A stretch of 64,000 bases of DNA from Verrucomicrobiota bacterium (GCA_029560585.1 JAKQKQ010000093.1:62001-126000); one strand, 5' to 3'; positions 1-64,000 are shown, counted from the first letter of the stretch. Numbers and translations: made by a program. The notes: generated by a model not told the origin, from the sequence alone.

Positions 1-547
1 GCTTTGCCCCGAACACGAAGAAACCGGCATCGCGACACCAGCGCTGGATGACGACATCGCACAGGGCGAAGGACAAGGCCGCGGCCCCGGAAAACAACAC
101 GGTCCTCAGGATGCGGCGCCTGTCGTGCGGCGGCCCCCACTGAAGCATGGCGATCGCCACGGTCGTCAGCAGCGCCGCGAACCACACGTCCCACCCGAAA
201 CCTTGGTGGAATAGCAGCACCGACAATACCACCACCCCAAGGACCTTGGTGCCCATCATCGGTGCCACCACCGACACGTCACCGCGCTCGATCGCCCAAA
301 AGGCCAACAATTGCCCCGCGAAAAGAGCGGCCGATGCCGCCACGGCCGGCCCCCACCCACCCCAGTACGGGCCATCCGGCCAAACGAAAGCCATCGGAAC
401 GAAAACCAGGCAACTCAGCCAATTTGCGACGAATGCCGAACGCCATGGCCCGACGCCCAGATCAAGCGCGCGCTTCAGCCAAAACTGCGAGACCGTGTAA
501 AGGATCCCCGCGGCACACGGCAGCAGCAAGTAGGCCTTCGCGAGCAT
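1..547 (-). CDS. EamA/DMT-superfamily membrane transporter, partial
   Basis: This gene is cut by the left window edge; the stop lies outside. The ATG at 545-547 is preceded by a purine-rich AGGGAAG ribosome site. The 182 visible residues are strongly hydrophobic, with about five membrane segments (for example LLLPCAAGILYTV and VLGVVVLSVLLF). The segment SVVAPMMGTKVLGVVVLSVLL fits the first EamA repeat, where a short hydrophilic stretch is followed by a conserved alternating-helix pair. EamA proteins export or import small metabolites across the inner membrane, and the substrate cannot be read from sequence. It runs in the same direction as the DUF6259 gene and lies downstream of it, 77 bp away. 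Codon use matches its neighbours. Family level is fairly safe; a multidrug or sugar role is open. Confidence 0.72.
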   Translation of the reverse strand, partial: MLAKAYLLLPCAAGILYTVSQFWLKRALDLGVGPWRSAFVANWLSCLVFVPMAFVWPDGPYWGGWGPAVAASAALFAGQLLAFWAIERGDVSVVAPMMGTKVLGVVVLSVLLFHQGFGWDVWFAALLTTVAIAMLQWGPPHDRRRILRTVLFSGAAALSFALCDVVIQRWCRDAGFFVFGAK

Positions 548-624
548 CGCTTCCCTATGGCGAGATCACGCCCATATGCAAGGATCCCCATGAGTGGCCC
601 GCCCCGACCGTCGGCCCCTGGGCG

Positions 625-3213
625 CTATCGGCGAATCAGTTTCACCTCCCACGGCGCAAACGATATGGACCTTGGCCCTTCGCTCCACCGGAGGATCACC
701 GTCCGAGGTGAGTTGGAAGCGTTGACCGCAATGGCCGCCTCGCTTCCGTCGCTCGCGCGGAAGGCGCCAACCTTCATCTCCGCGGCCGGTTCGACGACGG
801 GCGGCGGCACCGCCATTCCAAATTCCAGATACGGACGACCCTCGCCGTGATAAAGTTTCACCCATTGGCTATACAGATCGTGCTGCGGCGGCAGACCCTC
901 ACGGACAATCGGGCGAGCCACGCCGTTTGCGCCCACCTCGGCAATCTGAAAGTCATCGACCCAGACCCGGCACGGCCCTTCGACATGTATCATCACGCGC
1001 AACGTCTCCGCCCCTTCGCCCGGCACTGCGACATCGGCCGAGACCGCCCGCCATTCTCCCGGCGCGGGAAACGGCAGCTTCCAGAAACCGCGGCCAACCA
1101 ACCCCTTCCCCAGTGCCGCGATGTTTATGGCACCCGATTTTCCCAAACGTTCGACGCGGCACCATGCGGACAATCGATACTTCCCTCCGGGGAGGAGACC
1201 CGCCGGACCCACCGGAAGATTGCGCGACACCTGCGTGATCTCCCCCGCCGTGCCGCTCTCGATCCTGAGGCTGCTCGTGCCGGAATGCCGCGCGGCATCA
1301 TCGCGATGCGGCACCCCGAGGTACTTCTTTCCCTGCCAGCCATCCACGCGATCCCATGAGAGAGGCACGTCGCCCAACCATTCCTCGAATCCGCCATTGA
1401 TCGGGAACTCGTGGGGCTCCACCGGCCACTGCGGCACCAGGTGCGGCATCTGTCCCGTCACGATGCAGTGCGCCGTCATACCGCGGTCCGGCGCGTGCGG
1501 GTTGCTCTGAAACAGCGGGACAAACTCGTGGTAGAGATAGCCGAACACGGACTCCGGCCGATGGTCCGGATGCTGCGACCTCGTGACCACCTCGTAGTCC
1601 CGATAGTCCTGAATGCCCACCTCCTGGAGGAACAACTCCTGCGGTTCCTCAAAGCCGAGCACCATGTTGACGCCCACAGCACGGCAGGCCGCGAGCATCT
1701 CCGACATCTGTTTGTGCGCGGCCTCGATATCCCAGATCCCAATGCCCGGCGGATGACCGTGCCCCGTCGCACGACAATCGCCCCCGCCGCGCATCCCCGC
1801 GCCCACCACCTGATCGATCTGAAATAGCTCGCCACCGCGCTTCGCGAGCCCCACCGACACGCCACTGAACCAGTCGCGCGACCACTTGTCGCCACGGCAA
1901 AGCGTCGCCGCCTCGCCACCGCGGTACCATGGCGGATTGGTGAGCATCACCTTGCCATCCTTGCCTACCATCGCGTGCGGCTTCGCATCGCGCTCAAATC
2001 CCGCGCGATCCTCCCACTCGAACGAGCCATCCTCGCGCTTTCCATAGGTAAGGCACCACTGGTAGCCGGAGGGCCAGAAGAAGGCGTGCCCACCCGCCCG
2101 CCGCACCGCATCGATGCACCGCTTGAGCCCCTCCTCCGACGGATACGGCGGAAAGTACTTCGGTGGCACCCAAGTTGCGACACCCTCCCAGCCCCAAAAC
2201 GACACGATCAGCGGCACGCCCGCAAAATGCTTGCCCCAATATTTCTCCAACCACGCCTCGATGCGCTCCGGCTGCCCTATCCATTCCCGACCGAATCTTA
2301 CCTGCGCCACGCCCTCCTTGAGCCAGGCCGGCAAATCCTCGCGGTCGATCAGCCGTTTTGCGCACCAGGGTTGTTTCAGCGCCCAGGACTTATATATCGC
2401 CGCCGCGTCGCGCCAGTCGGTCGAAGCACCGTCCGCCCCGCGAAAAAGGCCCACCACCACGGGGAACGCCAATTCGAAGGGTTCCTTCAAATCATGCCGC
2501 ATCGGGTGCCGCCAGCCGAGCGCCATGCCGTCGCTCGTCCGCCCTATCGCCAGCGCCTTGGGATGCCCCGCGGCATCCTCGCAATATGAAAGCACGCCGC
2601 CTTTCGGACCGTAGTAACACCCAAACTGCGCGGCGAGATTACCGGGTTGTGTCGCTGACGCAGATCGCCCCACCTTCCACTGGTGCGGTCGCCCTAACAC
2701 GCCGCCCTTCGTCGTCCCCAGCACCGCCGCATCGCCCGCACCATCCCCCTCCAGCGGGGCGCGCAATGGCAGCAAGGGATAGTCCACCCGCTCCAGGATC
2801 GTCCCCGGCCCTCCTTCCACCCGAATGCGGAATCGGAAGCATCCATTCGCACCAGCCTCGATCGCGCACACGGCCGCCAGTTCTCGGCCCCCGATCCCAT
2901 CAAAGCGCAGCCGCAGCCCTTCACCCTCCAACCGCTTCACCGACTTCGCGTCGCGCGACGTGAGTTCCAGCGGCTTGGCCGGATCCCCGCCCCGGGAAAT
3001 CACCACCAGCCGAAACAACCCCTCGCCCGCCGCGGCAAATTCCGATTTCGTCACGGCATCCGAAATCCGAATCGGCGAACCCGTCCCCGCATCCAACCCG
3101 AGGATCGCGTCGCCGCCGCGCAGTTCAATCGTTCCCGCCCCAGATGCCCCAGCCATCCCGAGCAACACGGCCACCATGCCAACACCAATGCCAAAACGGT
3201 TTTTCAAACACAT
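625..3213 (-). CDS. Secreted DUF6259-family glycoside-hydrolase-like protein (copy A)
   Basis: This is a predicted secreted protein of 862 residues. I chose the ATG at 3211-3213 because it opens directly into a signal peptide (MCLKNRFGIGVGMVAVLLG, cleavage near GASG-AG), with AGGA just upstream. The N-terminal half looks like the beta-sandwich seen in several glycosidase families. The middle looks like a TIM barrel with aromatic strands (LIVSFWGWEG, HAFFWPSGYQW) and an acidic motif (LFQIDQVVG). A CenC-like ligand-binding module follows at about residues 560-720 (NGGFEEW, ending VWVDDFQIAEV). A short beta-sandwich closes the protein. It is closely related to the protein at 26557-29148 and more distantly to that at 37873-40314. 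The family is found mainly in PVC bacteria and has no settled substrate; a glycan-cleaving role is inferred. A sulfatase gene lies just upstream on the same strand. Confidence 0.82.
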   Translation of the reverse strand: MCLKNRFGIGVGMVAVLLGMAGASGAGTIELRGGDAILGLDAGTGSPIRISDAVTKSEFAAAGEGLFRLVVISRGGDPAKPLELTSRDAKSVKRLEGEGLRLRFDGIGGRELAAVCAIEAGANGCFRFRIRVEGGPGTILERVDYPLLPLRAPLEGDGAGDAAVLGTTKGGVLGRPHQWKVGRSASATQPGNLAAQFGCYYGPKGGVLSYCEDAAGHPKALAIGRTSDGMALGWRHPMRHDLKEPFELAFPVVVGLFRGADGASTDWRDAAAIYKSWALKQPWCAKRLIDREDLPAWLKEGVAQVRFGREWIGQPERIEAWLEKYWGKHFAGVPLIVSFWGWEGVATWVPPKYFPPYPSEEGLKRCIDAVRRAGGHAFFWPSGYQWCLTYGKREDGSFEWEDRAGFERDAKPHAMVGKDGKVMLTNPPWYRGGEAATLCRGDKWSRDWFSGVSVGLAKRGGELFQIDQVVGAGMRGGGDCRATGHGHPPGIGIWDIEAAHKQMSEMLAACRAVGVNMVLGFEEPQELFLQEVGIQDYRDYEVVTRSQHPDHRPESVFGYLYHEFVPLFQSNPHAPDRGMTAHCIVTGQMPHLVPQWPVEPHEFPINGGFEEWLGDVPLSWDRVDGWQGKKYLGVPHRDDAARHSGTSSLRIESGTAGEITQVSRNLPVGPAGLLPGGKYRLSAWCRVERLGKSGAINIAALGKGLVGRGFWKLPFPAPGEWRAVSADVAVPGEGAETLRVMIHVEGPCRVWVDDFQIAEVGANGVARPIVREGLPPQHDLYSQWVKLYHGEGRPYLEFGMAVPPPVVEPAAEMKVGAFRASDGSEAAIAVNASNSPRTVILRWSEGPRSISFAPWEVKLIRR

Positions 3214-3348
3214 GGTCCTGAGTCTCACACACGATGGGTCTGCCAGCAAACCGCTTTTCGATCCAAACATTTGGCTCGACGCGGTGAGCGTCACGGGCGA
3301 CGAGGACCGCTTCCGGAGGACGGCCAGCCCTGGCCGCCGTTCAGTGGA

Positions 3349-4761
3349 TCAGGGCACAAATCCCTCCCGCACTGTGCCGTCGGGCGCGATGATCGGGCGG
3401 GGATCCTCGACGCGTCCCGGCGGACGGCATCCTGGACCGGGCACACCATCGCCCAGGTCCGCGATGGCCTTCGCTGCCAGCGCCCTAAGTCGGCCCACCT
3501 CCTCGGAATGGCCCGCGGCCACATCGGTGGTTTCTCCAATATCTTCGAGGAGGTTATAGAGCTTGACCCCCCCTTTGAAATCGAGCTTCCACGGACCGGA
3601 GCGCACCGCCTCGAGTTTGTCGCCCTTCAAGTAATAGAACGCCTCGTGCGGGCTCTTGGCGCCCGTCGCACCCCCGTAGATCGGCCACGCGTCAAGTCCG
3701 TCGATCCCCTGCGGCGGCTCCCCACCGGCGAGCTTCACGAAGGTCGGCAGCACATCGATCATCCCAGTGATCTCGTCGGTGGCGGTGCCCGCCGGAATGG
3801 TCCCCGGCCACCAGGCGATGGTCGGCTCGCGCATGCCTCCCTCCCATGTGCTGCCCTTGTTGCCGCGCAGCGGAGCGTTCACCGCCCGTGCCGTACCACC
3901 GTTGTCCGAGGTGAACAGCACCAGTGTCCTGGCGTCGATCTTAAGCTCCCGCAGAGTGTCGAGCACCCGGCCCACGCTCCAGTCAACCTCCTCGACCCAA
4001 TCACCGTAGATCCCGTTTTTCGATTTCCCCTGAAACGCCGCGCCCGGATAGATCGGGAAGTGCACCGCGCTGTGCGGCAGATACAAGAAGAAGCGCTGAT
4101 CCTTGCTTGCACGCAAGAATCTCACCGCCTCCTCGGTGTATCGTGCAACCAGCGTGGTCTGATCCTTCGCGCGCACGCGCTCCACCACCTTCTCGTCACG
4201 GAGCATAGGGATCGGCGGATGGATCCTCGCCTGTTTCTTCTTGCCCTTCGCCCGCGTCGAATCGGGCAGGGGCTCACCAAGGCTGCTGCGGGCCCCGTCG
4301 GCAACCGGCCCCATGTCGTTCGAGTACGGGATGCCAAAGTAGTGATCGAATCCGTGCCGCGTCGGCAAGAACTCCGGCTGGTCGCCCAGGTGCCACTTGC
4401 CCACGCACATCGTGGTATAGCCCCGCCCCTTCAATAACTCCGCGAGCGTCTTCTCGGACGCGCTGATCCCGGTCGCCTCACCGGGGAAGAGAACCTGCGG
4501 GATGCCCACGCGTTTCGGATAGCACCCCGTCATGAGCGATGCCCGCGATGGCGAGCAGACCGGCGCGGCATAGAATGCGGTCAGCTTTCGGCCCTCGGCC
4601 GCCATCCGGTCCAAATGCGGCGTGCGGTTCAGCGTAGAACCGTACGGCCCGATGTCCGCATAGCCCATATCATCGATGTTGATGATCACGAAGTTGGGCG
4701 CGGCCGCGCCGCACGCGCCCGCCGCCAACGCTAACCACAGGGGAACGATCGGTCCTCTCAT
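3349..4761 (-). CDS. Secreted type I sulfatase (arylsulfatase A-like)
   Basis: This is a formylglycine-dependent sulfatase of 470 residues that removes sulfate esters from carbohydrates in the periplasm or outside the cell. From the chosen ATG (4759-4761) it has a signal peptide ending near CGAAA. The metal-binding pair is D30-D31 in NIDDMGYADIG. The C-x-P-S-R signature is CSPSRASLMTG, with C69 as the residue oxidised to formylglycine. GKWHLGD and LVLFTSDNGG carry the further conserved metal and sulfate ligands. No maturase gene is visible in the window. An upstream in-frame start (4803) would spoil the signal peptide. It lies 135 bp upstream of the DUF6259 gene on the same strand, consistent with joint breakdown of a sulfated glycan. 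The exact substrate is not predictable. Confidence 0.93.
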   Translation of the reverse strand: MRGPIVPLWLALAAGACGAAAPNFVIINIDDMGYADIGPYGSTLNRTPHLDRMAAEGRKLTAFYAAPVCSPSRASLMTGCYPKRVGIPQVLFPGEATGISASEKTLAELLKGRGYTTMCVGKWHLGDQPEFLPTRHGFDHYFGIPYSNDMGPVADGARSSLGEPLPDSTRAKGKKKQARIHPPIPMLRDEKVVERVRAKDQTTLVARYTEEAVRFLRASKDQRFFLYLPHSAVHFPIYPGAAFQGKSKNGIYGDWVEEVDWSVGRVLDTLRELKIDARTLVLFTSDNGGTARAVNAPLRGNKGSTWEGGMREPTIAWWPGTIPAGTATDEITGMIDVLPTFVKLAGGEPPQGIDGLDAWPIYGGATGAKSPHEAFYYLKGDKLEAVRSGPWKLDFKGGVKLYNLLEDIGETTDVAAGHSEEVGRLRALAAKAIADLGDGVPGPGCRPPGRVEDPRPIIAPDGTVREGFVP

Positions 4762-4861
4762 GCCATCGAGCCTATTGGCGCGACGGCCCTTGACAAGAAC
4801 CACCCCGCAAAGACCCGCTGCGCCAGAGCTAGGGATCTGTCGGACTTAGGCCGACAGGCTG

Positions 4862-6172
4862 CTAGCCGCCCGCAGATCCTAATGCACCGCGGGGCAGCAA
4901 CACCGCCACCGAGGCCCCGCCGCCGGGCCGATTCCGGATCTGCAGCTGCCCCCCGAGTCGCCTCAGACAAACCGACGCGATCCGAAGCCCGTATGTGTGA
5001 CCCATTTCCCCCTCCGTCCCCACGCTCGACTCGTACGGCCCACCCCGGGAACCCGCGCCCAAAAGTTCCGTCGAAAAACCTTCGCCGGAGTCTCGCACCT
5101 CCATGCGCACATATTCCCCCTCTTTGGCGGCCGCCAGTTCGATGGCGGATCCCCGGGGCGAGAACTTGATGGCGTTGTTCATGACATTGCCGAGCACCGA
5201 ACTGAAGAGGATGTCGTGATGGGTCGATACCACCAGCCCGCCGCCCTCGGATCGCACAAGTTTTAGGCCCTTTGCCTCCAGACGCGAAGCAAACACTTCC
5301 TCCAGATCCGCCCAAAGCCGACCAACGGGCACGTCTGACAAAGTCACCCGGAAATCGCGCCCAATCTCTCGGGCCGAATCGATGACCGCCCAGATCCGAT
5401 TGACCATCGCGTCGATCAGTTCCACATCGGCAGCGCCCATCCCCGGGCCCTCGTGCGCCAGCTCGATCGTGGAAGTCAGCGCGGCGAGCGGATTTCGGAT
5501 ATCGTGAAAGAGGATCGCGTTCAGCCGCAATCGTGCGTCAAGCTCCCTCTGGAGGCTGGCGGCCTGGAGCCTGTAGGCCTCCGCAAAGCGTCGGTGCTGC
5601 CACCACACGCCGAAGGTACCAAGACCGGCCAAGACCGTGACGCCGCACAGATTCGTCAGGATCAATAGATCCTTCGGCTCCAGCGGCCAGTGCTCTGTCC
5701 CCTCCTTCACGTAGAACGCCAAAATCCCCAGGGTCGCCACGACACCCATCCACATGTCCCCCAAGAGCGCCGCATAGAGGACGATCAGGGGCAGGAGCAT
5801 GTGCGTGGGAACGATGACGCGGGCCGAATAGGGTCCGAGATCGATCAGGGCACTCGCGAGGAATGCCGCCATCCCCAACCACGAGAGCGTCCGGTGCCAG
5901 GCCGGCCGCCACGAGACCAGAAAGAATAGGCTCAGGAAGAAAACCGCACTCACGAGATAGTTCGTCGGCCAGCTACCCCTCATCGACAGATACCGCACCG
6001 CCAGCACGGCCAGGGCCGCAACCGCCATCCCCATCAGAAACCGGAACGAATCCAACCGGAGCCGATCCAGCCATCGGCCCCCACCGTCGCCGGTCTCATC
6101 GTCAAGAACACCCCAGACGACCCAGCCCGATGGACCCGATGCTCTCGCGCCGCAGGCAGAACCTGTTGCCAT
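4862..6172 (-). CDS. Membrane sensor histidine kinase without adjacent response regulator
   Basis: This is a 436-residue sensor kinase. Residues about 40-190 hold five or six membrane helices (for example FLMGMAVAALAVLAV and FFLSLFFLV) with no large periplasmic domain, so it probably senses something in or near the membrane. A short coiled linker leads to the dimerisation helix, with phospho-acceptor H near residue 223 in LFHDIRNPLAAL. The ATPase domain follows: N box VMNNAIKFSP, G1 box DSGEGF, and a later glycine-rich stretch (GHTYGLRIA). The linked response regulator is not adjacent; the flanking genes are a sulfatase and a divergent DUF4832 gene. The C-terminus ends soon after the ATPase domain with no receiver fused. 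Purines (GGGGGAAA) precede the ATG. The signal sensed and the target genes are unknown. Confidence 0.88.
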   Translation of the reverse strand: MATGSACGARASGPSGWVVWGVLDDETGDGGGRWLDRLRLDSFRFLMGMAVAALAVLAVRYLSMRGSWPTNYLVSAVFFLSLFFLVSWRPAWHRTLSWLGMAAFLASALIDLGPYSARVIVPTHMLLPLIVLYAALLGDMWMGVVATLGILAFYVKEGTEHWPLEPKDLLILTNLCGVTVLAGLGTFGVWWQHRRFAEAYRLQAASLQRELDARLRLNAILFHDIRNPLAALTSTIELAHEGPGMGAADVELIDAMVNRIWAVIDSAREIGRDFRVTLSDVPVGRLWADLEEVFASRLEAKGLKLVRSEGGGLVVSTHHDILFSSVLGNVMNNAIKFSPRGSAIELAAAKEGEYVRMEVRDSGEGFSTELLGAGSRGGPYESSVGTEGEMGHTYGLRIASVCLRRLGGQLQIRNRPGGGASVAVLLPRGALGSAGG

Positions 6173-6287
6173 TAAGTTTCCCCCAAAAGGGTTTTCGCGA
6201 CCGATGAATTATGTTGGATCGTGTGCCTTCGCCGATCGACGTCAAGACCCAGTCGAGCACATTCCGACCAGAAACATGATTCGTGGC

Positions 6288-6347
6288 GCAGGCAATCCTG
6301 CCTGCGTCGGCGGCCCCGCGACCCGATGGCAGACGGGATTGTCTGCC
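6288..6347. repeat. Pair of intergenic hairpins
   Basis: Two perfect 7-bp stems lie 22 bp apart in the divergent gap between the kinase and the DUF4832 gene. Positions 6288-6305 read GCAGGCA-ATCC-TGCCTGC. Positions 6328-6347 read GGCAGAC-GGGATT-GTCTGCC. Such pairs resemble REP-type intergenic repeats. No second copy was recognised in the window. Confidence 0.45.
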
Positions 6348-6428
6348 CCACGGCCCGGGGCTCCCAACACCGCGGCAGGCAGTTCTTCCGTGCCGTGCCC
6401 CAAGGGTGTAGAAGAGGCGCTGCACAAC

Positions 6429-7931
6429 ATGAGTCCCCCGACCCACCACCCACACGCCAGTGGCCACATGGCCGCCCGCATCGCAACGCAGTTGCTCGGC
6501 CTCCTCTGGGTCCTTAACCCCGGCGCTCCCCCGTCCCAAGGAGCAATTACAGTCGAACCCCCGGACACCGGAGAGGCGCTCGTGAACCCGGGCATTGGCT
6601 GGACCCTGCACTATTACTCCAACCTCATCGGCAATTACGGCTCGAAACTCGCACCCTCCGACACGCTCGACGACTGGCCTGGGCTATCCACGATCTACCT
6701 CCGCGTGCCGTGGTCCTTCCTCGAACCCGAGGAGGGAGAATTCAATTGGTCGCTGTTCGATACGCCCGCCCAGCGCTGGATCGCCAAGGGCAAGCGCATC
6801 GCCATCCGGGTCAGTTGCTGCGAGAGCTGGCTCCGCCACGCCACGCCCAAGTGGGTGCAAGACGCCGGCGCGAAAGGCGTAGAATTCGAATTCGGCAAGG
6901 GGCCGAAGGCCGGTGGCCCCCTGTGGGAGCCCGACTACCTCGACCCCGTCTTCCTGAACAAACTGGAGAATTTCCTCGCCGCCATGGCGCGGCGCTACGA
7001 CGGCAATCCAGATGTCGCGTTCATCGATGTTGGGTCCTTCGGCATGTGGGGCGAGGGTCACACCGGCTTCGGCTGCCGCCTGTCCGAGGAACAGACCCTC
7101 GCGGTCGTCAAACGCCACATCGACCTGCACGTAAAACGCTTCCCCCGCACCCTGCTCTGCATCAGCGACGACGTCGCGGGCTCCTCGAAACCGGGCGCGC
7201 ACCTTCCCGCCACCGATTACGCGCTCTCGAAAGGCGTCACCCTCCGGGACGACAGCATCCTTGTCCAACCGCCGCCCAGATCGTGGTACCATGCGGAGTT
7301 GGCGCAGGCGTTCTGGCCCACGCTCCCCGTCATCCTCGAGCACGAACATTATGGCCCATCGAAAAACAAGAAGGCCTGGGATCCAGATCTGCTCGTGAGA
7401 TCTATCGAGGACTATCACGCCTCCTACATGTCGATCCACTGGTGGCCGAGAGAGATGCTCGCCGAAAACCGTGACGCCGTCGCCCGGATCAATCGGCGCA
7501 TCGGCTATCGCATCCAGTTGCGGCGCGTCGCCCTCCCATCGGAGATCCGGCTCGGCGAGCCCTTCGAGATCGAAACGCGCTGGGCCAACGGTGGCGTCGC
7601 GCCCTGCTACGGCGGCGGCTTCCTCGCCCTCACCCTCAAGGACGAAAAGGGCGGCATCGTCTCTGTCAACGTGGACGAGGGTTTTGATGTCAAGGGCCTG
7701 CAGCCCGGACCGCACGACAAGGCTCCGGTCGCCAATCAGATTTCCCGCTTCGTGGTCGCGCATCGATTCGATGATCCGCGCGGAAGATTCACCCCGAACG
7801 CGCGGCCCGGCACCTTCGATGCCTTCATCTCAGTGGGCCGCCGCGATGGCACCCCATCGATTGCGCTGCCCCACGCGGGCAATGATGGCCAGCGACGATA
7901 TGCGATCGGCCGAATCCGACTGAGCGAGTAG
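6429..7931 (+). CDS. Secreted DUF4832 TIM-barrel protein (copy A)
   Basis: This is a 500-residue predicted secreted protein, and one of the few plus-strand genes. The ATG at 6429 is preceded at a distance by GAAGAGG. The ATG at 6468 is an alternative and sits right at the signal peptide (MAARIATQLLGLLWVL). The body is a beta/alpha barrel: STIYLRVPWSFLEPEEG, KRIAIRVSC, VAFIDVGSFGMWGEGHTG. It is followed by a beta-sandwich of the DUF4832 type (about residues 370-500). Barrel motifs such as DVGSFGMWGEG are where catalytic acids sit in related clan-A glycosidases. It aligns along its whole length with the equally long protein at 29866-31368. DUF4832 proteins are common next to glycan-degradation genes but have no assigned reaction. 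Hydrolysis of a glycan is inferred only from fold and context. Confidence 0.85.
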   Translation: MSPPTHHPHASGHMAARIATQLLGLLWVLNPGAPPSQGAITVEPPDTGEALVNPGIGWTLHYYSNLIGNYGSKLAPSDTLDDWPGLSTIYLRVPWSFLEPEEGEFNWSLFDTPAQRWIAKGKRIAIRVSCCESWLRHATPKWVQDAGAKGVEFEFGKGPKAGGPLWEPDYLDPVFLNKLENFLAAMARRYDGNPDVAFIDVGSFGMWGEGHTGFGCRLSEEQTLAVVKRHIDLHVKRFPRTLLCISDDVAGSSKPGAHLPATDYALSKGVTLRDDSILVQPPPRSWYHAELAQAFWPTLPVILEHEHYGPSKNKKAWDPDLLVRSIEDYHASYMSIHWWPREMLAENRDAVARINRRIGYRIQLRRVALPSEIRLGEPFEIETRWANGGVAPCYGGGFLALTLKDEKGGIVSVNVDEGFDVKGLQPGPHDKAPVANQISRFVVAHRFDDPRGRFTPNARPGTFDAFISVGRRDGTPSIALPHAGNDGQRRYAIGRIRLSE

Positions 7932-7953
7932 CCCCAATGCGGTTCACGTGATT

Positions 7954-8010
7954 GGCATGGCCGTCCCGGCGATGGGAACCCTGCTGGCACATCGGCGGGA
8001 CGCCGATGCC
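7954..8010. repeat. Long hairpin between convergent genes
   Basis: Two 21-nt arms, 7954-7974 and 7990-8010, are inverted copies with about three mismatches around a 15-nt loop. The hairpin sits between the DUF4832 stop (7931) and the GH2 stop (8033) of convergent genes. It may serve as a bidirectional terminator, although no U-tract follows either side, so it may instead be a REP-type repeat. Confidence 0.55.
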
Positions 8011-8032
8011 ACTTTCCCCGCAACCGTCGGCG

Positions 8033-11000
8033 TCAACGGCTGGGCTGTATATCCAGCGACTCGATCGTAAGATTCCGGTCCTTGGGAGGCCGATAGAAGT
8101 CGTTGGTGAAGGCGAGGCCGATGGCGTGTTCGCCTTCGGATACCTCGGCCGTCAGGACCACCGTCTGCCACCCCGCCCGACGGAGCGACACGTCGCCCGC
8201 CGGCCGACCGTCGATCTGCAGGGCGATGTTGGGGAATGCGTCATCGACCTCGGTGCCACTGGCCCGGATGCGAAACTCGTAGCGCCCGGTCCGCGCGAAC
8301 CCCAGCCGGCGGGTCATGCCGCCGGTGGTGCCCAGATACGCCCGGCCGTCGCGCATTCGGAAGGCCGGACTCTCGCGATCAAACTTGAACTGCTCCGCGG
8401 CCACAACGGTGCCGGCGGCACCAAAATCGGCCCCCATGTTTGTCAAAAGGCTCGATAAGTACCGGCTTGAGTCGGGCGAACTGGCGCACTCTGCATCCCA
8501 TCGCACCTGATCGATCAGCACGCAGCCTTTGCCAACGGCCGCCTTGACGAGCGCATTGGGCCGCGCCAAGCAGATCGACTCCAGCGGCTTGACCGGGGCG
8601 AGCATCAGTTCGCCGATGACCACGTTGCGATCTTCCTTGGTATCGGGATCGTACTGGTCGTTGATGAAGCTCAGCCGCACGATCTGGCCCCCGGCTTCCA
8701 GCACGGCGGTGCACCAGGCAACACCCCAGTCCTGTCCGGGTGCCGAGATGATGCCGCACTTTTGATCGCCGACGCTGACGGCCACCTGCGGGTAAATGCC
8801 GCCCAGCGGCGTGCCGCGCAATCGCAACGCCACGGCATACGGTCCGGCCACAGGGACATCGACCCGGCCCTCCAACGTCGCGGCCCGGGAAAGGTGGGCG
8901 ACACCGTCCTGCATTCGAGGTTGGCCATGAATGACCTCCATGCCACCCGCGGCGACGGTCGTCCAACGGGGCGTCTCTGGCAACCCCGGCACGACCACGT
9001 ATCGGCACACGTCGGACGATAGCGGCGTGGCAATCTGGTGGTAAAGGCCGCTGCGGCTCGCGTACCAATAAAGCTCTTGGTTGGTCAGGCCATCGATCAC
9101 CGGATCCCAGCTGGCCAAATTGACCGGCAAGGTGGCCGAGGGCTGCAGGGCCATCCGCTCCGGAAGTAGAACGGCCAGGCGCGCCAGTCCCTCGGGCGTT
9201 CCACCGTGCAGGATCACCCGACCGCCATCCCGCACAAATCCCGCGATCTTGGCAACGTTATCGGCCACTTCCTGACTGTCGGTCTCCAAGAGCAACAGGC
9301 GCAGATGGCCGAGGTCCGCGGCGGCCAGACGGCCAGAGAGGTTTTCGTGCCTCGCGTTGATCTCGGCCAACGACTCGGCCAGCTTCAGCTTATCCTGCAC
9401 GACGCCCGTTATGCCGGGGGCCGACCGCTTCGTGCCTGCCGAGCGCAACATGTTCTCCAGCACGACCTGGGCCACCGGCTCGCGATCCAGTTTCTCCCCG
9501 AGGACCAACTGGCAGAGCAGGTAACGTCCCAGGCCATGATCGATCTCCAGCCACGGCAAATGAACCAGCCCCCCTTTCCCTCCAGAATCGACCAGTGCCC
9601 GGAATCGCCCCGACGTGGGCTTGCGGATGGTGCGCCGGGCCACCACGTGATCGCCGCGCCAGAAACGGAAATCGTTCTCTTCAAGCCCGGCCATCAACTC
9701 GGCATCGCGCGAGCGCCGAAAGGCCACCGTACACGCCCGGTCCTCAAGCGCGGCTGGCAGAACGCCGCAATCGTAGCTGTCCTGTTCCAGGGCAATCACC
9801 GTGCCGCCCTTGGCGACGAATTCCGCCAGCGCGTCCCTCGGCCCCGACCGTCCAACAACAAGCGTCGCCTCGGACGGGGGGATCGCATCCAAGGCATGGG
9901 GAGCGATTAGCAACGCATCACACTCCGGCAGGTGGTCGAATTGCCCCGCGGTCACCGGCCGCACGCCCGACTGTTCCAACCGCGAGGCCAATTCCCCCGG
10001 AATCTGGCCGAACACGGCCAGGCGCAGCCCCGATGGCAACGTTAGGGACCGACGCGGCATGATGTCGTAGTGCGTCGCGCGCTCGAAAACCAGCCGCCGA
10101 TCAATGTGCACCTGGATCGTGAGCGTTGCCCCCGAGCGCGCCGCGACCTTCGGCATCCGCAATCGGATCGGGAACACCACCTTTCGGGCAGGTTCCAACT
10201 GCTCGGTGCGGTCGCCCTCGGCATCGACCGTCTCGCCCCGCATCAGGCGCCACGTGCAGCGGAGCGCCGCCGGCCGCGGGGTGTCGTTGTACAGATAGAT
10301 CGTCCGCTCAACCTCGTCGCCGCCGTAGAACCGGCAATCATACTCGCGGATGAAGGCCGCATTCTTCTGGTAGGCGCGCTTCACCGCCAAGTACCGCGGG
10401 TTGTCGTCCGAGGGGAAAGGCCCGGTCTCTGTCAGCGTCCATGGCACCATCCCCGACACGTCGCAGGCACGATAGGCCTCGATCTGCATTTCCCAGGCCA
10501 GTGCCTTGCACCGGGCCATGGCCTGCGCGTGCCCCAGATAGGCGTCATCGCCCAGCAGCGCGCTGTAAGGATCGGCCTCGTTGAAATGCTGAAGGTGAAG
10601 GAACTCGCCAAAATACAGCGGCTTCTTGCGGTCCCACGACCAGAACTTGCGCGGCCAGCCCGCAACCTCCATCCCCGACTCCAACCAGTAGCCCACGTCG
10701 GGCCACAGGTTCTGCCGGTTGAAATCTTCCGGATAGTGGAGATTGACCACGTCGGCCACGCCCTCCGGATCGGCGTCGGCGTCGTACAAGATCGGCCGCG
10801 TCGGATCCAATGCCTTGACGATGCGACCCGCCTCGGCCAGGCGGTGTTCGGTTTCCGGAACGCGGTCGCCGCGACAGTGCAGGATCTCGTTCTCGAGGCT
10901 GGTCATCACGATCGATGGATGGTTGCGGTGAGAGCGGACGATGGCGCGCAGGTGCTCGTGGTAGTTCTGCCAAAACGCATCTCTGCTCAACGCGTAGCTG

Positions 11001-12118
11001 TCCGACCAGCAGAACAGGGCCGACTCCATGATCAGCGGCATGCCAAGCTCATCTGCTGCCTCGTACCACTGGCGGGGCCAGATGTTTGCGTGCAGGCGCA
11101 TCGCCACGCAGCCAGCCTCTCGAATCCTCTGGTAGAAATCGACCGCCTCGGCCTTCGCCCCAGCGGGGTCGACCGTGCCCCTCGGGTGTCCGGCCGTGGC
11201 CAAGAACTTCATCGGCGTGCCGTTGAGCACCAGGTCCGGTCCGTCCGTCCAGAACTCGCGGAAACCAAAGCGCGTCGCCACGCGGTCCATCTCTCCATCG
11301 GTCGCCTCAACGCGGGTCACCAGCTGGTACAAGTGTGGATCTTCGGGGCCCCAGAGGCGCGGATTCGCCCACGCCTGCTTCAGGGTCACCACACGGCTTT
11401 CGCCGGCAGGCACGCTCACTTCCCGCTCGCCCAGCGCCGGGCCACCTTCCACCGCGGCCGATAGCCGGACCACCTGCGCCCGCGGGCCCAGATTGCGGAG
11501 CGTCACGTCCGCGGCCAGATCGTGCCCGCGCAGCGACGGGCGTATGAAAACGTCCTCCGCGTACACATCGCGCCGGGCCAGCATCGATACCGACTGCCAG
11601 ATGCCCCCCCGCGAATACTGCGAGCCCACGGGCGCCATGAGCGAATCCTTGGCCAACGACACAAACCGCATCCCACGCTGGAGCTTTGACGGATCGATCT
11701 CCTGGTCGATCAAGCCCGTGAAATCCCGCACCCGGAGTGTCAGCTGATGCTCCTGGCCAGGTTGGCAGTCGGCCGTCAGATCGACCTCCCAGGGCTCAAA
11801 ACCGCCCATGTGCCCGCCCACCTTCTTCCCGTCCACATAGACGTCGCTGACGAATTTCACCCCCTCGAACCTCAGGAACACATGCCGGTCTTTCCAATCG
11901 GCGGGGATCGACACCGCACGGCGGTACCACATGAACGGCTTGGATGCCGCCTGATCGACCAGATGGGGGACGTTGGCGGTCTCCCACTTGGCGTCCGCGC
12001 CCGGCGGGGCTGCATCCGCGCTGCGGAAAAACATCCATGGACCGTCGAGCGACATGCTCTGCGCGGTGGCGACGGCCGGAAGCAAGAGGAGCATTAGCCA
12101 AAAATAATTGCGACGCAT
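8033..12118 (-). CDS. Secreted GH2-family glycosidase with two C-terminal CBM60-like modules
   Basis: This is a very large (1361-residue) GH2 enzyme; typical members have 600-1100. The start at 12118 is fixed by a strong AGGAG site 8 nt upstream and by the signal peptide MRRNYFWLMLLLLPAVATAQ. Order: sugar-binding jelly roll (SLDGPWMF to about 190), immunoglobulin-like domain, then a TIM barrel. The acid/base E is near 409 in SLENEILH and the nucleophile E near 505 in YFGEFLHL. A long middle region follows with a ThuA/GATase-like segment (DALLIAPHALDAIPPSE). Two related beta-sandwich modules end the protein (about 1065-1175 and 1265-1361). Each ends in the calcium-site pattern of CBM60-type xylan-binding modules: NDQYDP..EDRNVVI and NDFYRP..DRNLTI. 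Specificity (beta-galactosidase, glucuronidase or mannosidase) cannot be decided. It is divergent from the topoisomerase VI genes, with 258 bp between them. Confidence 0.9.
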   Translation of the reverse strand: MRRNYFWLMLLLLPAVATAQSMSLDGPWMFFRSADAAPPGADAKWETANVPHLVDQAASKPFMWYRRAVSIPADWKDRHVFLRFEGVKFVSDVYVDGKKVGGHMGGFEPWEVDLTADCQPGQEHQLTLRVRDFTGLIDQEIDPSKLQRGMRFVSLAKDSLMAPVGSQYSRGGIWQSVSMLARRDVYAEDVFIRPSLRGHDLAADVTLRNLGPRAQVVRLSAAVEGGPALGEREVSVPAGESRVVTLKQAWANPRLWGPEDPHLYQLVTRVEATDGEMDRVATRFGFREFWTDGPDLVLNGTPMKFLATAGHPRGTVDPAGAKAEAVDFYQRIREAGCVAMRLHANIWPRQWYEAADELGMPLIMESALFCWSDSYALSRDAFWQNYHEHLRAIVRSHRNHPSIVMTSLENEILHCRGDRVPETEHRLAEAGRIVKALDPTRPILYDADADPEGVADVVNLHYPEDFNRQNLWPDVGYWLESGMEVAGWPRKFWSWDRKKPLYFGEFLHLQHFNEADPYSALLGDDAYLGHAQAMARCKALAWEMQIEAYRACDVSGMVPWTLTETGPFPSDDNPRYLAVKRAYQKNAAFIREYDCRFYGGDEVERTIYLYNDTPRPAALRCTWRLMRGETVDAEGDRTEQLEPARKVVFPIRLRMPKVAARSGATLTIQVHIDRRLVFERATHYDIMPRRSLTLPSGLRLAVFGQIPGELASRLEQSGVRPVTAGQFDHLPECDALLIAPHALDAIPPSEATLVVGRSGPRDALAEFVAKGGTVIALEQDSYDCGVLPAALEDRACTVAFRRSRDAELMAGLEENDFRFWRGDHVVARRTIRKPTSGRFRALVDSGGKGGLVHLPWLEIDHGLGRYLLCQLVLGEKLDREPVAQVVLENMLRSAGTKRSAPGITGVVQDKLKLAESLAEINARHENLSGRLAAADLGHLRLLLLETDSQEVADNVAKIAGFVRDGGRVILHGGTPEGLARLAVLLPERMALQPSATLPVNLASWDPVIDGLTNQELYWYASRSGLYHQIATPLSSDVCRYVVVPGLPETPRWTTVAAGGMEVIHGQPRMQDGVAHLSRAATLEGRVDVPVAGPYAVALRLRGTPLGGIYPQVAVSVGDQKCGIISAPGQDWGVAWCTAVLEAGGQIVRLSFINDQYDPDTKEDRNVVIGELMLAPVKPLESICLARPNALVKAAVGKGCVLIDQVRWDAECASSPDSSRYLSSLLTNMGADFGAAGTVVAAEQFKFDRESPAFRMRDGRAYLGTTGGMTRRLGFARTGRYEFRIRASGTEVDDAFPNIALQIDGRPAGDVSLRRAGWQTVVLTAEVSEGEHAIGLAFTNDFYRPPKDRNLTIESLDIQPSR

Positions 12119-12376
12119 GGGAGATCTCCTGACAGCCAAATTTGGGAAGCATCGTGCGCGGCACCGCCAAACGGCGCGGTTGGGCCAAGCCGTCTCTGCT
12201 GCCGCTCAATGTCTCCCACGATCGGAATAGCACAGCAAATGGCCCTTGGCGGTCCAGCGGAAACCCCGATGGCGCAGGATTCTGGCTCTGTGCTCTTGCC
12301 GCGTCCCCCACATGCCATTACACTTCGCGGCCATTTTCAAAAAGGCGTCGAAACGCTGATTATTGCAGAGGTGCTC

Positions 12377-14176
12377 ATGACAAAGAAGAAGAAGAACGCG
12401 AAGAAACCGGCCCCTGAACGAAGGGCATCCGAGGAAAAGGCAACGCGGCAAGAGGAAGCCGCGGCCGCGAAACCCAAGCCGGGAAAAAAGGGGTCCGTCG
12501 CGCTCGAGACGGCAGAGTCGATGGCGCGCAAACAGCGCGAGATCTCCGTTTCCGAGTTCTTCCTCAAAAACCGTCATCTGCTCGGCTTCGACAGCCCGCG
12601 CCGGGCCCTGATGACGACCGTGAAGGAGGCGGTCGACAACGCCCTGGACGCGTGCGAGGAGGCCGGCCACCTGCCAGAGATCAGCGTCGATATCGCGCAG
12701 ACCGCGGAAAACCGGTTCCGGGTCACGGTCACCGACAACGGTCCCGGCATCGTGCGGAGCCAGATACCCAAGGTTTTCGCCAAGCTCCTGTACGGTTCCA
12801 AATTCCATCGCCTCCGCATGTCACGCGGCCAGCAGGGCATCGGAATCAGCGCCGCGGGCATGTACGGGCAACTGACCACCGGCACATCCACGCACATCCT
12901 CTCGCGATCGCGCAACCAAAAGATGGCGCACGACATCGCGGTGCAGATCGACACGAAGGCGAACACGCCGACCATCATCTCGGACGACGAGAGGGCGTGG
13001 TGCCCGGAGTTCTTTCCCACCCAGCCAGACGGCAAGCCCGGCAAACCCATCTCCTACGCGCACGGGACATCCGTCAGCATCGAGATGGAGGCAACCTACG
13101 TGCGAGGACGCCTCTCAGTTGACGAGTACCTGAAACAGTGCGCCATCGTGAACCCCCACCTGCAGCTCCACTACCGGGTGCGGCTGATGAGGTCCGATGA
13201 CAAGGACGAGAAGGGTCCAAAGACACTCCCGGCGGACGAAACGACACCCTGGATCTCATACTTCCGCGGCGTGAACGAAATGCCGCCGCCCACGAGGGAG
13301 ATCAAGCCGCACCCGCACGGCGTCGAACTGGGCATGCTCATGGCCATGCTCAAGGACACGAACTCGCGGACCCTCCAGGGCGCGCTGAGCCAGGATTTCT
13401 CCAGGGTCAGCTCGAAGACGGCCAAGGAAATCTGCGAGCGCGCCAAACTGTATCCGAACGCCCGGCCCGCACGCATCGCGCACCAGGAGAGCGAGGCGCT
13501 ATACAAGGCGATCAACGAGACGAGCCTCATGAGGCCACCGACAGACTGCCTGGCGCCCATCGGCGAAGAGCAGATCGTCTCGGGACTGAAAAAGGAGATC
13601 CAGGCCGATTTCTACACGGCCAAGACCAGGAACCCCGCGGTCTATCGCGGAAACCCGTTCCAGATCGAGGCAGGCCTCGCCTACGCGAAGCCCGGCGAGA
13701 ACGAGGACCTCAACGCGGAGGAACCCGTGCGCCTCATGCGCTTCGCGAACCGCGTTCCCCTGCTCGCCATGTCCGGCGCGTGCGCGATGACGAAGTCCAC
13801 GACCGGCGTGAATTGGAAGGCCTACGGCCTCTCGCAACCCCGCGGCTCTCTCCCATTCGGCCCCATGGTCGTCATGATCCATATCGCCAGCGTCTGGGTC
13901 CCGTTCACCAGCGAGAGCAAAGAGGCCATCGCCCATTACCCCGAAATCATGAGGGAGATCACTTTCGCGCTCCAGGACTGCGGAAGGCAACTGTCGCACT
14001 ACTTGAGCCGCAAGCGCCGGGCCGACGAGGCCGCCCGCAAACGGAATTTCATCGAACTCTACATCCCCCACCTCGCGCTGGGCCTCAAGGAGATCCTCGA
14101 CCTTAACGACCGCCAGGAAAAAACCGTCGTCAACAAGCTCGGCGGAATGCTCGAGCGGACGCACCTGGATGTTTAG
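12377..14176 (+). CDS. top6B: DNA topoisomerase VI subunit B
   Basis: This is the ATP-operated clamp subunit of type IIB topoisomerase, 599 residues. The ATG at 12377 is preceded by GAGGTG; longer in-frame starts run into non-coding DNA. A lysine/alanine-rich tail fills residues 1-45. The GHKL ATPase shows the N box with E84 and N88 (TTVKEAVDNALDA), D120-G124 in TDNGPGI, and the glycine lid GQQGIGISAAG at 151-161. An H2TH-like segment (about 360-440) follows, then the transducer domain. The switch lysine lies in VPFTSESKEAIA. The extra C-terminal Ig-like domain of some archaeal forms is absent. Its partner subunit A starts 44 bp downstream. Topo VI is an archaeal and plant enzyme with patchy occurrence in bacteria, so horizontal origin is likely. 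It would relax or decatenate DNA beside gyrase and topo IV. Confidence 0.95.
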   Translation: MTKKKKNAKKPAPERRASEEKATRQEEAAAAKPKPGKKGSVALETAESMARKQREISVSEFFLKNRHLLGFDSPRRALMTTVKEAVDNALDACEEAGHLPEISVDIAQTAENRFRVTVTDNGPGIVRSQIPKVFAKLLYGSKFHRLRMSRGQQGIGISAAGMYGQLTTGTSTHILSRSRNQKMAHDIAVQIDTKANTPTIISDDERAWCPEFFPTQPDGKPGKPISYAHGTSVSIEMEATYVRGRLSVDEYLKQCAIVNPHLQLHYRVRLMRSDDKDEKGPKTLPADETTPWISYFRGVNEMPPPTREIKPHPHGVELGMLMAMLKDTNSRTLQGALSQDFSRVSSKTAKEICERAKLYPNARPARIAHQESEALYKAINETSLMRPPTDCLAPIGEEQIVSGLKKEIQADFYTAKTRNPAVYRGNPFQIEAGLAYAKPGENEDLNAEEPVRLMRFANRVPLLAMSGACAMTKSTTGVNWKAYGLSQPRGSLPFGPMVVMIHIASVWVPFTSESKEAIAHYPEIMREITFALQDCGRQLSHYLSRKRRADEAARKRNFIELYIPHLALGLKEILDLNDRQEKTVVNKLGGMLERTHLDV

Positions 14177-14220
14177 AAGCCCGAAAAAAGCACCCCGAAC
14201 CAAGAACCGAGAACGAGAAT

Positions 14221-15399
14221 ATGACCAAGAAAAAAGCCCCGAGGAAAGCCATGCCCGCCCCGACCAAGGCAGCCGCCGAGAAACCGGGCGCGCCCGAGGT
14301 GGTTTCCCGAAAAGCCGCCTCTGGGAAGATCTCGTCCATCGCGGACGGCATCTACAAGGATATCATCCAGAAATCGAAAAAGCCCTCGATGAGCTTCCCC
14401 GTGCGCTCGCTGCAGAATGTCCGGTACGACACGCGGCGGGGGCACTTCGAGATCCTGGGCAAGAAGGTCACGCGCACCCTTTCCTACACGACGGTTAAGA
14501 CTTTCGCGCAGTCCATGCGGCTTCTCGCCACCACGAAGAACGATCTTCTCGACAAGGACGACATCGCGGGAAAGCGCGAGGTCTACTATAATAGCAAGAG
14601 CTGGGGCGAGTGCAGGTTCGACGAACAGCCCGAGAGCGACGCCCTCCTCGACGACATCGAGGCCATGCTCGCCATCAACCGCGAGCAGTTGGGCTATATC
14701 CCCGAGGAACGTGGCGGTGACGTCTGCGGCCCGATCATCGTCATCGACCGGGACCCGTCGTCCGGCAGGCCGATCCGGATCAACTGCAAGGAGCTGGGCA
14801 CGGGCGCGTGGAGCGTGCCGTCGCGCGTCGAGCACCTCGGCTTCGAGACGAAGGCCAAGTTCATCCTGGTCGTCGAGACCGCCTCGCTCTTCCAGCGCCT
14901 CGTGCACCACCGGTATTTCGACCGGGCGAACTGCGTGCTCGTCTCCATGAGCGGCGTGCCGACCCGCGCGTGCCGCAGATTCGTCCGCCGGCTCGCGGAC
15001 GACCAGCGCCTGCCCGTCCTGGCCTTCACCGACGGCGACCCATACGGATACTGCAATATCTACCGGACGCTCAAGGTGGGATCCGGCCAGGCCGCCCACA
15101 TCAACCGATTCTTCTGCGTGCCGCAGGCGCAATTCCTCGGCGTGACGCCGCAGGACATCAAGGACTACAACCTCGAAGACGCGACCCATCCGCTGGAGGA
15201 GGCCGACATCAAACGCGCGAAGGACGCGCTCAAGAACGATCCCTTCATCCAGCATCACAAAGAATGGCAGAAGGCGCTCGAGGAGATGCTCAGGATGGGC
15301 GTCCGCATAGAGCAGCAGGCCTTCGCGAAACACGGCCTGAACTTCGTCCTCGAAAAATATCTCCCCGAGAAACTCAAGAAGGCGAAGTTCCTCCCGTAG
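14221..15399 (+). CDS. top6A: DNA topoisomerase VI subunit A (Spo11-like)
   Basis: This is the DNA-cleaving subunit of topoisomerase VI, 392 residues. A short lysine-rich N-terminus precedes the winged-helix (5Y-CAP) domain. The tyrosine pair 122-123 lies in REVYYNSK; by homology with Spo11 the second tyrosine forms the covalent DNA link. The Toprim domain has E219 in LVVETASLF and D271/D273 in TDGDPYGY, which bind magnesium. All catalytic residues are present, so the enzyme should be active with subunit B encoded just upstream (two-gene operon, 44-bp gap). The order B then A is as in many archaeal operons. Related Spo11 and meiotic proteins are eukaryotic and can be excluded by the genomic context. 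A MITE-like element begins directly after the stop. Confidence 0.95.
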   Translation: MTKKKAPRKAMPAPTKAAAEKPGAPEVVSRKAASGKISSIADGIYKDIIQKSKKPSMSFPVRSLQNVRYDTRRGHFEILGKKVTRTLSYTTVKTFAQSMRLLATTKNDLLDKDDIAGKREVYYNSKSWGECRFDEQPESDALLDDIEAMLAINREQLGYIPEERGGDVCGPIIVIDRDPSSGRPIRINCKELGTGAWSVPSRVEHLGFETKAKFILVVETASLFQRLVHHRYFDRANCVLVSMSGVPTRACRRFVRRLADDQRLPVLAFTDGDPYGYCNIYRTLKVGSGQAAHINRFFCVPQAQFLGVTPQDIKDYNLEDATHPLEEADIKRAKDALKNDPFIQHHKEWQKALEEMLRMGVRIEQQAFAKHGLNFVLEKYLPEKLKKAKFLP

Positions 15400-15401
15400 C
15401 G

Positions 15402-15570
15402 GCCCGTTGAAAAACCCACCTAACGGCCGCGTGGGGCATGGGAGGGACGCCGGCCCCGGCGTCCGCATCCCACCGGGTAGCGAAAGGCACCTCTCATTCG
15501 CGGCCCGCGAGGCCGCGGGCCCTCCCGGCGGAACCGGGCCACGCACGCCCTCAGGGGGTTTTCAACGGGC
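15402..15570 (+). mobile_element. MITE-like element, copy 1
   Basis: This 169-bp non-coding element is bounded by inverted ends: GCCCGTTGAAAA at the left and TTTTCAACGGGC at the right. Inside are GC-rich stems, including GGACGCCGG-CC-CCGGCGTCC and GCGGCC-CGCGA-GGCCGC. The same sequence recurs inverted at 52454-52632 with long near-identical stretches. It begins 3 bp after the topoisomerase VI A stop, so it may also act as that operon's terminator. No transposase is encoded, so it must be moved in trans if it is mobile. Confidence 0.7.
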
Positions 15571-15574
15571 TTCT

Positions 15575-15800
15575 AGCCTGCATATTTCACGCTTCCGCGT
15601 GAAACATGCAGGCTCAAAGGAAAACCGCGCTCCGAAAAACGCGATTTTGGAGGGTCTGGTACCACCGATCCGCGAAACACACTCTGCAACCACGAAAAAT
15701 CCCAGTCTTTGCCAGACCTTTCCCAATAAATGGCTCTCATGGCGCGGTTTTCCCAGAGCCCGGAATTTCACAGCCCGCAAGGCTGTGAAATAGCCGGGCT
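15575..15800. repeat. Nested palindromic element with a hairpin at each end
   Basis: This region of about 226 bp has symmetrical structure. At the left end, 15575-15592 pairs with 15597-15614 (18-bp arms, one mismatch, TTCC loop). At the right end, ATTTCACAGCC-CGCAA-GGCTGTGAAAT occupies 15765-15791, extended by AGCCCGG/CCGGGCT out to 15800. Inward of each hairpin are the inverted pair GGAAAACCGCGC / GCGCGGTTTTCC and then GGTCTGG / CCAGACC. No open reading frame of note lies inside. This looks like a non-autonomous mobile or REP/BIME-type repeat. Confidence 0.6.
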
Positions 15801-15844
15801 AGTTGCCGTCGTTTCGCGTTTAGGCGGGGGCGTATCCGTCACGA

Positions 15845-16201
15845 ATGGGCGGCTCGTGCCGCGCATGCATTTCGAGTCAAGCACTGCGCCTGACGAGGGC
15901 GTTGTCCGACCAAGGGCATCCATCCGCACACTTCGAGGACGTTGGACTGCGGCACGCCGGGGGCCGGGAGGTCTGGGACTATGCCATGGGGCATCGGTCC
16001 GGGATCATCACAAAGGACGACGACTTCGTGGGTCAATTCAGGCGTCTGCCTGTCGGACCGGTGATCGTCTGGCTTCGCATCGGCAATGCCTGCAACCGGG
16101 TGCTGTTGGTTTGGTTCATGACCGCCCTGCCATCGCTTGTCCAACGGATTGAGGCGGGCATCTCTGTCGAGCAGGCGCGTTTGATGCTGGCGCGGCTGTA
16201 G
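15845..16201 (+). CDS. DUF5615 PIN-like toxin-type protein, N-terminus damaged
   Basis: The last 95 residues match the DUF5615 (Mut7-C-like PIN) pattern: LSDQGHPSAHFEDVGLR, REVWDYA, IITKDDDF, and VIVWLRIGNACNR. These proteins are usually the toxin of a pair with a DUF433 antitoxin and act as predicted ribonucleases. The normal start, M-x-F-L-V-D-A-Q-L-P with the first catalytic aspartate, is missing. An ATG-CAT-TTC at 15865 lies in another frame, suggesting a small deletion or frameshift that joined it to the rest. The start at 15845 is therefore only the longest open frame. No DUF433 antitoxin is seen upstream, where palindromic elements lie. It is probably inactive, or the assembly has an indel here. 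Confidence 0.55.
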   Translation: MGGSCRACISSQALRLTRALSDQGHPSAHFEDVGLRHAGGREVWDYAMGHRSGIITKDDDFVGQFRRLPVGPVIVWLRIGNACNRVLLVWFMTALPSLVQRIEAGISVEQARLMLARL

Positions 16202-16315
16202 GCGACCCTGCCGGTGCCGGTTCGGCTGCTCCCCGACGATCACGGCGCGGTGCTGGCCACGCTGGACCGGAAGATCCCCGGTTCTTTCGTCATGCCCTCA
16301 CGGTGAGGATTTCGT

Positions 16316-18133
16316 TCAAGCGCCGCGCAGTTTCTCGTAAAGCGTGCTCCGGCTGATGCCGAGCTGTCTGGCGGTCTCTTTCTTGTTGCCGCCGCATTGT
16401 TCCAGGACGCGGCGGATGTGCTGGAGTTCGGCTTGACCGAGCGCCGATCCGCCCGCCGCTCCACCGTCTGAATCGGGTGACGCCATCTCCGCCGGGAGGT
16501 CGTCCTGTTCGAGCGTCGGTCCGTCGGCGAGGACCATGGCCCGCTCGATGACGTTGCGCAGCTCCCGGACGTTGCCGGGCCAGTCATAGCGTGTCAGCGC
16601 GGCCATGGCCCCTTCCGACACGTCTTTGGCCGGCGTGGCCAGGCCCTCGCGGAATAAGGCCACGAAGTGCTTGACCAGATCGGGGATGTCCTCCTTCCGG
16701 TCCCGGAGCGGGGGCAGCATCAGCTCGATCACCCTGAGCCGATAATACAGGTCCTCTCGGAACGCGCCCTCCTGGATGGCCTTTTCCAGATCCCGGTTGG
16801 TCGCGGCGAGGATGCGGACATCGACGCGGATGGGGCGGTTGCCGCCAAGGCGCACGAACTCCCCCTCCTGAAGCACCCTCAGGAGTTTGATCTGGGTCGC
16901 GAGCCCGATCTCGCCCACCTCATCCAGGAAGAGGGTGCCGCCGTCGGCGTCCTCAAAGAACCCGCGCCTCATGCCGACGGCACCCGTGAACGCGCCCTTC
17001 TCATGACCAAAGAGGGCGCTGCCGAGGAGGCTCTCTTCGATGGCGCTGCTGTGGACGGTGACGAAGGCGCCCCCCCCGCGCCGGCTCTCGCTGCAGATCA
17101 GGCGCGCGAAGAGTTCTTTTCCTGTGCCGGACTCCCCGCGAATCAGCACGGTCGAGTCGGCCTGGGCCGCCCTCTGGGCGATGGCGATGCATTCGCGGAG
17201 CGCCTTGCTGTGCCCGACGATCTCGACGGCCGACGGGACATCCTTTCGGATGGTCCGGTGCATGACCGGCGCACGGATCATGAGCCCGACGCCGAGCGCT
17301 TCGGCGGCGACGAGCATCGCCTGTATCGCTTCCCACGCCAGTTGTCCCGCGCCTTCCACGTACAGGGCACACCGGGGCGTGCCGCCGGCACCCACGGGCA
17401 CGCACACCGCTGAGGGGGGCGCCATTCCCGCAGAACTTTCGCTCGACCGACCCAGCAAACCCTCGGGGATGAATCGCCCGTCCTTGGCGACTGTGACAAT
17501 GAGTTCATCGGGCAAGGCGATCCCCGGCTGCGGACTGCGGTTACCTCCCTTGATCCAGCGGGCGCGATGATCGATCGCGCCTGGCAGCGCAAAGATGACG
17601 ACCCGGTGGACTCCCCGGATGCCCGAAAGGTCCTCCGCGACACGTCGCAGCAGCCCCTCTTCACCGCCGGTGCCACAGGAGACAAATGCCCGCACGATTT
17701 GCCAGGCATTCAGCGCCCTGAACTCGGGCCTTTCGATTGCTGCTGCCATGACGGCGCCGGGTTGCTCGGCGCCCACGGTGGGGCAGACGTCATCCACGTC
17801 GGCGGCGGGCGGCGGCACGTCCGGCACCCCCGCGTCACTCTCGTCCATCTCGTGGAAAACGAAACCCACCTCGCCGACCGTCAGGAGATCCCCTTCATGG
17901 AGGATCCTGCGGGCCACCGCGACACCGTTGACGCGGGTGCCATTGCGACTGTCGCAGTCGATGACCAGATACTCGCCGCCGCGCCTCTCGATGAGGGCAT
18001 GCCGTCGCGACACGCTCTCGTGCAGGATCGAGACCGAGCAAGCGGTGCCCCGGCCGATGACCGCCTCGTCGGAAAACGCGAACACCCAGCCCGCTGTATC
18101 CCTGTGCTGTGAGATCAAGAGGCCCCTAGTCAT
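16316..18133 (-). CDS. FHA-domain sigma-54-dependent transcription activator
   Basis: This is a 605-residue activator that opens promoters bound by RNA polymerase with sigma-54. The N-terminal FHA domain (about 5-95; [31 protein letters not shown]) binds phosphothreonine. A GAF-like region follows at about 140-290. The AAA+ core has Walker A GESGTGKE (near 331), the sigma-54 contact loop GAFTGA (near 381), Walker [12 protein letters not shown], and arginine-finger region [11 protein letters not shown] Fis-type helix-turn-helix ends the protein ([20 protein letters not shown]). There is no receiver domain, so input probably comes from a serine/threonine kinase through the FHA domain; no such kinase is in the window. 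It sits upstream of, and in the same direction as, the beta-helix gene 53 bp away. Its target genes are unknown. Confidence 0.95.
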
Positions 18134-18186
18134 CGTTCCACGCGCTCATTCCTTTCTTCTGGCTCTCGGACCATGGCCAGCAGTCC

Positions 18187-20574
18187 TCACTTCAACTGCA
18201 TCGTGCCGGCCTGATCTACCCGCCAATTCTCCGCCAACGTGCCTTCCCAGCAGCGCCAGACCCCATCCTCGGCCCGGAAGGTGCCAATGTTGAACGCGAT
18301 CTTCAGACCGGGGGCGGGCTTGAGCCCGATGGCTTCCCACGGGATAGCCCATTCGCCGCGCCAACCTCCCCGGGTCTTGCCATAGGGTTTCGCCACGAAC
18401 CGAACCGCCTTGCCGAGGCGCTCTGCGGCATCCACCGGTGCGCCCGCGTCCACCACGCTCTGCAGCGTTCCGTTGGAAAATCCGCGCACCACGAAAGTGG
18501 CCGGCCTGTCGTCCGCCGTCTTGCCGGCAACGCAGACCTCGGCCCCGTCGTCCTTGCCCCACGCCGTCCCCGCCCGAAGTTTGCCCGCTTCGAACATCGT
18601 CACGTTCACCGCCACGTACAGGCACTGGTCGTCGTAACCCAGTTTCGCGAAGACCGGCGCACCGCTGGCATTCCAGCGCGACGGCTCGCGGTCGAGATTC
18701 AGCATGGCGCGGGGCCACTCCTCCCAGCCGATTTCGCCATCCATCGCCGGCGGGCGCGGCACGCGCTCCACGGCGGCGGCCGAGGTCCTCCGTCCGGGTG
18801 TCGCCACGGGCGGCATGGCGTCATCGATCGTGAACGCGCGCGGAACACCGTTCGTGCCAAGGCCCTCGCGGAACACGACGTTGTTTGTCCAGAGCGAGAT
18901 GGCGCTCGGCTGGCTGATTGTGATCGTACCCGGAACAAACAGGGTATTGCGCTCGAAACTGCAGCCACCGGACCTTTGGAATGAGAGCGTCATGTTCGTC
19001 TCCGCGATGAACACGTTGTCGCGGATGGAGAGATTGCGTGCGATGTGGTTGTGCGTCGGGCGCTCGACGCCGATGGAAACGTTGCGTTCGACGACGCAGT
19101 CTTGCGCACCCTCGTCGAGGTAATAGGACGACACCCCATAGCCCTCGCCAACCTTCACCACGTCGCGCACCATATTGCCGCGCAATATGCTCCGTTTGAT
19201 ACCGCCGTAGACGGCCCCGCCATCGTGCATCTCTCGCATCACCCGATAGATGAGATTCTCCTCGATGAGGTGCCCGCCCCCGCCGCCGATGATGCCGCTA
19301 TAGGGCGTGTCATGGATCTCGTTCCGGTACAGGTGAAACCCCTTCTCATCACCGTCGCGCAATGTGTGGCTTACGCTCAACGCAACCGCGCTGGGATGAT
19401 AGACGCCCACGTGGTGGATATGGTTCCGGGCGATAAGGCTGTCGCTGCCGGCGGAACGGATGCCGCACGCGCCAATCTGATGGACGCGGCAACCCTCGAT
19501 CCGGCAATGGGCCAGGTTCGACGACTGGATCCCCTGCCCGCCCACGTTGCAGATCTCGAGGTTCTCCACGACACAATCCCGGGCATGGACGATGTTGAGG
19601 GCGCCGTCGTAAGCGCCCGCGCCGAATCCTGCAGGCTTGAGCGGCGTCGTCGTGGCCTGCACAGAGAAACCTCGTAGCGTGATCCTTTCGGCCGGTGCCT
19701 TCTCAGTGGCCACGATCCGGACGACGCGCTCCAGCGTCGGCGCAACGACCCGCGCCTTTTCCATATCCTCGCCCGGCAGCGGCCAATAGACGACCTTCCC
19801 CGCCGCGCGATCCAGGTACCACTGGCCCGGTTTCGTCATGCCCTCGCGGGTGTTGAATATGACGTATTTCTTCACCCCGAACGCACCGGGCGGAGATTTC
19901 GCGGGGGCGGAGAAGATCAGCGCGTGCCGCGCCGCGTCGTTCGTCGCCACGCCAACCAGAGACTCGTCCCACATGTGATAGACGCGCACCTCGGCGTTCT
20001 TGGCCTCGAGTGTCGCGGGGACGTCCTTCGGATCGTAGAGCATCGTCGTCGATTCCTCGGCCGTCGGCGGGCGCTCCCAGCCGCCGGCCACGGACGACAG
20101 CCAGCGCACATCAAAGACACTCTTGTGGGTGAACGTGCCCGCCCCGGGCAACCGCGCGCGCTCCGGCATGCGGCCATTGACCACCAGCGCCCGAAAATCC
20201 CACGTCCCCTCCTTCACGCCCGGCAGATCCGCGCACCATAGGTTCTCGCCGTCTCGCCTCCAGCCGGCCACCGGCCTGCCGCCGTACAGGGTGGCCTTGC
20301 CGGGCGGTTCGGCCGCGATGGTCAGACCGCTGTCACGGGCATCCAGATCCAAAGTCGCCGACAAGAAATAGTCTCCCGGCATCACGATGATGCGATTCGG
20401 TCCGGGGCCAGCCTTGCGCGCGGCATCGCGCGCCGCCGCGAGCGTCGCCAACGGTCGCTCCTTGGTGCCGCCATTGTCATCCTTGCCGTTGGGTGCCACA
20501 TGGAAATCGGCGGCGGTTGCCATGTTAGCGATAGCGCCGAAAATGATGGGGATTACCAGAAGTGAGGTTTTCAT
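18187..20574 (-). CDS. Secreted right-handed beta-helix protein with C-terminal CBM9-like domain
   Basis: This is a secreted 795-residue protein with signal peptide MKTSLLVIPIIFGAIANMATA. The start DFHVAPNGKDDNGGTKERPLATL is the usual opening of DUF1565-type beta-helix proteins. WYLDRAAGKVVYWPLPG marks the inserted beta domain seen in GH141-like proteins. Residues about 300-570 are beta-helix coils with repeated N-H-I-x-x and Y-R-N-E-I-H-D turns (GSDSLIARNHIHHVG). Residues about 600-795 resemble a CBM9 or DOMON-like sugar-binding sandwich (PAMDGEIGWEEWP, YVAVNVTMFE). The fold is shared by pectinases and by GH141 fucosidase/xylanase; I cannot place the active site. Two further beta-helix proteins of this type are at 52720-58112. 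The ceramidase-like A gene is upstream on the same strand. Confidence 0.85.
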   Translation of the reverse strand: MKTSLLVIPIIFGAIANMATAADFHVAPNGKDDNGGTKERPLATLAAARDAARKAGPGPNRIIVMPGDYFLSATLDLDARDSGLTIAAEPPGKATLYGGRPVAGWRRDGENLWCADLPGVKEGTWDFRALVVNGRMPERARLPGAGTFTHKSVFDVRWLSSVAGGWERPPTAEESTTMLYDPKDVPATLEAKNAEVRVYHMWDESLVGVATNDAARHALIFSAPAKSPPGAFGVKKYVIFNTREGMTKPGQWYLDRAAGKVVYWPLPGEDMEKARVVAPTLERVVRIVATEKAPAERITLRGFSVQATTTPLKPAGFGAGAYDGALNIVHARDCVVENLEICNVGGQGIQSSNLAHCRIEGCRVHQIGACGIRSAGSDSLIARNHIHHVGVYHPSAVALSVSHTLRDGDEKGFHLYRNEIHDTPYSGIIGGGGGHLIEENLIYRVMREMHDGGAVYGGIKRSILRGNMVRDVVKVGEGYGVSSYYLDEGAQDCVVERNVSIGVERPTHNHIARNLSIRDNVFIAETNMTLSFQRSGGCSFERNTLFVPGTITISQPSAISLWTNNVVFREGLGTNGVPRAFTIDDAMPPVATPGRRTSAAAVERVPRPPAMDGEIGWEEWPRAMLNLDREPSRWNASGAPVFAKLGYDDQCLYVAVNVTMFEAGKLRAGTAWGKDDGAEVCVAGKTADDRPATFVVRGFSNGTLQSVVDAGAPVDAAERLGKAVRFVAKPYGKTRGGWRGEWAIPWEAIGLKPAPGLKIAFNIGTFRAEDGVWRCWEGTLAENWRVDQAGTMQLK

Positions 20575-20807
20575 GGCCGTATCGTGCGGGCGCGATTATT
20601 CGCACCGAGAAGTCGGCAGTAAATGACGTAATCTCCGCCAGACCAGAAATCTCCGGCTCATCTGTCGGCCATCCTTTTGGGGTCAGATCCCATGCAGCCC
20701 ATTTGCGGCACCCTCGTGCATGAAAATGTCGCGTCCAAACACGAGGAACCTCCCCGCGCCCCCGCGCCTCTGCGGGACCATCCTATTTTTGGGTCAGCCA
20801 CGAATGG
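20575..20807. other. Intergenic gap with no gene recognised
   Basis: This 233-bp gap separates the beta-helix gene start from the ceramidase-like A stop. It contains two short similar phrases, GGGGTCAGATCCC near 20680 and TTTTTGGGTCAGCC near 20790, and no convincing reading frame, promoter or terminator. It may include debris of an older element. Confidence 0.4.
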
Positions 20808-22370
20808 CTAGAGCCGCCCAAGGATCTCCTGGACCTTATCCTCGAACAGTCTCTGCCATTCCGGCGCCAGTAGGCAGTCGCAGTCCTCCTGGGCAAAACC
20901 GGTGTTGTTCCGCCCTCGCGCGGTAGGCGCATAGTAAATGTAGCCGTTCGTGTAGCCGGCGACAAAGGTGAACGGCGCAAGGGCGCGCTTCTTGATATTC
21001 AGGCCGATTTCAACGGTCAACTCACCGGGGAATGTCACCAGGGCGAAATCGCCGACCCTCAGGCCCACGACTTCAACATCGATCGTCGGTTTGCCGGCGG
21101 CCACGTTTTGCGCCTGATGCATCTTGAGCAAATCCAGATTCGCCTGAAGTCGCGTGAGCTGTTCCATGATGTGGATGTTCCGTATGTATTTCTCCATGTT
21201 CGCCCGATTCTCCGCGTCGAGCCGGTCGAGATCGTCCCGGCCCAGCGCCTTATCGTGCAAATAGCGGTGGCTGGAATAGGACGGAAAGTCGCCAGAGAGT
21301 TTGTATTGCACCAACAGGGGGATGAAGGTCGCCAGATTCAGGCTAGTGCCCTTCAATGATCGAAGCAGGCGGGCCTGTTCGGCCTGGATGGCGGCAATAC
21401 GCCGATCCATGTCGGTGGACCGTGGCAGCGCCAAAGTCTCGTGGACGATGCGCAGTCCGCCTCCCTCGTGCGTCTGTATCTTCCTCAGGGCCCGCAGGGC
21501 GCTGAGTCCCAGCAGATTTCCGAGTGGCTCGGCATCGCGCGGATTGTGGACATCTTTATATCCTGCGGGGTTGATGTCGCCGGCGCACCCCTGCAGGAAA
21601 ATCGCGCACGCGCCCTCGCCGAGTCCGTCCTCTATGGCACGGGATGCGAAACCGGTGATGTCCGCCGTGTTGCCGCGGCTCGGAACGCCCTGAATGGGAT
21701 GCACCGCGAAGTTATAGATGGCCGCCAGAGGGCGACCATCCGGCCGGTCGATGCGCAACAGGCCGATCTCCGGGTCCACCGGCCCGATGCCCACGACCTC
21801 CTCGTCGGGCACCAGCGAATAGGCGTGGCGCACGTCGGTCTCGCTGCCGTCCTTCAGCGCGAGCCGGCGATTCTCCATGATCCGGTCCTCGTGACCGCAA
21901 CCCGCGCCGCACCTCACGGGCACCATGCTGCGGCACGCCTCCCCAACCGCCCCCACGGTCCGCTGCTCGACGTCCGCGCAAACGATGCCATGACAATGGC
22001 TGGCGTTGACGACGACATTCGATGGCGGAATGTCCAATTCCTTCTGCAGTCGCGCGCGCACGTTCGCGAGAAAATCGTTCTTGATCCTGCCAATTTCCCC
22101 AATGGCTACGGCATCCACGGTGATGATCGCCACAGTGGTGGCATCTTCCCGAAGGACGAGCGCCTTGGCATACAGCGGATCGTTCACGGGGCCGCCACGA
22201 TCCGTGATATCCGCCCGGCCGACGCCCGCGGTGATCTCGCCGGCGTGGGCTTCGGCGATGGCGAGCAGCCCGACGGTCGCACACGCCACACGGAGGATTG
22301 ACTGAGCCTCAAGCCCTCGCGCTCGCGCCGCCGGGACGATTTTCGGATGGCAGCAATTCACGGTTTTCAC
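20808..22370 (-). CDS. Neutral-ceramidase-superfamily hydrolase (copy A)
   Basis: This is an approximately 520-residue exported protein of the neutral/alkaline ceramidase N-terminal superfamily. The start (GTG at 22370) is uncertain; the hydrophobic export segment ILRVACATVGLLAIAEAHA lies about 25 residues in. Typical features are the opening TAGVGRADITD, the first zinc histidine in VNASHCHG, and a second histidine in YNFAVHPIQG. The following site reads GCAGDINP, where true ceramidases have the nucleophilic serine in GDVSP. The late segment YTNGYIYYAPT is also family-typical. Loss of the serine suggests it is not a ceramidase. A different amidase or esterase acting on glycan decorations is possible but unproven. 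Three paralogues occur in the window. It lies downstream of the GH31 gene with a 111-bp gap. Confidence 0.82.
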   Translation of the reverse strand: MKTVNCCHPKIVPAARARGLEAQSILRVACATVGLLAIAEAHAGEITAGVGRADITDRGGPVNDPLYAKALVLREDATTVAIITVDAVAIGEIGRIKNDFLANVRARLQKELDIPPSNVVVNASHCHGIVCADVEQRTVGAVGEACRSMVPVRCGAGCGHEDRIMENRRLALKDGSETDVRHAYSLVPDEEVVGIGPVDPEIGLLRIDRPDGRPLAAIYNFAVHPIQGVPSRGNTADITGFASRAIEDGLGEGACAIFLQGCAGDINPAGYKDVHNPRDAEPLGNLLGLSALRALRKIQTHEGGGLRIVHETLALPRSTDMDRRIAAIQAEQARLLRSLKGTSLNLATFIPLLVQYKLSGDFPSYSSHRYLHDKALGRDDLDRLDAENRANMEKYIRNIHIMEQLTRLQANLDLLKMHQAQNVAAGKPTIDVEVVGLRVGDFALVTFPGELTVEIGLNIKKRALAPFTFVAGYTNGYIYYAPTARGRNNTGFAQEDCDCLLAPEWQRLFEDKVQEILGRL

Positions 22371-22481
22371 TAGGTATCCGGGTTGGGGTCATCGCCTTGC
22401 CCACATGGCATCACGGTCAAATGACAAGTTTCGCACGGCACATGAAAATCGCGACCTGAAGAAAGAGGGGACCATCGCGGG

Positions 22482-24878
22482 TCATTCGCACACCAGCGTC
22501 CTGGGCGGTCCGCCGCATGCCGGAATCCTGATCGTGGCCGCGGAGGACGCGTCGTCCCACTGCCACTCCGTCACGTTCGCGCCGTCCAAGGTCACACACC
22601 GGGGGCGGGCCGGGAGATGGATCGTCGCCGTGAAATCCCGTGTTTCCGGCATGCCGGCAAAGGCGCCCCCGCGACCACCGATGGTCAACCTGACGGTCTT
22701 GCCATCCGCCTCGCAAACCAGCCGCGTTTTCGAGAACTTCCCCTGCCGGTAGGCGAGACTTTCGCCGTCATCTTCGTACAGCGTGAATTCGCTGGTGGCG
22801 GACGGATAGACGGTCAATCCCACCTCGGTCGACCAGCCTTTTTCGACGTGATCGCATGGTGGCCAGGTCGGGATGATGGCACCACCCTTCACCCATAGCG
22901 CACCCCCCCGCTCGGCGGTGATCTGCACCGGAACGGTCGCGGGCCCGTCGATGCGCTTGCCGCTCCAGTAGTCGATCCAGGGACCTTTCGGCAGACGCAC
23001 CTCCTTGGAAAAGGCGGAGACCAGCAGGAAATCTCCGAGCATGTACTGCCCCAGGGCGGTGTCCCACGCCGGATCCTCTGGGCACACCATGGGCATCGCG
23101 CGCATCACCGGATATCCCGTCAGAGCGGCCTCGGCCGCCGTCGAGTAGAGATAGGGCAAGAGTTTATAACGCAGCTGGCCGTAGGTGCGGAAGGCCGCGA
23201 TCTGCTCGTCCTCCAGCAGCCACGGCTGGCGCCAGTAGGCCCAGTTGTTCTGCTGCGCCCAGGTCTGCAAGAAACCGAAGTGGATGCCCTCGATACTGAA
23301 GACATCCATGTCGCAGGAGTGATTGGAATGGCCCGAGAAGCCATGATTCAGCATGGACGCGAGCGGTTTCGGACCGCCGCCCGTGTCACTGGCCCATGTG
23401 GCGACGAACTGCTGCACGCCCGCATAACCGCCGGCGGAATAGACCATCGAACGGCGCCCCGTGTGCTCCTCGAACCCGCGCGCCATCTGCTTCGCGTAGA
23501 TCACGGGATAGAGATTGTGCATCTCCTCGTCGGTCATGCCATTGCCCCAGGCGCGCTTTGGGTGCTCGATGACCTGATAGGCGCCATCGAGCTTGAAGGC
23601 CGACACGCCCTGATCGACGAATCGCTTGAGATGCTCGAACCACGGTTCCGGCACCTCCGGCCCCGCCCGCTTGGCCTCCCCCTTCTTCTGGGCCACGGCC
23701 GGTTTGTTGAGGTGCTCATCCTTCTCAAAGTCGTCGGGGTCGCCCTCGGTGGGCGCAGATTTCGCACCCGTTGTCGCCGCCGGTGCCTGACCGGCCAGCC
23801 GCTGCTCCTCGAAGACGCCCAGGTCGTGATCGCAGCACAGCCAGAGGCTCAGCTTGAAGCCCTTGCGCTTCAGCGCGCCGAGGAACGTGTGCGGCCCCTT
23901 GGGCGACCATTTGGGAATGGGGAAACGCTGCGGGTGCCAGTCCTTGGCGGTGCTGCCGTCGTAATTCTTGGACATCCATCCGGGCTCGAGTCCGATGACA
24001 TCGCACGGCATGCGCTCGCGCCGAAACGCCAGCGCCTCATTGATCATGTTGAACGCATCGATGTTCTCGTTGCACACGTACGTGAAGGCGTATCCCCAGA
24101 TCGGCAACAGTGCCGGTCGTCCGCCGAATGACGTGTACGTGTCGAGCAGGCCCCGATAATCGGGCCCGCAGAACAGGTAGTAGTCGAGGTCGCTCCTCGG
24201 CGCCGCGCATACGATCCGGTCCGGGTCCACCTTTCCGATGTCGATGGTGTTCCGCCACGTGGTATTCATCAGGAAACCCCATCCGCCGCTGCTCAGCACG
24301 ACCGGGATCGGGGCATAGGCTTTCACGTTGCGAACCCACAACTCGTAGGCCCCTCCCCGCCGCATGATGTTCTCGCGGCTGGCGTCACCGAGTCCGTAGA
24401 GGCGCTCGTCCTTGGTCAACGTGAAACGGATGTCGTAGCCGCCATCGGTCTGGTAGGCGGGGGCCTCCTGCCGCGTCAGCAGCCTCCCATTCGCATCCGC
24501 CAATACGAGCGCGCCGTCCTTGCGGGCGATCGCGAGCCTCGCCTCCTTGGTGGCGATCGTGAGCGCCCCGTCGCCCTCCGAGCGCTCGAACGCGACATCG
24601 GGAAACGCGCTGGTGAATATGCCATAGCGGTTCAATCCCGATTCCGTCCATCGCCCGGATTTGCTGTGTCGGATGCGGAATAGTCGCGGCCCCAGAACAT
24701 CCACGCGGGCGGAGGCACCGTCATCCAGCTTCAGGACCACGTTGCGTTTGGTCAGGGACGCGGCGTCCAACCAGACGCCAGCCTTGGGAGAATCGGCCGC
24801 GTGGCACGGCGCAGCGAGCGCCGCGCCAATCAGCGCGGACCATGCCAGCATTCGCTTCATTCGCATGCCCGGCCGCAT
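22482..24878 (-). CDS. Secreted GH31-family alpha-glycosidase
   Basis: This is a 798-residue GH31 enzyme. The ATG at 24876-24878 overlaps the stop of the upstream gene (TGATG), so translation is probably coupled; a signal peptide (MKRMLAWSALIGAALAAPCHA) follows. N-terminal beta-sandwich residues DERLYGLGDAS and a TIM barrel follow in GH31 order. The nucleophile D is near residue 428 in FKLDGAY, the acid/base D near 497 in WASDTGG, and the C-terminal sandwich includes YPSATSEFTLYEDDG. A charged Ala/Lys/Glu-rich insert of about 45 residues (EEQRLAGQAPAATT to KRAGPEVPEP) sits in the barrel. Family members cleave alpha-glucosides, alpha-xylosides or alpha-galactosides, and this one cannot be assigned. 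Ceramidase-like B is upstream, ceramidase-like A downstream. Confidence 0.93.
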   Translation of the reverse strand: MRPGMRMKRMLAWSALIGAALAAPCHAADSPKAGVWLDAASLTKRNVVLKLDDGASARVDVLGPRLFRIRHSKSGRWTESGLNRYGIFTSAFPDVAFERSEGDGALTIATKEARLAIARKDGALVLADANGRLLTRQEAPAYQTDGGYDIRFTLTKDERLYGLGDASRENIMRRGGAYELWVRNVKAYAPIPVVLSSGGWGFLMNTTWRNTIDIGKVDPDRIVCAAPRSDLDYYLFCGPDYRGLLDTYTSFGGRPALLPIWGYAFTYVCNENIDAFNMINEALAFRRERMPCDVIGLEPGWMSKNYDGSTAKDWHPQRFPIPKWSPKGPHTFLGALKRKGFKLSLWLCCDHDLGVFEEQRLAGQAPAATTGAKSAPTEGDPDDFEKDEHLNKPAVAQKKGEAKRAGPEVPEPWFEHLKRFVDQGVSAFKLDGAYQVIEHPKRAWGNGMTDEEMHNLYPVIYAKQMARGFEEHTGRRSMVYSAGGYAGVQQFVATWASDTGGGPKPLASMLNHGFSGHSNHSCDMDVFSIEGIHFGFLQTWAQQNNWAYWRQPWLLEDEQIAAFRTYGQLRYKLLPYLYSTAAEAALTGYPVMRAMPMVCPEDPAWDTALGQYMLGDFLLVSAFSKEVRLPKGPWIDYWSGKRIDGPATVPVQITAERGGALWVKGGAIIPTWPPCDHVEKGWSTEVGLTVYPSATSEFTLYEDDGESLAYRQGKFSKTRLVCEADGKTVRLTIGGRGGAFAGMPETRDFTATIHLPARPRCVTLDGANVTEWQWDDASSAATIRIPACGGPPRTLVCE

Positions 24879-26338
24879 CACGCGGCCTTCTTGAGTTCGG
24901 CGAGCATCTCGAGCAGGTTATCGACCAGAATCACGGACGCGTCCTCCTGGACGCCACAGGTGCCGAGCCATGTCTCGTAGCCGCCTAGCTTGTGCTGCTC
25001 CGGCGTGGGCAGATAACCATAGGCGCCGTTGGCGAGTTCGATGACCATGGTGCGCGGGAAAGGGCTGCGGCGCTTCAGGTCGAGGCCGATCACGGCGAAC
25101 GCCTCGAAGGGGATCGTGCAGACCGCGAAATCCCCGATGCGTATCGCCTGCAGCGGCACCTTGACGCTCTCCTCGACGTTCTCCAGCGCCTTGACCCGTC
25201 GCGCATATGCGTCGGCCAGGCGCGGCAACTTCTCAAGCTCAGCCTTGTCCTTGATGGCGAGGACGCCTTTGGCCCATTCAATCTGCTCGGGCGTGGGGCG
25301 ACGCCGGCGCAGAACCACCTCGCGCTGGACCATGGCGAGGCGCGCGTCGGCGCTGTGGCCGGCGATCTTGGCAAGCGCATCCCGCGCGGCATCGGCGGCC
25401 TTCCCGGCGACGATGCACGCCTGCTCGAAAGGCTGCCGCGGCGGCCGCGTGATCAGAAAAGGAGAGTTGTTGATATCGCCCGAGGTGCCGTTGAACATCG
25501 CCGCGACAAAATCCTCGCCCGCGCCGATGCGGGATGGCATGACTCGGGCGAACTCGCCGAAGTAGGAGGCCGACACCTTCGCCTTCGGGATATCCCCAAC
25601 ATAGTGCAGCGAGTAATTCGCGAAGAGCGCGAGCGGCTTGCCCGATTTCGCATCCTGGACGGAGATGATCGTGACATCGGGGTCGGTGGGACCGGCCGGC
25701 CGATCAAGAACGTCGGGACTGTTTGGCGGATTCATTTTCACCTGATCCATTTTGCCGAAGGGATTGAGCGGCATCTGGCCCGGCTTGAGGAACCAGCGAC
25801 GGCAGCGCACTTCGTCCGGCAGCGGCTGGGCGGCGGCTCCGATCGCGGCGGGGCGCAGGGCGGCATGGGCGCGGGCGATGGACTCGACGGTGCCGTCCAT
25901 CAGGATCTTGCGATAAGCTACTTCCCCCGGCCGACCCTTAGTTGCGTTGGCGGGCGGTCCGAAGTGCGTGTGTGTCGAGGAGAGCATGATCTTGTCCGTT
26001 GGAATGCCGCAGCGTTTCGAGGCCAGGGCCTTGATCTCGTCGGCCTGTTCCCGCCCGACGTGCAGATTATCCACCACGACCATCGCAAGGGTGGTCGTCC
26101 CGTCATCGAGGACGAGGGCCCGCGCGTGGAGCGGATCGTGCAGACCTTCGGCTATATTCTCCGTGAAGAGGCCCGGCATGTTGACCGGGAACTCCTTCGG
26201 CGAGATGTCCACCGCCGCGGCTCCGGCGCGGAGCGATCGCGCGCCCTGATCAGCGGCGGCGGCCGCGAATGGCAGAAGCGCGACAAGCGCGGCAAGGCCG
26301 CGCCCCAATACGGATGTGTGCAGGCATGTTTTTTTCAT
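24878..26338 (-). CDS. Neutral-ceramidase-superfamily hydrolase (copy B)
   Basis: This is a secreted 486-residue protein. The ATG at 26336-26338 gives MKKTCLHTSVLGRGLAALVA followed by an alanine-rich cleavage site; longer in-frame starts lack any signal. Family marks are AGAAAVDISPKEFPV, the zinc-site LSSTHTHFGPP, and the second histidine in NYSLHYVGD. The nucleophile position reads GTSGDINN instead of GDVSP. The C-terminal NGAYGYLPTPEQHKLGGYET is the best match to the family end-domain. It is translationally coupled to GH31 (TGATG), which suggests the two proteins act on one substrate. It may release an acyl, lactyl or amide group before the glycosidase acts; this is inference only. Confidence 0.88.
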   Translation of the reverse strand: MKKTCLHTSVLGRGLAALVALLPFAAAAADQGARSLRAGAAAVDISPKEFPVNMPGLFTENIAEGLHDPLHARALVLDDGTTTLAMVVVDNLHVGREQADEIKALASKRCGIPTDKIMLSSTHTHFGPPANATKGRPGEVAYRKILMDGTVESIARAHAALRPAAIGAAAQPLPDEVRCRRWFLKPGQMPLNPFGKMDQVKMNPPNSPDVLDRPAGPTDPDVTIISVQDAKSGKPLALFANYSLHYVGDIPKAKVSASYFGEFARVMPSRIGAGEDFVAAMFNGTSGDINNSPFLITRPPRQPFEQACIVAGKAADAARDALAKIAGHSADARLAMVQREVVLRRRRPTPEQIEWAKGVLAIKDKAELEKLPRLADAYARRVKALENVEESVKVPLQAIRIGDFAVCTIPFEAFAVIGLDLKRRSPFPRTMVIELANGAYGYLPTPEQHKLGGYETWLGTCGVQEDASVILVDNLLEMLAELKKAA

Positions 26339-26454
26339 AGGCTGGACTCCGATATCTCCACGACACCGCAGTCGGCGAACGCGGGGATTTGGAAGATTCT
26401 GTTGGTCTGGCCCACCGCCTGGGCGGCCAGCGAGGTTGGGACGCCCCCTTCCAT
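26335..26454 (-). CDS. Possible small ORF or remnant of a lost gene
   Basis: In the gap between the DUF6259 stop (26557) and the ceramidase-like B start, one minus-strand frame is open from 26556 to 26335. It shows strongly GC-biased third positions like a real gene. Only its last 39 codons follow an ATG (26452-26454), beginning MEGGVPTSLAAQAVGQTN. The stop overlaps the next ATG as ATGA, the junction type used repeatedly in this window. No ribosome site is visible. I do not recognise the peptide. It could be the 3' end of a gene otherwise deleted. Confidence 0.3.
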   Translation of the reverse strand: MEGGVPTSLAAQAVGQTNRIFQIPAFADCGVVEISESSL

Positions 26455-26556
26455 GGGTGCGGAGAAGGTGCCCCGCGGCGCAATGTCCCACTCGGTTCCG
26501 AGACATTTGCCGGGAATGCTCGCGGCCTTGCGGGCCGAATATGGATGGCAAAGTCC

Positions 26557-29148
26557 TCATCTTGTCAGGCGCACCTCCCATGGCCGCAACGTGAAAGCGT
26601 GGCGTTGATCGCCCCAGATAAACCGGACCTCCTGCGGTCGGGTCGTCCAGTTTACCATGACGACCGCGCGCGATCCGTCGGGGGCCTCGAAAGCATTGTG
26701 GAGGACGGGCGGCAATCTCCGCGCGCCAGCCGCGACAGGGGCAGCGGTCTCCATCGGCGGCGGATGCAGCATCTTCCCGAGGAGAAGGTACGGGCGCCCC
26801 TCACCTTGATAGATCCCGATCCACTGTCGCATGAGCTCGTGATCCACTGGCCGCTCGGACCGCCGCACGTCCGCCGCGACGCCGTCGGGCAGGACCTCCT
26901 CAATCTTCAAATCGTCCAGCCAGACAGCGCCCGACCCCTCAAGCGCCAACATGACCCGCAGCACGGCCGTGCCCTCGGGCATGCAGAATTCGGCCTGCCG
27001 GAGCGACCACTCCGATTGATTGGCGGGGTATGGGATCTGCCATGTCTGAAGCGCGCTCATGCCGGGCGCGAATGCCTTTAAGACCACGCCGTTCGTTCCC
27101 GTTATCTGCTGGCTCCGCATCCACACGCTCAGCCGATAGGTTCTGCCCGGGCGAAAACTCTCGGTGGTCTCGTAATTCTGAGCCGCCAGGGCCTGACCTT
27201 TTCCCGAGGGGTTATACAATTTCAGGCTCGCTTGGCCGCCGTGGCGCTCCGCCCGATCGATCTCCGTTTCGCCCGCCGACCATCGTTCGCCCGGAAACAG
27301 CATCGTCCGGGCAAATTCGACGGGCCCCTCGTCGCTGCAGCGCTCGAAACCGCCATCGATCACCATCGGCCCAGACCCGGTCCCCATGCGAGGGGCCAGG
27401 GGGGGAATCTGCCCCTGCACCAGGCACCATGCCAGCGCCCAAGGATCGTGGCCCGTCTGCGGTCGATTGCTCTGGAACAGCGTGGGCAGATACTCGTGAT
27501 AGAGATACGCAAACACCGAAGCTGGCTCACGCCCGCTCCAGATCACGTCACAATCGCGGTAATCCTGAATGCCGATCTCCTGCAGGAACCATTCGTTGGG
27601 CTCCTCGAAACCGACCACCGTTTCCGGCTCTATCGCCCGGCAGTCGGCCGCCATGGTGCGCAGCTGTTTCCTAAAGACATCCGCGGACCATCGGCCGGGG
27701 CCGGGCGGGTGCCCGTGTGAGCGACTGTAGCAGACCTCCGATTTTCCCCCCACCACCTGGTCTATCTGTATCAGTTCGGCGCCGCGCCGCGCGCACTCGG
27801 CCGCCGAGCGATTGAGCCACGCGACGGTCCACGGATCACCAGGGCACATCACGCAGTGCTGCCCGCCGCGCAACCACGTGCAGTCCCTGACCATCGGTTT
27901 CCCATCGCGCCGCACGGCCGCGTGCGGGAGGCAGTTGGATTCGAGCTGATCCCGAATGTCCCAGAGAAAGCCGCCATCGGCCCGTTTCCCATAACTGAGA
28001 CTGTAGTTATAACCCGACGGCCACAGGAACGCGTGGGCGTTGATGTCCCGGCCACGGCGAATCAGCTGCCGGAAGCGCCCGTCGGAAGGATAGGCGGGAA
28101 AATATTCTGGCCCCACCCATTTGCCCACCTTCTCCCATCCCCAGTAGGCGACGATCAATGGCGCCCCCGGCGGGTACTCCTTCTGCCAATAGTCGCGGAA
28201 CCACGACTCGATCGACTCCGGCTCCGCGAGCCACGCGCGGGTGAAACGGACCATCGCCGCGCCCCCCTTGAGCCAGGCGGGCACATCGTCCCGCTCCGCG
28301 AACGTCCGCGCGCACCATGCCTGCTCTTTTGCCCATGCCTTGTAGAGATCGGCGGCGTCGCGCCAGTCGGTTGCGGCATCTTCCCGCGCGCTCGCGAAGC
28401 CAGTCAACACGATGTCGTAGGGCAATTTGAACTGATCGCGCTGGAAGCAGGGATATGTCCAACCCCAATCCATCCCAGTGGCCGTCCTCCTCATGAACAG
28501 GCTTTTCCGGTGCCCCTCTCCATCGAGGGCCGCTGTATACACCCCGCCTCTCTCCCCATAACAGCAACCAAAACCCGCCGCCAGACTGCCCGGCTGGTCA
28601 AAGCGCCTCGTCTCGCCCTCCTTCCAGTCGGACAACCTGTGGATGCCCCCTTTCGTCGCCCCAGCCACCGCGATATCGTGCGAACCGTTGGCACCGGCCG
28701 AGCCGATCGCCATGATGGGGTAGGTCACCGATTCCATGGTCACGCCGGAAGGCATCGTGGCCTCGAGCCCAAATCGCACCAGGCCGTCGCCCCCGCGGGT
28801 GAAAATCGTGCAGACGACGGAGATGGGTTGCCCCTCGAATCCCGTGAAAGTGACCCTCGCTCCGCGATCCGCGCCCCTCGACCAAGGCTCAACGCGGGCA
28901 CGCTCCGCCTGTCCCGCGTCACACGATTTCACGACACCCGGGGAATCATCCGCCCGCGAAAACTCGAACCGAAACAACGGCGCCGGTCTGGCCGCCGTGA
29001 CCCATTCCCGGCCGGACCGCTTGTCGACCACCGAACAAATCGACCCGCGCGAAGCCAGGGCCACCGCCACCCGATCGCTCTCCACGAGCGGCCGATCGCC
29101 CACATCCGCGCCCAGCACCGCGCCCAGCAGCAGCGAAGGTAAAAACAT
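26557..29148 (-). CDS. Secreted DUF6259-family glycoside-hydrolase-like protein (copy B)
   Basis: This is an 863-residue protein, closely similar along its length to copy A at 625-3213. The ATG at 29146-29148 starts the signal peptide MFLPSLLLGAVLGADVG. The longer frame to 29250 begins with TTG and runs into a palindromic repeat. Shared blocks are the N-terminal sandwich (ATKGGIHRLSDWKEG), the barrel strands LIVAYWGWEKVG and HAFLWPSGYNYSLSYGKR, and the acidic site LIQIDQVVGGKSE. The CenC-like module (NGGFERC at copy-A position, ending VWLDDLKIEEV) and the end FTLRPWEVRLTR are also shared. Reaction unknown; polysaccharide cleavage is inferred. No ribosome site is evident before the chosen ATG. 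Ceramidase-like B lies 218 bp downstream. Confidence 0.82.
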   Translation of the reverse strand: MFLPSLLLGAVLGADVGDRPLVESDRVAVALASRGSICSVVDKRSGREWVTAARPAPLFRFEFSRADDSPGVVKSCDAGQAERARVEPWSRGADRGARVTFTGFEGQPISVVCTIFTRGGDGLVRFGLEATMPSGVTMESVTYPIMAIGSAGANGSHDIAVAGATKGGIHRLSDWKEGETRRFDQPGSLAAGFGCCYGERGGVYTAALDGEGHRKSLFMRRTATGMDWGWTYPCFQRDQFKLPYDIVLTGFASAREDAATDWRDAADLYKAWAKEQAWCARTFAERDDVPAWLKGGAAMVRFTRAWLAEPESIESWFRDYWQKEYPPGAPLIVAYWGWEKVGKWVGPEYFPAYPSDGRFRQLIRRGRDINAHAFLWPSGYNYSLSYGKRADGGFLWDIRDQLESNCLPHAAVRRDGKPMVRDCTWLRGGQHCVMCPGDPWTVAWLNRSAAECARRGAELIQIDQVVGGKSEVCYSRSHGHPPGPGRWSADVFRKQLRTMAADCRAIEPETVVGFEEPNEWFLQEIGIQDYRDCDVIWSGREPASVFAYLYHEYLPTLFQSNRPQTGHDPWALAWCLVQGQIPPLAPRMGTGSGPMVIDGGFERCSDEGPVEFARTMLFPGERWSAGETEIDRAERHGGQASLKLYNPSGKGQALAAQNYETTESFRPGRTYRLSVWMRSQQITGTNGVVLKAFAPGMSALQTWQIPYPANQSEWSLRQAEFCMPEGTAVLRVMLALEGSGAVWLDDLKIEEVLPDGVAADVRRSERPVDHELMRQWIGIYQGEGRPYLLLGKMLHPPPMETAAPVAAGARRLPPVLHNAFEAPDGSRAVVMVNWTTRPQEVRFIWGDQRHAFTLRPWEVRLTR

Positions 29149-29222
29149 CACAGCGATTGCCGCGGAGTCTATCTCTCGGAATTGATAAATGCCATTCACT
29201 ATTTTAAGAACTCGGATAGCGG

Positions 29223-29343
29223 CCCGGGGCTTCTGGCTATTCGACAGCAACCTGTTGGAGTTCAGCCTCTAGGCTGAATCGGGCACGAAACAGGCCAGAG
29301 CATGGACTCCAACGGTTTCGGTCGAGCGAACCAAAAGCCCCGG
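29223..29343. repeat. 121-bp imperfect palindrome with 38-nt arms
   Basis: The arms at 29223-29260 and 29306-29343 are inverted copies, most alike at both ends (CCGGGGCTT.TGG and GTTGGAGT) with a divergent middle. An inner hairpin TCAGCCT-CT-AGGCTGA lies at about 29261-29276. The right arm ends exactly where similarity to a Gfo/Idh/MocA gene begins. This suggests a mobile or REP-type repeat sitting at a rearrangement junction. Confidence 0.6.
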
Positions 29344-29828
29344 ATGGCGGCGGCGAGTTCCCGACCATGACCTGCCGCTACGCCAACGGGACATTGCTCC
29401 ACCACGTGGACAACTGGGATGTGGTCAAGGAGGTCTACAGGGCCGTCCCCGCGACGGCCCAGCCCCGTGGGACGTTTGGTGGCGTCTTCGTGGGCGAGCG
29501 TGGATGGCTCACGAGCATGTCGGGGGTCGGCAGCGGCCCTATCGAGGGTGAACCCGAGAGCCTCTTCGCGGAAATGGGCCTCAGGTCACACCAAGAGGCG
29601 CTGGCCAACAACCATCACGCCAACTGGTTCGAGTGCATTCGCACGCGGGCGCAACCAAGCTCTTACGAGGAGATCGGCCATCGGTCCGCCTCGCTGGGGC
29701 TTCTGGTGATCGCGGCCCACAAGCTCGGCCGCTCGCTCAAATGGAATCCGGCCGAGGAGGAGTTCGTCGGAGACGATGCCGCGAATCGCCTTCTCTCACG
29801 CGCCCTGCGCGAACCCTGGGCAATCTGA
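29343..29828 (+). pseudogene. 3' fragment of a Gfo/Idh/MocA-family oxidoreductase
   Basis: The reading frame encodes only the last 150 or so residues of a planctomycete-type Gfo/Idh/MocA oxidoreductase (full length about 430). Diagnostic C-terminal blocks are present: YANGTLLHHVDNW, GVFVGERGWLTSM, NNHHANWFECIRTR, SYEEIGHRSASLG, SLKWNPAEEEFVGDDAAN, ALREPW. The NAD-binding Rossmann domain and the catalytic EKP motif are absent. In-frame similarity starts at about 29344, immediately after the palindromic element. The ATG at 29367 is internal to the family alignment, so a working product is unlikely. Full-length members oxidise sugar derivatives. The remaining coding sequence is intact to its natural stop, so truncation is probably recent. 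Confidence 0.75.
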
Positions 29829-29865
29829 GGGGCGGCGATGGCCCGCGCGCCCGGTGCCCAGGCCG

Positions 29866-31368
29866 CTATTCGACATCGATCTCCCCCACCCTGTACCGGC
29901 GTCTTCCGTCATCGCCGTTCAGGGGCAGGGCAATCACGGGAGTCCCATCGGCCATGCCGACCGAGACGAAGACGTCGTAAGTCCCCGTCTTCAGCGTGGG
30001 CACGTTCTCACCGAAGGGGGGATACGTCCCCCGTTCCTTCATCCGCAAGATGACGCCTTCATTGATCGTGGGAATCGGAGTGACGATGCCCACCCGGCAC
30101 GAAGACGCGTGTTTGATCTCCTTCGCCTTCCCCGGTTCCGCGGCCGGCAGCGACCTGACATCCAGCGACTGATCGCAGAGCACCCAGGCGATATCGCCCT
30201 TGCGATCTTTCAGCGCGAACGCGATGTTTCCCCCGCGATAGCAGGGGGCGACGCCCACGTTGGCCCATGTCGTTTCGATGGTGAACACCTCGTCCAGTTT
30301 GACCGATTTCGGCATGCGGACCTCGCGAAGCTCCAGACGATAGCCCAAGCGGAGATTGATCCTGTCGATCGCGTCCCGGTTTTCCCTCAGGTACGCCTCC
30401 GGCCAGCCGTGGATCGACATGTAACTGGCGCGGTATTCCTCCACGGATCGCACCAAAAGCTCCGGGTCCCACGACTTTTGAAACACCAGCCAATCGTAGT
30501 GGCCGTGCTCCAATATCACGGGAAGCGTCGGCCAGAACTGCTGGGCCATCTCGGCATGGAACCAGTGCCTCGGTGCCTTTCCCACCAGGATGCTGTCGTC
30601 GCGAAGCGTCACGCCCCGCGAGAACGCGTAATCGGTTGTCGGGAAGTGGGCGCCCGGCCGGGTGGGCCCGGCCACGTCATCGCTGATGGCCAACAGCGTA
30701 TCCGGAAAATACTTCTTATGGAGGTCGATGTGGAGTTTGACGGCACTGTCGGTCTGCTCCTGATTGAGTTTGGAGGAGTACCCCGTGTGGCCCTCCCCCC
30801 ACAGGCCGAATGAACCTATGTCGATGAACGCCACATCGGGATTGCCATTGTATCGTTTCGCCATTTCGGCGAGGAAATTCCCGAGCTTTTCGAGGAAAAC
30901 TGGGTCGTCGAAAACTGGATCCCAGAGCTTGGCCTCCGGGCTGTACTTCTGGCCCGACTGATAATAGATCCCTTTTGCGCCAGCGTCCTTGACCCATTCC
31001 GGGGTCGCGAATACGAAACGATCCTCACTGGCGATGACCCGAAAGGCGATCTTCTTTCCCCGGGCGATCCAGGGCTGCGCGTAAGAGTCGATGAGATCCC
31101 ATCGGAACTTCCCCTCTTGCGGTTCGAGGTAGCACCATGGGATGCGGAAGTAGATCGTCGAGCAACCGGGGAACCAGTCGAGTGTATCGCCCGGGGGCTG
31201 GAATCCGCCATAGGCCCAGAGCCGGTTCGAGTAATGGAAATGCACCCAGCCCATGCCGGGATTGATCAGGGCCTCCTTGGTCGCGGCCGGCCTGATGATC
31301 GAAATGTCGTCCTCCGCGATCGAGGAAAGGCAGAGCGACAACAATGAGGCACACAATATTCTTCTCAT
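29866..31368 (-). CDS. Secreted DUF4832 TIM-barrel protein (copy B)
   Basis: This is a 500-residue paralogue of the protein at 6429-7931. The ATG at 31366-31368 opens the signal peptide MRRILCASLLSLCLSSIAED; the ATG at 31383 is also possible. The barrel carries STIYFRIPWCYLEPQEG, GKKIAFRVIASED, VAFIDIGSFGLWGEGHTG and LPVILEHGHYDW. The beta-sandwich begins near ELREVRMPKSVKLDEVF. Both copies share the sentence-like core of PGAHFPTTDYAFSRGVTLRDDS. It is the last gene of the operon that includes LarA, MFS, dehydrogenase and GH16, 52 bp after the GH16 stop. Its place there suggests an exported glycan-active protein feeding the same pathway. The reaction is unknown. Confidence 0.85.
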   Translation of the reverse strand: MRRILCASLLSLCLSSIAEDDISIIRPAATKEALINPGMGWVHFHYSNRLWAYGGFQPPGDTLDWFPGCSTIYFRIPWCYLEPQEGKFRWDLIDSYAQPWIARGKKIAFRVIASEDRFVFATPEWVKDAGAKGIYYQSGQKYSPEAKLWDPVFDDPVFLEKLGNFLAEMAKRYNGNPDVAFIDIGSFGLWGEGHTGYSSKLNQEQTDSAVKLHIDLHKKYFPDTLLAISDDVAGPTRPGAHFPTTDYAFSRGVTLRDDSILVGKAPRHWFHAEMAQQFWPTLPVILEHGHYDWLVFQKSWDPELLVRSVEEYRASYMSIHGWPEAYLRENRDAIDRINLRLGYRLELREVRMPKSVKLDEVFTIETTWANVGVAPCYRGGNIAFALKDRKGDIAWVLCDQSLDVRSLPAAEPGKAKEIKHASSCRVGIVTPIPTINEGVILRMKERGTYPPFGENVPTLKTGTYDVFVSVGMADGTPVIALPLNGDDGRRRYRVGEIDVE

Positions 31369-31420
31369 GACTCGCACCAACATCGTATCTGACGGAGCAA
31401 CGGAATGGCGACATCCCTCG

Positions 31421-32302
31421 CTACGGCCCGGCCCGCGCATACGCCCGCACGTAATCGACTTCGAAATCGCGCGGGTACGCCATGTCCGGGTCGATCTTCC
31501 CGATCCAACCCGAGTATTGAAAGAGCGCCATCAGGATGAACATTTTCTCCTGCGGTGTAGGACCCGTGTAGGTCTTGATGACCTTGCCGTCCAGATACCA
31601 GTCGACCCGTCCCTCCTGCCACTCCATGGCCCAGACGTGGAAACCCATGGAGGCGTCAATGCCCACCTCCGGCCGGTAATGGGCCTCCTTGGTGAAATGG
31701 ACGTTGAGATCGACCTTGCTCGTCGCGTCGTGGATGTTCCGGCCCTGTAGCTCGAAGATATCGATTTCCAGGACGCCGTCGCCGATCGTCTTTCGGTGGC
31801 CGTCGGGTGTGTACTCCTGTTTTGTGGGATCATGCTGGTGCAGCCAGAAAGCGCTGAGCAGGCCCTCGCCGCGCGGACAGCGGCACCGGATCTCGAACCA
31901 GCCATACTTCTGGGCAAACTTGTCCAGTATCTGGAACTCGTTCGTCGTCGCGCCAAACCGGTGATCCGACGTCTGGATGCAACTCACGCACTGATCGCTC
32001 TTGTCCGCGCGATATGGCAAGGTCGCTCCTATCCGCAGCTTCAGGATCCCGTCCTCGATCACGTAGTGCGCGTTGTGATCGGTCCAGCGGCTCGCCTTCC
32101 CGATCCGCTTGAAGTACTCCTTCCGCCCGGACCTGTAGGCGGGAAACCAGTGCATGTCATTCAGCTGCGGCCTGTCAAACTCATCCTGGAAAACCAGCCT
32201 CCACCCCGGCTTGTCCGGCGGCGGGGCTGGCGCATCGGCGCCCAGGCCAATTGCTCCCAGCAGCGAGCATGCGAGAGTGACGTGCGGGGTCCTGATATTC
32301 AT
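31421..32302 (-). CDS. Secreted GH16-family endo-glycanase
   Basis: This is a 293-residue GH16 enzyme with signal peptide (MNIRTPHVTLACSLLGAIGLG). The family signature E-x-D-x-x-E reads LEIDIFELQG near residues 177-186; the first E is the nucleophile and the last the acid/base. LVFQDEFDRPQLND and WEMEWQ-type residues (HVWAMEWQEGRVDWYLDG) form the rest of the cleft. GH16 members cut beta-1,3/1,4-glucans, agarose, carrageenan or porphyran; the specificity is not clear from motifs. The ATG overlaps the stop of the dehydrogenase gene by 4 bp (ATGA), an unusual partner for a secreted glycanase. The length is normal for a single-domain enzyme with no added binding module. Confidence 0.93.
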   Translation of the reverse strand: MNIRTPHVTLACSLLGAIGLGADAPAPPPDKPGWRLVFQDEFDRPQLNDMHWFPAYRSGRKEYFKRIGKASRWTDHNAHYVIEDGILKLRIGATLPYRADKSDQCVSCIQTSDHRFGATTNEFQILDKFAQKYGWFEIRCRCPRGEGLLSAFWLHQHDPTKQEYTPDGHRKTIGDGVLEIDIFELQGRNIHDATSKVDLNVHFTKEAHYRPEVGIDASMGFHVWAMEWQEGRVDWYLDGKVIKTYTGPTPQEKMFILMALFQYSGWIGKIDPDMAYPRDFEVDYVRAYARAGP

Positions 32303-35253
32303 CGGCGCTCCGGAGAAACAAGCTCACGTCTCAAAATCTGGATCGGATGGAGGGCGGCCCGGCCGGTGCCACCGCGGATCTGGTGTCGGCAACTGGTGCC
32401 AGGGGCCGCGATGAGCGCGTCCGTCGGAAGTGCGCGCACGGCCGGGAACAGGACAAGTTCACCGATCTCTTGCGATAGCTGGTAGTGTTCGATCTCGTAT
32501 CCGAATGATCCCGCCATGCCGCAGCAGCCAGATGGGATCACGCGGACATCGAGGCCCGCTAGCCGCTCGAGGATGCGGACGGCGGACGAGAGCGAGGCGA
32601 TGGCCTTCTGCTGGCAATGGCCGTGCAGATGGACGGTCTTCTTCTCCTGGCGGAATGAGGCGGCGGTGATGCGGCCGGTATCCATTTCGCGGGCGAGGAA
32701 TTCCTCCACGAGCAGGGCGTTGCGTCCCAGTTCGCGGGCTTTGTCCTGCATATCTCCGCGCAAAAGGTCCGGGTATTCGTCGCGGAACGTGAGGATGGCC
32801 GACGGCTCCAGGCCGATCAGCGGGGTCGCATCACCCACGACTGGGTGCAGGAGACGGACATTCTGCTCCGCGAAACCACGGGCGCGGCGCAGAAGACCCT
32901 TGGAAAGGGAGGCCCGGCCACTTTCCACATGGGCCGGGATGACGACCTCATATCCAACTCCCTCCAGCAGTTCGACGGCCTCCATCCCCATCTCCACGTC
33001 ATTGAAATTGGTGAACTCGTCGCAGAAGAGAAGCACCCGAGAATTGTGGCCCGGCGCGCAGGATTCCCGCGGGCGCGAGTCAAACCACGCCTTCAGCGTA
33101 ATCTCTCCCAGAAGGGGAATGCTGCGATCGGGGTGGAAGCCGGCGAGCCGATTGGCTATGCGGCGCAGCCAGGGCGTGCCGAACACGAGATTCCATGCCC
33201 AGGGGGCAATCGACGCGAGGCGGGCGACATCGGCGAAGCGGGCGATCATCTGCGCGCGCCGCGGCGTGCCCCTCGCATCGTAGTAGTGCTGGAGGAATTC
33301 GGCCTTGAGCTTGGCGACATCCACATTGGACGGGCACTCCGACTTGCAACCTTTGCAGGAGAGGCAGAGATCCATCACGCCCTTGATCTCATCGCTGTCG
33401 AAGGGGTCCGCCGCGGCCGAGCGCGTCAGTATCTCGCGCAGCATGTTGGCCCGCCCACGGGTGGTGTCGTGCTCCCGCCTCGTGGCCATGTAGCTGGGGC
33501 ACATGGTTCCGCCCATGAGATGCGATTTGCGACAATCGCCGGAGCCATTGCATTTCTCGGCGGCGCGCAGATAGCCCCGCGTGGCGGAGAAATCGAAAAC
33601 CGTCTCGATCTCACGGGTGACCTGGCCGGGCTCGTAGCGAAGATGCGTATCCATCGGCGGCGCCGCGGTGATCTTGCCGGGGTTGAAGATGCCGCGCGGG
33701 TCCCACGTGTTTTTCGTGGCGACAAGGTGCTGGTAGTTCCGGTCGCCGACCATCATGGGCAGGAACTCGCCGCGCAGCCGCCCATCGCCATGCTCCCCGC
33801 TCAACGAGCCGCGGTAGCGCTTCACGAGCCGCGCGGCCTCGGTGGCGATGATACGAAAGCGCCGCCGATCTTCGTCGGATTTGAGATCCAGGATGGGCCG
33901 CAGGTGCAATTCGCCGGAAGCGGCATGACCGTAGTGCACGCACTCCATGGAGTGCTCGCGCAGGAGCGCATCCATGTCGCGAACAAAGGCGGGCAGATCG
34001 GCGGGATCGACGGCGGTGTCCTCGATGACGGCGACGGGCTTGGGATCGCCGGGCAGGTTGGCCAGGAGGCCAAGCGCCGCCTTGCGCAGGTCCCACACGC
34101 GGCCCTGGTCCGCGCCCCACACGACAGTAATACTCTGGCCGAGCCCCGCGGCCCGGAGATCGGCCTCCAGGCGCGCGGCGGCGCCTTCGACCCCCTCGCG
34201 GTTTTCGGCGGCGAGTTCGACCGCTAGGATGGCCTCCGGTTCGCCCTGAATGAAGAAGCGGTTCTGGCGCTGGCCGATGTTGGCCTTCGTGCAGTCGAGG
34301 ATGTAGCGATCGAGCAGCTCGCCGGAGCGCGGCGAATGCCGCAGGGCGATGAGGTTTGCCCGCAGGGCCTCGTCGATGCTGGCGCAATGGATACAGATGA
34401 GCGCACTCTCCCTGGGCGGCAGTGAAACGCAGCGCAGGGTGATTTCCGTGAGGAAGGCGAGCGTGCCCTCCGAGCCGGCGATCAGGCGGCAGAAATTGAA
34501 TGGCGGTCCACCCGGCGCGAATGGCGAGCATTCCGCGAGCAGGTCCAGCGCGTAGCCCGTGTTCCGCCGGTGGATGCCCGGTTTCGGGAACTCGCGTGCG
34601 ATCTCCGCCCGGTTGGCCTCATCCGCGAGCAGGTCGCGCGCCTGTCTATATAGGACGCTTTCCAGCGATCCTCCCCCGCACTTTGCCGCAAACTCCTCGT
34701 TGGCCACCTCGCCGAACTCGGCCGCCGAGCCGTCGCTCAGCACCGCCCGCACGGAGATCAGGTGGTCGCGCGTGCTGCCATAGATGACGGAATTCGCGCC
34801 GCAGGCGTTGTTTCCCACCATGCCGCCGATCATCGCGCGGTTCTGTGTCGAGGTCTCCGGCGCAAACTGGAGGCCGTGCGGTCTCAGCGCGAGATTGAGT
34901 TCATTGCGCACGACCCCGGGCTGCACGCGGGCCGTGCGCGCCACCGGATCGATCGCGATGATGCGGGTCAAATGTCGCGACACGTCCACGACGATGCCGG
35001 CGCCCACCACCTGGCCCGCAAGCGAAGTCCCGGCCGCGCGCGGGATCAGGGGGACACCATGCGCGCGCGCGAAAGCCACCAGCCTCCGCACGTCCTCCTC
35101 CTGCTTCGGAAAAGCGACGGCGAGAGGCACCTCGCGATACACCGACGCATCCGTGGCATAGAGGATGCGCGATGCGCCATCGACATGCAGTTCGCCCTCG
35201 AGCGAGGAGGCCAGTTGCAACCAGGGGACGCCGGGGACCGATGGGGATTTCAT
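32299..35253 (-). CDS. FAD-linked 2-hydroxyacid dehydrogenase fused to Fe-S/CCG domain (D-lactate dehydrogenase type)
   Basis: This is a 984-residue fused flavo-iron-sulfur dehydrogenase without signal peptide. The FAD-binding PCMH domain is at about 30-210 (VPLIPRAAGTSLAGQVVG, IGGMVGNNACGANS) and the FAD-oxidase C-terminal domain runs to about 530. An Fe-S domain follows with cysteine sets CNGSGDCRKS..GTMCPSY and LCLSCKGCKSECPSNVDV, two [4Fe-4S] clusters. The CCG (heterodisulfide-reductase-type) region ends it (HGHCQQKA, IPSGCCGMAG). Such proteins oxidise D-lactate, glycolate or other 2-hydroxy acids to 2-keto acids and pass electrons to quinone. The gene overlaps MFS upstream and GH16 downstream by ATGA. 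Partnership with LarA argues for a chiral 2-hydroxy acid substrate. Sugar-acid oxidation is an alternative. Confidence 0.92.
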   Translation of the reverse strand: MKSPSVPGVPWLQLASSLEGELHVDGASRILYATDASVYREVPLAVAFPKQEEDVRRLVAFARAHGVPLIPRAAGTSLAGQVVGAGIVVDVSRHLTRIIAIDPVARTARVQPGVVRNELNLALRPHGLQFAPETSTQNRAMIGGMVGNNACGANSVIYGSTRDHLISVRAVLSDGSAAEFGEVANEEFAAKCGGGSLESVLYRQARDLLADEANRAEIAREFPKPGIHRRNTGYALDLLAECSPFAPGGPPFNFCRLIAGSEGTLAFLTEITLRCVSLPPRESALICIHCASIDEALRANLIALRHSPRSGELLDRYILDCTKANIGQRQNRFFIQGEPEAILAVELAAENREGVEGAAARLEADLRAAGLGQSITVVWGADQGRVWDLRKAALGLLANLPGDPKPVAVIEDTAVDPADLPAFVRDMDALLREHSMECVHYGHAASGELHLRPILDLKSDEDRRRFRIIATEAARLVKRYRGSLSGEHGDGRLRGEFLPMMVGDRNYQHLVATKNTWDPRGIFNPGKITAAPPMDTHLRYEPGQVTREIETVFDFSATRGYLRAAEKCNGSGDCRKSHLMGGTMCPSYMATRREHDTTRGRANMLREILTRSAAADPFDSDEIKGVMDLCLSCKGCKSECPSNVDVAKLKAEFLQHYYDARGTPRRAQMIARFADVARLASIAPWAWNLVFGTPWLRRIANRLAGFHPDRSIPLLGEITLKAWFDSRPRESCAPGHNSRVLLFCDEFTNFNDVEMGMEAVELLEGVGYEVVIPAHVESGRASLSKGLLRRARGFAEQNVRLLHPVVGDATPLIGLEPSAILTFRDEYPDLLRGDMQDKARELGRNALLVEEFLAREMDTGRITAASFRQEKKTVHLHGHCQQKAIASLSSAVRILERLAGLDVRVIPSGCCGMAGSFGYEIEHYQLSQEIGELVLFPAVRALPTDALIAAPGTSCRHQIRGGTGRAALHPIQILRRELVSPERR

Positions 35254-36578
35254 GGTTTCGAAAGGGATTCGTCGTTCCGGTGCAGCCGCGCCGCGAGCAC
35301 CAGCGCGGCGGTCATGGCCGCCGAGCCCGCCAGCACCAGCACGCCCGCGGTGTAGCCGCTGGTGCGCTCGCGCAGCCAGCCCATCGCGTAGGGGCCGACG
35401 AAACTACCCAGATTGCCGATGGAGTTGATCAGCCCGATCGCCGCGGCGTTGGCGGTGCCGGCGAGGAAGCTCGTCGCATAGGCCCAGAAACTGGGCGTGT
35501 AGCCCGTCATTCCAATGACCCCGATGCACAGGCACACCAGGGCCAGGATAAGGCGGCCCTGCACGAGCGCGCCCGCCGCAAGTCCCGCGCTCCCCAGCGC
35601 CAGGAGTCCCGCCGTGTGCCAGCGACGTTCGCCGGTTCGATCCGAGGACCATCCCGCCACCAGTTTTGCCGCCACGCCCAGCGAATAGGGCAGCGATACG
35701 AGTAAAGCCACTGTCACGTTCGGGAGGCCCGACAGCGATTTGACCATGGTCGGCAACCAGTAGCTCAGGCCGTTCGACGCGATCAAGCCGAAGAAATACG
35801 CCGCCGAGAACAGCAGCACCTGCGGATCGCGGAGCGCCTGAAAAACTGTCTGCGCGCGATGTCGCCCGGCGTGCGCCTTTGACGCGCGTTCGCGCTCGAG
35901 TTCGCCCACGAGCCAGGCCCTCTCATCATCCGGTAGCCACCGCGCGTCCCCGGGCCGCTCCGTCAGAAAAAACCAGCTGGCGATGCCAAGCGCGATCGCG
36001 GGCACGCCTTCCATGATGAACAGCCAGCGCCAGCCCGCGAGGCCGAGCCAATCGAGCTTCAATAGCGCCCCCGACACCGGCCCGCCGATGACCATCGCCA
36101 AAGAGATCGCCGACATGAACAGCGCGACCGCCTTGCCCCTGTCCGCGGCACGGAACCAGTTATTGAGATAGACGATCATCGCCGGGAAAAATCCCGCCTC
36201 CGCCGCGCCGAGCAGAAAGCGCAGCCAGTAGAACTGGTGCGCGTCGCGGATGAAGCCCATCGCGACTGCCAGCGCCCCCCACGACAGCATGATGCGGCAC
36301 ACCAGCCTGCGGACACCCCAGCGCGCGGCGAAGACAGCGCCCGGCACCTCGAGCAGGAAGTAGCCGACAAAGAAAATGCCCGCGCCGAACCCGTAGGTGG
36401 CCGCTGTGAAATTCAGGTCCGCCGTCATCTCCAGTGCCGCATAACTCACATTCACCCGGTCGAGATAGGCGATGACATAGAGCAGGCACAGATATGGCAT
36501 CAGCCGCCACATGACCCGGCGCCGGGCTCGCGCGCCCACGTCGGGCAAAGCCATGCTTGAGCTAGCCATCCGAATCAT
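35250..36578 (-). CDS. MFS transporter, anion:cation symporter (ACS) type
   Basis: This is a 442-residue carrier with about twelve membrane segments. The ATG at 36576-36578 overlaps the LarA stop as ATGA, so coupling decides the start. ACS-family marks include YLCLLYVIAYLDRVNVSYA in helix 1, the GAGIFFVGYFLLEVPG segment, and AAEAGFFPAMIVYLNNWF. FLTERPGDARWLPDDERAWL is the cytoplasmic loop with the ACS-typical W-L-x-x-x-E/D-E pattern. The ACS family carries organic anions such as D-galactonate, glucarate, tartrate and phthalate with protons or sodium. In this operon the cargo is probably the acid that LarA and the flavo-dehydrogenase process. The exact acid is unknown. Confidence 0.93.
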   Translation of the reverse strand: MIRMASSSMALPDVGARARRRVMWRLMPYLCLLYVIAYLDRVNVSYAALEMTADLNFTAATYGFGAGIFFVGYFLLEVPGAVFAARWGVRRLVCRIMLSWGALAVAMGFIRDAHQFYWLRFLLGAAEAGFFPAMIVYLNNWFRAADRGKAVALFMSAISLAMVIGGPVSGALLKLDWLGLAGWRWLFIMEGVPAIALGIASWFFLTERPGDARWLPDDERAWLVGELERERASKAHAGRHRAQTVFQALRDPQVLLFSAAYFFGLIASNGLSYWLPTMVKSLSGLPNVTVALLVSLPYSLGVAAKLVAGWSSDRTGERRWHTAGLLALGSAGLAAGALVQGRLILALVCLCIGVIGMTGYTPSFWAYATSFLAGTANAAAIGLINSIGNLGSFVGPYAMGWLRERTSGYTAGVLVLAGSAAMTAALVLAARLHRNDESLSKP

Positions 36579-37876
36579 GTGCGCCTGATGACGGGCAGAG
36601 TGAGCATCGCGCGCGGCACGATCAGCACCCGGCAGGCGGGACCCAGTCTCGCACTCGCGAATTCCAGCGCCTCGGCCATCGTCGCCGCGGGGATCATTTT
36701 GCAGGCGGAGACCAGATCCGGGCACTCGCTCCCCACGATGATGACATGCGATTCCTCCAGCACCTTGGCCATCACAAAGGCCCTCTGCTGGCCGGGGGGA
36801 TACCCGTTGCGCCGGGCATCATCCAGAATGGACTGGATATTTGGCGCATCCCGCATGGCGGCCAAGAAACGCTTTTCTCCCACGCCGACTCCCGCGCCCT
36901 CCTCGCAGCGGGCCGGGATGATGAAGAACCCGCCCTTTCGGACGACCGGGACCGGGGCGAAGAAAAGGTACGAGGGGGCGCGGCTGGCCTGATATAGGTT
37001 GGTATCCTTCGGAAATCCGACCCCTCCAATGGCGATGTCATACTGCTGCGGGATGGCAACCTCAAATACGGATTTCGCGAAACCCACCAGATCGCGGAAG
37101 GCCAGTTCGGGATCTCCCGCGGCCACCCGCAGCAATCGTTTGTCATCATCCAGCACGACATTGAGGATGAATCGGAGCCGGGCGCGGCGGGCGGCTTCGT
37201 TGACCGCGTCCTGGAAGGGGTTGCCCTCGATCTGCCCGAGCCGGGTCCCGGGATGATCGAGGAACGCCGGACCGTGGGTGTGAGTGATGAGCGGTTCCCC
37301 GGCGGCGCCGACAGCGACGGTCTTGCCCCCGGCCGAATAGCCCGCGTACTGGTGCGGCTCGACGATGCCGGTGGAAACCAGCAGATCGGCCTCGACTGCG
37401 GCGCGATGGATCAGGACGGGCACGCCGCCCGGTGTGACGCCGAGATTCATCAGGGCCGCCGGGTTCTGGGGCTCGTTGTCGATGACACGGTATCGGGCAA
37501 CGACCTCGGCGCCCAACTTGGTGACCTTCTCTTCCTTCGAGGACGGCCGATGCATCCCAATGCCACACAACAGGGTGATATCCTCATCCCGCACCCCGGC
37601 ATTCTCCAGTTCACGCAGCAGGGCCGGGACGAGCAGGTCGTCGGGACTGGCGCGGGTGACATCGGTGAACACAATGCATGCGCGGTTGCCGGGTTTGGCC
37701 AAATCCCTGAGCGGCGATGACCCGATGGGATGATCGAGCGCCTCTCGGATGGCAGCCGTCGCGTCCTCCAGGGGCGTCGTCGGCCGCGAGACAACCAGCG
37801 TGGCTCGCATGTCCGGGGGCAGGCTGAATTCCAGGAAAGACTTGCCGTACGGGATGCGGTACATTTTGGGTTTCAC
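36575..37876 (-). CDS. larA: LarA-family nickel-pincer 2-hydroxyacid racemase/epimerase
   Basis: This is a 433-residue cytoplasmic protein. It starts with GTG at 37876, overlapping the upstream DUF6259 stop as GTGA. LarA enzymes invert the carbon carrying the hydroxyl by hydride transfer to a pyridinium nickel-pincer cofactor. The key residues of Lactobacillus LarA (H108, H174, K184, H200) correspond here to H109 (GMHRP), H175 (EPHQYAGY), K185 (SAGGKTV) and H201 (ITHTHGP). Both the cofactor lysine and the catalytic histidines are therefore kept. Cofactor-building genes larB, larC and larE are not in the window. The wider family also covers malate, hydroxyglutarate, phenyllactate, gluconate and short aldonate enzymes, so lactate is not assured. 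Genes for an acid carrier and a 2-hydroxyacid dehydrogenase follow. Confidence 0.92.
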   Translation of the reverse strand: MKPKMYRIPYGKSFLEFSLPPDMRATLVVSRPTTPLEDATAAIREALDHPIGSSPLRDLAKPGNRACIVFTDVTRASPDDLLVPALLRELENAGVRDEDITLLCGIGMHRPSSKEEKVTKLGAEVVARYRVIDNEPQNPAALMNLGVTPGGVPVLIHRAAVEADLLVSTGIVEPHQYAGYSAGGKTVAVGAAGEPLITHTHGPAFLDHPGTRLGQIEGNPFQDAVNEAARRARLRFILNVVLDDDKRLLRVAAGDPELAFRDLVGFAKSVFEVAIPQQYDIAIGGVGFPKDTNLYQASRAPSYLFFAPVPVVRKGGFFIIPARCEEGAGVGVGEKRFLAAMRDAPNIQSILDDARRNGYPPGQQRAFVMAKVLEESHVIIVGSECPDLVSACKMIPAATMAEALEFASARLGPACRVLIVPRAMLTLPVIRRT

Positions 37877-40314
37877 TTTCGATCGTTGCGCGGGGTTTGT
37901 TGCGCGAACTGCTCTGCGCGGCGGGCCTCCTCCACGATCCCGGCCCCGCGGTGCACGAGCAACACGGCGGATAGCACCTCTGGCGGCACCCGGACCGACA
38001 CCTTCGTGCCGGACGCATCGGGGCTAACCGGCCGCACGTCGCCGCCGAGCGCGGCAACGGCCGCCTCCCGCACCGGCCCCGGCGCGCCCATGTCCTCCAC
38101 TTCCACCTTGGCCTCGGTGAGGGCATCGTGATTGTAAACAGTCAACAGTGTCACCTTTCGGTCGGGTTCGTTGAGCATGAATCGTTTGACGCGGACCCGG
38201 GGGTCACTGACCGTAACGCCCAGGTCGTCCATGAAGCGCGCCCGGTAAAGGACATGTTTGATTCTCCGGCGCAGATCGAGGACCAGCGCGGTATGCCGCG
38301 TCAGGACCTCTGGCTGGGCGTAGACCAGGAAGCGATTTCCGAGGAGGAAGACTTCGTTGAGGGTCTCGGCGGGCGAGCGAAGCGTGGGGGGGCCCTGGAT
38401 CCGCCAAAATCCATCGAAGAAGATGTGGTCCGGAAATGTGTATCGTGTGAGTTCGGGATACGAGTCGGGCCAAAAACCGGTGGAGGAGGGCGCGATGAAG
38501 AAGGAGTCGAAGTATGCGGAGTACGCGTCCCCGTAGCCTTCGGTCTCCATGGCAAATTCCGGCTGTATGCGGCGCGCGTTCTCCTTGATGCGCTTGGCCA
38601 GTGCCACGAAACCCTGCGCCCACGCGCCGTGGTGGGCATGCCCGTGCGCCGGGTTGAAACAATACTTGGCGGAATCCGCGCCGATCTGGTCGAGGAACAT
38701 CGCATCCGTGCCGTACTGCCTCACATACTTTTCGACTGTCCAGTAGTGAAGGTGGTCCTGCCACCCTTTCGCTGCCGAGCACATGAAGTAGAAGAGGGAG
38801 TCGTAGGGCGATCCGGCCGGGGGCGATGGCCAATGTCCCGATGCCCTCTTGTACTGCGGATAGAGCGTGCCGTCGTAGTGCATCAGGGCGTTGTCCTTGA
38901 AACCGCCCTCCCAGTCCGGAATCGGCACCGTCGCGGGAATTTTTCCCGCACACTCGGGCGGGGCCTGGGGCCAGCGCGGGTCCCATGCCTGACCATTGAT
39001 GTAGAATGCCGCGTGACCACCCTGCCCGCGGACCGATCGGATCACTTCCGCGAACTCGCGTTCCGTCCCCATCAGCGGGTCGGGAAAGGGAAAGCGGTTG
39101 CAGCGGTGCTTGCCCGCCGACACGCTAGCGACCATCTGTCCACCAAAGCGCGCGAAGTTCAGACCGTAGCCCCGAGCCAGCTGCATTTTCTCAACAATGT
39201 CCTTTGCGAATCGGCCATTCCCGCCGAGGGGCAGAGTCCATTCCAGTCGGCCATCGCACTCCTTGAGCCATCGTGGGGGATCCGGGGGCGGCGACCAATT
39301 GTTGAACCACTCCCGGTACGAGTCGGCGGCAGCATGCCAGTCACCGGCGTGGACCCCCGTCACGAATTCGGATGACGACCAGCGCGCGCCGTTCGGCACG
39401 TGGGCGAACTTGCTCATCTGGAGAGTCAAGGCGCCGCCGTCGCCGGAAGGCCGACTGTCCAACCCAGTCATCAGCAACGTCGGATCATAACTGGCAAAGT
39501 ACAGACCGCAGGCAGCCTTTCCCCCATTCTCCCCCGTGCCGCTTGGCCTGCTGAACAGGTCTACCCAGGGCATTGTGGCGCGACCACCCACATACTCGCC
39601 ACTGCGTTTGCCGTTCTTCTGGGGATTGGCGATCAGGTGCCCGGCCCCCCACGCGGGCCAGGTGAGAAAGTTGTCCTCGCTGCGCGGGCCGATGCGAAGG
39701 CCGCCCAGGACCGGAAATACGACCTCCACGATCTCCAGGCCCTCGGCCTGATTGTGGACGGCAATGGTCCACCGCACTTCATTGCTCGCGTCTCCCAAGG
39801 TCGCCTGACACATGACCTGTGCGGTGCCCCCGGCACGCCCTGCCACCCTATAATCGAACCGCAGCGTCTGCCCCCCATCGCCCCTGGTCAGCACGTGCCC
39901 TGTCAGCGAACCGGGCTCGGGCGAAAGGACCCCCACCTTTTTCGTCCTGCCGTCGAAATATCTCAGATTGAAAAGTGAGGGGGCCGACGCGCCCACCGTA
40001 TAGTCCTCGCCCAGCGCGCGGTTCCGGATGGAGATCAGGGTGCCATCGGTTACATCGAACCGCATCGAGAGTTGATTATTCCCAAGTTCAACCACCTTGG
40101 CCGACCCGCTGCCGATCGTTTTCTGCGAATCGTCTCCTGTGGACCGTCCTTCCTGGACGAGCCCCATCACCGCCAATGCCGCCGGGAGCGCCAGCTGCCC
40201 TAAGCGGCCGTGGCTCAATCGCGCGGGCAACCGGTTGCGTCGATCCCTCGGGGCGAGTCTTTCGGTGCGGCATCTTCTGGAAACAAGAGAATCAAGCGAA
40301 GCCATCCTGCACAT
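37873..40314 (-). CDS. DUF6259-family glycoside-hydrolase-like protein (copy C)
   Basis: This is an approximately 813-residue, divergent third DUF6259 protein. The start at 40314 is tentative, since no clear ribosome site is seen. The hydrophobic export segment (LALPAALAVMGLVQEG) begins about 35 residues in, so the true start may lie further in. The sandwich has QLSMRFDVTDGTLISIRNR. The barrel holds NFARFGGQMVAS, GGHAAFYINGQAWD, and the acidic site AMFLDQIGADSAKY at the position of IDQVVG in copies A and B. The CenC-like module of A and B is absent. Its stop overlaps the LarA start (GTGA), making it the first gene of the LarA operon. The reaction is unknown; it may produce the sugar or acid processed downstream. 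Confidence 0.78.
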   Translation of the reverse strand: MCRMASLDSLVSRRCRTERLAPRDRRNRLPARLSHGRLGQLALPAALAVMGLVQEGRSTGDDSQKTIGSGSAKVVELGNNQLSMRFDVTDGTLISIRNRALGEDYTVGASAPSLFNLRYFDGRTKKVGVLSPEPGSLTGHVLTRGDGGQTLRFDYRVAGRAGGTAQVMCQATLGDASNEVRWTIAVHNQAEGLEIVEVVFPVLGGLRIGPRSEDNFLTWPAWGAGHLIANPQKNGKRSGEYVGGRATMPWVDLFSRPSGTGENGGKAACGLYFASYDPTLLMTGLDSRPSGDGGALTLQMSKFAHVPNGARWSSSEFVTGVHAGDWHAAADSYREWFNNWSPPPDPPRWLKECDGRLEWTLPLGGNGRFAKDIVEKMQLARGYGLNFARFGGQMVASVSAGKHRCNRFPFPDPLMGTEREFAEVIRSVRGQGGHAAFYINGQAWDPRWPQAPPECAGKIPATVPIPDWEGGFKDNALMHYDGTLYPQYKRASGHWPSPPAGSPYDSLFYFMCSAAKGWQDHLHYWTVEKYVRQYGTDAMFLDQIGADSAKYCFNPAHGHAHHGAWAQGFVALAKRIKENARRIQPEFAMETEGYGDAYSAYFDSFFIAPSSTGFWPDSYPELTRYTFPDHIFFDGFWRIQGPPTLRSPAETLNEVFLLGNRFLVYAQPEVLTRHTALVLDLRRRIKHVLYRARFMDDLGVTVSDPRVRVKRFMLNEPDRKVTLLTVYNHDALTEAKVEVEDMGAPGPVREAAVAALGGDVRPVSPDASGTKVSVRVPPEVLSAVLLVHRGAGIVEEARRAEQFAQQTPRNDRK

Positions 40315-40412
40315 GACCACAGGATGTGAAACAAAGGACGAGCGGTCGAGTGGGAATGCCGGAAGGGGAGCCATGCCTCGCACCGGGGTCTGAGGAGCGG
40401 GGATCGGCCAAG

Positions 40413-41726
40413 TCACTTCGCGGCGGATTCCAGCAGGGACACGCACGCCAGTTCGCGTCCATCGCGGGCGAAGATGTATCTTCCGGCGAAGGCGGGGTGC
40501 GCCCACGTCTTGCCGATGACCTTGGTGCGCGATCGCTCGTCATAACCGGTTGGATTGAGTCGAGCGAGGATGAGATCGCCTTCGGCATTGAGGATGATCG
40601 CGCGGTCCGCGTCATTGAGCCACACGAGGCTCGCCTGGGGATCGCGGCCCCGGGGCGTCATCCGGTGGCCGTCGTCCCAAAGTTTTTCGCCAGTCCTCAA
40701 CTTGAAGCACGTCAGTCCGGAAGATCTATCGAGCAAGTAGACATAGCCGTCGCGGTACAGTGGCTGGGACATCTCGCCACGAAGTTGGCCTTGCTCCCAG
40801 AGCAAGGTCGCGCCCTGCTCGAGACGGATCGCCTTCGATCCCTCCCAATAGCCGCTCACGAAAACGATTCCCTCTTGGAAGATCGGAGAGGCGATTGAGA
40901 CCGCGTAGGTGACTTTATAGGGGATAGCCCACAGCGATCTGCCGTCACGGGGATCGAGCCCGCGGATGTATTCGGGTGTCCAGCAGACGAGCTGTGGTCG
41001 CCCGTTATGCTGGATCAGGATCGGCGTGCAGTAGCCGCAGGGGTCGGGCGCACCGCGCCAGACCTCCTTGCCGGTCCCGCGGTCGAGCGCGATGTAGCAG
41101 CCGTCGGGAACCGCGCCGACGTGGAGGATCACAAGATTCTCGAAGAGCAGAGGCGATGCGGCGAATCCCCATGTTGGCAGGCGCGCGCCATGGTCGCGCA
41201 CCATGTCTATCGACCATATCGCCTTGCCCGTGACCGCATCGAGGCAGAGGGCGTGGCCCAGCGCACCGAGCGTGTAGACGCGGCCATCGCTCACGGTTGG
41301 TGCCGCGCGCGGGCCGTTGCCGTGCTGCAGGCCCCGATAGACCGCCCCGTACGCATGGGCCCAGAGTTCCTTGCCGGATGCCGCATCGAAGCAGAGCACC
41401 CGCTCCATCTCCTCCTGCGACCTCTGGAGATCCATCGTGTAGACCCGGCCGCCGGCCACCACCACGCCCGCGTCGCCGCCGCCGACAGACCTGCGCCATA
41501 TTTCCCGCAAACCCTCCGACGGCCATCGCTCCGGAAGCTTTGGCGCATTCCAGGTACCGTCGCCGCGCGGGCCCCTCCACCGTGGCCACTCTTCGCCGAC
41601 GGTTGCGGCCAGCGATGACCGCGGCGCGTCTGCCGCGCGCGCCACACCCATGCACCCGATCGCACAAACGATGAAGATGCGCAGACCGTCTCGCACGAGG
41701 CCATCCCGAGAATCTGTCGGGCTCAT
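40413..41726 (-). CDS. Exported PQQ-like beta-propeller protein
   Basis: This is a 437-residue protein. An ATG at 41726 (preferred over TTG at 41729) opens a signal peptide ending near VARAADA. EEWPRWRGPRGDGTW is the usual opening of planctomycete PQQ-propeller proteins. At least five blade repeats end in G-x-x-L-W or close variants: FDAASGKELWAH, LDAVTGKAIWSI, LDRGTGKEVWRG, LDPRDGRSLWAI, FKLRTGEKLWDD. The catalytic residues of true PQQ alcohol dehydrogenases are not evident. It may be a BamB-like scaffold or a propeller that binds a ligand. It lies 98 bp upstream of the DUF6259 copy C gene on the same strand and downstream of ceramidase-like C. A role in the operon is possible but not shown. 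Confidence 0.85.
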   Translation of the reverse strand: MSPTDSRDGLVRDGLRIFIVCAIGCMGVARAADAPRSSLAATVGEEWPRWRGPRGDGTWNAPKLPERWPSEGLREIWRRSVGGGDAGVVVAGGRVYTMDLQRSQEEMERVLCFDAASGKELWAHAYGAVYRGLQHGNGPRAAPTVSDGRVYTLGALGHALCLDAVTGKAIWSIDMVRDHGARLPTWGFAASPLLFENLVILHVGAVPDGCYIALDRGTGKEVWRGAPDPCGYCTPILIQHNGRPQLVCWTPEYIRGLDPRDGRSLWAIPYKVTYAVSIASPIFQEGIVFVSGYWEGSKAIRLEQGATLLWEQGQLRGEMSQPLYRDGYVYLLDRSSGLTCFKLRTGEKLWDDGHRMTPRGRDPQASLVWLNDADRAIILNAEGDLILARLNPTGYDERSRTKVIGKTWAHPAFAGRYIFARDGRELACVSLLESAAK

Positions 41727-41774
41727 CAAACTCTTAGAAACAGCCAGGGATTCGCTGGGGAAATCCCTTCGACA

Positions 41775-43259
41775 CTATTTCTCCCAGAGTTCGCAGATCG
41801 TCTCGACAGTGCGATCGACCAGGACCTGCCCTCCCTCTGGACCGACCATGTTGCTCATGATGGTGGCACTATAGTTGGTGAAGGGATTTCCATCCAACGT
41901 CCCGCCCGCGACCGCGCGCGGCGTCGGCAGATAGTAGGCGGGTTCCCGCCCGGAGGAGGCCAATTGGATCAGGAAGGTCTGGACGGCCGGACTGCGCGCC
42001 TCGATCTGAACGCCGTAGTCGACAAATAGCTCGAAAGGATTCGTTGCGATGGCCACGTCTCCCAATCGCAACACATGCATCTCCATCGCATAAGTTTTCC
42101 GTTCGCCCTTCTGTTGGGCGAGATATCGTTCGGCCACCAGCCCATAGAAATCTCGGGTCCAGTGATCGGTCTTCTTCCGCGTCTTTCTGCCGTCGATTTC
42201 CTCGCACACCTTCTTGGCGACCGCATGTTCGTCGGCGGTGACGATACGCGCGGGCAATTCGATCGGCCGGACCCTATGGGCGAACGGCACGTCCGCCCGG
42301 ATGTCTTTGGCGATGACGTCGGCCACATCTTCGAAGGCGCCGGCGACACGGCGACCGATCTCTTGGCCATAGGTCAGGCCACGGAGTTCGCACATCCGCT
42401 GTTCGGCCTTGCGGTGCACCTGCAACCGCGGGGTCTGGTCGCCGGCCGCGGCGCAGAATCCCAGCACGCAGACATCCGCGCCGTGCCGCTCGCGGATCAG
42501 TCGCCTGGCCTCGGCCCAGAAATCCGCGCTGACCTTGATGCCGCCCTCGGCCTGGGCCGTCGTCGCCAGGCTGAGCGCCGCAGCTTTCAACCGCCTCTGC
42601 GGGTCGTAAAAGCACAGCACCTGGACCGCGTGGTCCTCATAGCCCTCGATATGGCGAAATTTGGGATCCTTCATGTCGCCATACATCTTTACCGTGCCAT
42701 CGCTGTATGTGACGCGGCGATTGTGACCCGCGACGGCCTGCCCCAGCCCCCACGCGACGGCCCCCGCCGCCCGACTCTCCCAGGCCCTCACGACCGCCGC
42801 GGCCATCCGCTCGTACATCCAGGGCACGTACTCCTTCGGCTGCATGGCATCCTCGTAATCCCTTTCGTCATACCGGTCCTGGGCGATAACAGGCGCCGTA
42901 TGCGTGTGCGTCGCGGCCATGAAAAGCTTGCTCATGTCGAAGCCCGGCAACCGCCCGGCCAGATGCTTGCGTAATCCGTCCTGGATCCCCGGCCGGATGA
43001 CGCACAGATCGCAGGAGATCATGATCGCCTGATCGAGCACCTTTTCGCCATCTCGCGACTCCAAGGCCAGGACGCTGGCCGTCAGGCGGCTCTGTATCTC
43101 ACGCCCGATGCGGACGGACGTGTTGCCGGTCAGGGGGACGGGCCGGTCCGGCGTGATGTCGGCCGTGGCGGCCCCAATCCAGAGTTCGGCGGCTTGAATC
43201 GGGAATACCGCCAGTCCGAGCCACAGAACGAGCCAGTTGGCCCAAACGATGAAATGCAT
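41775..43259 (-). CDS. Neutral-ceramidase-superfamily protein (copy C), altered active site
   Basis: This is an exported 494-residue protein. The ATG at 43257-43259 has AGGAATTGAAGGG upstream and starts the signal peptide MHFIVWANWLVLWLGLAV. The opening IGAATADITPDRPVPLTGN and the first zinc site AATHTHTAP are intact. The second zinc histidine is missing: the expected F-x-x-H segment reads ALSLATTAQAEGG. The nucleophile position reads AAAGDQTP, with threonine in place of the GDVSP serine. The C-terminal AYYLPTPRAVAGGTLDG fits the family. With two key sites changed, it may be a binding protein or use different chemistry. It lies upstream of the PQQ-propeller gene with a 48-bp gap. Confidence 0.82.
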   Translation of the reverse strand: MHFIVWANWLVLWLGLAVFPIQAAELWIGAATADITPDRPVPLTGNTSVRIGREIQSRLTASVLALESRDGEKVLDQAIMISCDLCVIRPGIQDGLRKHLAGRLPGFDMSKLFMAATHTHTAPVIAQDRYDERDYEDAMQPKEYVPWMYERMAAAVVRAWESRAAGAVAWGLGQAVAGHNRRVTYSDGTVKMYGDMKDPKFRHIEGYEDHAVQVLCFYDPQRRLKAAALSLATTAQAEGGIKVSADFWAEARRLIRERHGADVCVLGFCAAAGDQTPRLQVHRKAEQRMCELRGLTYGQEIGRRVAGAFEDVADVIAKDIRADVPFAHRVRPIELPARIVTADEHAVAKKVCEEIDGRKTRKKTDHWTRDFYGLVAERYLAQQKGERKTYAMEMHVLRLGDVAIATNPFELFVDYGVQIEARSPAVQTFLIQLASSGREPAYYLPTPRAVAGGTLDGNPFTNYSATIMSNMVGPEGGQVLVDRTVETICELWEK

Positions 43260-43382
43260 CCCTTCAATTCCTACGAGCGCCCGCGGTGTGGATTTAGCCA
43301 TGAGAAGAAATGTATATTATCTTTGAATTATTCGAAGCAAGCCGGAAACGCCGGCCCTTCGCCATCAGCCCCGGGCCTGACA

Positions 43383-44291
43383 TCACCACCGCAACCGTAT
43401 GCGGAGAAACTGGCGGGTCGATTCGCGCATCGGCGTGTTGGCCCGAACGGTGATATCCTCGGACCCATCGCCACGCGACACCGGAGGCTCGATCAGCAAG
43501 CTCGAGAGGGGGTAGGTCGTCCAGTGTATCAAGTCGGAGGATTCCTGCAGATCGTACAGCAGGGCCCCATGCTCGACTGGACGGCGGAAATCCAGGAGCA
43601 TGTATTGGTCGCTCTCCGCATCGCCGACACCCGATCTCGGGAGAATCGTCCCGCCATCCTGCCAATGCGGATTCCCATGAAAGGCGAACTCCATGATGTT
43701 CGGGACGCCATCCTGATCGGGGTCATCGGTCCCGGCCGACGTGAGCGGATTGATGCCATGGAGTTCCTCCCAGTTGTCCGGCATGCCGTTAGGGCGATTG
43801 TCGATGGCCGGGGAGTAACTGACCCGAACGCCGCCATTGATGGTCTTGATGTCCCTTTCCGCCGTGACATCGACAACGGCGGTGCTGTTTCCCACCTCGA
43901 ATCGGGCGATGGTAAGGTCGCTGAAGAAGTCGCTGGTCGCGCCGGAGTTGGCGCGAAACACCAGTTCGGCAAGGCACCCAGACCCCGAGGCGAGGTCGGT
44001 CGACCGAACAAGGAGCAGGGTTATAGTGCCCCCATCGGTGCTGCTGGAGAAATCGAACTGTGCGCCCAAGGCTCCGGGTTGCGCGGCTTCGATTTTCAGT
44101 AGGGAGGGATCGAAATTGATCTGGATACGAATGGACGCGAGTCCCGAGGCGTCTGAGATTTCCACAGGCACCCGGATGATTCCGTCCGGATTTCCCTCGA
44201 ACGTGGGAATGCTGAGGGTGATATCTGCCGCGCGGGTGCCTCCGGCGATCAAGAGTGCCCCAACCAACATGCGGATCCGTCGGGTTTTCAT
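43383..44291 (-). CDS. Secreted cohesin-domain protein
   Basis: This is a 302-residue exported protein (signal MKTRRIRMLVGALLIAGGTRA). Residues about 22-150 match the cohesin fold: IRVPVEISDASGLASIRIQI followed by NFDPSLLKIEA, CLAELVFRAN, and a closing strand. Cohesins bind dockerin modules of partner enzymes. Residues about 165-205 hold an Asp-rich calcium-type spacer (NGMPDNWEELHG, DDPDQDGVPNIMEF). The C-terminal 90 residues form an unassigned beta-rich domain ending FLRIRLRW. There is no dockerin, no sortase motif and no membrane tail, so anchoring is unclear. Its gene follows 3 bp after a protein that carries both cohesin and dockerin, suggesting physical partnership. Confidence 0.8.
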   Translation of the reverse strand: MKTRRIRMLVGALLIAGGTRAADITLSIPTFEGNPDGIIRVPVEISDASGLASIRIQINFDPSLLKIEAAQPGALGAQFDFSSSTDGGTITLLLVRSTDLASGSGCLAELVFRANSGATSDFFSDLTIARFEVGNSTAVVDVTAERDIKTINGGVRVSYSPAIDNRPNGMPDNWEELHGINPLTSAGTDDPDQDGVPNIMEFAFHGNPHWQDGGTILPRSGVGDAESDQYMLLDFRRPVEHGALLYDLQESSDLIHWTTYPLSSLLIEPPVSRGDGSEDITVRANTPMRESTRQFLRIRLRW

Positions 44292-44294
44292 GGG

Positions 44295-47200
44295 TCAGTT
44301 GCCTTCATCCAACGGCAGGCCCTGCAACAGGCGCTTGAGCAGAACCAAATCCTGCTGGGTCAGTTTTCCATCGCCGTTCAAATCGCCCGCCTGAAGTTCG
44401 TCCTCCGTCGCGCCGCGCCCGTGGTTTCTGACCAATTCCTTCAAACGGTGTTCGTCTGCCTCCGTCACCGATCCGTCCCCATCGACATCGCCCAGAACGT
44501 AATCGTATCCAACTTCCACATATTCGGATCCCGCAATGTCCACGACCTGCTCGATGCCGTCCACGGAGTAGAAGGTCGCTGACGCAATCCCTATTGTGGT
44601 CTTCAGACCCACGGCCGCCGAGTCATTCACCTTGAATACCAGTGTCAGGATCTTGCCTTCTCCGGGCTTGAATTGGCCCGATAGGCCGCTGATCGTCAGC
44701 GTCCCGTTGGCCGTTGCGCCGTTGTCGGCGATCTGTACACCGGCACTGAGGCCGGTCCTGAGAACGGTCTCTTTGGATTCGTTCACTTGGGTCGCCGGAG
44801 TCAACACGGCAGGTTCATATGCGATGGCAATCTCCATGCCAGCCCCACGCAAACCCATCGAGTTCTCCAGCGAGACGGGGATTCTCACGTAGTTTGCCGG
44901 CTGGCCGCGCGTGCGGCGGATGGAAAGCTTCACGGTCCCGGCCCGCGCCGTGGCCACATCGGATGGGTCGGTCTCCATGATCTTCGGCGTCGAATTCCCG
45001 GGAAGGTACGCATAGGACAGCGCGGTGACTCGGTAGCAATACGGGACACCGGGCGTGACCGCCTCGTCGCGATAGGCGGGAAGCCGCACTGGCTCGGCAA
45101 GCAAGGGACTCCACAAAGCCGGATCGGCGACCGCGCGGTAGACCTGGTAGCCGCGCAGGCGCGACTGGGACTCCGCCGCCCAACTGAGCATCACGGAGGC
45201 GGGACCCGGCGCAGCGTGCAGGTCCATGGGCCGTCCGATCCGCGGATCGCGCAGGTACACGAGCGCCCCCGCGGCCGACCCCACAAATGCATCGATGTCG
45301 CCGTCGCCGTCCAAATCCGCGATGCCTATCGTGAGATCCTGGGCGAATCCTTCACCCGTCCCCGCCCACACCTTACTCTTAAGGGTAAACCCTCCGCCAG
45401 GCACGCCGCGAAAGTCCCAGATTCTGCCGTCGTCGTCGGACACCAGCACGTCCATGGTTCCGTCTCGGTTAACGTCGGCGATCCCCGCGCCCGTGGGATT
45501 CGGGACAGGCACGCCAAGGGCATTGGTGGTGAAGGTCCCGAAAGGCGCCGCCGCATTGCCGTTGTGCAGGTAGAGCCGTGTCGAGCCATCCGCAAGCAAG
45601 ATGAGGAGGTCCGGCAGCCCATCCCCGTTCAAGTCGCCCAACGCCGGGATGTTCCGGGCCGAACCGGTGACAATCTGAAAACCCGCGGCTACCGGGGGAT
45701 TGGTGAAGCCGCCGGTGGAAACGAAGAACGCGAGTGTGTCCGTGGCGCCCCCCACTACGAGATCGGCGTTACCGTCTCCCGTCCAATCGCCAAGGGCGCC
45801 CACTGGAGCACTGTTTTCGGCAACGGCCGCCTTCAAAGGGCCAAATACCGAGGTCCGTGCGGAGTAGTTCATAGTGGCCCTCGTGCCCCCGTTCTCGTAA
45901 ACCACGACGCCGCCAGAACAGAAAACGATCAGGTCAAGGTCGCCATCCCCATCCCAATCTCCCGGAACTGGCGCCGATTCGGAACCAAAGTCGTGGCCGC
46001 CGGGGGCGTTCGGGTTGAAGCTGAAAAGGGGGTTGAGCACGCCGCCCACCTGTACCCCGAGCCAGCGCTCGAACAGTTGCTCATTCACCACGACCAGCGA
46101 CGAATCCGCCCACGAGACCCCGCCCGGCTGGAAGACGTTCGCGAAAACCGGAGACGAACCCCTCTGATACTCCTGCAGGAGCGTGATTCCGTCGCCATCG
46201 GAATCATCCCCGGCCCCCCGTCCCGTTGACGAAAGGTAGTACATTTCCCAGGCATCCGGGATCCCATCCCCGTCGCTGTCACCGTCGAAGAAATAGGCCA
46301 CCGCCTCCCGGTCCGATCCGTCCACGACAAACGAGGCCTGCCTCAGGGCCACCCCCCACGCGTCCTGTTGCCGCACCCCATCGACCGTCCAATACCCGAA
46401 GGTAGTCTGGTTTAGCTGCGTCGTCGTCACTGTGGTGCCATCTGGCACAATACCCGACAAGTTGATTGTGCCTACCGGCTCACTTCGGATCACGTAGCGG
46501 GAGAAGTCAGCAAGATTCACAGTGACCATCGCTGAATCTGCGTACACCACGCCCCCCTCCTGATAGGCACTCCCAAAAACCGGCGAACAGCCGGCCGTAT
46601 ATTCCGCCAGCAACGTGCGGCCATCGCCATCTGTGTCCGAGTCGGCAGCGTTGTCGCTGGTTCCGTAGTAGTACTGTTCCCAGGCATCGGGCACCCCGTC
46701 GCCGTCCTCATCACCGGTGAAGAGGTAGGCGACGCCCTCGCGATCGGCATCTCGCACGACAAACGTGATCTGCGGCACCGCCACGCCCCACGCGTCCGCC
46801 TGGCGCTCTCCGTCAAGCGTCCAGTATCCGAATGCCGCCTGCGTCATGTTCGGGCTCGTGACCACCGTGCCCGGCAGCACGACAGCGGTCTGATCAACCG
46901 TTCCCGTCGGCACGCTTCGCAGCAAATAAGATGGGTAACCCGCGAGGTTACAGGTCACGAGCGCGGAATCGGCGTAGGCAACGCCACCGGCCTGATTGGT
47001 GTTGGCATACAGCGGATGCGTTCCACCGGTGTACTCCTGTTGCAGCGTGATGCCGTCGCCATCCGAATCGACATCGGCGCCATTGGCGAGGGAGCCGAAG
47101 TATTCGATCTCAAACCAATCGGGAACACCGTCCGCGTCCGTGTTCCGCTTGGCTGGAAGATAGTGTGCCGTGGCGGTTGTGTCTTCGTAGATGGTGAAAG

Positions 47201-47561
47201 AGATCGGGTTCAGCGAACGGCCCCAGGGATCCCGATAGGGTTCGCCGGGCTGACTGCTGTTGCTCCAATACGTGAAGCGGTAAGTGCTGTACTGTGAGAG
47301 CGGCGCCGGCGCCTTGACGGTCGTGTACACTGCCGCGGTCTCAACCCACTGGGTGGAATTCACCAGCGGGACTGGCAGGTGGGTGGCGTCGTCGACGGAG
47401 TTCTGGACGAACTCGACAATCGCGGCAGCACAGGGCGATACCGCCAAGGCCAGAAGGCCGAGGGCTGACCCGATGCACCACGCGCGCCTTGCCCAGGGCA
47501 TCGCGGGCCGATCCAGCGATGCCGCCCGGTCGGGCGCGCGTCTTGTGCGAATATCACCCAT
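44295..47561 (-). CDS. Large secreted protein with TSP3-like repeats, FG-GAP repeats, cohesin and dockerin
   Basis: This is a 1088-residue predicted scaffold-type protein. The start at 47559-47561 follows GAGGAAAC; the signal peptide core (WCIGSALGLLALAV) lies about 30 residues in, so ATG 47501 is an alternative. Order: about 130-510 three 110-residue units, each with calcium-type Asp repeats (DADGVPDWFE, DEDGDGVPDAWE, DSDGDGIPDAWE) and an F-G-Y-W-T-x-D-G strand. Then about 515-775 FG-GAP/VCBS propeller repeats (GDWDGDGDLDLIV, GDLNGDGLPDLLIL). A fibronectin-III-like domain comes next, then a cohesin at about 870-1010. It ends in a dockerin with two EF-hand-like loops (GDVDGDGSVTEADE and GDLNGDGKLTQQD). 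Carrying both partners lets it chain or bind the cohesin protein encoded next. The gene lies 17 bp after the RCC1 stop. Confidence 0.85.
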   Translation of the reverse strand: MGDIRTRRAPDRAASLDRPAMPWARRAWCIGSALGLLALAVSPCAAAIVEFVQNSVDDATHLPVPLVNSTQWVETAAVYTTVKAPAPLSQYSTYRFTYWSNSSQPGEPYRDPWGRSLNPISFTIYEDTTATAHYLPAKRNTDADGVPDWFEIEYFGSLANGADVDSDGDGITLQQEYTGGTHPLYANTNQAGGVAYADSALVTCNLAGYPSYLLRSVPTGTVDQTAVVLPGTVVTSPNMTQAAFGYWTLDGERQADAWGVAVPQITFVVRDADREGVAYLFTGDEDGDGVPDAWEQYYYGTSDNAADSDTDGDGRTLLAEYTAGCSPVFGSAYQEGGVVYADSAMVTVNLADFSRYVIRSEPVGTINLSGIVPDGTTVTTTQLNQTTFGYWTVDGVRQQDAWGVALRQASFVVDGSDREAVAYFFDGDSDGDGIPDAWEMYYLSSTGRGAGDDSDGDGITLLQEYQRGSSPVFANVFQPGGVSWADSSLVVVNEQLFERWLGVQVGGVLNPLFSFNPNAPGGHDFGSESAPVPGDWDGDGDLDLIVFCSGGVVVYENGGTRATMNYSARTSVFGPLKAAVAENSAPVGALGDWTGDGNADLVVGGATDTLAFFVSTGGFTNPPVAAGFQIVTGSARNIPALGDLNGDGLPDLLILLADGSTRLYLHNGNAAAPFGTFTTNALGVPVPNPTGAGIADVNRDGTMDVLVSDDDGRIWDFRGVPGGGFTLKSKVWAGTGEGFAQDLTIGIADLDGDGDIDAFVGSAAGALVYLRDPRIGRPMDLHAAPGPASVMLSWAAESQSRLRGYQVYRAVADPALWSPLLAEPVRLPAYRDEAVTPGVPYCYRVTALSYAYLPGNSTPKIMETDPSDVATARAGTVKLSIRRTRGQPANYVRIPVSLENSMGLRGAGMEIAIAYEPAVLTPATQVNESKETVLRTGLSAGVQIADNGATANGTLTISGLSGQFKPGEGKILTLVFKVNDSAAVGLKTTIGIASATFYSVDGIEQVVDIAGSEYVEVGYDYVLGDVDGDGSVTEADEHRLKELVRNHGRGATEDELQAGDLNGDGKLTQQDLVLLKRLLQGLPLDEGN

Positions 47562-47578
47562 GGGTAATTGCTGTTTCC

Positions 47579-49126
47579 TCAAGGGTTCTTTTTCGTCAGA
47601 ACCAGACTATGAAGGCCGCCCGCAGAAACCGCAGTGGCTTTCGGGATGTAACTGGGCGGGGGCACGTTTCCGCCACCCCATCCCACGACGGTCCCATCGC
47701 CCGTCAGGGCCAAGTTATGCCAGGGACCCGCAGAGATCGCGACGACGCCAGTGAGACCGTCGGGTGGGGTCGCGTTTCCGCTGCCCCAGCCAACGACGGT
47801 TCCATCGCTCTTCAAGGCGATGCTGTGAAATTGCCCTGCACCAATCGCCACGACCCCCGTGAGGCCAGGGGGCGGGGTCATCTGCCCATAGAGGTTGGTT
47901 CCCCAGCAAACGATGGTCCCGTCGCTTTTCAAAGCCATGCTGTGTTCGTATCCCCCTGCGATTGCGATGACGCCCGTGAGGCCTGCGGGCACTTGTGCGA
48001 ATAAGTGTGATGTTGGCCACGCCGCCACGGTGCCATCACTCTTTAGGGCGAGGCCGGAAAAGGATCCGGCCGCGATAGCGGTGACCCCTGTGAGACCGGC
48101 GGGCATACCCCGGTAAACGTCGTTGTTGGTGGGCCACGCGACCACGGTGCCATCACCCTTCAGGGCGATGCCATGATAGAAACCGGCCGCGATGGCGGTG
48201 ACCCCTGTGAGGCCGCTGGGTGGAGGTGCGGTTGGTTGTCCCCAATAGTTGTGCCCCCAGCCAACCACGATGCCATCACTCCTCAAAGCCAAACTATGTT
48301 CGCCACCCGCGGCAATGGCCGTGACTCCGAAAAGCTCACTTGGCGCAACCGCTTGTCCATAATCGTTGTTCCCCCAGCCCATGACCATCGGGAGACCCGC
48401 ATACGGCCGATTTGCGCCCAGCCAGCCCCATGATACCCCGGCTCTCGCCGTATTCGCCTCGGCGATCTCCCAAGCGTCGGCGACGTCCACATTCATCCGC
48501 TTGAATACGAATGGGGTGGCGTAATTGTAGACGGAACTGCCGCTGGCAAATGTCTCCCTGGCATACTCCCCGCTGTTGCTGTTACCAGACAACACGCCGT
48601 TCGTTAATGACAGACCCGGGTCCCCGCTGGCATAGAGCCAGAAAAGCGCATTCAGCACTTCGTTGGTGGTTGAGGGATTCTTGCTGATGGTCACCGAAGG
48701 ATACGGACCCGCCGCGGGGATGCTGATCCAGTCAAACGCGAGCAGGCCTCTTCCATCCATGGCCAGTATCTCGAACTTCACCTGCCCGAGATCGATGTCC
48801 CAATCCGCCGCCACATCCCACGTGATGGTGTGATCGGTGTTCGCCGGGATCGCGTCGCCGAGCTTGGTGCCGGTTCCCTCGGCAAAGGTGACGGGACGGA
48901 TCACCTTGGCGAACGATCTCTGGCCGTCCACAAAAGCGAGGGCCCGAACCTTGACCGTGGCGTCATCCGGATCGTTCACCCGAAAGACCACGTCCATGAG
49001 GGTCGTCCCTACGCGCATGTTGGCGGATGCGATGACGACCATGGGGGCGGTGTTTGTCGAAGCCGATGCCACGGAAAGAGCCATGCCAAGGATCACGGGC
49101 CCAAGAGGGAGGATGTTTTTTTTCAT
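47579..49126 (-). CDS. Secreted RCC1-type beta-propeller protein
   Basis: This is a 515-residue exported protein. The ATG at 49124-49126 gives MKKNILPLGPVILGMALSVAS; longer frames lack a signal. Residues about 25-150 form an immunoglobulin-like domain (VVFRVNDPDDATVKVRALAF). Residues about 240-510 hold six or seven RCC1 repeats, each with the pattern G-L-T-G-V-x-A-I-A-A-G, a histidine-x-x-A-L element, then D-G-T-V-V-x-W. The repeats are similar enough at DNA level to recombine or misassemble. RCC1 propellers bind other proteins; in PVC bacteria secreted forms have no known role. It is the first gene of a compact operon with the cohesin/dockerin proteins, so a structural role at the cell surface is plausible. 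Confidence 0.88.
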   Translation of the reverse strand: MKKNILPLGPVILGMALSVASASTNTAPMVVIASANMRVGTTLMDVVFRVNDPDDATVKVRALAFVDGQRSFAKVIRPVTFAEGTGTKLGDAIPANTDHTITWDVAADWDIDLGQVKFEILAMDGRGLLAFDWISIPAAGPYPSVTISKNPSTTNEVLNALFWLYASGDPGLSLTNGVLSGNSNSGEYARETFASGSSVYNYATPFVFKRMNVDVADAWEIAEANTARAGVSWGWLGANRPYAGLPMVMGWGNNDYGQAVAPSELFGVTAIAAGGEHSLALRSDGIVVGWGHNYWGQPTAPPPSGLTGVTAIAAGFYHGIALKGDGTVVAWPTNNDVYRGMPAGLTGVTAIAAGSFSGLALKSDGTVAAWPTSHLFAQVPAGLTGVIAIAGGYEHSMALKSDGTIVCWGTNLYGQMTPPPGLTGVVAIGAGQFHSIALKSDGTVVGWGSGNATPPDGLTGVVAISAGPWHNLALTGDGTVVGWGGGNVPPPSYIPKATAVSAGGLHSLVLTKKNP

Positions 49127-49250
49127 GTTCGGGGGTTTCCCTGTTTCTTTCGACGGCGGGGCGCTGAGAGACACTCCAACCCACCCCTGCGCCGCGTAAC
49201 AGAAACGCGCGCACTCACGATAATAATTTGCGTCTGGCACCAAATCGGTT

Positions 49251-49279
49251 CAAGTGAATTTCTTGGGGAGATTCACTTG
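49251..49279. terminator. Possible stem-loop between M55 peptidase and RCC1 genes
   Basis: A perfect 9-bp stem, CAAGTGAAT / ATTCACTTG, surrounds an 11-nt loop in the gap between the two genes, about 80 bp past the peptidase stop in its direction of transcription. There is no clear U-tract, so a terminator role is only possible. Confidence 0.35.
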
Positions 49280-49359
49280 TTTCGTTGCGCGACGGGCCTG
49301 GCGGCCAACGAACCTCTCCCCGATCTCCGGGTGCCGCTTGTCCGCCATTCGCGGTCGGA

Positions 49360-50229
49360 TCACTTCCCTATCAGTAGCTTTTCGACCGAGTCGCCCGACT
49401 TCTCAACACGCCTCGGATCCTCCACCGGCTTGAAGTCCGGATTGTGCGTGCGCAGAGATCCTTTTGGCAGATAGTCCCACCGCATCGTGGCAGGATATTT
49501 CACCTCGATGAGCCTGATCTCTTTGCGTTTTGCGAGCGCCTCCTCGGTCTTCCGTTTGATGAGGGCGTGTGATTCTTCTATTGGCACCAGTTCGGCGCTC
49601 TGTGGGCCCGTGCCCTTTTTCGTCTCGCAGGTGATCACGCCAGGAACCCATGCCCGCGCCTCTGCGGCGACCTTGTCGTCGCCCGAGACCATGACGACCG
49701 GCACCTTGTGTTCCAACGCGATCGCGGCATCCACGCCGATCTCCCCCACTTCGCGCCCGTTGAGCCACATGCCTTGAATCGCGGCAGACGAATACGAATG
49801 CGCCAGCACCCCGCCGGGAGTCAGCGCCATCGCGTGATACCCGAGCAGGATGAGCGCCTCCGCTCCGTCCAGGTCCTTGAATCGCACGCCGGGCGTCGGC
49901 CCCTGGATGAGTTTCGCGCGCGCATCAATCAGCTTCGGGTCCACATTCGTGCCGCCCCCGTGCCCGTCCCGGACCACGACCTCGGTCGCGCCCGCCGCAA
50001 AACACCCCGCGATGCATGCGTTCATGTCCTCGGCCATCAGCCGCTTGCCCTCGTCGGCGCGCGCGCCGCCGATCTGCTCGCTGCCGGTGACCCCGCTGCA
50101 TCCCTCCATGTCGGTAAACACGTAAACCTTGAACGCCTGCGAAATACCGGGACATATCAGGCCCATCGCTATCACAAGACAGGCCAACATCCGTTTGATG
50201 CTGAAAATCCTTCCGTTTTCGATGTCCAT
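49360..50229 (-). CDS. Exported M55-family D-aminopeptidase-like protein
   Basis: This is a 289-residue zinc peptidase of the DppA (M55) family, which removes D-amino acids from short peptides such as murein fragments. The ATG at 50227-50229 follows GGAGCGCACCT. Residues 13-32 form a signal or membrane segment (MLACLVIAMGLICPGISQAF). The zinc ligands of DppA (D8, E10, H60, H104, E133) correspond here to D40 and E42 in FTDMEGCSG, H90 in RDGHGG, H132 in GYHAM and E163 in VGEIG. All are present, so it should be active. Bacillus DppA is cytoplasmic, so the export signal is unusual, though common in PVC genomes. The neighbours give no direct clue. Confidence 0.9.
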   Translation of the reverse strand: MDIENGRIFSIKRMLACLVIAMGLICPGISQAFKVYVFTDMEGCSGVTGSEQIGGARADEGKRLMAEDMNACIAGCFAAGATEVVVRDGHGGGTNVDPKLIDARAKLIQGPTPGVRFKDLDGAEALILLGYHAMALTPGGVLAHSYSSAAIQGMWLNGREVGEIGVDAAIALEHKVPVVMVSGDDKVAAEARAWVPGVITCETKKGTGPQSAELVPIEESHALIKRKTEEALAKRKEIRLIEVKYPATMRWDYLPKGSLRTHNPDFKPVEDPRRVEKSGDSVEKLLIGK

Positions 50230-50326
50230 AGGTGCGCTCCAATCATCGGGATCCGTCCGCGTGCCCGGCGATCCACTTTCTGCTGCATTCAACGGCCTCA
50301 AGGTTCTTGTCACAAAGGCGCGTGCA

Positions 50327-50713
50327 ATGGAAGATCATTCCTTCGATCTCCGCCGCCCCGCAGAGGTCCGGGCCCAAGAGGAGACGGCATCGAAGGGTAG
50401 GGGCATCTCATGCGGCGGGTGCCGGGATGGTTTCCGCGCGTGGCTTCTGGGGCGCTGGGACCGCCAACAGTGGCAGGCGTCGGGCATCGCCGACCCCGAA
50501 CACTTTGACATAGCCGCCTACGTCGAGAGCGTCCGCCAGACAAAGATCGCGAAGGGCCCCGGCGCCGTGCTGGCCGAGGCGCTCTCGCTGCTTCGCGCCG
50601 GACCCTCCGATGCGGGCGCGTCATCCGCGCGGCGGCTGGCGCGCGAGAGCGCCGCGGGACTCACGGATTATTTCGACCATCCATCAGCGAACGACCCTCG
50701 CGGCGGCAAGTGA
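50327..50713 (+). CDS. Small hypothetical protein
   Basis: This is a 128-residue plus-strand frame with no recognised family. The ATG at 50327 is the first start that avoids the region upstream of the divergent peptidase gene; no strong ribosome site is seen. The product is charged, with a likely alpha-helical C-terminal half (AAYVESVRQTKIAKGPGAVL, SARRLARESAAGL). It has no signal peptide or membrane segment. A pair of cysteines (CGGC) lies near residue 30. Third-position GC is high as in real genes here. It faces the glycosidase-like gene at 50752 convergently with 38 bp between. It may be a cytosolic protein of unknown role or a chance frame. Confidence 0.4.
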   Translation: MEDHSFDLRRPAEVRAQEETASKGRGISCGGCRDGFRAWLLGRWDRQQWQASGIADPEHFDIAAYVESVRQTKIAKGPGAVLAEALSLLRAGPSDAGASSARRLARESAAGLTDYFDHPSANDPRGGK

Positions 50714-50751
50714 TCTGATCAGTCCGCAATAACCCGACACCATGACCGCCA

Positions 50752-52299
50752 TCAATGGCGCGCATAGAGCGCGATCTCGACCGAGCGGAACTGACAGGCC
50801 GCTTTGCCTTGCACAAGCCGCTTGACCTCGACGCGGTTGCTGCCGCCCTTCAACAGTTCCAACGGGACGGCGAAGAACTTCAGCATCTCGCGCGCCGGGT
50901 AGGCCGCATTCTGCGCCAGCGGTGGGAACAGCTCTGTCCCGTCGTGCTCGCACGGCTGGAGCGCCTTCCCGTTCAGCCAGACGCCAACCCGCAGATCCGC
51001 GCAACTGGCCCTCGTCTCGACGCGCAATACGGCCCGGACGAACTGGCCCGAGGTGGTGTCATCGGAGATCACCACGTCAAAGGTCTTCTCGTTCGTGGCC
51101 GGAAACGTCCCAAATCCAGATGAGATGACGTAGTCCTTGGGCTGCGTTTTGAGAAACGCGACGTCCGCGATCCGCTTCAGCACCTCGGCCATGGGGACGC
51201 GCAACTTTTCGGGCACATAGTCGTAATTGAAAAGGCTGAGCCCATCGGCGCCCCGGTGAAAAAGGTTCAGGGCGGAGGCGCGATAAATCTCTGGCGTCGT
51301 GTAGCGCCGGGCGAACTTGTCTTTGGGGTGCTGAAAGGTCACGTAGTTCATTTCCCCGTAGATTCTGGCCCGCCGCGCCTTCGCCCTGAATCCCTCGATG
51401 TCCAGTTCCATGGTGTGATTGTAGAAGGACGAAATGTTGATCATGTCAGTCAGCCCCGCCGCATCCCAGCCGGGCACATCGAGGCCCGCCGCCTCGCACT
51501 TCGCCAATGTCTCCGGGACGCGCACGCAGAGCTTCAGCGATTTTCCGCGCTCGTCGCCAATCCGATCTATCATCTCCCTGATACGCCGAACAAACGCGGT
51601 CATGACACGGGCTCCCTCCGCGGTCTCGTCGGTGCGGAAGAATTTGGGGAAACGCTGGAAATCCAGCTCAACACCGTCGACATCGTACTTCGTACACAGT
51701 TCCCGCAGTATCGCGAAATAGTAGTCCCTCACCTCGGGCCTCATGTAGTTGAACAGCCTCACGTTGTCCTTCCTCGTGTACGGGGATGTCTCCGAATCCC
51801 CCAGCCAGTACTCGGGATGCTCGCGCCAGATGGCGTTGTGGCTCGGCCACTCCAGATCCGTCACGTAGTGATGGTCGTTCATCCTGTAGGAGATGAAGAA
51901 GTCCTTCCCACACTTCCGGCAGGCCTCGAGCGTGTCTTTCACAGGATCCCCGCCCGCATGCAGGTACCGCATGATGTAATCGTAAGATCGGAACTTGCTC
52001 GGCGGTTGATCCGGTCTGTAGCGCTTCCACGTGGGATCCACCTCCGATGGAAACAGGTTCGCGCGCCACATCGTCGGACAGCACATCACCGCGTCGACGT
52101 CGGTCCCCTTGAGCTTCTCGACGAAGGACGCGATGTATTGCGGGCTGTTCGTCTTCTGCCCGCAGACGATCAGCAGCTCGTGGTTGATGAGGCACTTGTA
52201 GCCCACTGCGGCAGAGGTCTTGTGATAGGGGGCGGCCGGAGCGACCGGGGCCGATGCGAGTGCCGCAACGATGGTCAAAATAGCAAACGGGTTTTTCAT
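50752..52299 (-). CDS. Secreted TIM-barrel glycosidase-like protein (GHL10-like)
   Basis: This is a 515-residue exported protein. The ATG at 52297-52299, with GAGG upstream, opens MKNPFAILTIVAALASAPVA. The body is a beta/alpha barrel with DAVMCCPTMWRANLFPS, FFISYRMNDHHY, YDVDGVELDFQRFPKFF and a strand ending NISSFYNH. The DGVELDFQRFP segment carries the acidic residues expected at strand 4 in GHL-type hydrolases. The C-terminal 100 residues are a beta-sandwich (ADLRVGVWLNGKALQPCEHDG). It resembles uncharacterised family-10-like glycosyl hydrolases of PVC bacteria. The substrate is unknown and the assignment rests on fold-level motifs. Downstream (by transcription) is the small convergent gene; upstream is the second MITE-like copy. 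Confidence 0.72.
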   Translation of the reverse strand: MKNPFAILTIVAALASAPVAPAAPYHKTSAAVGYKCLINHELLIVCGQKTNSPQYIASFVEKLKGTDVDAVMCCPTMWRANLFPSEVDPTWKRYRPDQPPSKFRSYDYIMRYLHAGGDPVKDTLEACRKCGKDFFISYRMNDHHYVTDLEWPSHNAIWREHPEYWLGDSETSPYTRKDNVRLFNYMRPEVRDYYFAILRELCTKYDVDGVELDFQRFPKFFRTDETAEGARVMTAFVRRIREMIDRIGDERGKSLKLCVRVPETLAKCEAAGLDVPGWDAAGLTDMINISSFYNHTMELDIEGFRAKARRARIYGEMNYVTFQHPKDKFARRYTTPEIYRASALNLFHRGADGLSLFNYDYVPEKLRVPMAEVLKRIADVAFLKTQPKDYVISSGFGTFPATNEKTFDVVISDDTTSGQFVRAVLRVETRASCADLRVGVWLNGKALQPCEHDGTELFPPLAQNAAYPAREMLKFFAVPLELLKGGSNRVEVKRLVQGKAACQFRSVEIALYARH

Positions 52300-52453
52300 T
52301 CTGGTGAACCTCGCGAGATATTGCCTCATCGACGCGCGTTTCAAGGGGACTCTAGCCGGGATCATCTCGAAATGCCAGTTTGCGGAACTTCACACCCACC
52401 GCCATGATGACAGCATGGCACCCAGGATTTTGGCCGCGCAGATGCGTCTAACG

Positions 52454-52632
52454 GCCCGTTGAAAGACGTCATAGATGTCCCCTGATGGCGTGCGTGACTC
52501 GATTCCGCCGGGAGGGCCCGCGGCCTCGCGGGCCGCGCATGACAGGTGCCTTTCGTTTTCCGGTGGAATGCGGACGCCGGGGCCGGCGTCCCTCCCATAT
52601 CCAGCGTGGCCGTCAAGTGGGCCTTTCAACGG
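52454..52632 (-). mobile_element. MITE-like element, copy 2 (inverted relative to copy 1)
   Basis: This is about 179 bp, bounded by GCCCGTTGAAAG and CTTTCAACGG. Read on the minus strand it matches copy 1 (15402-15570) through the core, including the paired stems CGCGGCCCGCGAGG and GGGACGCCGGCCCCGG. It differs at the end nearest to 52480. It fills most of the 420-bp gap between the glycosidase-like gene and the beta-helix gene (52300-52719); the rest of that gap shows no gene. Confidence 0.7.
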
Positions 52633-52719
52633 ATTGCTAAGCCCGATCCCGAATCGGTCACGGGCGTTCGTGACAAGCCCTCGGACGGAATCGAACGCTT
52701 CCAGCCCGAGTCTTCAAAC

Positions 52720-55053
52720 TTAGCGGATCGCAGGTCGTGGCAATGGGCGCACCGGATGGCTCGCGGGCCAGCTCGCGCGAGCGCCGTCCTGATAGAGCCC
52801 AATCTTTTCAAAGGGGATCCGCTGGAAGCCGAGTCTCCAGGCCGGCGAATCGTCTCGAAGCCGAAAGTTGCCGGCCTGCGCGTCGACGCATCCCGGGTCT
52901 TCATTGATGAGGTTGTTTTCGATTCGCACCAGGGATCGTATCTTGGGATCAATGTCGTCCCACCATGTCTCCTTCACGGATTCTCCGGCCGCGACGCGGC
53001 GGAGGTCCTCGCCCGGCCCCTGCCAAAAGATGTTCCTGCGCACGATGTTTCCCTTGGGTTTCTTCGGCTCGTCGTCGAGCAAGTTGACCAGCTGCGGATA
53101 GCGGGTGCTGAACGGGGGCTCCTTGTAGCGGACCCCGGCGATCGTGCCCTTCTCTTGCGCCTCCTTGATTCGCCCGTCGGCATGCGGACCGCACCAGCCC
53201 AGCGCCCGCGCATCGATATGGATGGCCTTGGGGCAATCGACGAACACGTTGTTCTCGATGACGTTGTCCCGCCCGCCGCCGATGAAGACGGGCCGCAGGA
53301 CCTGATAGAAGACATTGCCACGGACCGTGGCAGACGAGAACAGGTCGTCGAGGTAGATGCCGTTGCAGGGACCACCGTCCTTGCCGCAGAGGTGATGCAG
53401 GTAGTTATATTGGATCACATGGCCGCGCAGGGTCCAACTGCGCCCGGCGTAGATCGCGCCACAGTCATGGGACTCAGTGCAGACGTTGTGGATCTCGTTG
53501 TATTCGAAAATGTGGTCGTTGCCCCCGAAAAGGATCGCGGCGTGGGGGGCATCGTGAATGAGATTGTGCGACGCCCGAAGGCCGACGCCGCTCAGAAAGA
53601 GGCCCGGCCGATACATGCGGTCCCAGCGACCGAAATGATGGATGTGGTTGTTCTCGGCAAAATGGGCCGCCGGCGCGAGCGCCTTGCGGTCGCCCCCGAC
53701 TAGGTAGATGCCGCCGCCCCCCATCCCTTGCATGTCGCAACCGATGACGCCGTGCCCCTCGCCGTTGAAGACGGTGACGGCGTGATTTCCCAGATTGCGA
53801 AACGTGCATCCGATCACGCGGCACCGCTCGCCGGCGGCGATCGATATGGCCGTGCCCCGCGCGGCCTCCATGAGCAGGCCGCGGATCGTGACGTGCGAGG
53901 CGCCCACCAGGCGGAAGAGGCCCGGCGCCATGGAAACCTCGACGCTCCCCCGATCGATCGGTCGCGGCGGCCAGAAGTATACGATGCCTAAACTTCGATC
54001 AATGTACCACTCGCCGGGTTCGTCGATCTCGTTGAGCAGATTAAAACCCCGAAACCACTGGCCCTTCCGGTAACCATAATTGTGATAGGGGGGAATCACG
54101 GAGATGATCTTCTTTCCCGCATCGATCGAGGCGATCTTGTGGCGCTGCTCGGCCCAATCGCGGAACCAATAGCCCTGAACCCAGGCGTCCTTCTCACCCA
54201 TCCAGCGTTTCGGACGATCGCCCTCGTAAACGAAGATCCCCTCCTTGCAGCCCTTCACGCCACGGACTTCGATCGGGCTGGCCCCCAGCACCTCTTCGAT
54301 CCTGATGAACCCCTCGTTCGGCCAGCGGGAGATCTCCATCGGCTCGCCGTTGAAGAATACCTCCAGCCTCGGGCTCACATTCTTTCCAACGCTGGCGTAG
54401 GCGCTGCCCATCGCGTCCTCGCCCTGGTTGTCGGTCTTGGCCAGCCAGACCTGCAGCTCCCACGCGGCGTCCAGACCGAGATCCCCATATTCGGTGATGC
54501 CCTGCGCCGCGAGATTGGCCTGAAAAATCTTGCCGCGCGCCGAAGCATCCAGACGTTCCAAGGTGCCCGGATCGGTCACCGGCTTCCAACCATCGATGTT
54601 CCGCCCGCCGCTGATGCGGACCACATCGCCGGTCCTGGCCCGATAAATGACAGGAGCCTCTGCGGTTCCGGAGTCCATCGAAGTGAGATCGATGGGCCGC
54701 ATCAGCTCGTATCGGCCACCAAGAATCTCCACGACGGCCCCCTCCTTCGGCAAGCCTGCGCCGCCCTTCAGCACACGGATCTCATCGCGCGCGCGTTCGA
54801 TCGTAGCGAATGGCCCATCGGTTTTTGCCGCATTCGCATTCGGGAACCGGCCAGACCAGGCGTCGTTGCCATTGGTGCCAACGTAAAAAGTGGTCCGGTC
54901 CACTGTCCCTGCGCGGATGACGGGCACCATCGCAATCGCGACTAACCCCACGAGCGACAAAAAGCGCTTCAACCAGAGACGCGACCCCATGTTCGCCGGG
55001 CGCAGGAAGCGGACGAGACCACCACGTCCATGGCTGATTCGGATCATTTTCAT
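52720..55053 (-). CDS. Secreted right-handed beta-helix protein (GH141-like)
   Basis: This is a 777-residue protein. The ATG at 55051-55053 overlaps the stop of the upstream fusion gene (ATGA), so coupling decides the start. The signal region (WLKRFLSLVGLVAIAMVPVI) then lies about 25 residues in. TTFYVGTNGNDAWSG opens the DUF1565-type domain, and EWYIDRSLGIVYFWPPRP is the inserted beta domain. Many coils follow, with N-x-I-H-x and N-N-V-F-x-D turns (FAENNHIHHFG, IENNVFVDCPKAI). The C-terminal FRLRDDSPAWRLGFQRIPFEKIGLY matches the same motif in the neighbouring fusion protein, showing common ancestry. Likely acts on pectin- or xylan-like polymers. No catalytic residues can be named with confidence. 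Confidence 0.85.
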   Translation of the reverse strand: MKMIRISHGRGGLVRFLRPANMGSRLWLKRFLSLVGLVAIAMVPVIRAGTVDRTTFYVGTNGNDAWSGRFPNANAAKTDGPFATIERARDEIRVLKGGAGLPKEGAVVEILGGRYELMRPIDLTSMDSGTAEAPVIYRARTGDVVRISGGRNIDGWKPVTDPGTLERLDASARGKIFQANLAAQGITEYGDLGLDAAWELQVWLAKTDNQGEDAMGSAYASVGKNVSPRLEVFFNGEPMEISRWPNEGFIRIEEVLGASPIEVRGVKGCKEGIFVYEGDRPKRWMGEKDAWVQGYWFRDWAEQRHKIASIDAGKKIISVIPPYHNYGYRKGQWFRGFNLLNEIDEPGEWYIDRSLGIVYFWPPRPIDRGSVEVSMAPGLFRLVGASHVTIRGLLMEAARGTAISIAAGERCRVIGCTFRNLGNHAVTVFNGEGHGVIGCDMQGMGGGGIYLVGGDRKALAPAAHFAENNHIHHFGRWDRMYRPGLFLSGVGLRASHNLIHDAPHAAILFGGNDHIFEYNEIHNVCTESHDCGAIYAGRSWTLRGHVIQYNYLHHLCGKDGGPCNGIYLDDLFSSATVRGNVFYQVLRPVFIGGGRDNVIENNVFVDCPKAIHIDARALGWCGPHADGRIKEAQEKGTIAGVRYKEPPFSTRYPQLVNLLDDEPKKPKGNIVRRNIFWQGPGEDLRRVAAGESVKETWWDDIDPKIRSLVRIENNLINEDPGCVDAQAGNFRLRDDSPAWRLGFQRIPFEKIGLYQDGARASWPASHPVRPLPRPAIR

Positions 55054-58000
55054 CGGTTCGCCTGCGTTCCTGCCGGCCCCTCGCTGAGCCGTGAATACCC
55101 TCGCGCCGCCAGCCATTCGAGCGCAGCCTTCTTCCACGTCTCCCACACCGGTCCCTGGCAGCCATTGAACCCATGGCCGCCCGAGGGCAGTTCCAGGTAT
55201 TCCACGGCGATCCCGTGTGCCCGCATCGCATCGGCGAACATCCGGCTATTGTCGGGCGGCACGGCGACATCATCCTTTGCGTGCGCGAGAAATGCCGGCG
55301 GGGTGTTCTCCGACACCTGTCTTTCGTTCGAGAACAGTTCGATCAGCTCCGGCTTCGGGTCGGGACCCAGGAGGTTCGCTTTCGATCCGGCGTGGGTCTT
55401 GGCGGTCATGGTGATGACCGGATACACTAGGATCATAAAATCCGGCCGGCAACTCACGCGGTCGATCGGGTCGGGGGCCTTGGGGTCACCGGCGTCAAAG
55501 TGCGTTCCCGCGGCCGAGGCGAGGTGTCCGCCGGCGGAGAACCCCATGATGCCGATGCGACTGGGATCGACGTTCCACTCGGCGGCCCTCGAGCGCACGG
55601 TGCCGATGGCGCGCTGGGCGTCGAGCAGCGGGACGAAGGGCCTGCTGTTCGGGAGCCGATACTCCAGGATGATCGCCGCGATGCCGTGCCGGATGAGCCA
55701 GTGGGCGATGGGATGGCCTTCGCGCGCGGTCACGTGCCGCATGTACCCCCCGCCGGGACAAATCACGACCGCCGCCCCCGTGGCCCGATCGGGCGCGGGC
55801 AGATACACGGTGATCGGGGCATCCGTGAGCTCGTATGTGCCATCGCCCACCGGCGCCTCGTCGAGCCAGAGGGATCCCATCTCGGCAGGGAGAGGATTCT
55901 CGCGCACGCCCTCGGCCTCCACGATCGGCCAACTCGCGCGCAGCTCGTCCGCGTACGGGCCGATCTTCTCGACGGGGATGGCCTTGAAACCAAGCTTGAA
56001 GGCGGGCGAGTCGGCCCGCAGTCGGTAATCGCCCTTGTCCGGATCCACGAAGAGCGGGTCCGCGACAACGGAATGCGCATCGAAGCCGCGCCGTTGCCAC
56101 GTTTCCCAACTTTGCTCCTTCGCCACGTCCTTTGGGCCGGTCTGGTTGATGAGGATCGGTCGCCCGAAATGCCAGACCAGGTTGTGGTCGGACTCGTTCT
56201 CCGCGTCAAATCGGTCGCCCGTCCGCTGATACAGCTTCGCCTGCGGCGAGCGATAGGAGACGATGTTTCGGCAAAACTTATTGCCGACCATCTGCCATGC
56301 TGTTTCCGGGTTCAGGGCGGGCACCGCCGGGTATTTCGCGTAGGCCGGGTTCCGCTGGAATTTCACGAAACTCGCCTTGTGCTTCTCGATCAGCCACTGG
56401 TGATACGTCGGGTCGTGGCCCGACATCACGAACTGCTGCCGCGCGCAATCGATGATGACGTTGTTCTCCACAACATTGTCCCGGCCGGCGTGGACCATCA
56501 CGCCCCCGAGCGGGGTGCGGGCCACGATGTTGCCATAGACCTGCGCGCCGCTGTGGTCGTCGTCGAGATAGATTCCCCACGCAAAGTTCGGCGAAACCCA
56601 CCGCCCACCCCGGCGCCCATAGCCGAGCACATCGTGCACGTAGTTGTAACGGATGACGTAGCCCCGCACGTGCCAGTTCCCGCCCGTGTAGAACCCGGCC
56701 GTATCCTCGGTCACGAGGTTGTCGTGGCGGAGGTGGTTGAATTCCACCACGCAGTCGTTTCCGCCGCCGAAGATGCTCGAGCGCGTGATGTCATGGATGA
56801 GATTGTGCGAGACCCGCAGTCCCACGCCCTCCAGTTTGACGCCGTGCCCGTGGCCATTGAGGACGCCGATATGATGCAGATAGTTGTTGTCCGCATAATG
56901 GCCGCCCGGCGCCAGCGTGTTTGGATCACCGCCCCTCAGCGTGATGGCGGTGTTCCCCACCTCCGAGATGTCGTTCCCGACGACGCCGCACTTCTCTCCG
57001 CCGTCCACGAACACGCCTCCCCCGCCCCCGATGCGCCCGCCGCCAGAATTGCGGATCGCGTTAGCGGCCACCACGCAGTTCCTCGTGCCACGGAACACGA
57101 CGGCGTAACCATCGCAGCACTCCATCGAGAACCCGCGGATCGTGATCCACGCGACCCCGGTTCCGACCTCGATCAGGTTGTCCATCGTCGGCACCGTGAT
57201 CGTCGTCCCCTTGATTGGCGCCGGCGGCCAGAGATAGAGCGTCCGCGTCTCACGATCCAGATACCACTCGCCGGGCGAATCGAGTTCCTCAAATAGATCT
57301 CGCACGTAATAGCGGTCGCCCGGCCGGATGCCCCCTGGGTAACCCTCGTGAGTTTTCGCGTCCCTCGCCAGAACGATCGTGCGCCGATCCTTGTCGAACG
57401 ATGCGATCGGCACACTGATGTTCATCCAGTTGTGCCAAGGGAAATAGATCACCTCCCCAAATTCGGGATGGGCCCATGAGCGGACGTCGGACGCTTTGCA
57501 GAGGATCTCGCGCGCCGGGTATTCGGGCCGCTCTTTGTACTTCTCGGAATCCTTGGGCACCCGTCCGTCCACGTAGGCAAATCCGCCCGCGTATGGGTTT
57601 GATGCGTCGAAGTTGGGATAGCGCGCCAGCGGCATCCTTTTGCCACCGAAAAACAGTTCTCGGAACGGGTTCGTGATGCCCAGCGCGCCGACATCCACCC
57701 TGATGATGCTCCCCTTATGCGGCCCGAAGCCCGTGATCTCTCGCCCCCCGATGAGCACCACCTTTTCGCCGGGGAACGCCCGATAGACGATCGGCGCGGT
57801 TTCCGTGCCCGAGTCAGTGGCGTCCAGCTTGAAAGTCCCCGCCAACTCGTAGGTCCCTTCCCGCACGAGCACCGTCGCGCCTCCCGCCGGAAGTGGCCCG
57901 GCCTTCTTCAGTTCGCGGATGGCGCCCCTGGCGCGCGTCAGCGAGGCAAACGGTTTCTCTGCCGTGCCGGGATTCGAGTCATCACCCGTGGCCGAGACGT

Positions 58001-58112
58001 AGAAATTCGCGCCCGGCGCCGCCCCAATCACCGCGATGTCGCCCGCTGCCAGCGCGACGACCCCAAAAAGGCACCTGCGAAAATTGCGCGTGACGAATCC
58101 CCGTTCTCTCAT
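55050..58112 (-). CDS. Fusion of right-handed beta-helix domain and alpha/beta-hydrolase esterase
   Basis: This is a 1020-residue exported two-part protein. I chose ATG 58110-58112 (MRERGFVTRNFRR) because GGAGCGC precedes it; ATG 58121 is possible. Residues about 35-730 are a GH141-like beta-helix (ANFYVSATGDDSNPGT, EWYLDRETRTLYLWPPAP, coils such as HNLIHDITRSSIFGGGND). Residues about 755-1015 are an alpha/beta hydrolase: oxyanion segment VVICPGGGYM, nucleophile serine in GFSAGGHLA near 858, acid in HAKDDVAVP, histidine in SGGHGFN. Such domains (BD-FAE or xylan esterase type) remove acetyl or feruloyl groups. The fusion implies cutting and de-esterifying of one polymer. The gene overlaps the next beta-helix gene and follows a second esterase gene by 13 bp. 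Confidence 0.9.
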   Translation of the reverse strand: MRERGFVTRNFRRCLFGVVALAAGDIAVIGAAPGANFYVSATGDDSNPGTAEKPFASLTRARGAIRELKKAGPLPAGGATVLVREGTYELAGTFKLDATDSGTETAPIVYRAFPGEKVVLIGGREITGFGPHKGSIIRVDVGALGITNPFRELFFGGKRMPLARYPNFDASNPYAGGFAYVDGRVPKDSEKYKERPEYPAREILCKASDVRSWAHPEFGEVIYFPWHNWMNISVPIASFDKDRRTIVLARDAKTHEGYPGGIRPGDRYYVRDLFEELDSPGEWYLDRETRTLYLWPPAPIKGTTITVPTMDNLIEVGTGVAWITIRGFSMECCDGYAVVFRGTRNCVVAANAIRNSGGGRIGGGGGVFVDGGEKCGVVGNDISEVGNTAITLRGGDPNTLAPGGHYADNNYLHHIGVLNGHGHGVKLEGVGLRVSHNLIHDITRSSIFGGGNDCVVEFNHLRHDNLVTEDTAGFYTGGNWHVRGYVIRYNYVHDVLGYGRRGGRWVSPNFAWGIYLDDDHSGAQVYGNIVARTPLGGVMVHAGRDNVVENNVIIDCARQQFVMSGHDPTYHQWLIEKHKASFVKFQRNPAYAKYPAVPALNPETAWQMVGNKFCRNIVSYRSPQAKLYQRTGDRFDAENESDHNLVWHFGRPILINQTGPKDVAKEQSWETWQRRGFDAHSVVADPLFVDPDKGDYRLRADSPAFKLGFKAIPVEKIGPYADELRASWPIVEAEGVRENPLPAEMGSLWLDEAPVGDGTYELTDAPITVYLPAPDRATGAAVVICPGGGYMRHVTAREGHPIAHWLIRHGIAAIILEYRLPNSRPFVPLLDAQRAIGTVRSRAAEWNVDPSRIGIMGFSAGGHLASAAGTHFDAGDPKAPDPIDRVSCRPDFMILVYPVITMTAKTHAGSKANLLGPDPKPELIELFSNERQVSENTPPAFLAHAKDDVAVPPDNSRMFADAMRAHGIAVEYLELPSGGHGFNGCQGPVWETWKKAALEWLAARGYSRLSEGPAGTQANR

Positions 58113-58125
58113 GCGCTCCATATTG

Positions 58126-59472
58126 TTACGGCCACGGCCTCGGTTGGCGCAGAAAGGCCTCGAACTGCGCCAATATCTGGCGGGTGGACCCGCGCGGCGC
58201 GATATCCTCGATGCCGACATCGCTCGAGGCGGCCGGTGGAAAAACGTCCCATAGGTGAGCGCAGTCATCCGCGCGGCGTTCGGTGAGGCGCTCGGCCAAC
58301 TGATCAGTGGTCAAAGCGTCGGCGGGCCAGGGATCCAGGCAATGGTCCTTGTCGGTGAGGAGGGGCTCGCTCGGACTCTCGGGCCCGGCCGCGCGGTCGA
58401 GGCCGAGGTGGCGGGCGAGAAACTGCCCGAGCGCAACGTTGCGCGCCGGATCCCAGGAATGGCCACCGGCCATGACACGTGCCTCGAACACCTCCTCGGT
58501 GTTCCGCGCGCGATAGATCTGCCGGACCTTGCGGGCCGTTTGATAGAACAGGTCTGCCGGGAAAAGCGGATCGCCGTCACCCTGGAAGATGAAGAGGGGC
58601 CGCGGCGCAAAACTGCCCAACAGGTGCCACATCTCCAACTGGCCGACGACGCCGGGCAGGATGTTGCAGTGGCAATGTTTCTTCTCCTTGCGCGCGACAA
58701 AATCGAACGTGCTCGGATAACCGGAGGACGACAGGGCTGCCAGATCGTCAGAGAGCGCGGCCAGAAAGACCGTCAGCGTGCCGCCCCCGGAGTTGCCGAT
58801 GGCCGCGACGCGGCGCGGATCAACCCGGGGTTCCTTGCGCGCCCAGGCGACCCAGCCAAGCGTCTCCATGACAATCAGGCCCTGCACGCTCGTGCCGCAC
58901 GCGAATGGTTTCACGCAATCGGCATGGCCCATAGCGACGCGCTCGCCCTGGCCAATGTTATCGGGGCACAATACCATGGCACCGCGGCGGGTCAGGTGGC
59001 GAGCCATGAGCTGATAACCGTCGGCGAGCTTCCCGCCCTTGCCGTGCCCGCAGCACAGGATCACCAGTGGCAGCGGTCGATCTGCGGTATCGGCCGGCAG
59101 GTAGAGCAGCGCCGCGCCCGCCACACCGGGCCATGAGGTGGCGCGGAGCATTTCAATCCGGCCCCCATCGAAGACCATTTCGCGCACTTTCGTCGCCTGA
59201 ATCTTCGGCACCCACTCGTCGCGGATGCCAAGGCAGTCCCTCGCGACACGGGCGATCGTCTCCCGATCGGCCTGTAGGGCAGGATTCCGCTCCGGCATCC
59301 GCAGGCGGGCCTCGGCAAAACGCCGCTCGTACTGCTCGAACAACTCGTGGGCGCGCCCCAGGGCGCCGGTCGAACGGAGATCGTCATCCGCGGGCCCTTT
59401 CTCTCCGGCGCTCGCTTGCAGGGCCGGGCCTATCAGGCCCGCCAGCTTAAGCAGATTGCGACGTGTGATCAT
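58126..59472 (-). CDS. Exported alpha/beta-hydrolase (acetylxylan-esterase-like)
   Basis: This is a 448-residue hydrolase with an RR-containing leader (MITRRNLLKLAGLIGPALQA) that resembles a twin-arginine signal and would export a folded enzyme. The serine nucleophile is in AAIGNSGGGTLT, the acid in FQGDGDPLFPADL and the histidine in MAGGHSWDP, in the usual order. VILCCGHGKGGK supplies the oxyanion hole. The fold is that of acetylxylan esterase or dienelactone hydrolase families. It lies between the BNR gene (37-bp gap) and the fusion gene (13-bp gap), so it probably de-acylates the same glycan. A peptidase of the same fold is a less likely alternative. Confidence 0.88.
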   Translation of the reverse strand: MITRRNLLKLAGLIGPALQASAGEKGPADDDLRSTGALGRAHELFEQYERRFAEARLRMPERNPALQADRETIARVARDCLGIRDEWVPKIQATKVREMVFDGGRIEMLRATSWPGVAGAALLYLPADTADRPLPLVILCCGHGKGGKLADGYQLMARHLTRRGAMVLCPDNIGQGERVAMGHADCVKPFACGTSVQGLIVMETLGWVAWARKEPRVDPRRVAAIGNSGGGTLTVFLAALSDDLAALSSSGYPSTFDFVARKEKKHCHCNILPGVVGQLEMWHLLGSFAPRPLFIFQGDGDPLFPADLFYQTARKVRQIYRARNTEEVFEARVMAGGHSWDPARNVALGQFLARHLGLDRAAGPESPSEPLLTDKDHCLDPWPADALTTDQLAERLTERRADDCAHLWDVFPPAASSDVGIEDIAPRGSTRQILAQFEAFLRQPRPWP

Positions 59473-59509
59473 TCCCTTGGTCTCCGCCCGTCACTTCGTT
59501 CTGGATTTC

Positions 59510-60583
59510 TCACTCGGCGATCTCCAGTTCCGCCAGATAGATCGCCGTTATCGTCTTGCCCGACTCATCGCGCTCATGGCTCGAGTAATACGAGATCAGC
59601 GCGCGGTCGCGCGATAGCTCGACGAAGCCGGGATAAGAGTTGTCGCCGCCGCTCGGCAACTCGGCAAACTCTTGCAGCTGGTCGTTGACCAGCCAACACA
59701 ACGATGTCTTCGGCCCTCCCTTCCCCGACTTTCGACCACCGACCACGTAACGGTCGCCCCATTTCGTAACCAGCGGACCACCCACATAGCGGTCGAGGTC
59801 CTTGCGATCCCATTCCACGTACGGTGGCCTGGAGCGCAGCAGCTGCGCCGGCCCGCTGCCGCGGCGGCCCACGGCCAGCACGCTGCCATCGGGCTCGAAC
59901 AGGAACGCCGTCTCGTCACCGGCGGTCTCCTGGAATACCGCCCGTTTGCGCCAGATGAGGCCATCGTCGCTCTCGAGCATCAGCGACTCAACCTGTTTGC
60001 CCTCACCGCGCGGCGCGATCTCAAATCCCGCCTTTCGGCGGCCACACAGGTACGCCTTGCCCCCGAATGCGGCCGCCCGCCAGATGTAGTGGCCGAAGGT
60101 GCCCTCGAGCATGGTGGGGCCATGCCATGCCGTGCCATCGTCGGTCCAAACGGCGTAGCCGAGGTGCTTGTTTAGATCGTAGTCCTCGCGGGCGAGCGTC
60201 GTCGCGCCACTGTACCAGGTGCCGGTGAAGACAAACAGCCGGTCGTTGAAAACCAGGAAATGGGGGTCGCGAGTGTCACGCAGCGCGACGCTGAAGCGAT
60301 GGGCCTGCCGCCATTCCTTTCCATCGTCGCTCGTCAGCACGATGATCGAGGCCGTGGGATTAACCATGTGGCCGTCCGGACAGCTGCGGAACGTCAGATA
60401 GAGCTTGCCCTTGAATCGCACGAGATCGGTGAAGGCGTTGTGTTCGCCATTGTGAAAGATGCGCCGAACGGAAAACACCGTCACGCGGGCCAGGTCGCCG
60501 GTCGTCGCCACATCGGCCGCCGCACCGTCACGCGCGCAGAATGCAGCGATCAAAGGCAGGCCGATTCGAAGGACTCTATTCAT
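59510..60583 (-). CDS. Exported BNR-repeat (sialidase-fold) protein
   Basis: This is a 357-residue protein. The ATG at 60581-60583 has GGAGG 10 nt upstream and starts MNRVLRIGLPLIAAFCARDG, a signal peptide. Three Asp-box-like motifs S/T-x-D-x-G-x-x-W are present: TSDDGKEWRQ, WTDDGTAWHG and ESDDGLIWRK. They mark a six-bladed beta-propeller. The arginine triad of true sialidases is not clear: LYLTFRSCPDG and RRKAGFE are possible sites. The family includes exo-sialidases and other glycoside-binding propellers. It overlaps no gene but sits 26 bp after ceramidase-like D and 37 bp before the esterase gene, within one operon. Function uncertain; a glycan-active enzyme is likely. Confidence 0.82.
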   Translation of the reverse strand: MNRVLRIGLPLIAAFCARDGAAADVATTGDLARVTVFSVRRIFHNGEHNAFTDLVRFKGKLYLTFRSCPDGHMVNPTASIIVLTSDDGKEWRQAHRFSVALRDTRDPHFLVFNDRLFVFTGTWYSGATTLAREDYDLNKHLGYAVWTDDGTAWHGPTMLEGTFGHYIWRAAAFGGKAYLCGRRKAGFEIAPRGEGKQVESLMLESDDGLIWRKRAVFQETAGDETAFLFEPDGSVLAVGRRGSGPAQLLRSRPPYVEWDRKDLDRYVGGPLVTKWGDRYVVGGRKSGKGGPKTSLCWLVNDQLQEFAELPSGGDNSYPGFVELSRDRALISYYSSHERDESGKTITAIYLAELEIAE

Positions 60584-60609
60584 GTTGCGTCGCCTCCAGT
60601 TCCAGGGGG

Positions 60610-62013
60610 TCATCGGGGCTCCAGAAGCTTTCGCAGGGCGGCCGTCAGGACACCCTCGACGTCAGGCGAGACCTCCGAGGCGATGGCGCTGGGCTCGTAC
60701 CCACCCTCCTCGTATGCCTTCGCCGTGCCGATGTAGCCGGGCCCGTAGTCGCCATACGCCGCCATCGCGATGTGCAGGTCGGGGCGCATCCTCTTCGCGG
60801 CGAGCTGATATTCCACGAAGAGTTCGCCCGGCATGTGCAGGACCCTGACATCGCCGATGCCCAGCATCGTCAGCGGAATACGATGGCCGCCCTTGCAGCG
60901 CGAAAGCCACGCGAGCTTATCGGCGGCGGCCAGCGAGACCTTTGGATCCCCAACCTTCGCCACGTCCGCCCGCAGCTTAACCTCGTCGAGATGGCTCGCC
61001 AATGGCAGCGCGACCGGCTCCGGCCGCCACTGGATGCTGTCCGCGCCAACCACGAATTTCGCCGTGCCCTCCCACGCGCGCCGCATCCCATCGGCGAGTC
61101 GCAGCGCGAGCGCGACCCGGTTTTCTCTTGAGCCGTCGTTGTACTTGCCAGCGCCGATATTCCCGCCGGCGCCGTTGAAATGCACGTGCAGCGCCTCGGG
61201 CACGGCCTGCCCGCGAATGAACCGGGCGATGCCTGGAAAATCCGGGCTTGGGATGCCCATGCGATAGTAGCTCTGGGGATGGCACGCGTAGTAGCTCAGC
61301 ACCGCCAGCGGTTTCTCGCCGTTCCAGAAACTCAGCAGGGAAACCAGGGGATCGATCACGCCCTCCGGCTCGGCGCGGAGCTTGGGGTCCTTGCACGCAG
61401 TGTAGCGCGTGGCCCGGACGCGACCATCGGGCCCGAGTATGCGCCGGTTCGAGGCGACCTCCTTCACCTCGGCCTCGCCCCACCCGCAATGCGTCACCGG
61501 CTGCGCGTTCGTCATGGCCGCCCGCAGCGCCTCTGCCGCCCGCCGCAGAACCTCGCGCGCGAAGGTGCCCTCGTAGCGACCGAGGTCCTTGGCGCCGGCC
61601 TCCTTCAGCAATCGTTCCGACGTGAAATCACAGGCCGGCGCATCGTGCTGGTGCAGGGTGTGGACGATCACGCGCTCCGGCGTCGTGCCCGCCGCATTCG
61701 CCAACGCCCCGCGGAAGGCATCCTGGCCCTCGTTGGCGATGCCAATCCAATCCACCGCGCACAGCACGATCGGTTGACCCGCGCCGATCAGCGCGATGCC
61801 ACGGCATCGCAGGGTCAGCTCATCCACGCGGATGACCGGATCGTACGCCAACATGGAGCCGACCGGCGGCGTTGCGTCTATGTCGAAGGTGGCCAACCGC
61901 AGCCTGCCCTCCGAGGCGATGGCCGCGCGCGACAGCAAACAGCACATCACCAAAATGAAAACGCTCGCGACCGTGCCCGGGAAGAAATTCCGCCGCATCT
62001 GTCTGGTGAACAT
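60610..62013 (-). CDS. Neutral-ceramidase-superfamily hydrolase (copy D)
   Basis: This is a 467-residue exported protein. The ATG at 62011-62013 follows GGAGGACGGCT, a strong ribosome site. The leader [25 protein letters not shown] is hydrophobic. Family marks are [14 protein letters not shown], the zinc site [10 protein letters not shown] and the second histidine in [13 protein letters not shown]. The nucleophile position reads GAGGNIGAG, with glycine where ceramidases have serine. It is the first gene of a five-gene operon with a BNR protein, an esterase and two beta-helix proteins, so it probably acts on a glycan-linked group. It shares little sequence with copies A to C beyond these sites. 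Confidence 0.83.
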
Positions 62014-62166
62014 AGCCGTCCTCCGGTATCGGTGTTTCATCACGCATGAAACATGGCGATACTGCCTAGGTAGCATTATGCGCCTCGCAGAGGTCCCTCG
62101 TAAATGGCCAAGATCACCGACGGAAACTTCCGCGGGCGGGGGCACCACCGGGGAAGAAAGTGGGAC

Positions 62167-62223
62167 GTAGGAGCGGGCTTGCCCGCGATTCGCGCATGGG
62201 ATCGCCCGCAAGCAGGCTCCTAC
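62167..62223. repeat. REP-like hairpin
   Basis: The 57-bp inverted repeat opens GTAGGAGCGGGCTTGCCCGC and closes GCCCGCAAGCAGGCTCCTAC, with an A/T-richer centre. The sequence closely recalls REP elements known from Pseudomonas, which are spread by Tyr-recombinase-like RAYT proteins. No RAYT gene or second copy is visible in the window. Confidence 0.6.
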
Positions 62224-62263
62224 TGCCCGGCATCTTAATCTTCGAGTCTTCTGGGGGCGGGGC

Positions 62264-62380
62264 CGTTTTGGACTGCGGTGCAGAGCGGAGCGACGGCACC
62301 GCTCTTGCCTCCGGCGGAGCCGAAACCGATGGTCCCGGCCCGCGCTTCGCGCGCGGCCAAAGCGGTGGCGCCGCCCCGAT
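62264..62380. repeat. Repeat-like intergenic region with GCGGTGC hairpin
   Basis: GTTTTGGACTGCGGTGCAGA is followed by the paired GCACCGC, giving a 7-bp stem at 62275-62302. Then comes GCCTCCGGCGGAGCC and a GC-rich AAAGCGGTGGCGCCGCC segment. I recall similar intergenic phrases from Verrucomicrobia-type genomes, which is a weak taxonomic hint. No copy elsewhere in the window was found by eye. Confidence 0.35.
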
Positions 62381-62475
62381 CCGGGGCTCTGCCACCTACA
62401 AGTCCAAAACCCTCCCGGCCCGGATCCTGGATCGGGGCACGAGCCGCGCCAGCGAACAGCGCCCGACGTTTTTGG

Positions 62476-63648
62476 CTAGTACCGTCCCAGCTCAAGCGCC
62501 GTCTCGATCATGACCCGATAGTTCGTCTCGGTCCTCGCGGAGAGCGGGACATTTATCGGCGCGGCGGTGGGCAGCAGCACGAATGCGCCACCCTCCTTGG
62601 CCTGCTCCATGATCCTTCGGACCTCGGCCCGCACCTCGTCCGGGGTGTCGTGTTCCAAGATTTTCAATGCGATGTTTCCCCAGACGGAGACACCCGCGGG
62701 CTGGCAACGCCGTTTGACTTCGCAAAGCCCGATGTCGCCATCGGGAGGCTGTTCGCAGGGATCCACGCCATCGCAGCCCGTCTCCAGGATCAAGTCCAGG
62801 ACGCGGCCGATCTTCCCGTGGCAGTGGAGGCGCGCCTTGCCCCCGCGGGAGTGGATCAGCCGGACCATCTCCCTGACGTGCGGCACTACAAAACGCCGGA
62901 ACATCTCCGGTGGCAGATAGGGTGGCGTGAAATACTCGGGCCCGACAATGCGATAAAGGTCCAGCACACAGCAGTCGAGCTGACGCCGCAGGTTCTCCAT
63001 CACCCTCTCCGCGACCACGGCGACAGTCTTCGCGAAATGCTCGGTCTCCTCAAACGCCCACGACAGATAATCTTGAAAGGCCATCAGGTCCGCCGCGAGG
63101 TACGCGGGATCGCCGATCGACGCCATGACCAAACCCCCATCGCCCAACTCGGCACGGACGCGCGCGAGATCCAACGCATCATAGTCCGCGGGCTGGTACG
63201 GCACGCTGAGCGCCACGTCCACGTCGGAGGGACTCTTGCACCAGTGCTCGACCTGCCACGTGGTGTGCACGTCCGGCCTGACCTGCGTGACCCTGCGCAG
63301 GTCCCCCTTTGGCGCGTGGCAGATCGATGTCGTGCGCTCATACCCCCCGACCGTCTCCGTGCACGTTTCCACCTCCACGGGAAAGTCCGAGCAGAGAAAA
63401 CGCTCCTCGCACGTGTAGCGATCCGTGGCCGCCCGCGGGTTCCAGTTCGTGATGCAATCGGTGTGCGCGCGGATGAAGTCCATCAGGGCGCTGTAGCTGG
63501 GCTGCCCGTTGTACCAGTCGAGGCTGTTGCGGCCCGCGAGCTCGTAGGTGTTGATCGGCACGCGGTCGGGCACCTCACACGAAAGGGCGGCCAGCAGTCG
63601 CCTCCGGCTCGTCCACGGATCGGTTGCGGCACTGCGGGGCTCGGTCAT
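62476..63648 (-). CDS. URO-D/MtaA-superfamily protein
   Basis: This is a 390-residue cytoplasmic protein with the uroporphyrinogen-decarboxylase fold. ATG at 63646-63648 overlaps the stop of the upstream symporter gene as ATGA. EVPDRVPINTYELAG replaces the arginine-rich P-x-x-W-M-R-Q-A-G-R motif of true URO-D, so haem synthesis is unlikely. The region LHCHGKIGRVLDLILETGCDGVDPCE carries His and Cys residues like those binding zinc in MtaA-type corrinoid methyltransferases. PDVHTTWQVEHW and YRIVGPEYFTPPYL are family-typical. Related proteins move methyl groups from substrates such as methanol or methoxylated compounds. The symporter overlap suggests uptake and demethylation of a small compound. 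Confidence 0.85.
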   Translation of the reverse strand: MTEPRSAATDPWTSRRRLLAALSCEVPDRVPINTYELAGRNSLDWYNGQPSYSALMDFIRAHTDCITNWNPRAATDRYTCEERFLCSDFPVEVETCTETVGGYERTTSICHAPKGDLRRVTQVRPDVHTTWQVEHWCKSPSDVDVALSVPYQPADYDALDLARVRAELGDGGLVMASIGDPAYLAADLMAFQDYLSWAFEETEHFAKTVAVVAERVMENLRRQLDCCVLDLYRIVGPEYFTPPYLPPEMFRRFVVPHVREMVRLIHSRGGKARLHCHGKIGRVLDLILETGCDGVDPCEQPPDGDIGLCEVKRRCQPAGVSVWGNIALKILEHDTPDEVRAEVRRIMEQAKEGGAFVLLPTAAPINVPLSARTETNYRVMIETALELGRY

Positions 63649-64000
63649 CGGGCCTCAGGTCCCCGGCCCCAGAGCGAGTGTATGACCCAGAGCAGAACGG
63701 CGCCGCTCACGGCAAACACCGCGAAAAGGGCGCCGGCCACCCCCGTGCGCCCATAGATGAGATTCCCCACCGTGAACAGCGCCGACCAGATCGCGGCGCA
63801 TCCGGCCGTCCATCCCAACAGCGCGAGCGGGATATTCTCGTGCGTGGCCGCGGCCTCTTCCGCCGATATCCCCGCCTCTCTGCGGATCCGTCGCCACCCT
63901 GGCCCAAACGGCCGGACCTTCTTGTAGAATGCCACGAGCGTCCCCCGATCCGTCTGCGGCCCGAGGAATACCGCCAACATCCAGCACGTGGTCGTCGCCG
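63645..64000 (-). CDS. Sodium:solute symporter, C-terminal part
   Basis: The gene runs off the right window edge; only the last 118 or so residues are seen. The visible part starts in frame with ATTCWMLAVFLGPQTDRGTL and continues LVAFYKKVRPFGPGWRRI, a signature near the end of planctomycete-type SSS-family carriers. Two further membrane segments follow (LALLGWTAGCAAIWSALFTV and AGALFAVFAVSGAVLLWVI). Sodium-coupled members take up sugars, amino or organic acids. The stop overlaps the start of the URO-D-like gene by ATGA, so the cargo is probably that protein's substrate. It is not a stand-alone small protein; the start at 63980 would only be internal. Confidence 0.75.
   Translation of the reverse strand, partial: ATTTCWMLAVFLGPQTDRGTLVAFYKKVRPFGPGWRRIRREAGISAEEAAATHENIPLALLGWTAGCAAIWSALFTVGNLIYGRTGVAGALFAVFAVSGAVLLWVIHSLWGRGPEAR

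What the first reader, a model, noticed from the sequence alone, without database searches (positions are those of the whole stretch)
31368..40314. Coupled operon linking glycan enzymes to a nickel-pincer hydroxyacid pathway
Six minus-strand genes run DUF6259, LarA, MFS (ACS type), FAD/Fe-S dehydrogenase, GH16, DUF4832. The four junctions from DUF6259 to GH16 are 4-bp overlaps (GTGA, ATGA, ATGA, ATGA), and DUF4832 follows after 52 bp. LarA keeps H109, H175, K185 and H201, equivalents of the Lactobacillus cofactor and catalytic residues. LarA-family enzymes also act on gluconate and short aldonates, and ACS carriers move sugar acids. A plausible, possibly undescribed route is: external glycan breakdown, import of a sugar-derived 2-hydroxy acid, C2 inversion, then oxidation to a keto acid. 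No lactate-specific genes are present.
Basis: partly seen in the sequence, partly recalled or inferred. Interest (0 to 1): 0.78.

Follow-up and report, generated by a model that had tools for sequence, protein, structure and literature searches.

The report
Laterally acquired nickel hydroxyacid racemase operon
A bacterium has placed a nickel-using enzyme that flips small hydroxy acids, apparently acquired from a distant bacterial group, between a transporter and an oxidising enzyme of its own; together they probably use up a malate-like acid, and the neighbouring sugar-polymer genes look like chance company.

Summary
The gene list, four 4-bp overlaps and the four named LarA residues are confirmed, though DUF4832 lies outside the stated interval. 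larB, larC and larE exist elsewhere in the genome. The core reading (import, C2 inversion, FAD/Fe-S oxidation) is supported. The glycan link and the aldonate substrate are not. LarA is 56-79% identical to a clade centred on Chloroflexota and was not found in 383 other genomes of its class. All 77 relatives examined share a signature: Q-Y after the second catalytic histidine, Arg in place of catalytic Lys298, and Q-R at the specificity positions. This is closest to malate racemases and unlike gluconate epimerases, and no NCBIfam subfamily model covers it. In those relatives FAD and Fe-S dehydrogenase genes follow LarA in 24 of 54 loci (12-23-fold enriched near LarA). Here a fused dehydrogenase of the window's own phylum fills that place. 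None of the 80 LarA loci carries the MFS, DUF6259 or DUF4832 neighbours. The GH16 stands alone in a relative, and DUF6259 has about 24 matches in this genome. Best explanation: a laterally acquired NPN racemase, probably for a malate-type 2-hydroxydiacid, joined to a transporter and a D-2-hydroxyacid dehydrogenase.

The parts
36575..37876 (-). LarA homologue (433 aa), NPN-dependent 2-hydroxyacid racemase/epimerase of an uncharacterised clade
   Evidence: Pfam Lar_N + LarA_C; model pLDDT 92, TM 0.90 to Isosphaera pallida LarA; signature Q176 Y177 R299 Q364 R365 invariant in 77 relatives
35250..36578 (-). MFS carrier of the anion:cation symporter type (442 aa); start ATG inside ATGA overlap
   Evidence: MFS_1; TIGR00893 galactonate transporter subfamily 286 bits, below cut-off 395; DgoT best solved relative, 46.8 bits
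32299..35253 (-). Fused FAD/Fe-S D-2-hydroxyacid dehydrogenase (984 aa)
   Evidence: FAD_binding_4, FAD-oxidase_C, Fer4; YdiJ model 617 bits, below cut-off 1350, and GlpC-like C-terminus; 57-61% relatives in the same class
37873..40314 (-). DUF6259 protein, probable exported glycoside-hydrolase-like enzyme
   Evidence: Pfam DUF6259 91 bits; low-confidence model resembles GH129/GH36/GH101 folds
31421..32302 (-). GH16 endo-beta-glucanase-like enzyme with intact EIDIFE catalytic motif
   Evidence: Glyco_hydro_16 57.6 bits; nearest solved relatives are beta-1,3-glucanases/laminarinases
29866..31368 (-). DUF4832 protein, 52 bp after GH16
   Evidence: DUF4832 42.6 bits; spacing
40413..41729 (-). PQQ/BamB-type beta-propeller protein, possible first gene of the transcription unit
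   Evidence: PQQ_2 96.6 bits; about 98 bp gap to DUF6259; terminator-like hairpin upstream at 41768-41746 (consensus match only)

Best explanation
The middle of the operon is a small catabolic module for a short 2-hydroxy acid, most likely a four-carbon diacid such as malate (tartrate or 2-hydroxyglutarate less likely). The MFS carrier imports the acid; LarA, with a nickel-pincer cofactor made by LarB/LarC/LarE encoded elsewhere in the genome, inverts C2; the fused FAD/Fe-S enzyme oxidises the D-isomer to the 2-keto acid and passes electrons to its Fe-S domain and on to the respiratory chain. The larA gene came by horizontal transfer from a Chloroflexota-like lineage and was joined to a dehydrogenase native to this bacterium's phylum, which stands in for the separate FAD and Fe-S subunits that accompany it in the source lineage. 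The DUF6259, GH16 and DUF4832 genes are probably co-transcribed but not part of that pathway. Shown: gene order, overlaps, cofactor genes, signature residues, phylogenetic position, conserved pairing with FAD/Fe-S dehydrogenases. Inferred: transfer direction, substrate, transport and direction of flux.
For: Genes and 4-bp overlaps. larB, larC and larE over cut-offs in the genome. The 80 best LarA loci (56-79% identity) are mostly Chloroflexota, with Acidobacteriota, Cyanobacteriota and deltaproteobacteria; the window sequence nests among Anaerolineales (SH-aLRT 84-88, quick tree); absent from 383 other genomes of the class. Fe-S and FAD subunits follow larA on the same strand within 5 kb in 24 of 54 loci, 12- to 23-fold enriched near LarA versus further away; Ldh_2, malic enzyme and PEP carboxykinase are further neighbours in subsets. 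Signature Q-R at the positions that are H/Q-K in malate racemases (PMC11770544); best NCBIfam model is LarAH6 malate racemase, 344 bits. D-2-hydroxyglutarate dehydrogenases of some species also oxidise D-malate (PMC9504171).
Against: No model cut-off is reached for any LarA subfamily, so the substrate is a guess from four residues and neighbourhood; the same literature warns that context often misleads (PMC7583248). Lys298 to Arg could alter the reaction. The MFS has its best model match with galactonate carriers, not diacid carriers. In some Chloroflexota loci LarA lies near IolN and other inositol or sugar-acid genes. YdiJ of E. coli does not oxidise malate (PMC9504171).
Confidence: 0.5

Rival explanations
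1. One reading: exported glycan enzymes release a sugar-derived 2-hydroxy acid, the carrier imports it, LarA epimerises it at C2 and the dehydrogenase makes a keto acid; the six genes form one functional route.
For: Tight overlaps link DUF6259 to LarA and the dehydrogenase to GH16; MFS resembles galactonate carriers; elsewhere in the same genome a 43% MFS paralogue adjoins a DUF6259 gene (C204); some Chloroflexota LarA relatives lie near IolN-type genes.
Against: The glycan genes are not beside any of 80 related LarA genes; GH16 travels without LarA; DUF6259 is multicopy; specificity residues are not those of gluconate epimerases; GH16 of the laminarinase type would release neutral glucans, not acids.
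Confidence: 0.12
2. A lactate (or glycerate/2-hydroxybutyrate) racemase feeding a D-lactate dehydrogenase: ordinary lactate use.
For: Closest solved relative is the broad short-chain racemase of Isosphaera pallida; LarA lactate racemase model 316 bits; FAD/Fe-S dehydrogenases commonly oxidise D-lactate or glycolate; Ldh_2 neighbours in relatives.
Against: Lactate racemases carry F, F, W, E/Q at the four specificity positions (PMC11770544); here Q, Y, Q, R in all 78 sequences. No lactate permease found beside it. A separate SAR-like LarA exists in the genome (C142).
Confidence: 0.2
3. The overlaps are a fortuitous assembly: LarA was inserted into a pre-existing gene string and the operon members share transcription only.
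For: Gene order unique to this contig among genomes searched; dehydrogenase stands alone in 26 related genomes; GH16 stands alone in G400.
Against: The LarA plus FAD/Fe-S dehydrogenase pairing recurs in other phyla with a different gene architecture, which chance would not give.
Confidence: 0.15

Closest known systems
LarA-superfamily malate racemases (LarAH5/LarAH6, Mar1/Mar2)
   Same: Fold, NPN-binding residues, two catalytic histidines, H/Q at the Trp358 position and a basic residue at the Thr359 position; best NCBIfam score
   Different: Score 344 against cut-off 500; Arg instead of Lys298, Arg instead of Lys at the 359 position, Q-Y loop, short insertion after Arg299
Isosphaera pallida LarA (Sar, LarAH2; PDB 9EIA/9EID)
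   Same: Closest solved structure, 256 bits, TM 0.90
   Different: Pocket residues L-M and W-Q versus Q-Y and Q-R here
LarAH gene neighbourhoods with COG0277/COG0247 dehydrogenases (Desguin et al. 2020, PMC7583248)
   Same: LarA homologues beside FAD and Fe-S oxidoreductases already reported for several LarAH groups
   Different: Here a fused single-chain dehydrogenase, an MFS carrier, and glycan-enzyme flanks
YdiJ D-2-hydroxyglutarate dehydrogenase (PMC9504171)
   Same: Fused FAD plus Fe-S architecture, same order of domains
   Different: 617 bits against cut-off 1350; C-terminal half closer to GlpC; substrate untested

Membership tests
LarA superfamily (NPN-dependent racemase/epimerase) | Lar_N and LarA_C domains over cut-off | tested here: met
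   195.9 and 53.6 bits; AlphaFold model TM 0.90 to 9EID
LarA superfamily (NPN-dependent racemase/epimerase) | NPN-binding Arg75, Lys184, His200 and catalytic Asp72, His108, His174 | tested here: met
   R75, K185, H201, D72, H109, H175
LarA superfamily (NPN-dependent racemase/epimerase) | Lys298 (carboxylate-binding/catalytic; reported missing in some LarAH groups of unknown substrate, so not strictly defining) | tested here: not met
   Arg299 here and in all 77 relatives; PMC7583248
LarA superfamily (NPN-dependent racemase/epimerase) | Cofactor genes larB, larC, larE in the genome | tested here: met
Malate racemase (LarAH5/6) | NCBIfam equivalog cut-off | tested here: not met
   344.1 of 500 and 309.6 of 462 bits
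Malate racemase (LarAH5/6) | H/Q and K at positions 358/359 | tested here: inconclusive
   Q364 and R365: basic but Arg
Malate racemase (LarAH5/6) | Malate racemisation | not testable with these tools
   needs enzyme assay
D-gluconate 2-epimerase (GntE) / hexonate epimerase | E, V, A, H at the four specificity positions; model cut-off | tested here: not met
   Q, Y, Q, R; 19.6 of 500 bits for NF052594
Lactate racemase (LarAH1) | F, F, W, E/Q at the specificity positions; cut-off 460 | tested here: not met
   Q, Y, Q, R; 316 bits
YdiJ D-2-hydroxyglutarate dehydrogenase | NCBIfam equivalog cut-off | tested here: not met
   617.5 of 1350 bits
Galactonate transporter subfamily (TIGR00893) | Subfamily cut-off | tested here: not met
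   286.1 of 395 bits
GH16 | Domain over cut-off and E-x-D-x-x-E catalytic motif | tested here: met
   57.6 bits over 22; EIDIFE in the translation

The most novel reading that the evidence does not exclude
The Chloroflexota-centred LarA clade, with Arg in place of Lys298 and an invariant Q-Y/Q-R pocket, is a new substrate class of nickel-pincer enzymes dedicated to a hydroxy-diacid (or other acid) not yet assigned, working as a relay with FAD/Fe-S dehydrogenases, and has been captured here into a glycan-use operon.
Probability: 0.25. Interest if true: 0.6.

Novelty: new variant of a known kind. Interest (0 to 1): 0.4.

Why it matters
Many LarA homologues lack an assigned substrate. This one belongs to a clade present in many Chloroflexota genomes, with a fixed and unusual active-site signature that no curated subfamily model covers, and with a repeated dehydrogenase partner that gives a direct assay for its product. 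It also shows the same two-step chemistry assembled from differently organised dehydrogenases in different phyla.

Tried and rejected
Search for the full gene order: no match in 80 LarA loci from 84,980 genomes, nor this LarA in 388 phylum or 384 class genomes. Neighbours of the fused dehydrogenase in 26 related genomes: no shared partner, so no substrate clue. Neighbours of the GH16 relative in G400: nothing shared. MFS relatives: beside methylmalonyl-CoA mutase-type and PrpD-type genes in one genome, no clear substrate. DUF6259 model was low confidence (pLDDT 50); its fold matches (GH129/GH36/GH101, TM about 0.4) are only suggestive. Promoter scan found no minus-strand promoter-like sites and fewer sites than shuffles, so it says nothing. 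MAG contamination as source of LarA was considered: the gene is joined by overlaps on both sides to other genes of a 148-kb contig, one of them a dehydrogenase typical of the phylum, so unlikely. The careful LarA tree did not finish; the quick tree is used.

Full report
Observation. The window is part of a 148-kb contig (C146) of a 7.06-Mb, 336-contig assembly. The six genes, their order and the overlaps are as described. The stated interval starts at the start codon of DUF4832, so that gene itself lies outside (29866-31368). A PQQ-type propeller gene lies about 98 bp upstream. Most genes of the window share this strand, so the overlaps, not the shared strand, are the evidence for co-transcription.

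LarA. It has both LarA domains, and a confident model (pLDDT 92) that superposes on Isosphaera pallida LarA with TM 0.90. Asp72, Arg75, His109, His175, Lys185 and His201 are kept, but the residue equal to Lys298 is Arg299. Lys298 helps bind the substrate carboxylate in the I. pallida enzyme (PMC11851776) and is listed as catalytic in PMC7583248. At the four positions tied to specificity the protein has Gln, Tyr, Gln, Arg. Published signatures are F, F, W, E/Q for lactate racemases; E, V, A, H for gluconate epimerases; Y, F, H/Q, T for hydroxyglutarate racemases; and variable, variable, H/Q, K for malate racemases (PMC11770544). The window protein is nearest to the last. NCBIfam gives the same order: malate racemase LarAH6 344 bits, lactate racemase 316, LarAH5 310, LarAH10 270, hexonate epimerase 20, all below their cut-offs. 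Sixteen clade members were scanned; judging from their best E-values none should reach a cut-off either.

Relatives. A scan of one genome for each of 84,980 species returned 80 loci at 56-79% identity: mostly Chloroflexota (Anaerolineae), with some Acidobacteriota, Cyanobacteriota and deltaproteobacteria. All 77 sequences aligned keep Q-Y, Arg299 and Q-R. The window sequence branches among Anaerolineales with modest support. It was not found at comparable similarity in 388 genomes of its phylum or 384 of its class; the same-genus genome has only a 32% paralogue. Horizontal acquisition is the simplest reading.

Neighbourhood in relatives. GlcF-like Fe-S and GlcD-like FAD subunits follow larA on the same strand within 5 kb in 24 of 54 loci with enough sequence. 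Per 100 kb, hits are 5.2 and 5.1 within 5 kb of larA against 0.43 and 0.22 further away. Ldh_2 dehydrogenase, malic enzyme, PEP carboxykinase, pyruvate dehydrogenase parts and, in one subset, IolN and an IclR regulator are further neighbours. In the window the same role is taken by a single 984-aa FAD/Fe-S protein whose best relatives (57-61%) are in the same class and stand alone there. The pairing of LarA with a flavin/Fe-S dehydrogenase therefore occurs in two architectures, which argues for a real functional link. LarA homologues near COG0277 and COG0247 genes were already noted for several groups (PMC7583248).

Cofactor. LarB, LarC and LarE are each present over cut-off on other contigs. 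Two further LarA homologues exist (C142, C304).

Glycan genes. None of the 80 LarA loci has the MFS, DUF6259 or DUF4832 genes, and only one has distant GH16 hits (about 25% identity, nearly 5 kb or more away). The GH16 (intact EIDIFE motif, nearest to beta-1,3-glucanases) has a 77% relative in G400 without these partners. DUF6259 has about 24 matches in this genome, several on this contig, so finding one next to LarA is weak evidence. A low-confidence model of it resembles GH129/GH36/GH101 hydrolases. One counter-observation: elsewhere in this genome (C204) an MFS paralogue (43%) adjoins a DUF6259 gene, so a link between this carrier family and DUF6259 is not excluded.

Mechanism. Best-supported: uptake of a short 2-hydroxy acid, C2 inversion by NPN-LarA, oxidation of the D-isomer by the FAD/Fe-S enzyme. 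Substrate: malate-type diacid about 0.35, lactate-type about 0.2, aldonate about 0.1, other or unknown the rest (judgement). D-2-hydroxyglutarate dehydrogenases of some species oxidise D-malate as well, although E. coli YdiJ does not (PMC9504171).

Verdict. Observation confirmed; interpretation partly supported. The LarA clade with its Arg299 signature and repeated dehydrogenase partner is more interesting than the glycan link.

Noticed in passing
L184 (G000:C204:50000-69000), 8398-12182: A second DUF6259 gene overlaps an ACS-type MFS gene (43% to the window MFS) in the same genome, suggesting a recurring DUF6259-MFS pair.
   Followed up: partly
L014 5482-12285 and L013, L018, L088: In some Chloroflexota and Acidobacteriota the LarA clade lies near IolN (3-dehydro-scyllo-inosose hydrolase, 479 bits, over cut-off 245), an aldehyde ferredoxin oxidoreductase, a branched-chain-type ABC transporter and, in some loci, an IclR regulator.
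   Followed up: partly
L003 787-2253 (G000:C304): A third, divergent LarA homologue next to a LacI-type regulator in the same genome.
   Followed up: no
window 20808-22370, 24878-26581, 41775-43301: Three proteins with weak neutral-ceramidase domain matches within 23 kb.
   Followed up: no
window 625-3294, 26557-29250, 37873-40314: Three DUF6259 genes in one window, about 24 matches in the genome; the family has no paper in the searched library.
   Followed up: partly
window 3349-4803, 8033-12139: A sulfatase and a GH2 with CBM60 modules: other polysaccharide-related genes on the same contig.
   Followed up: no
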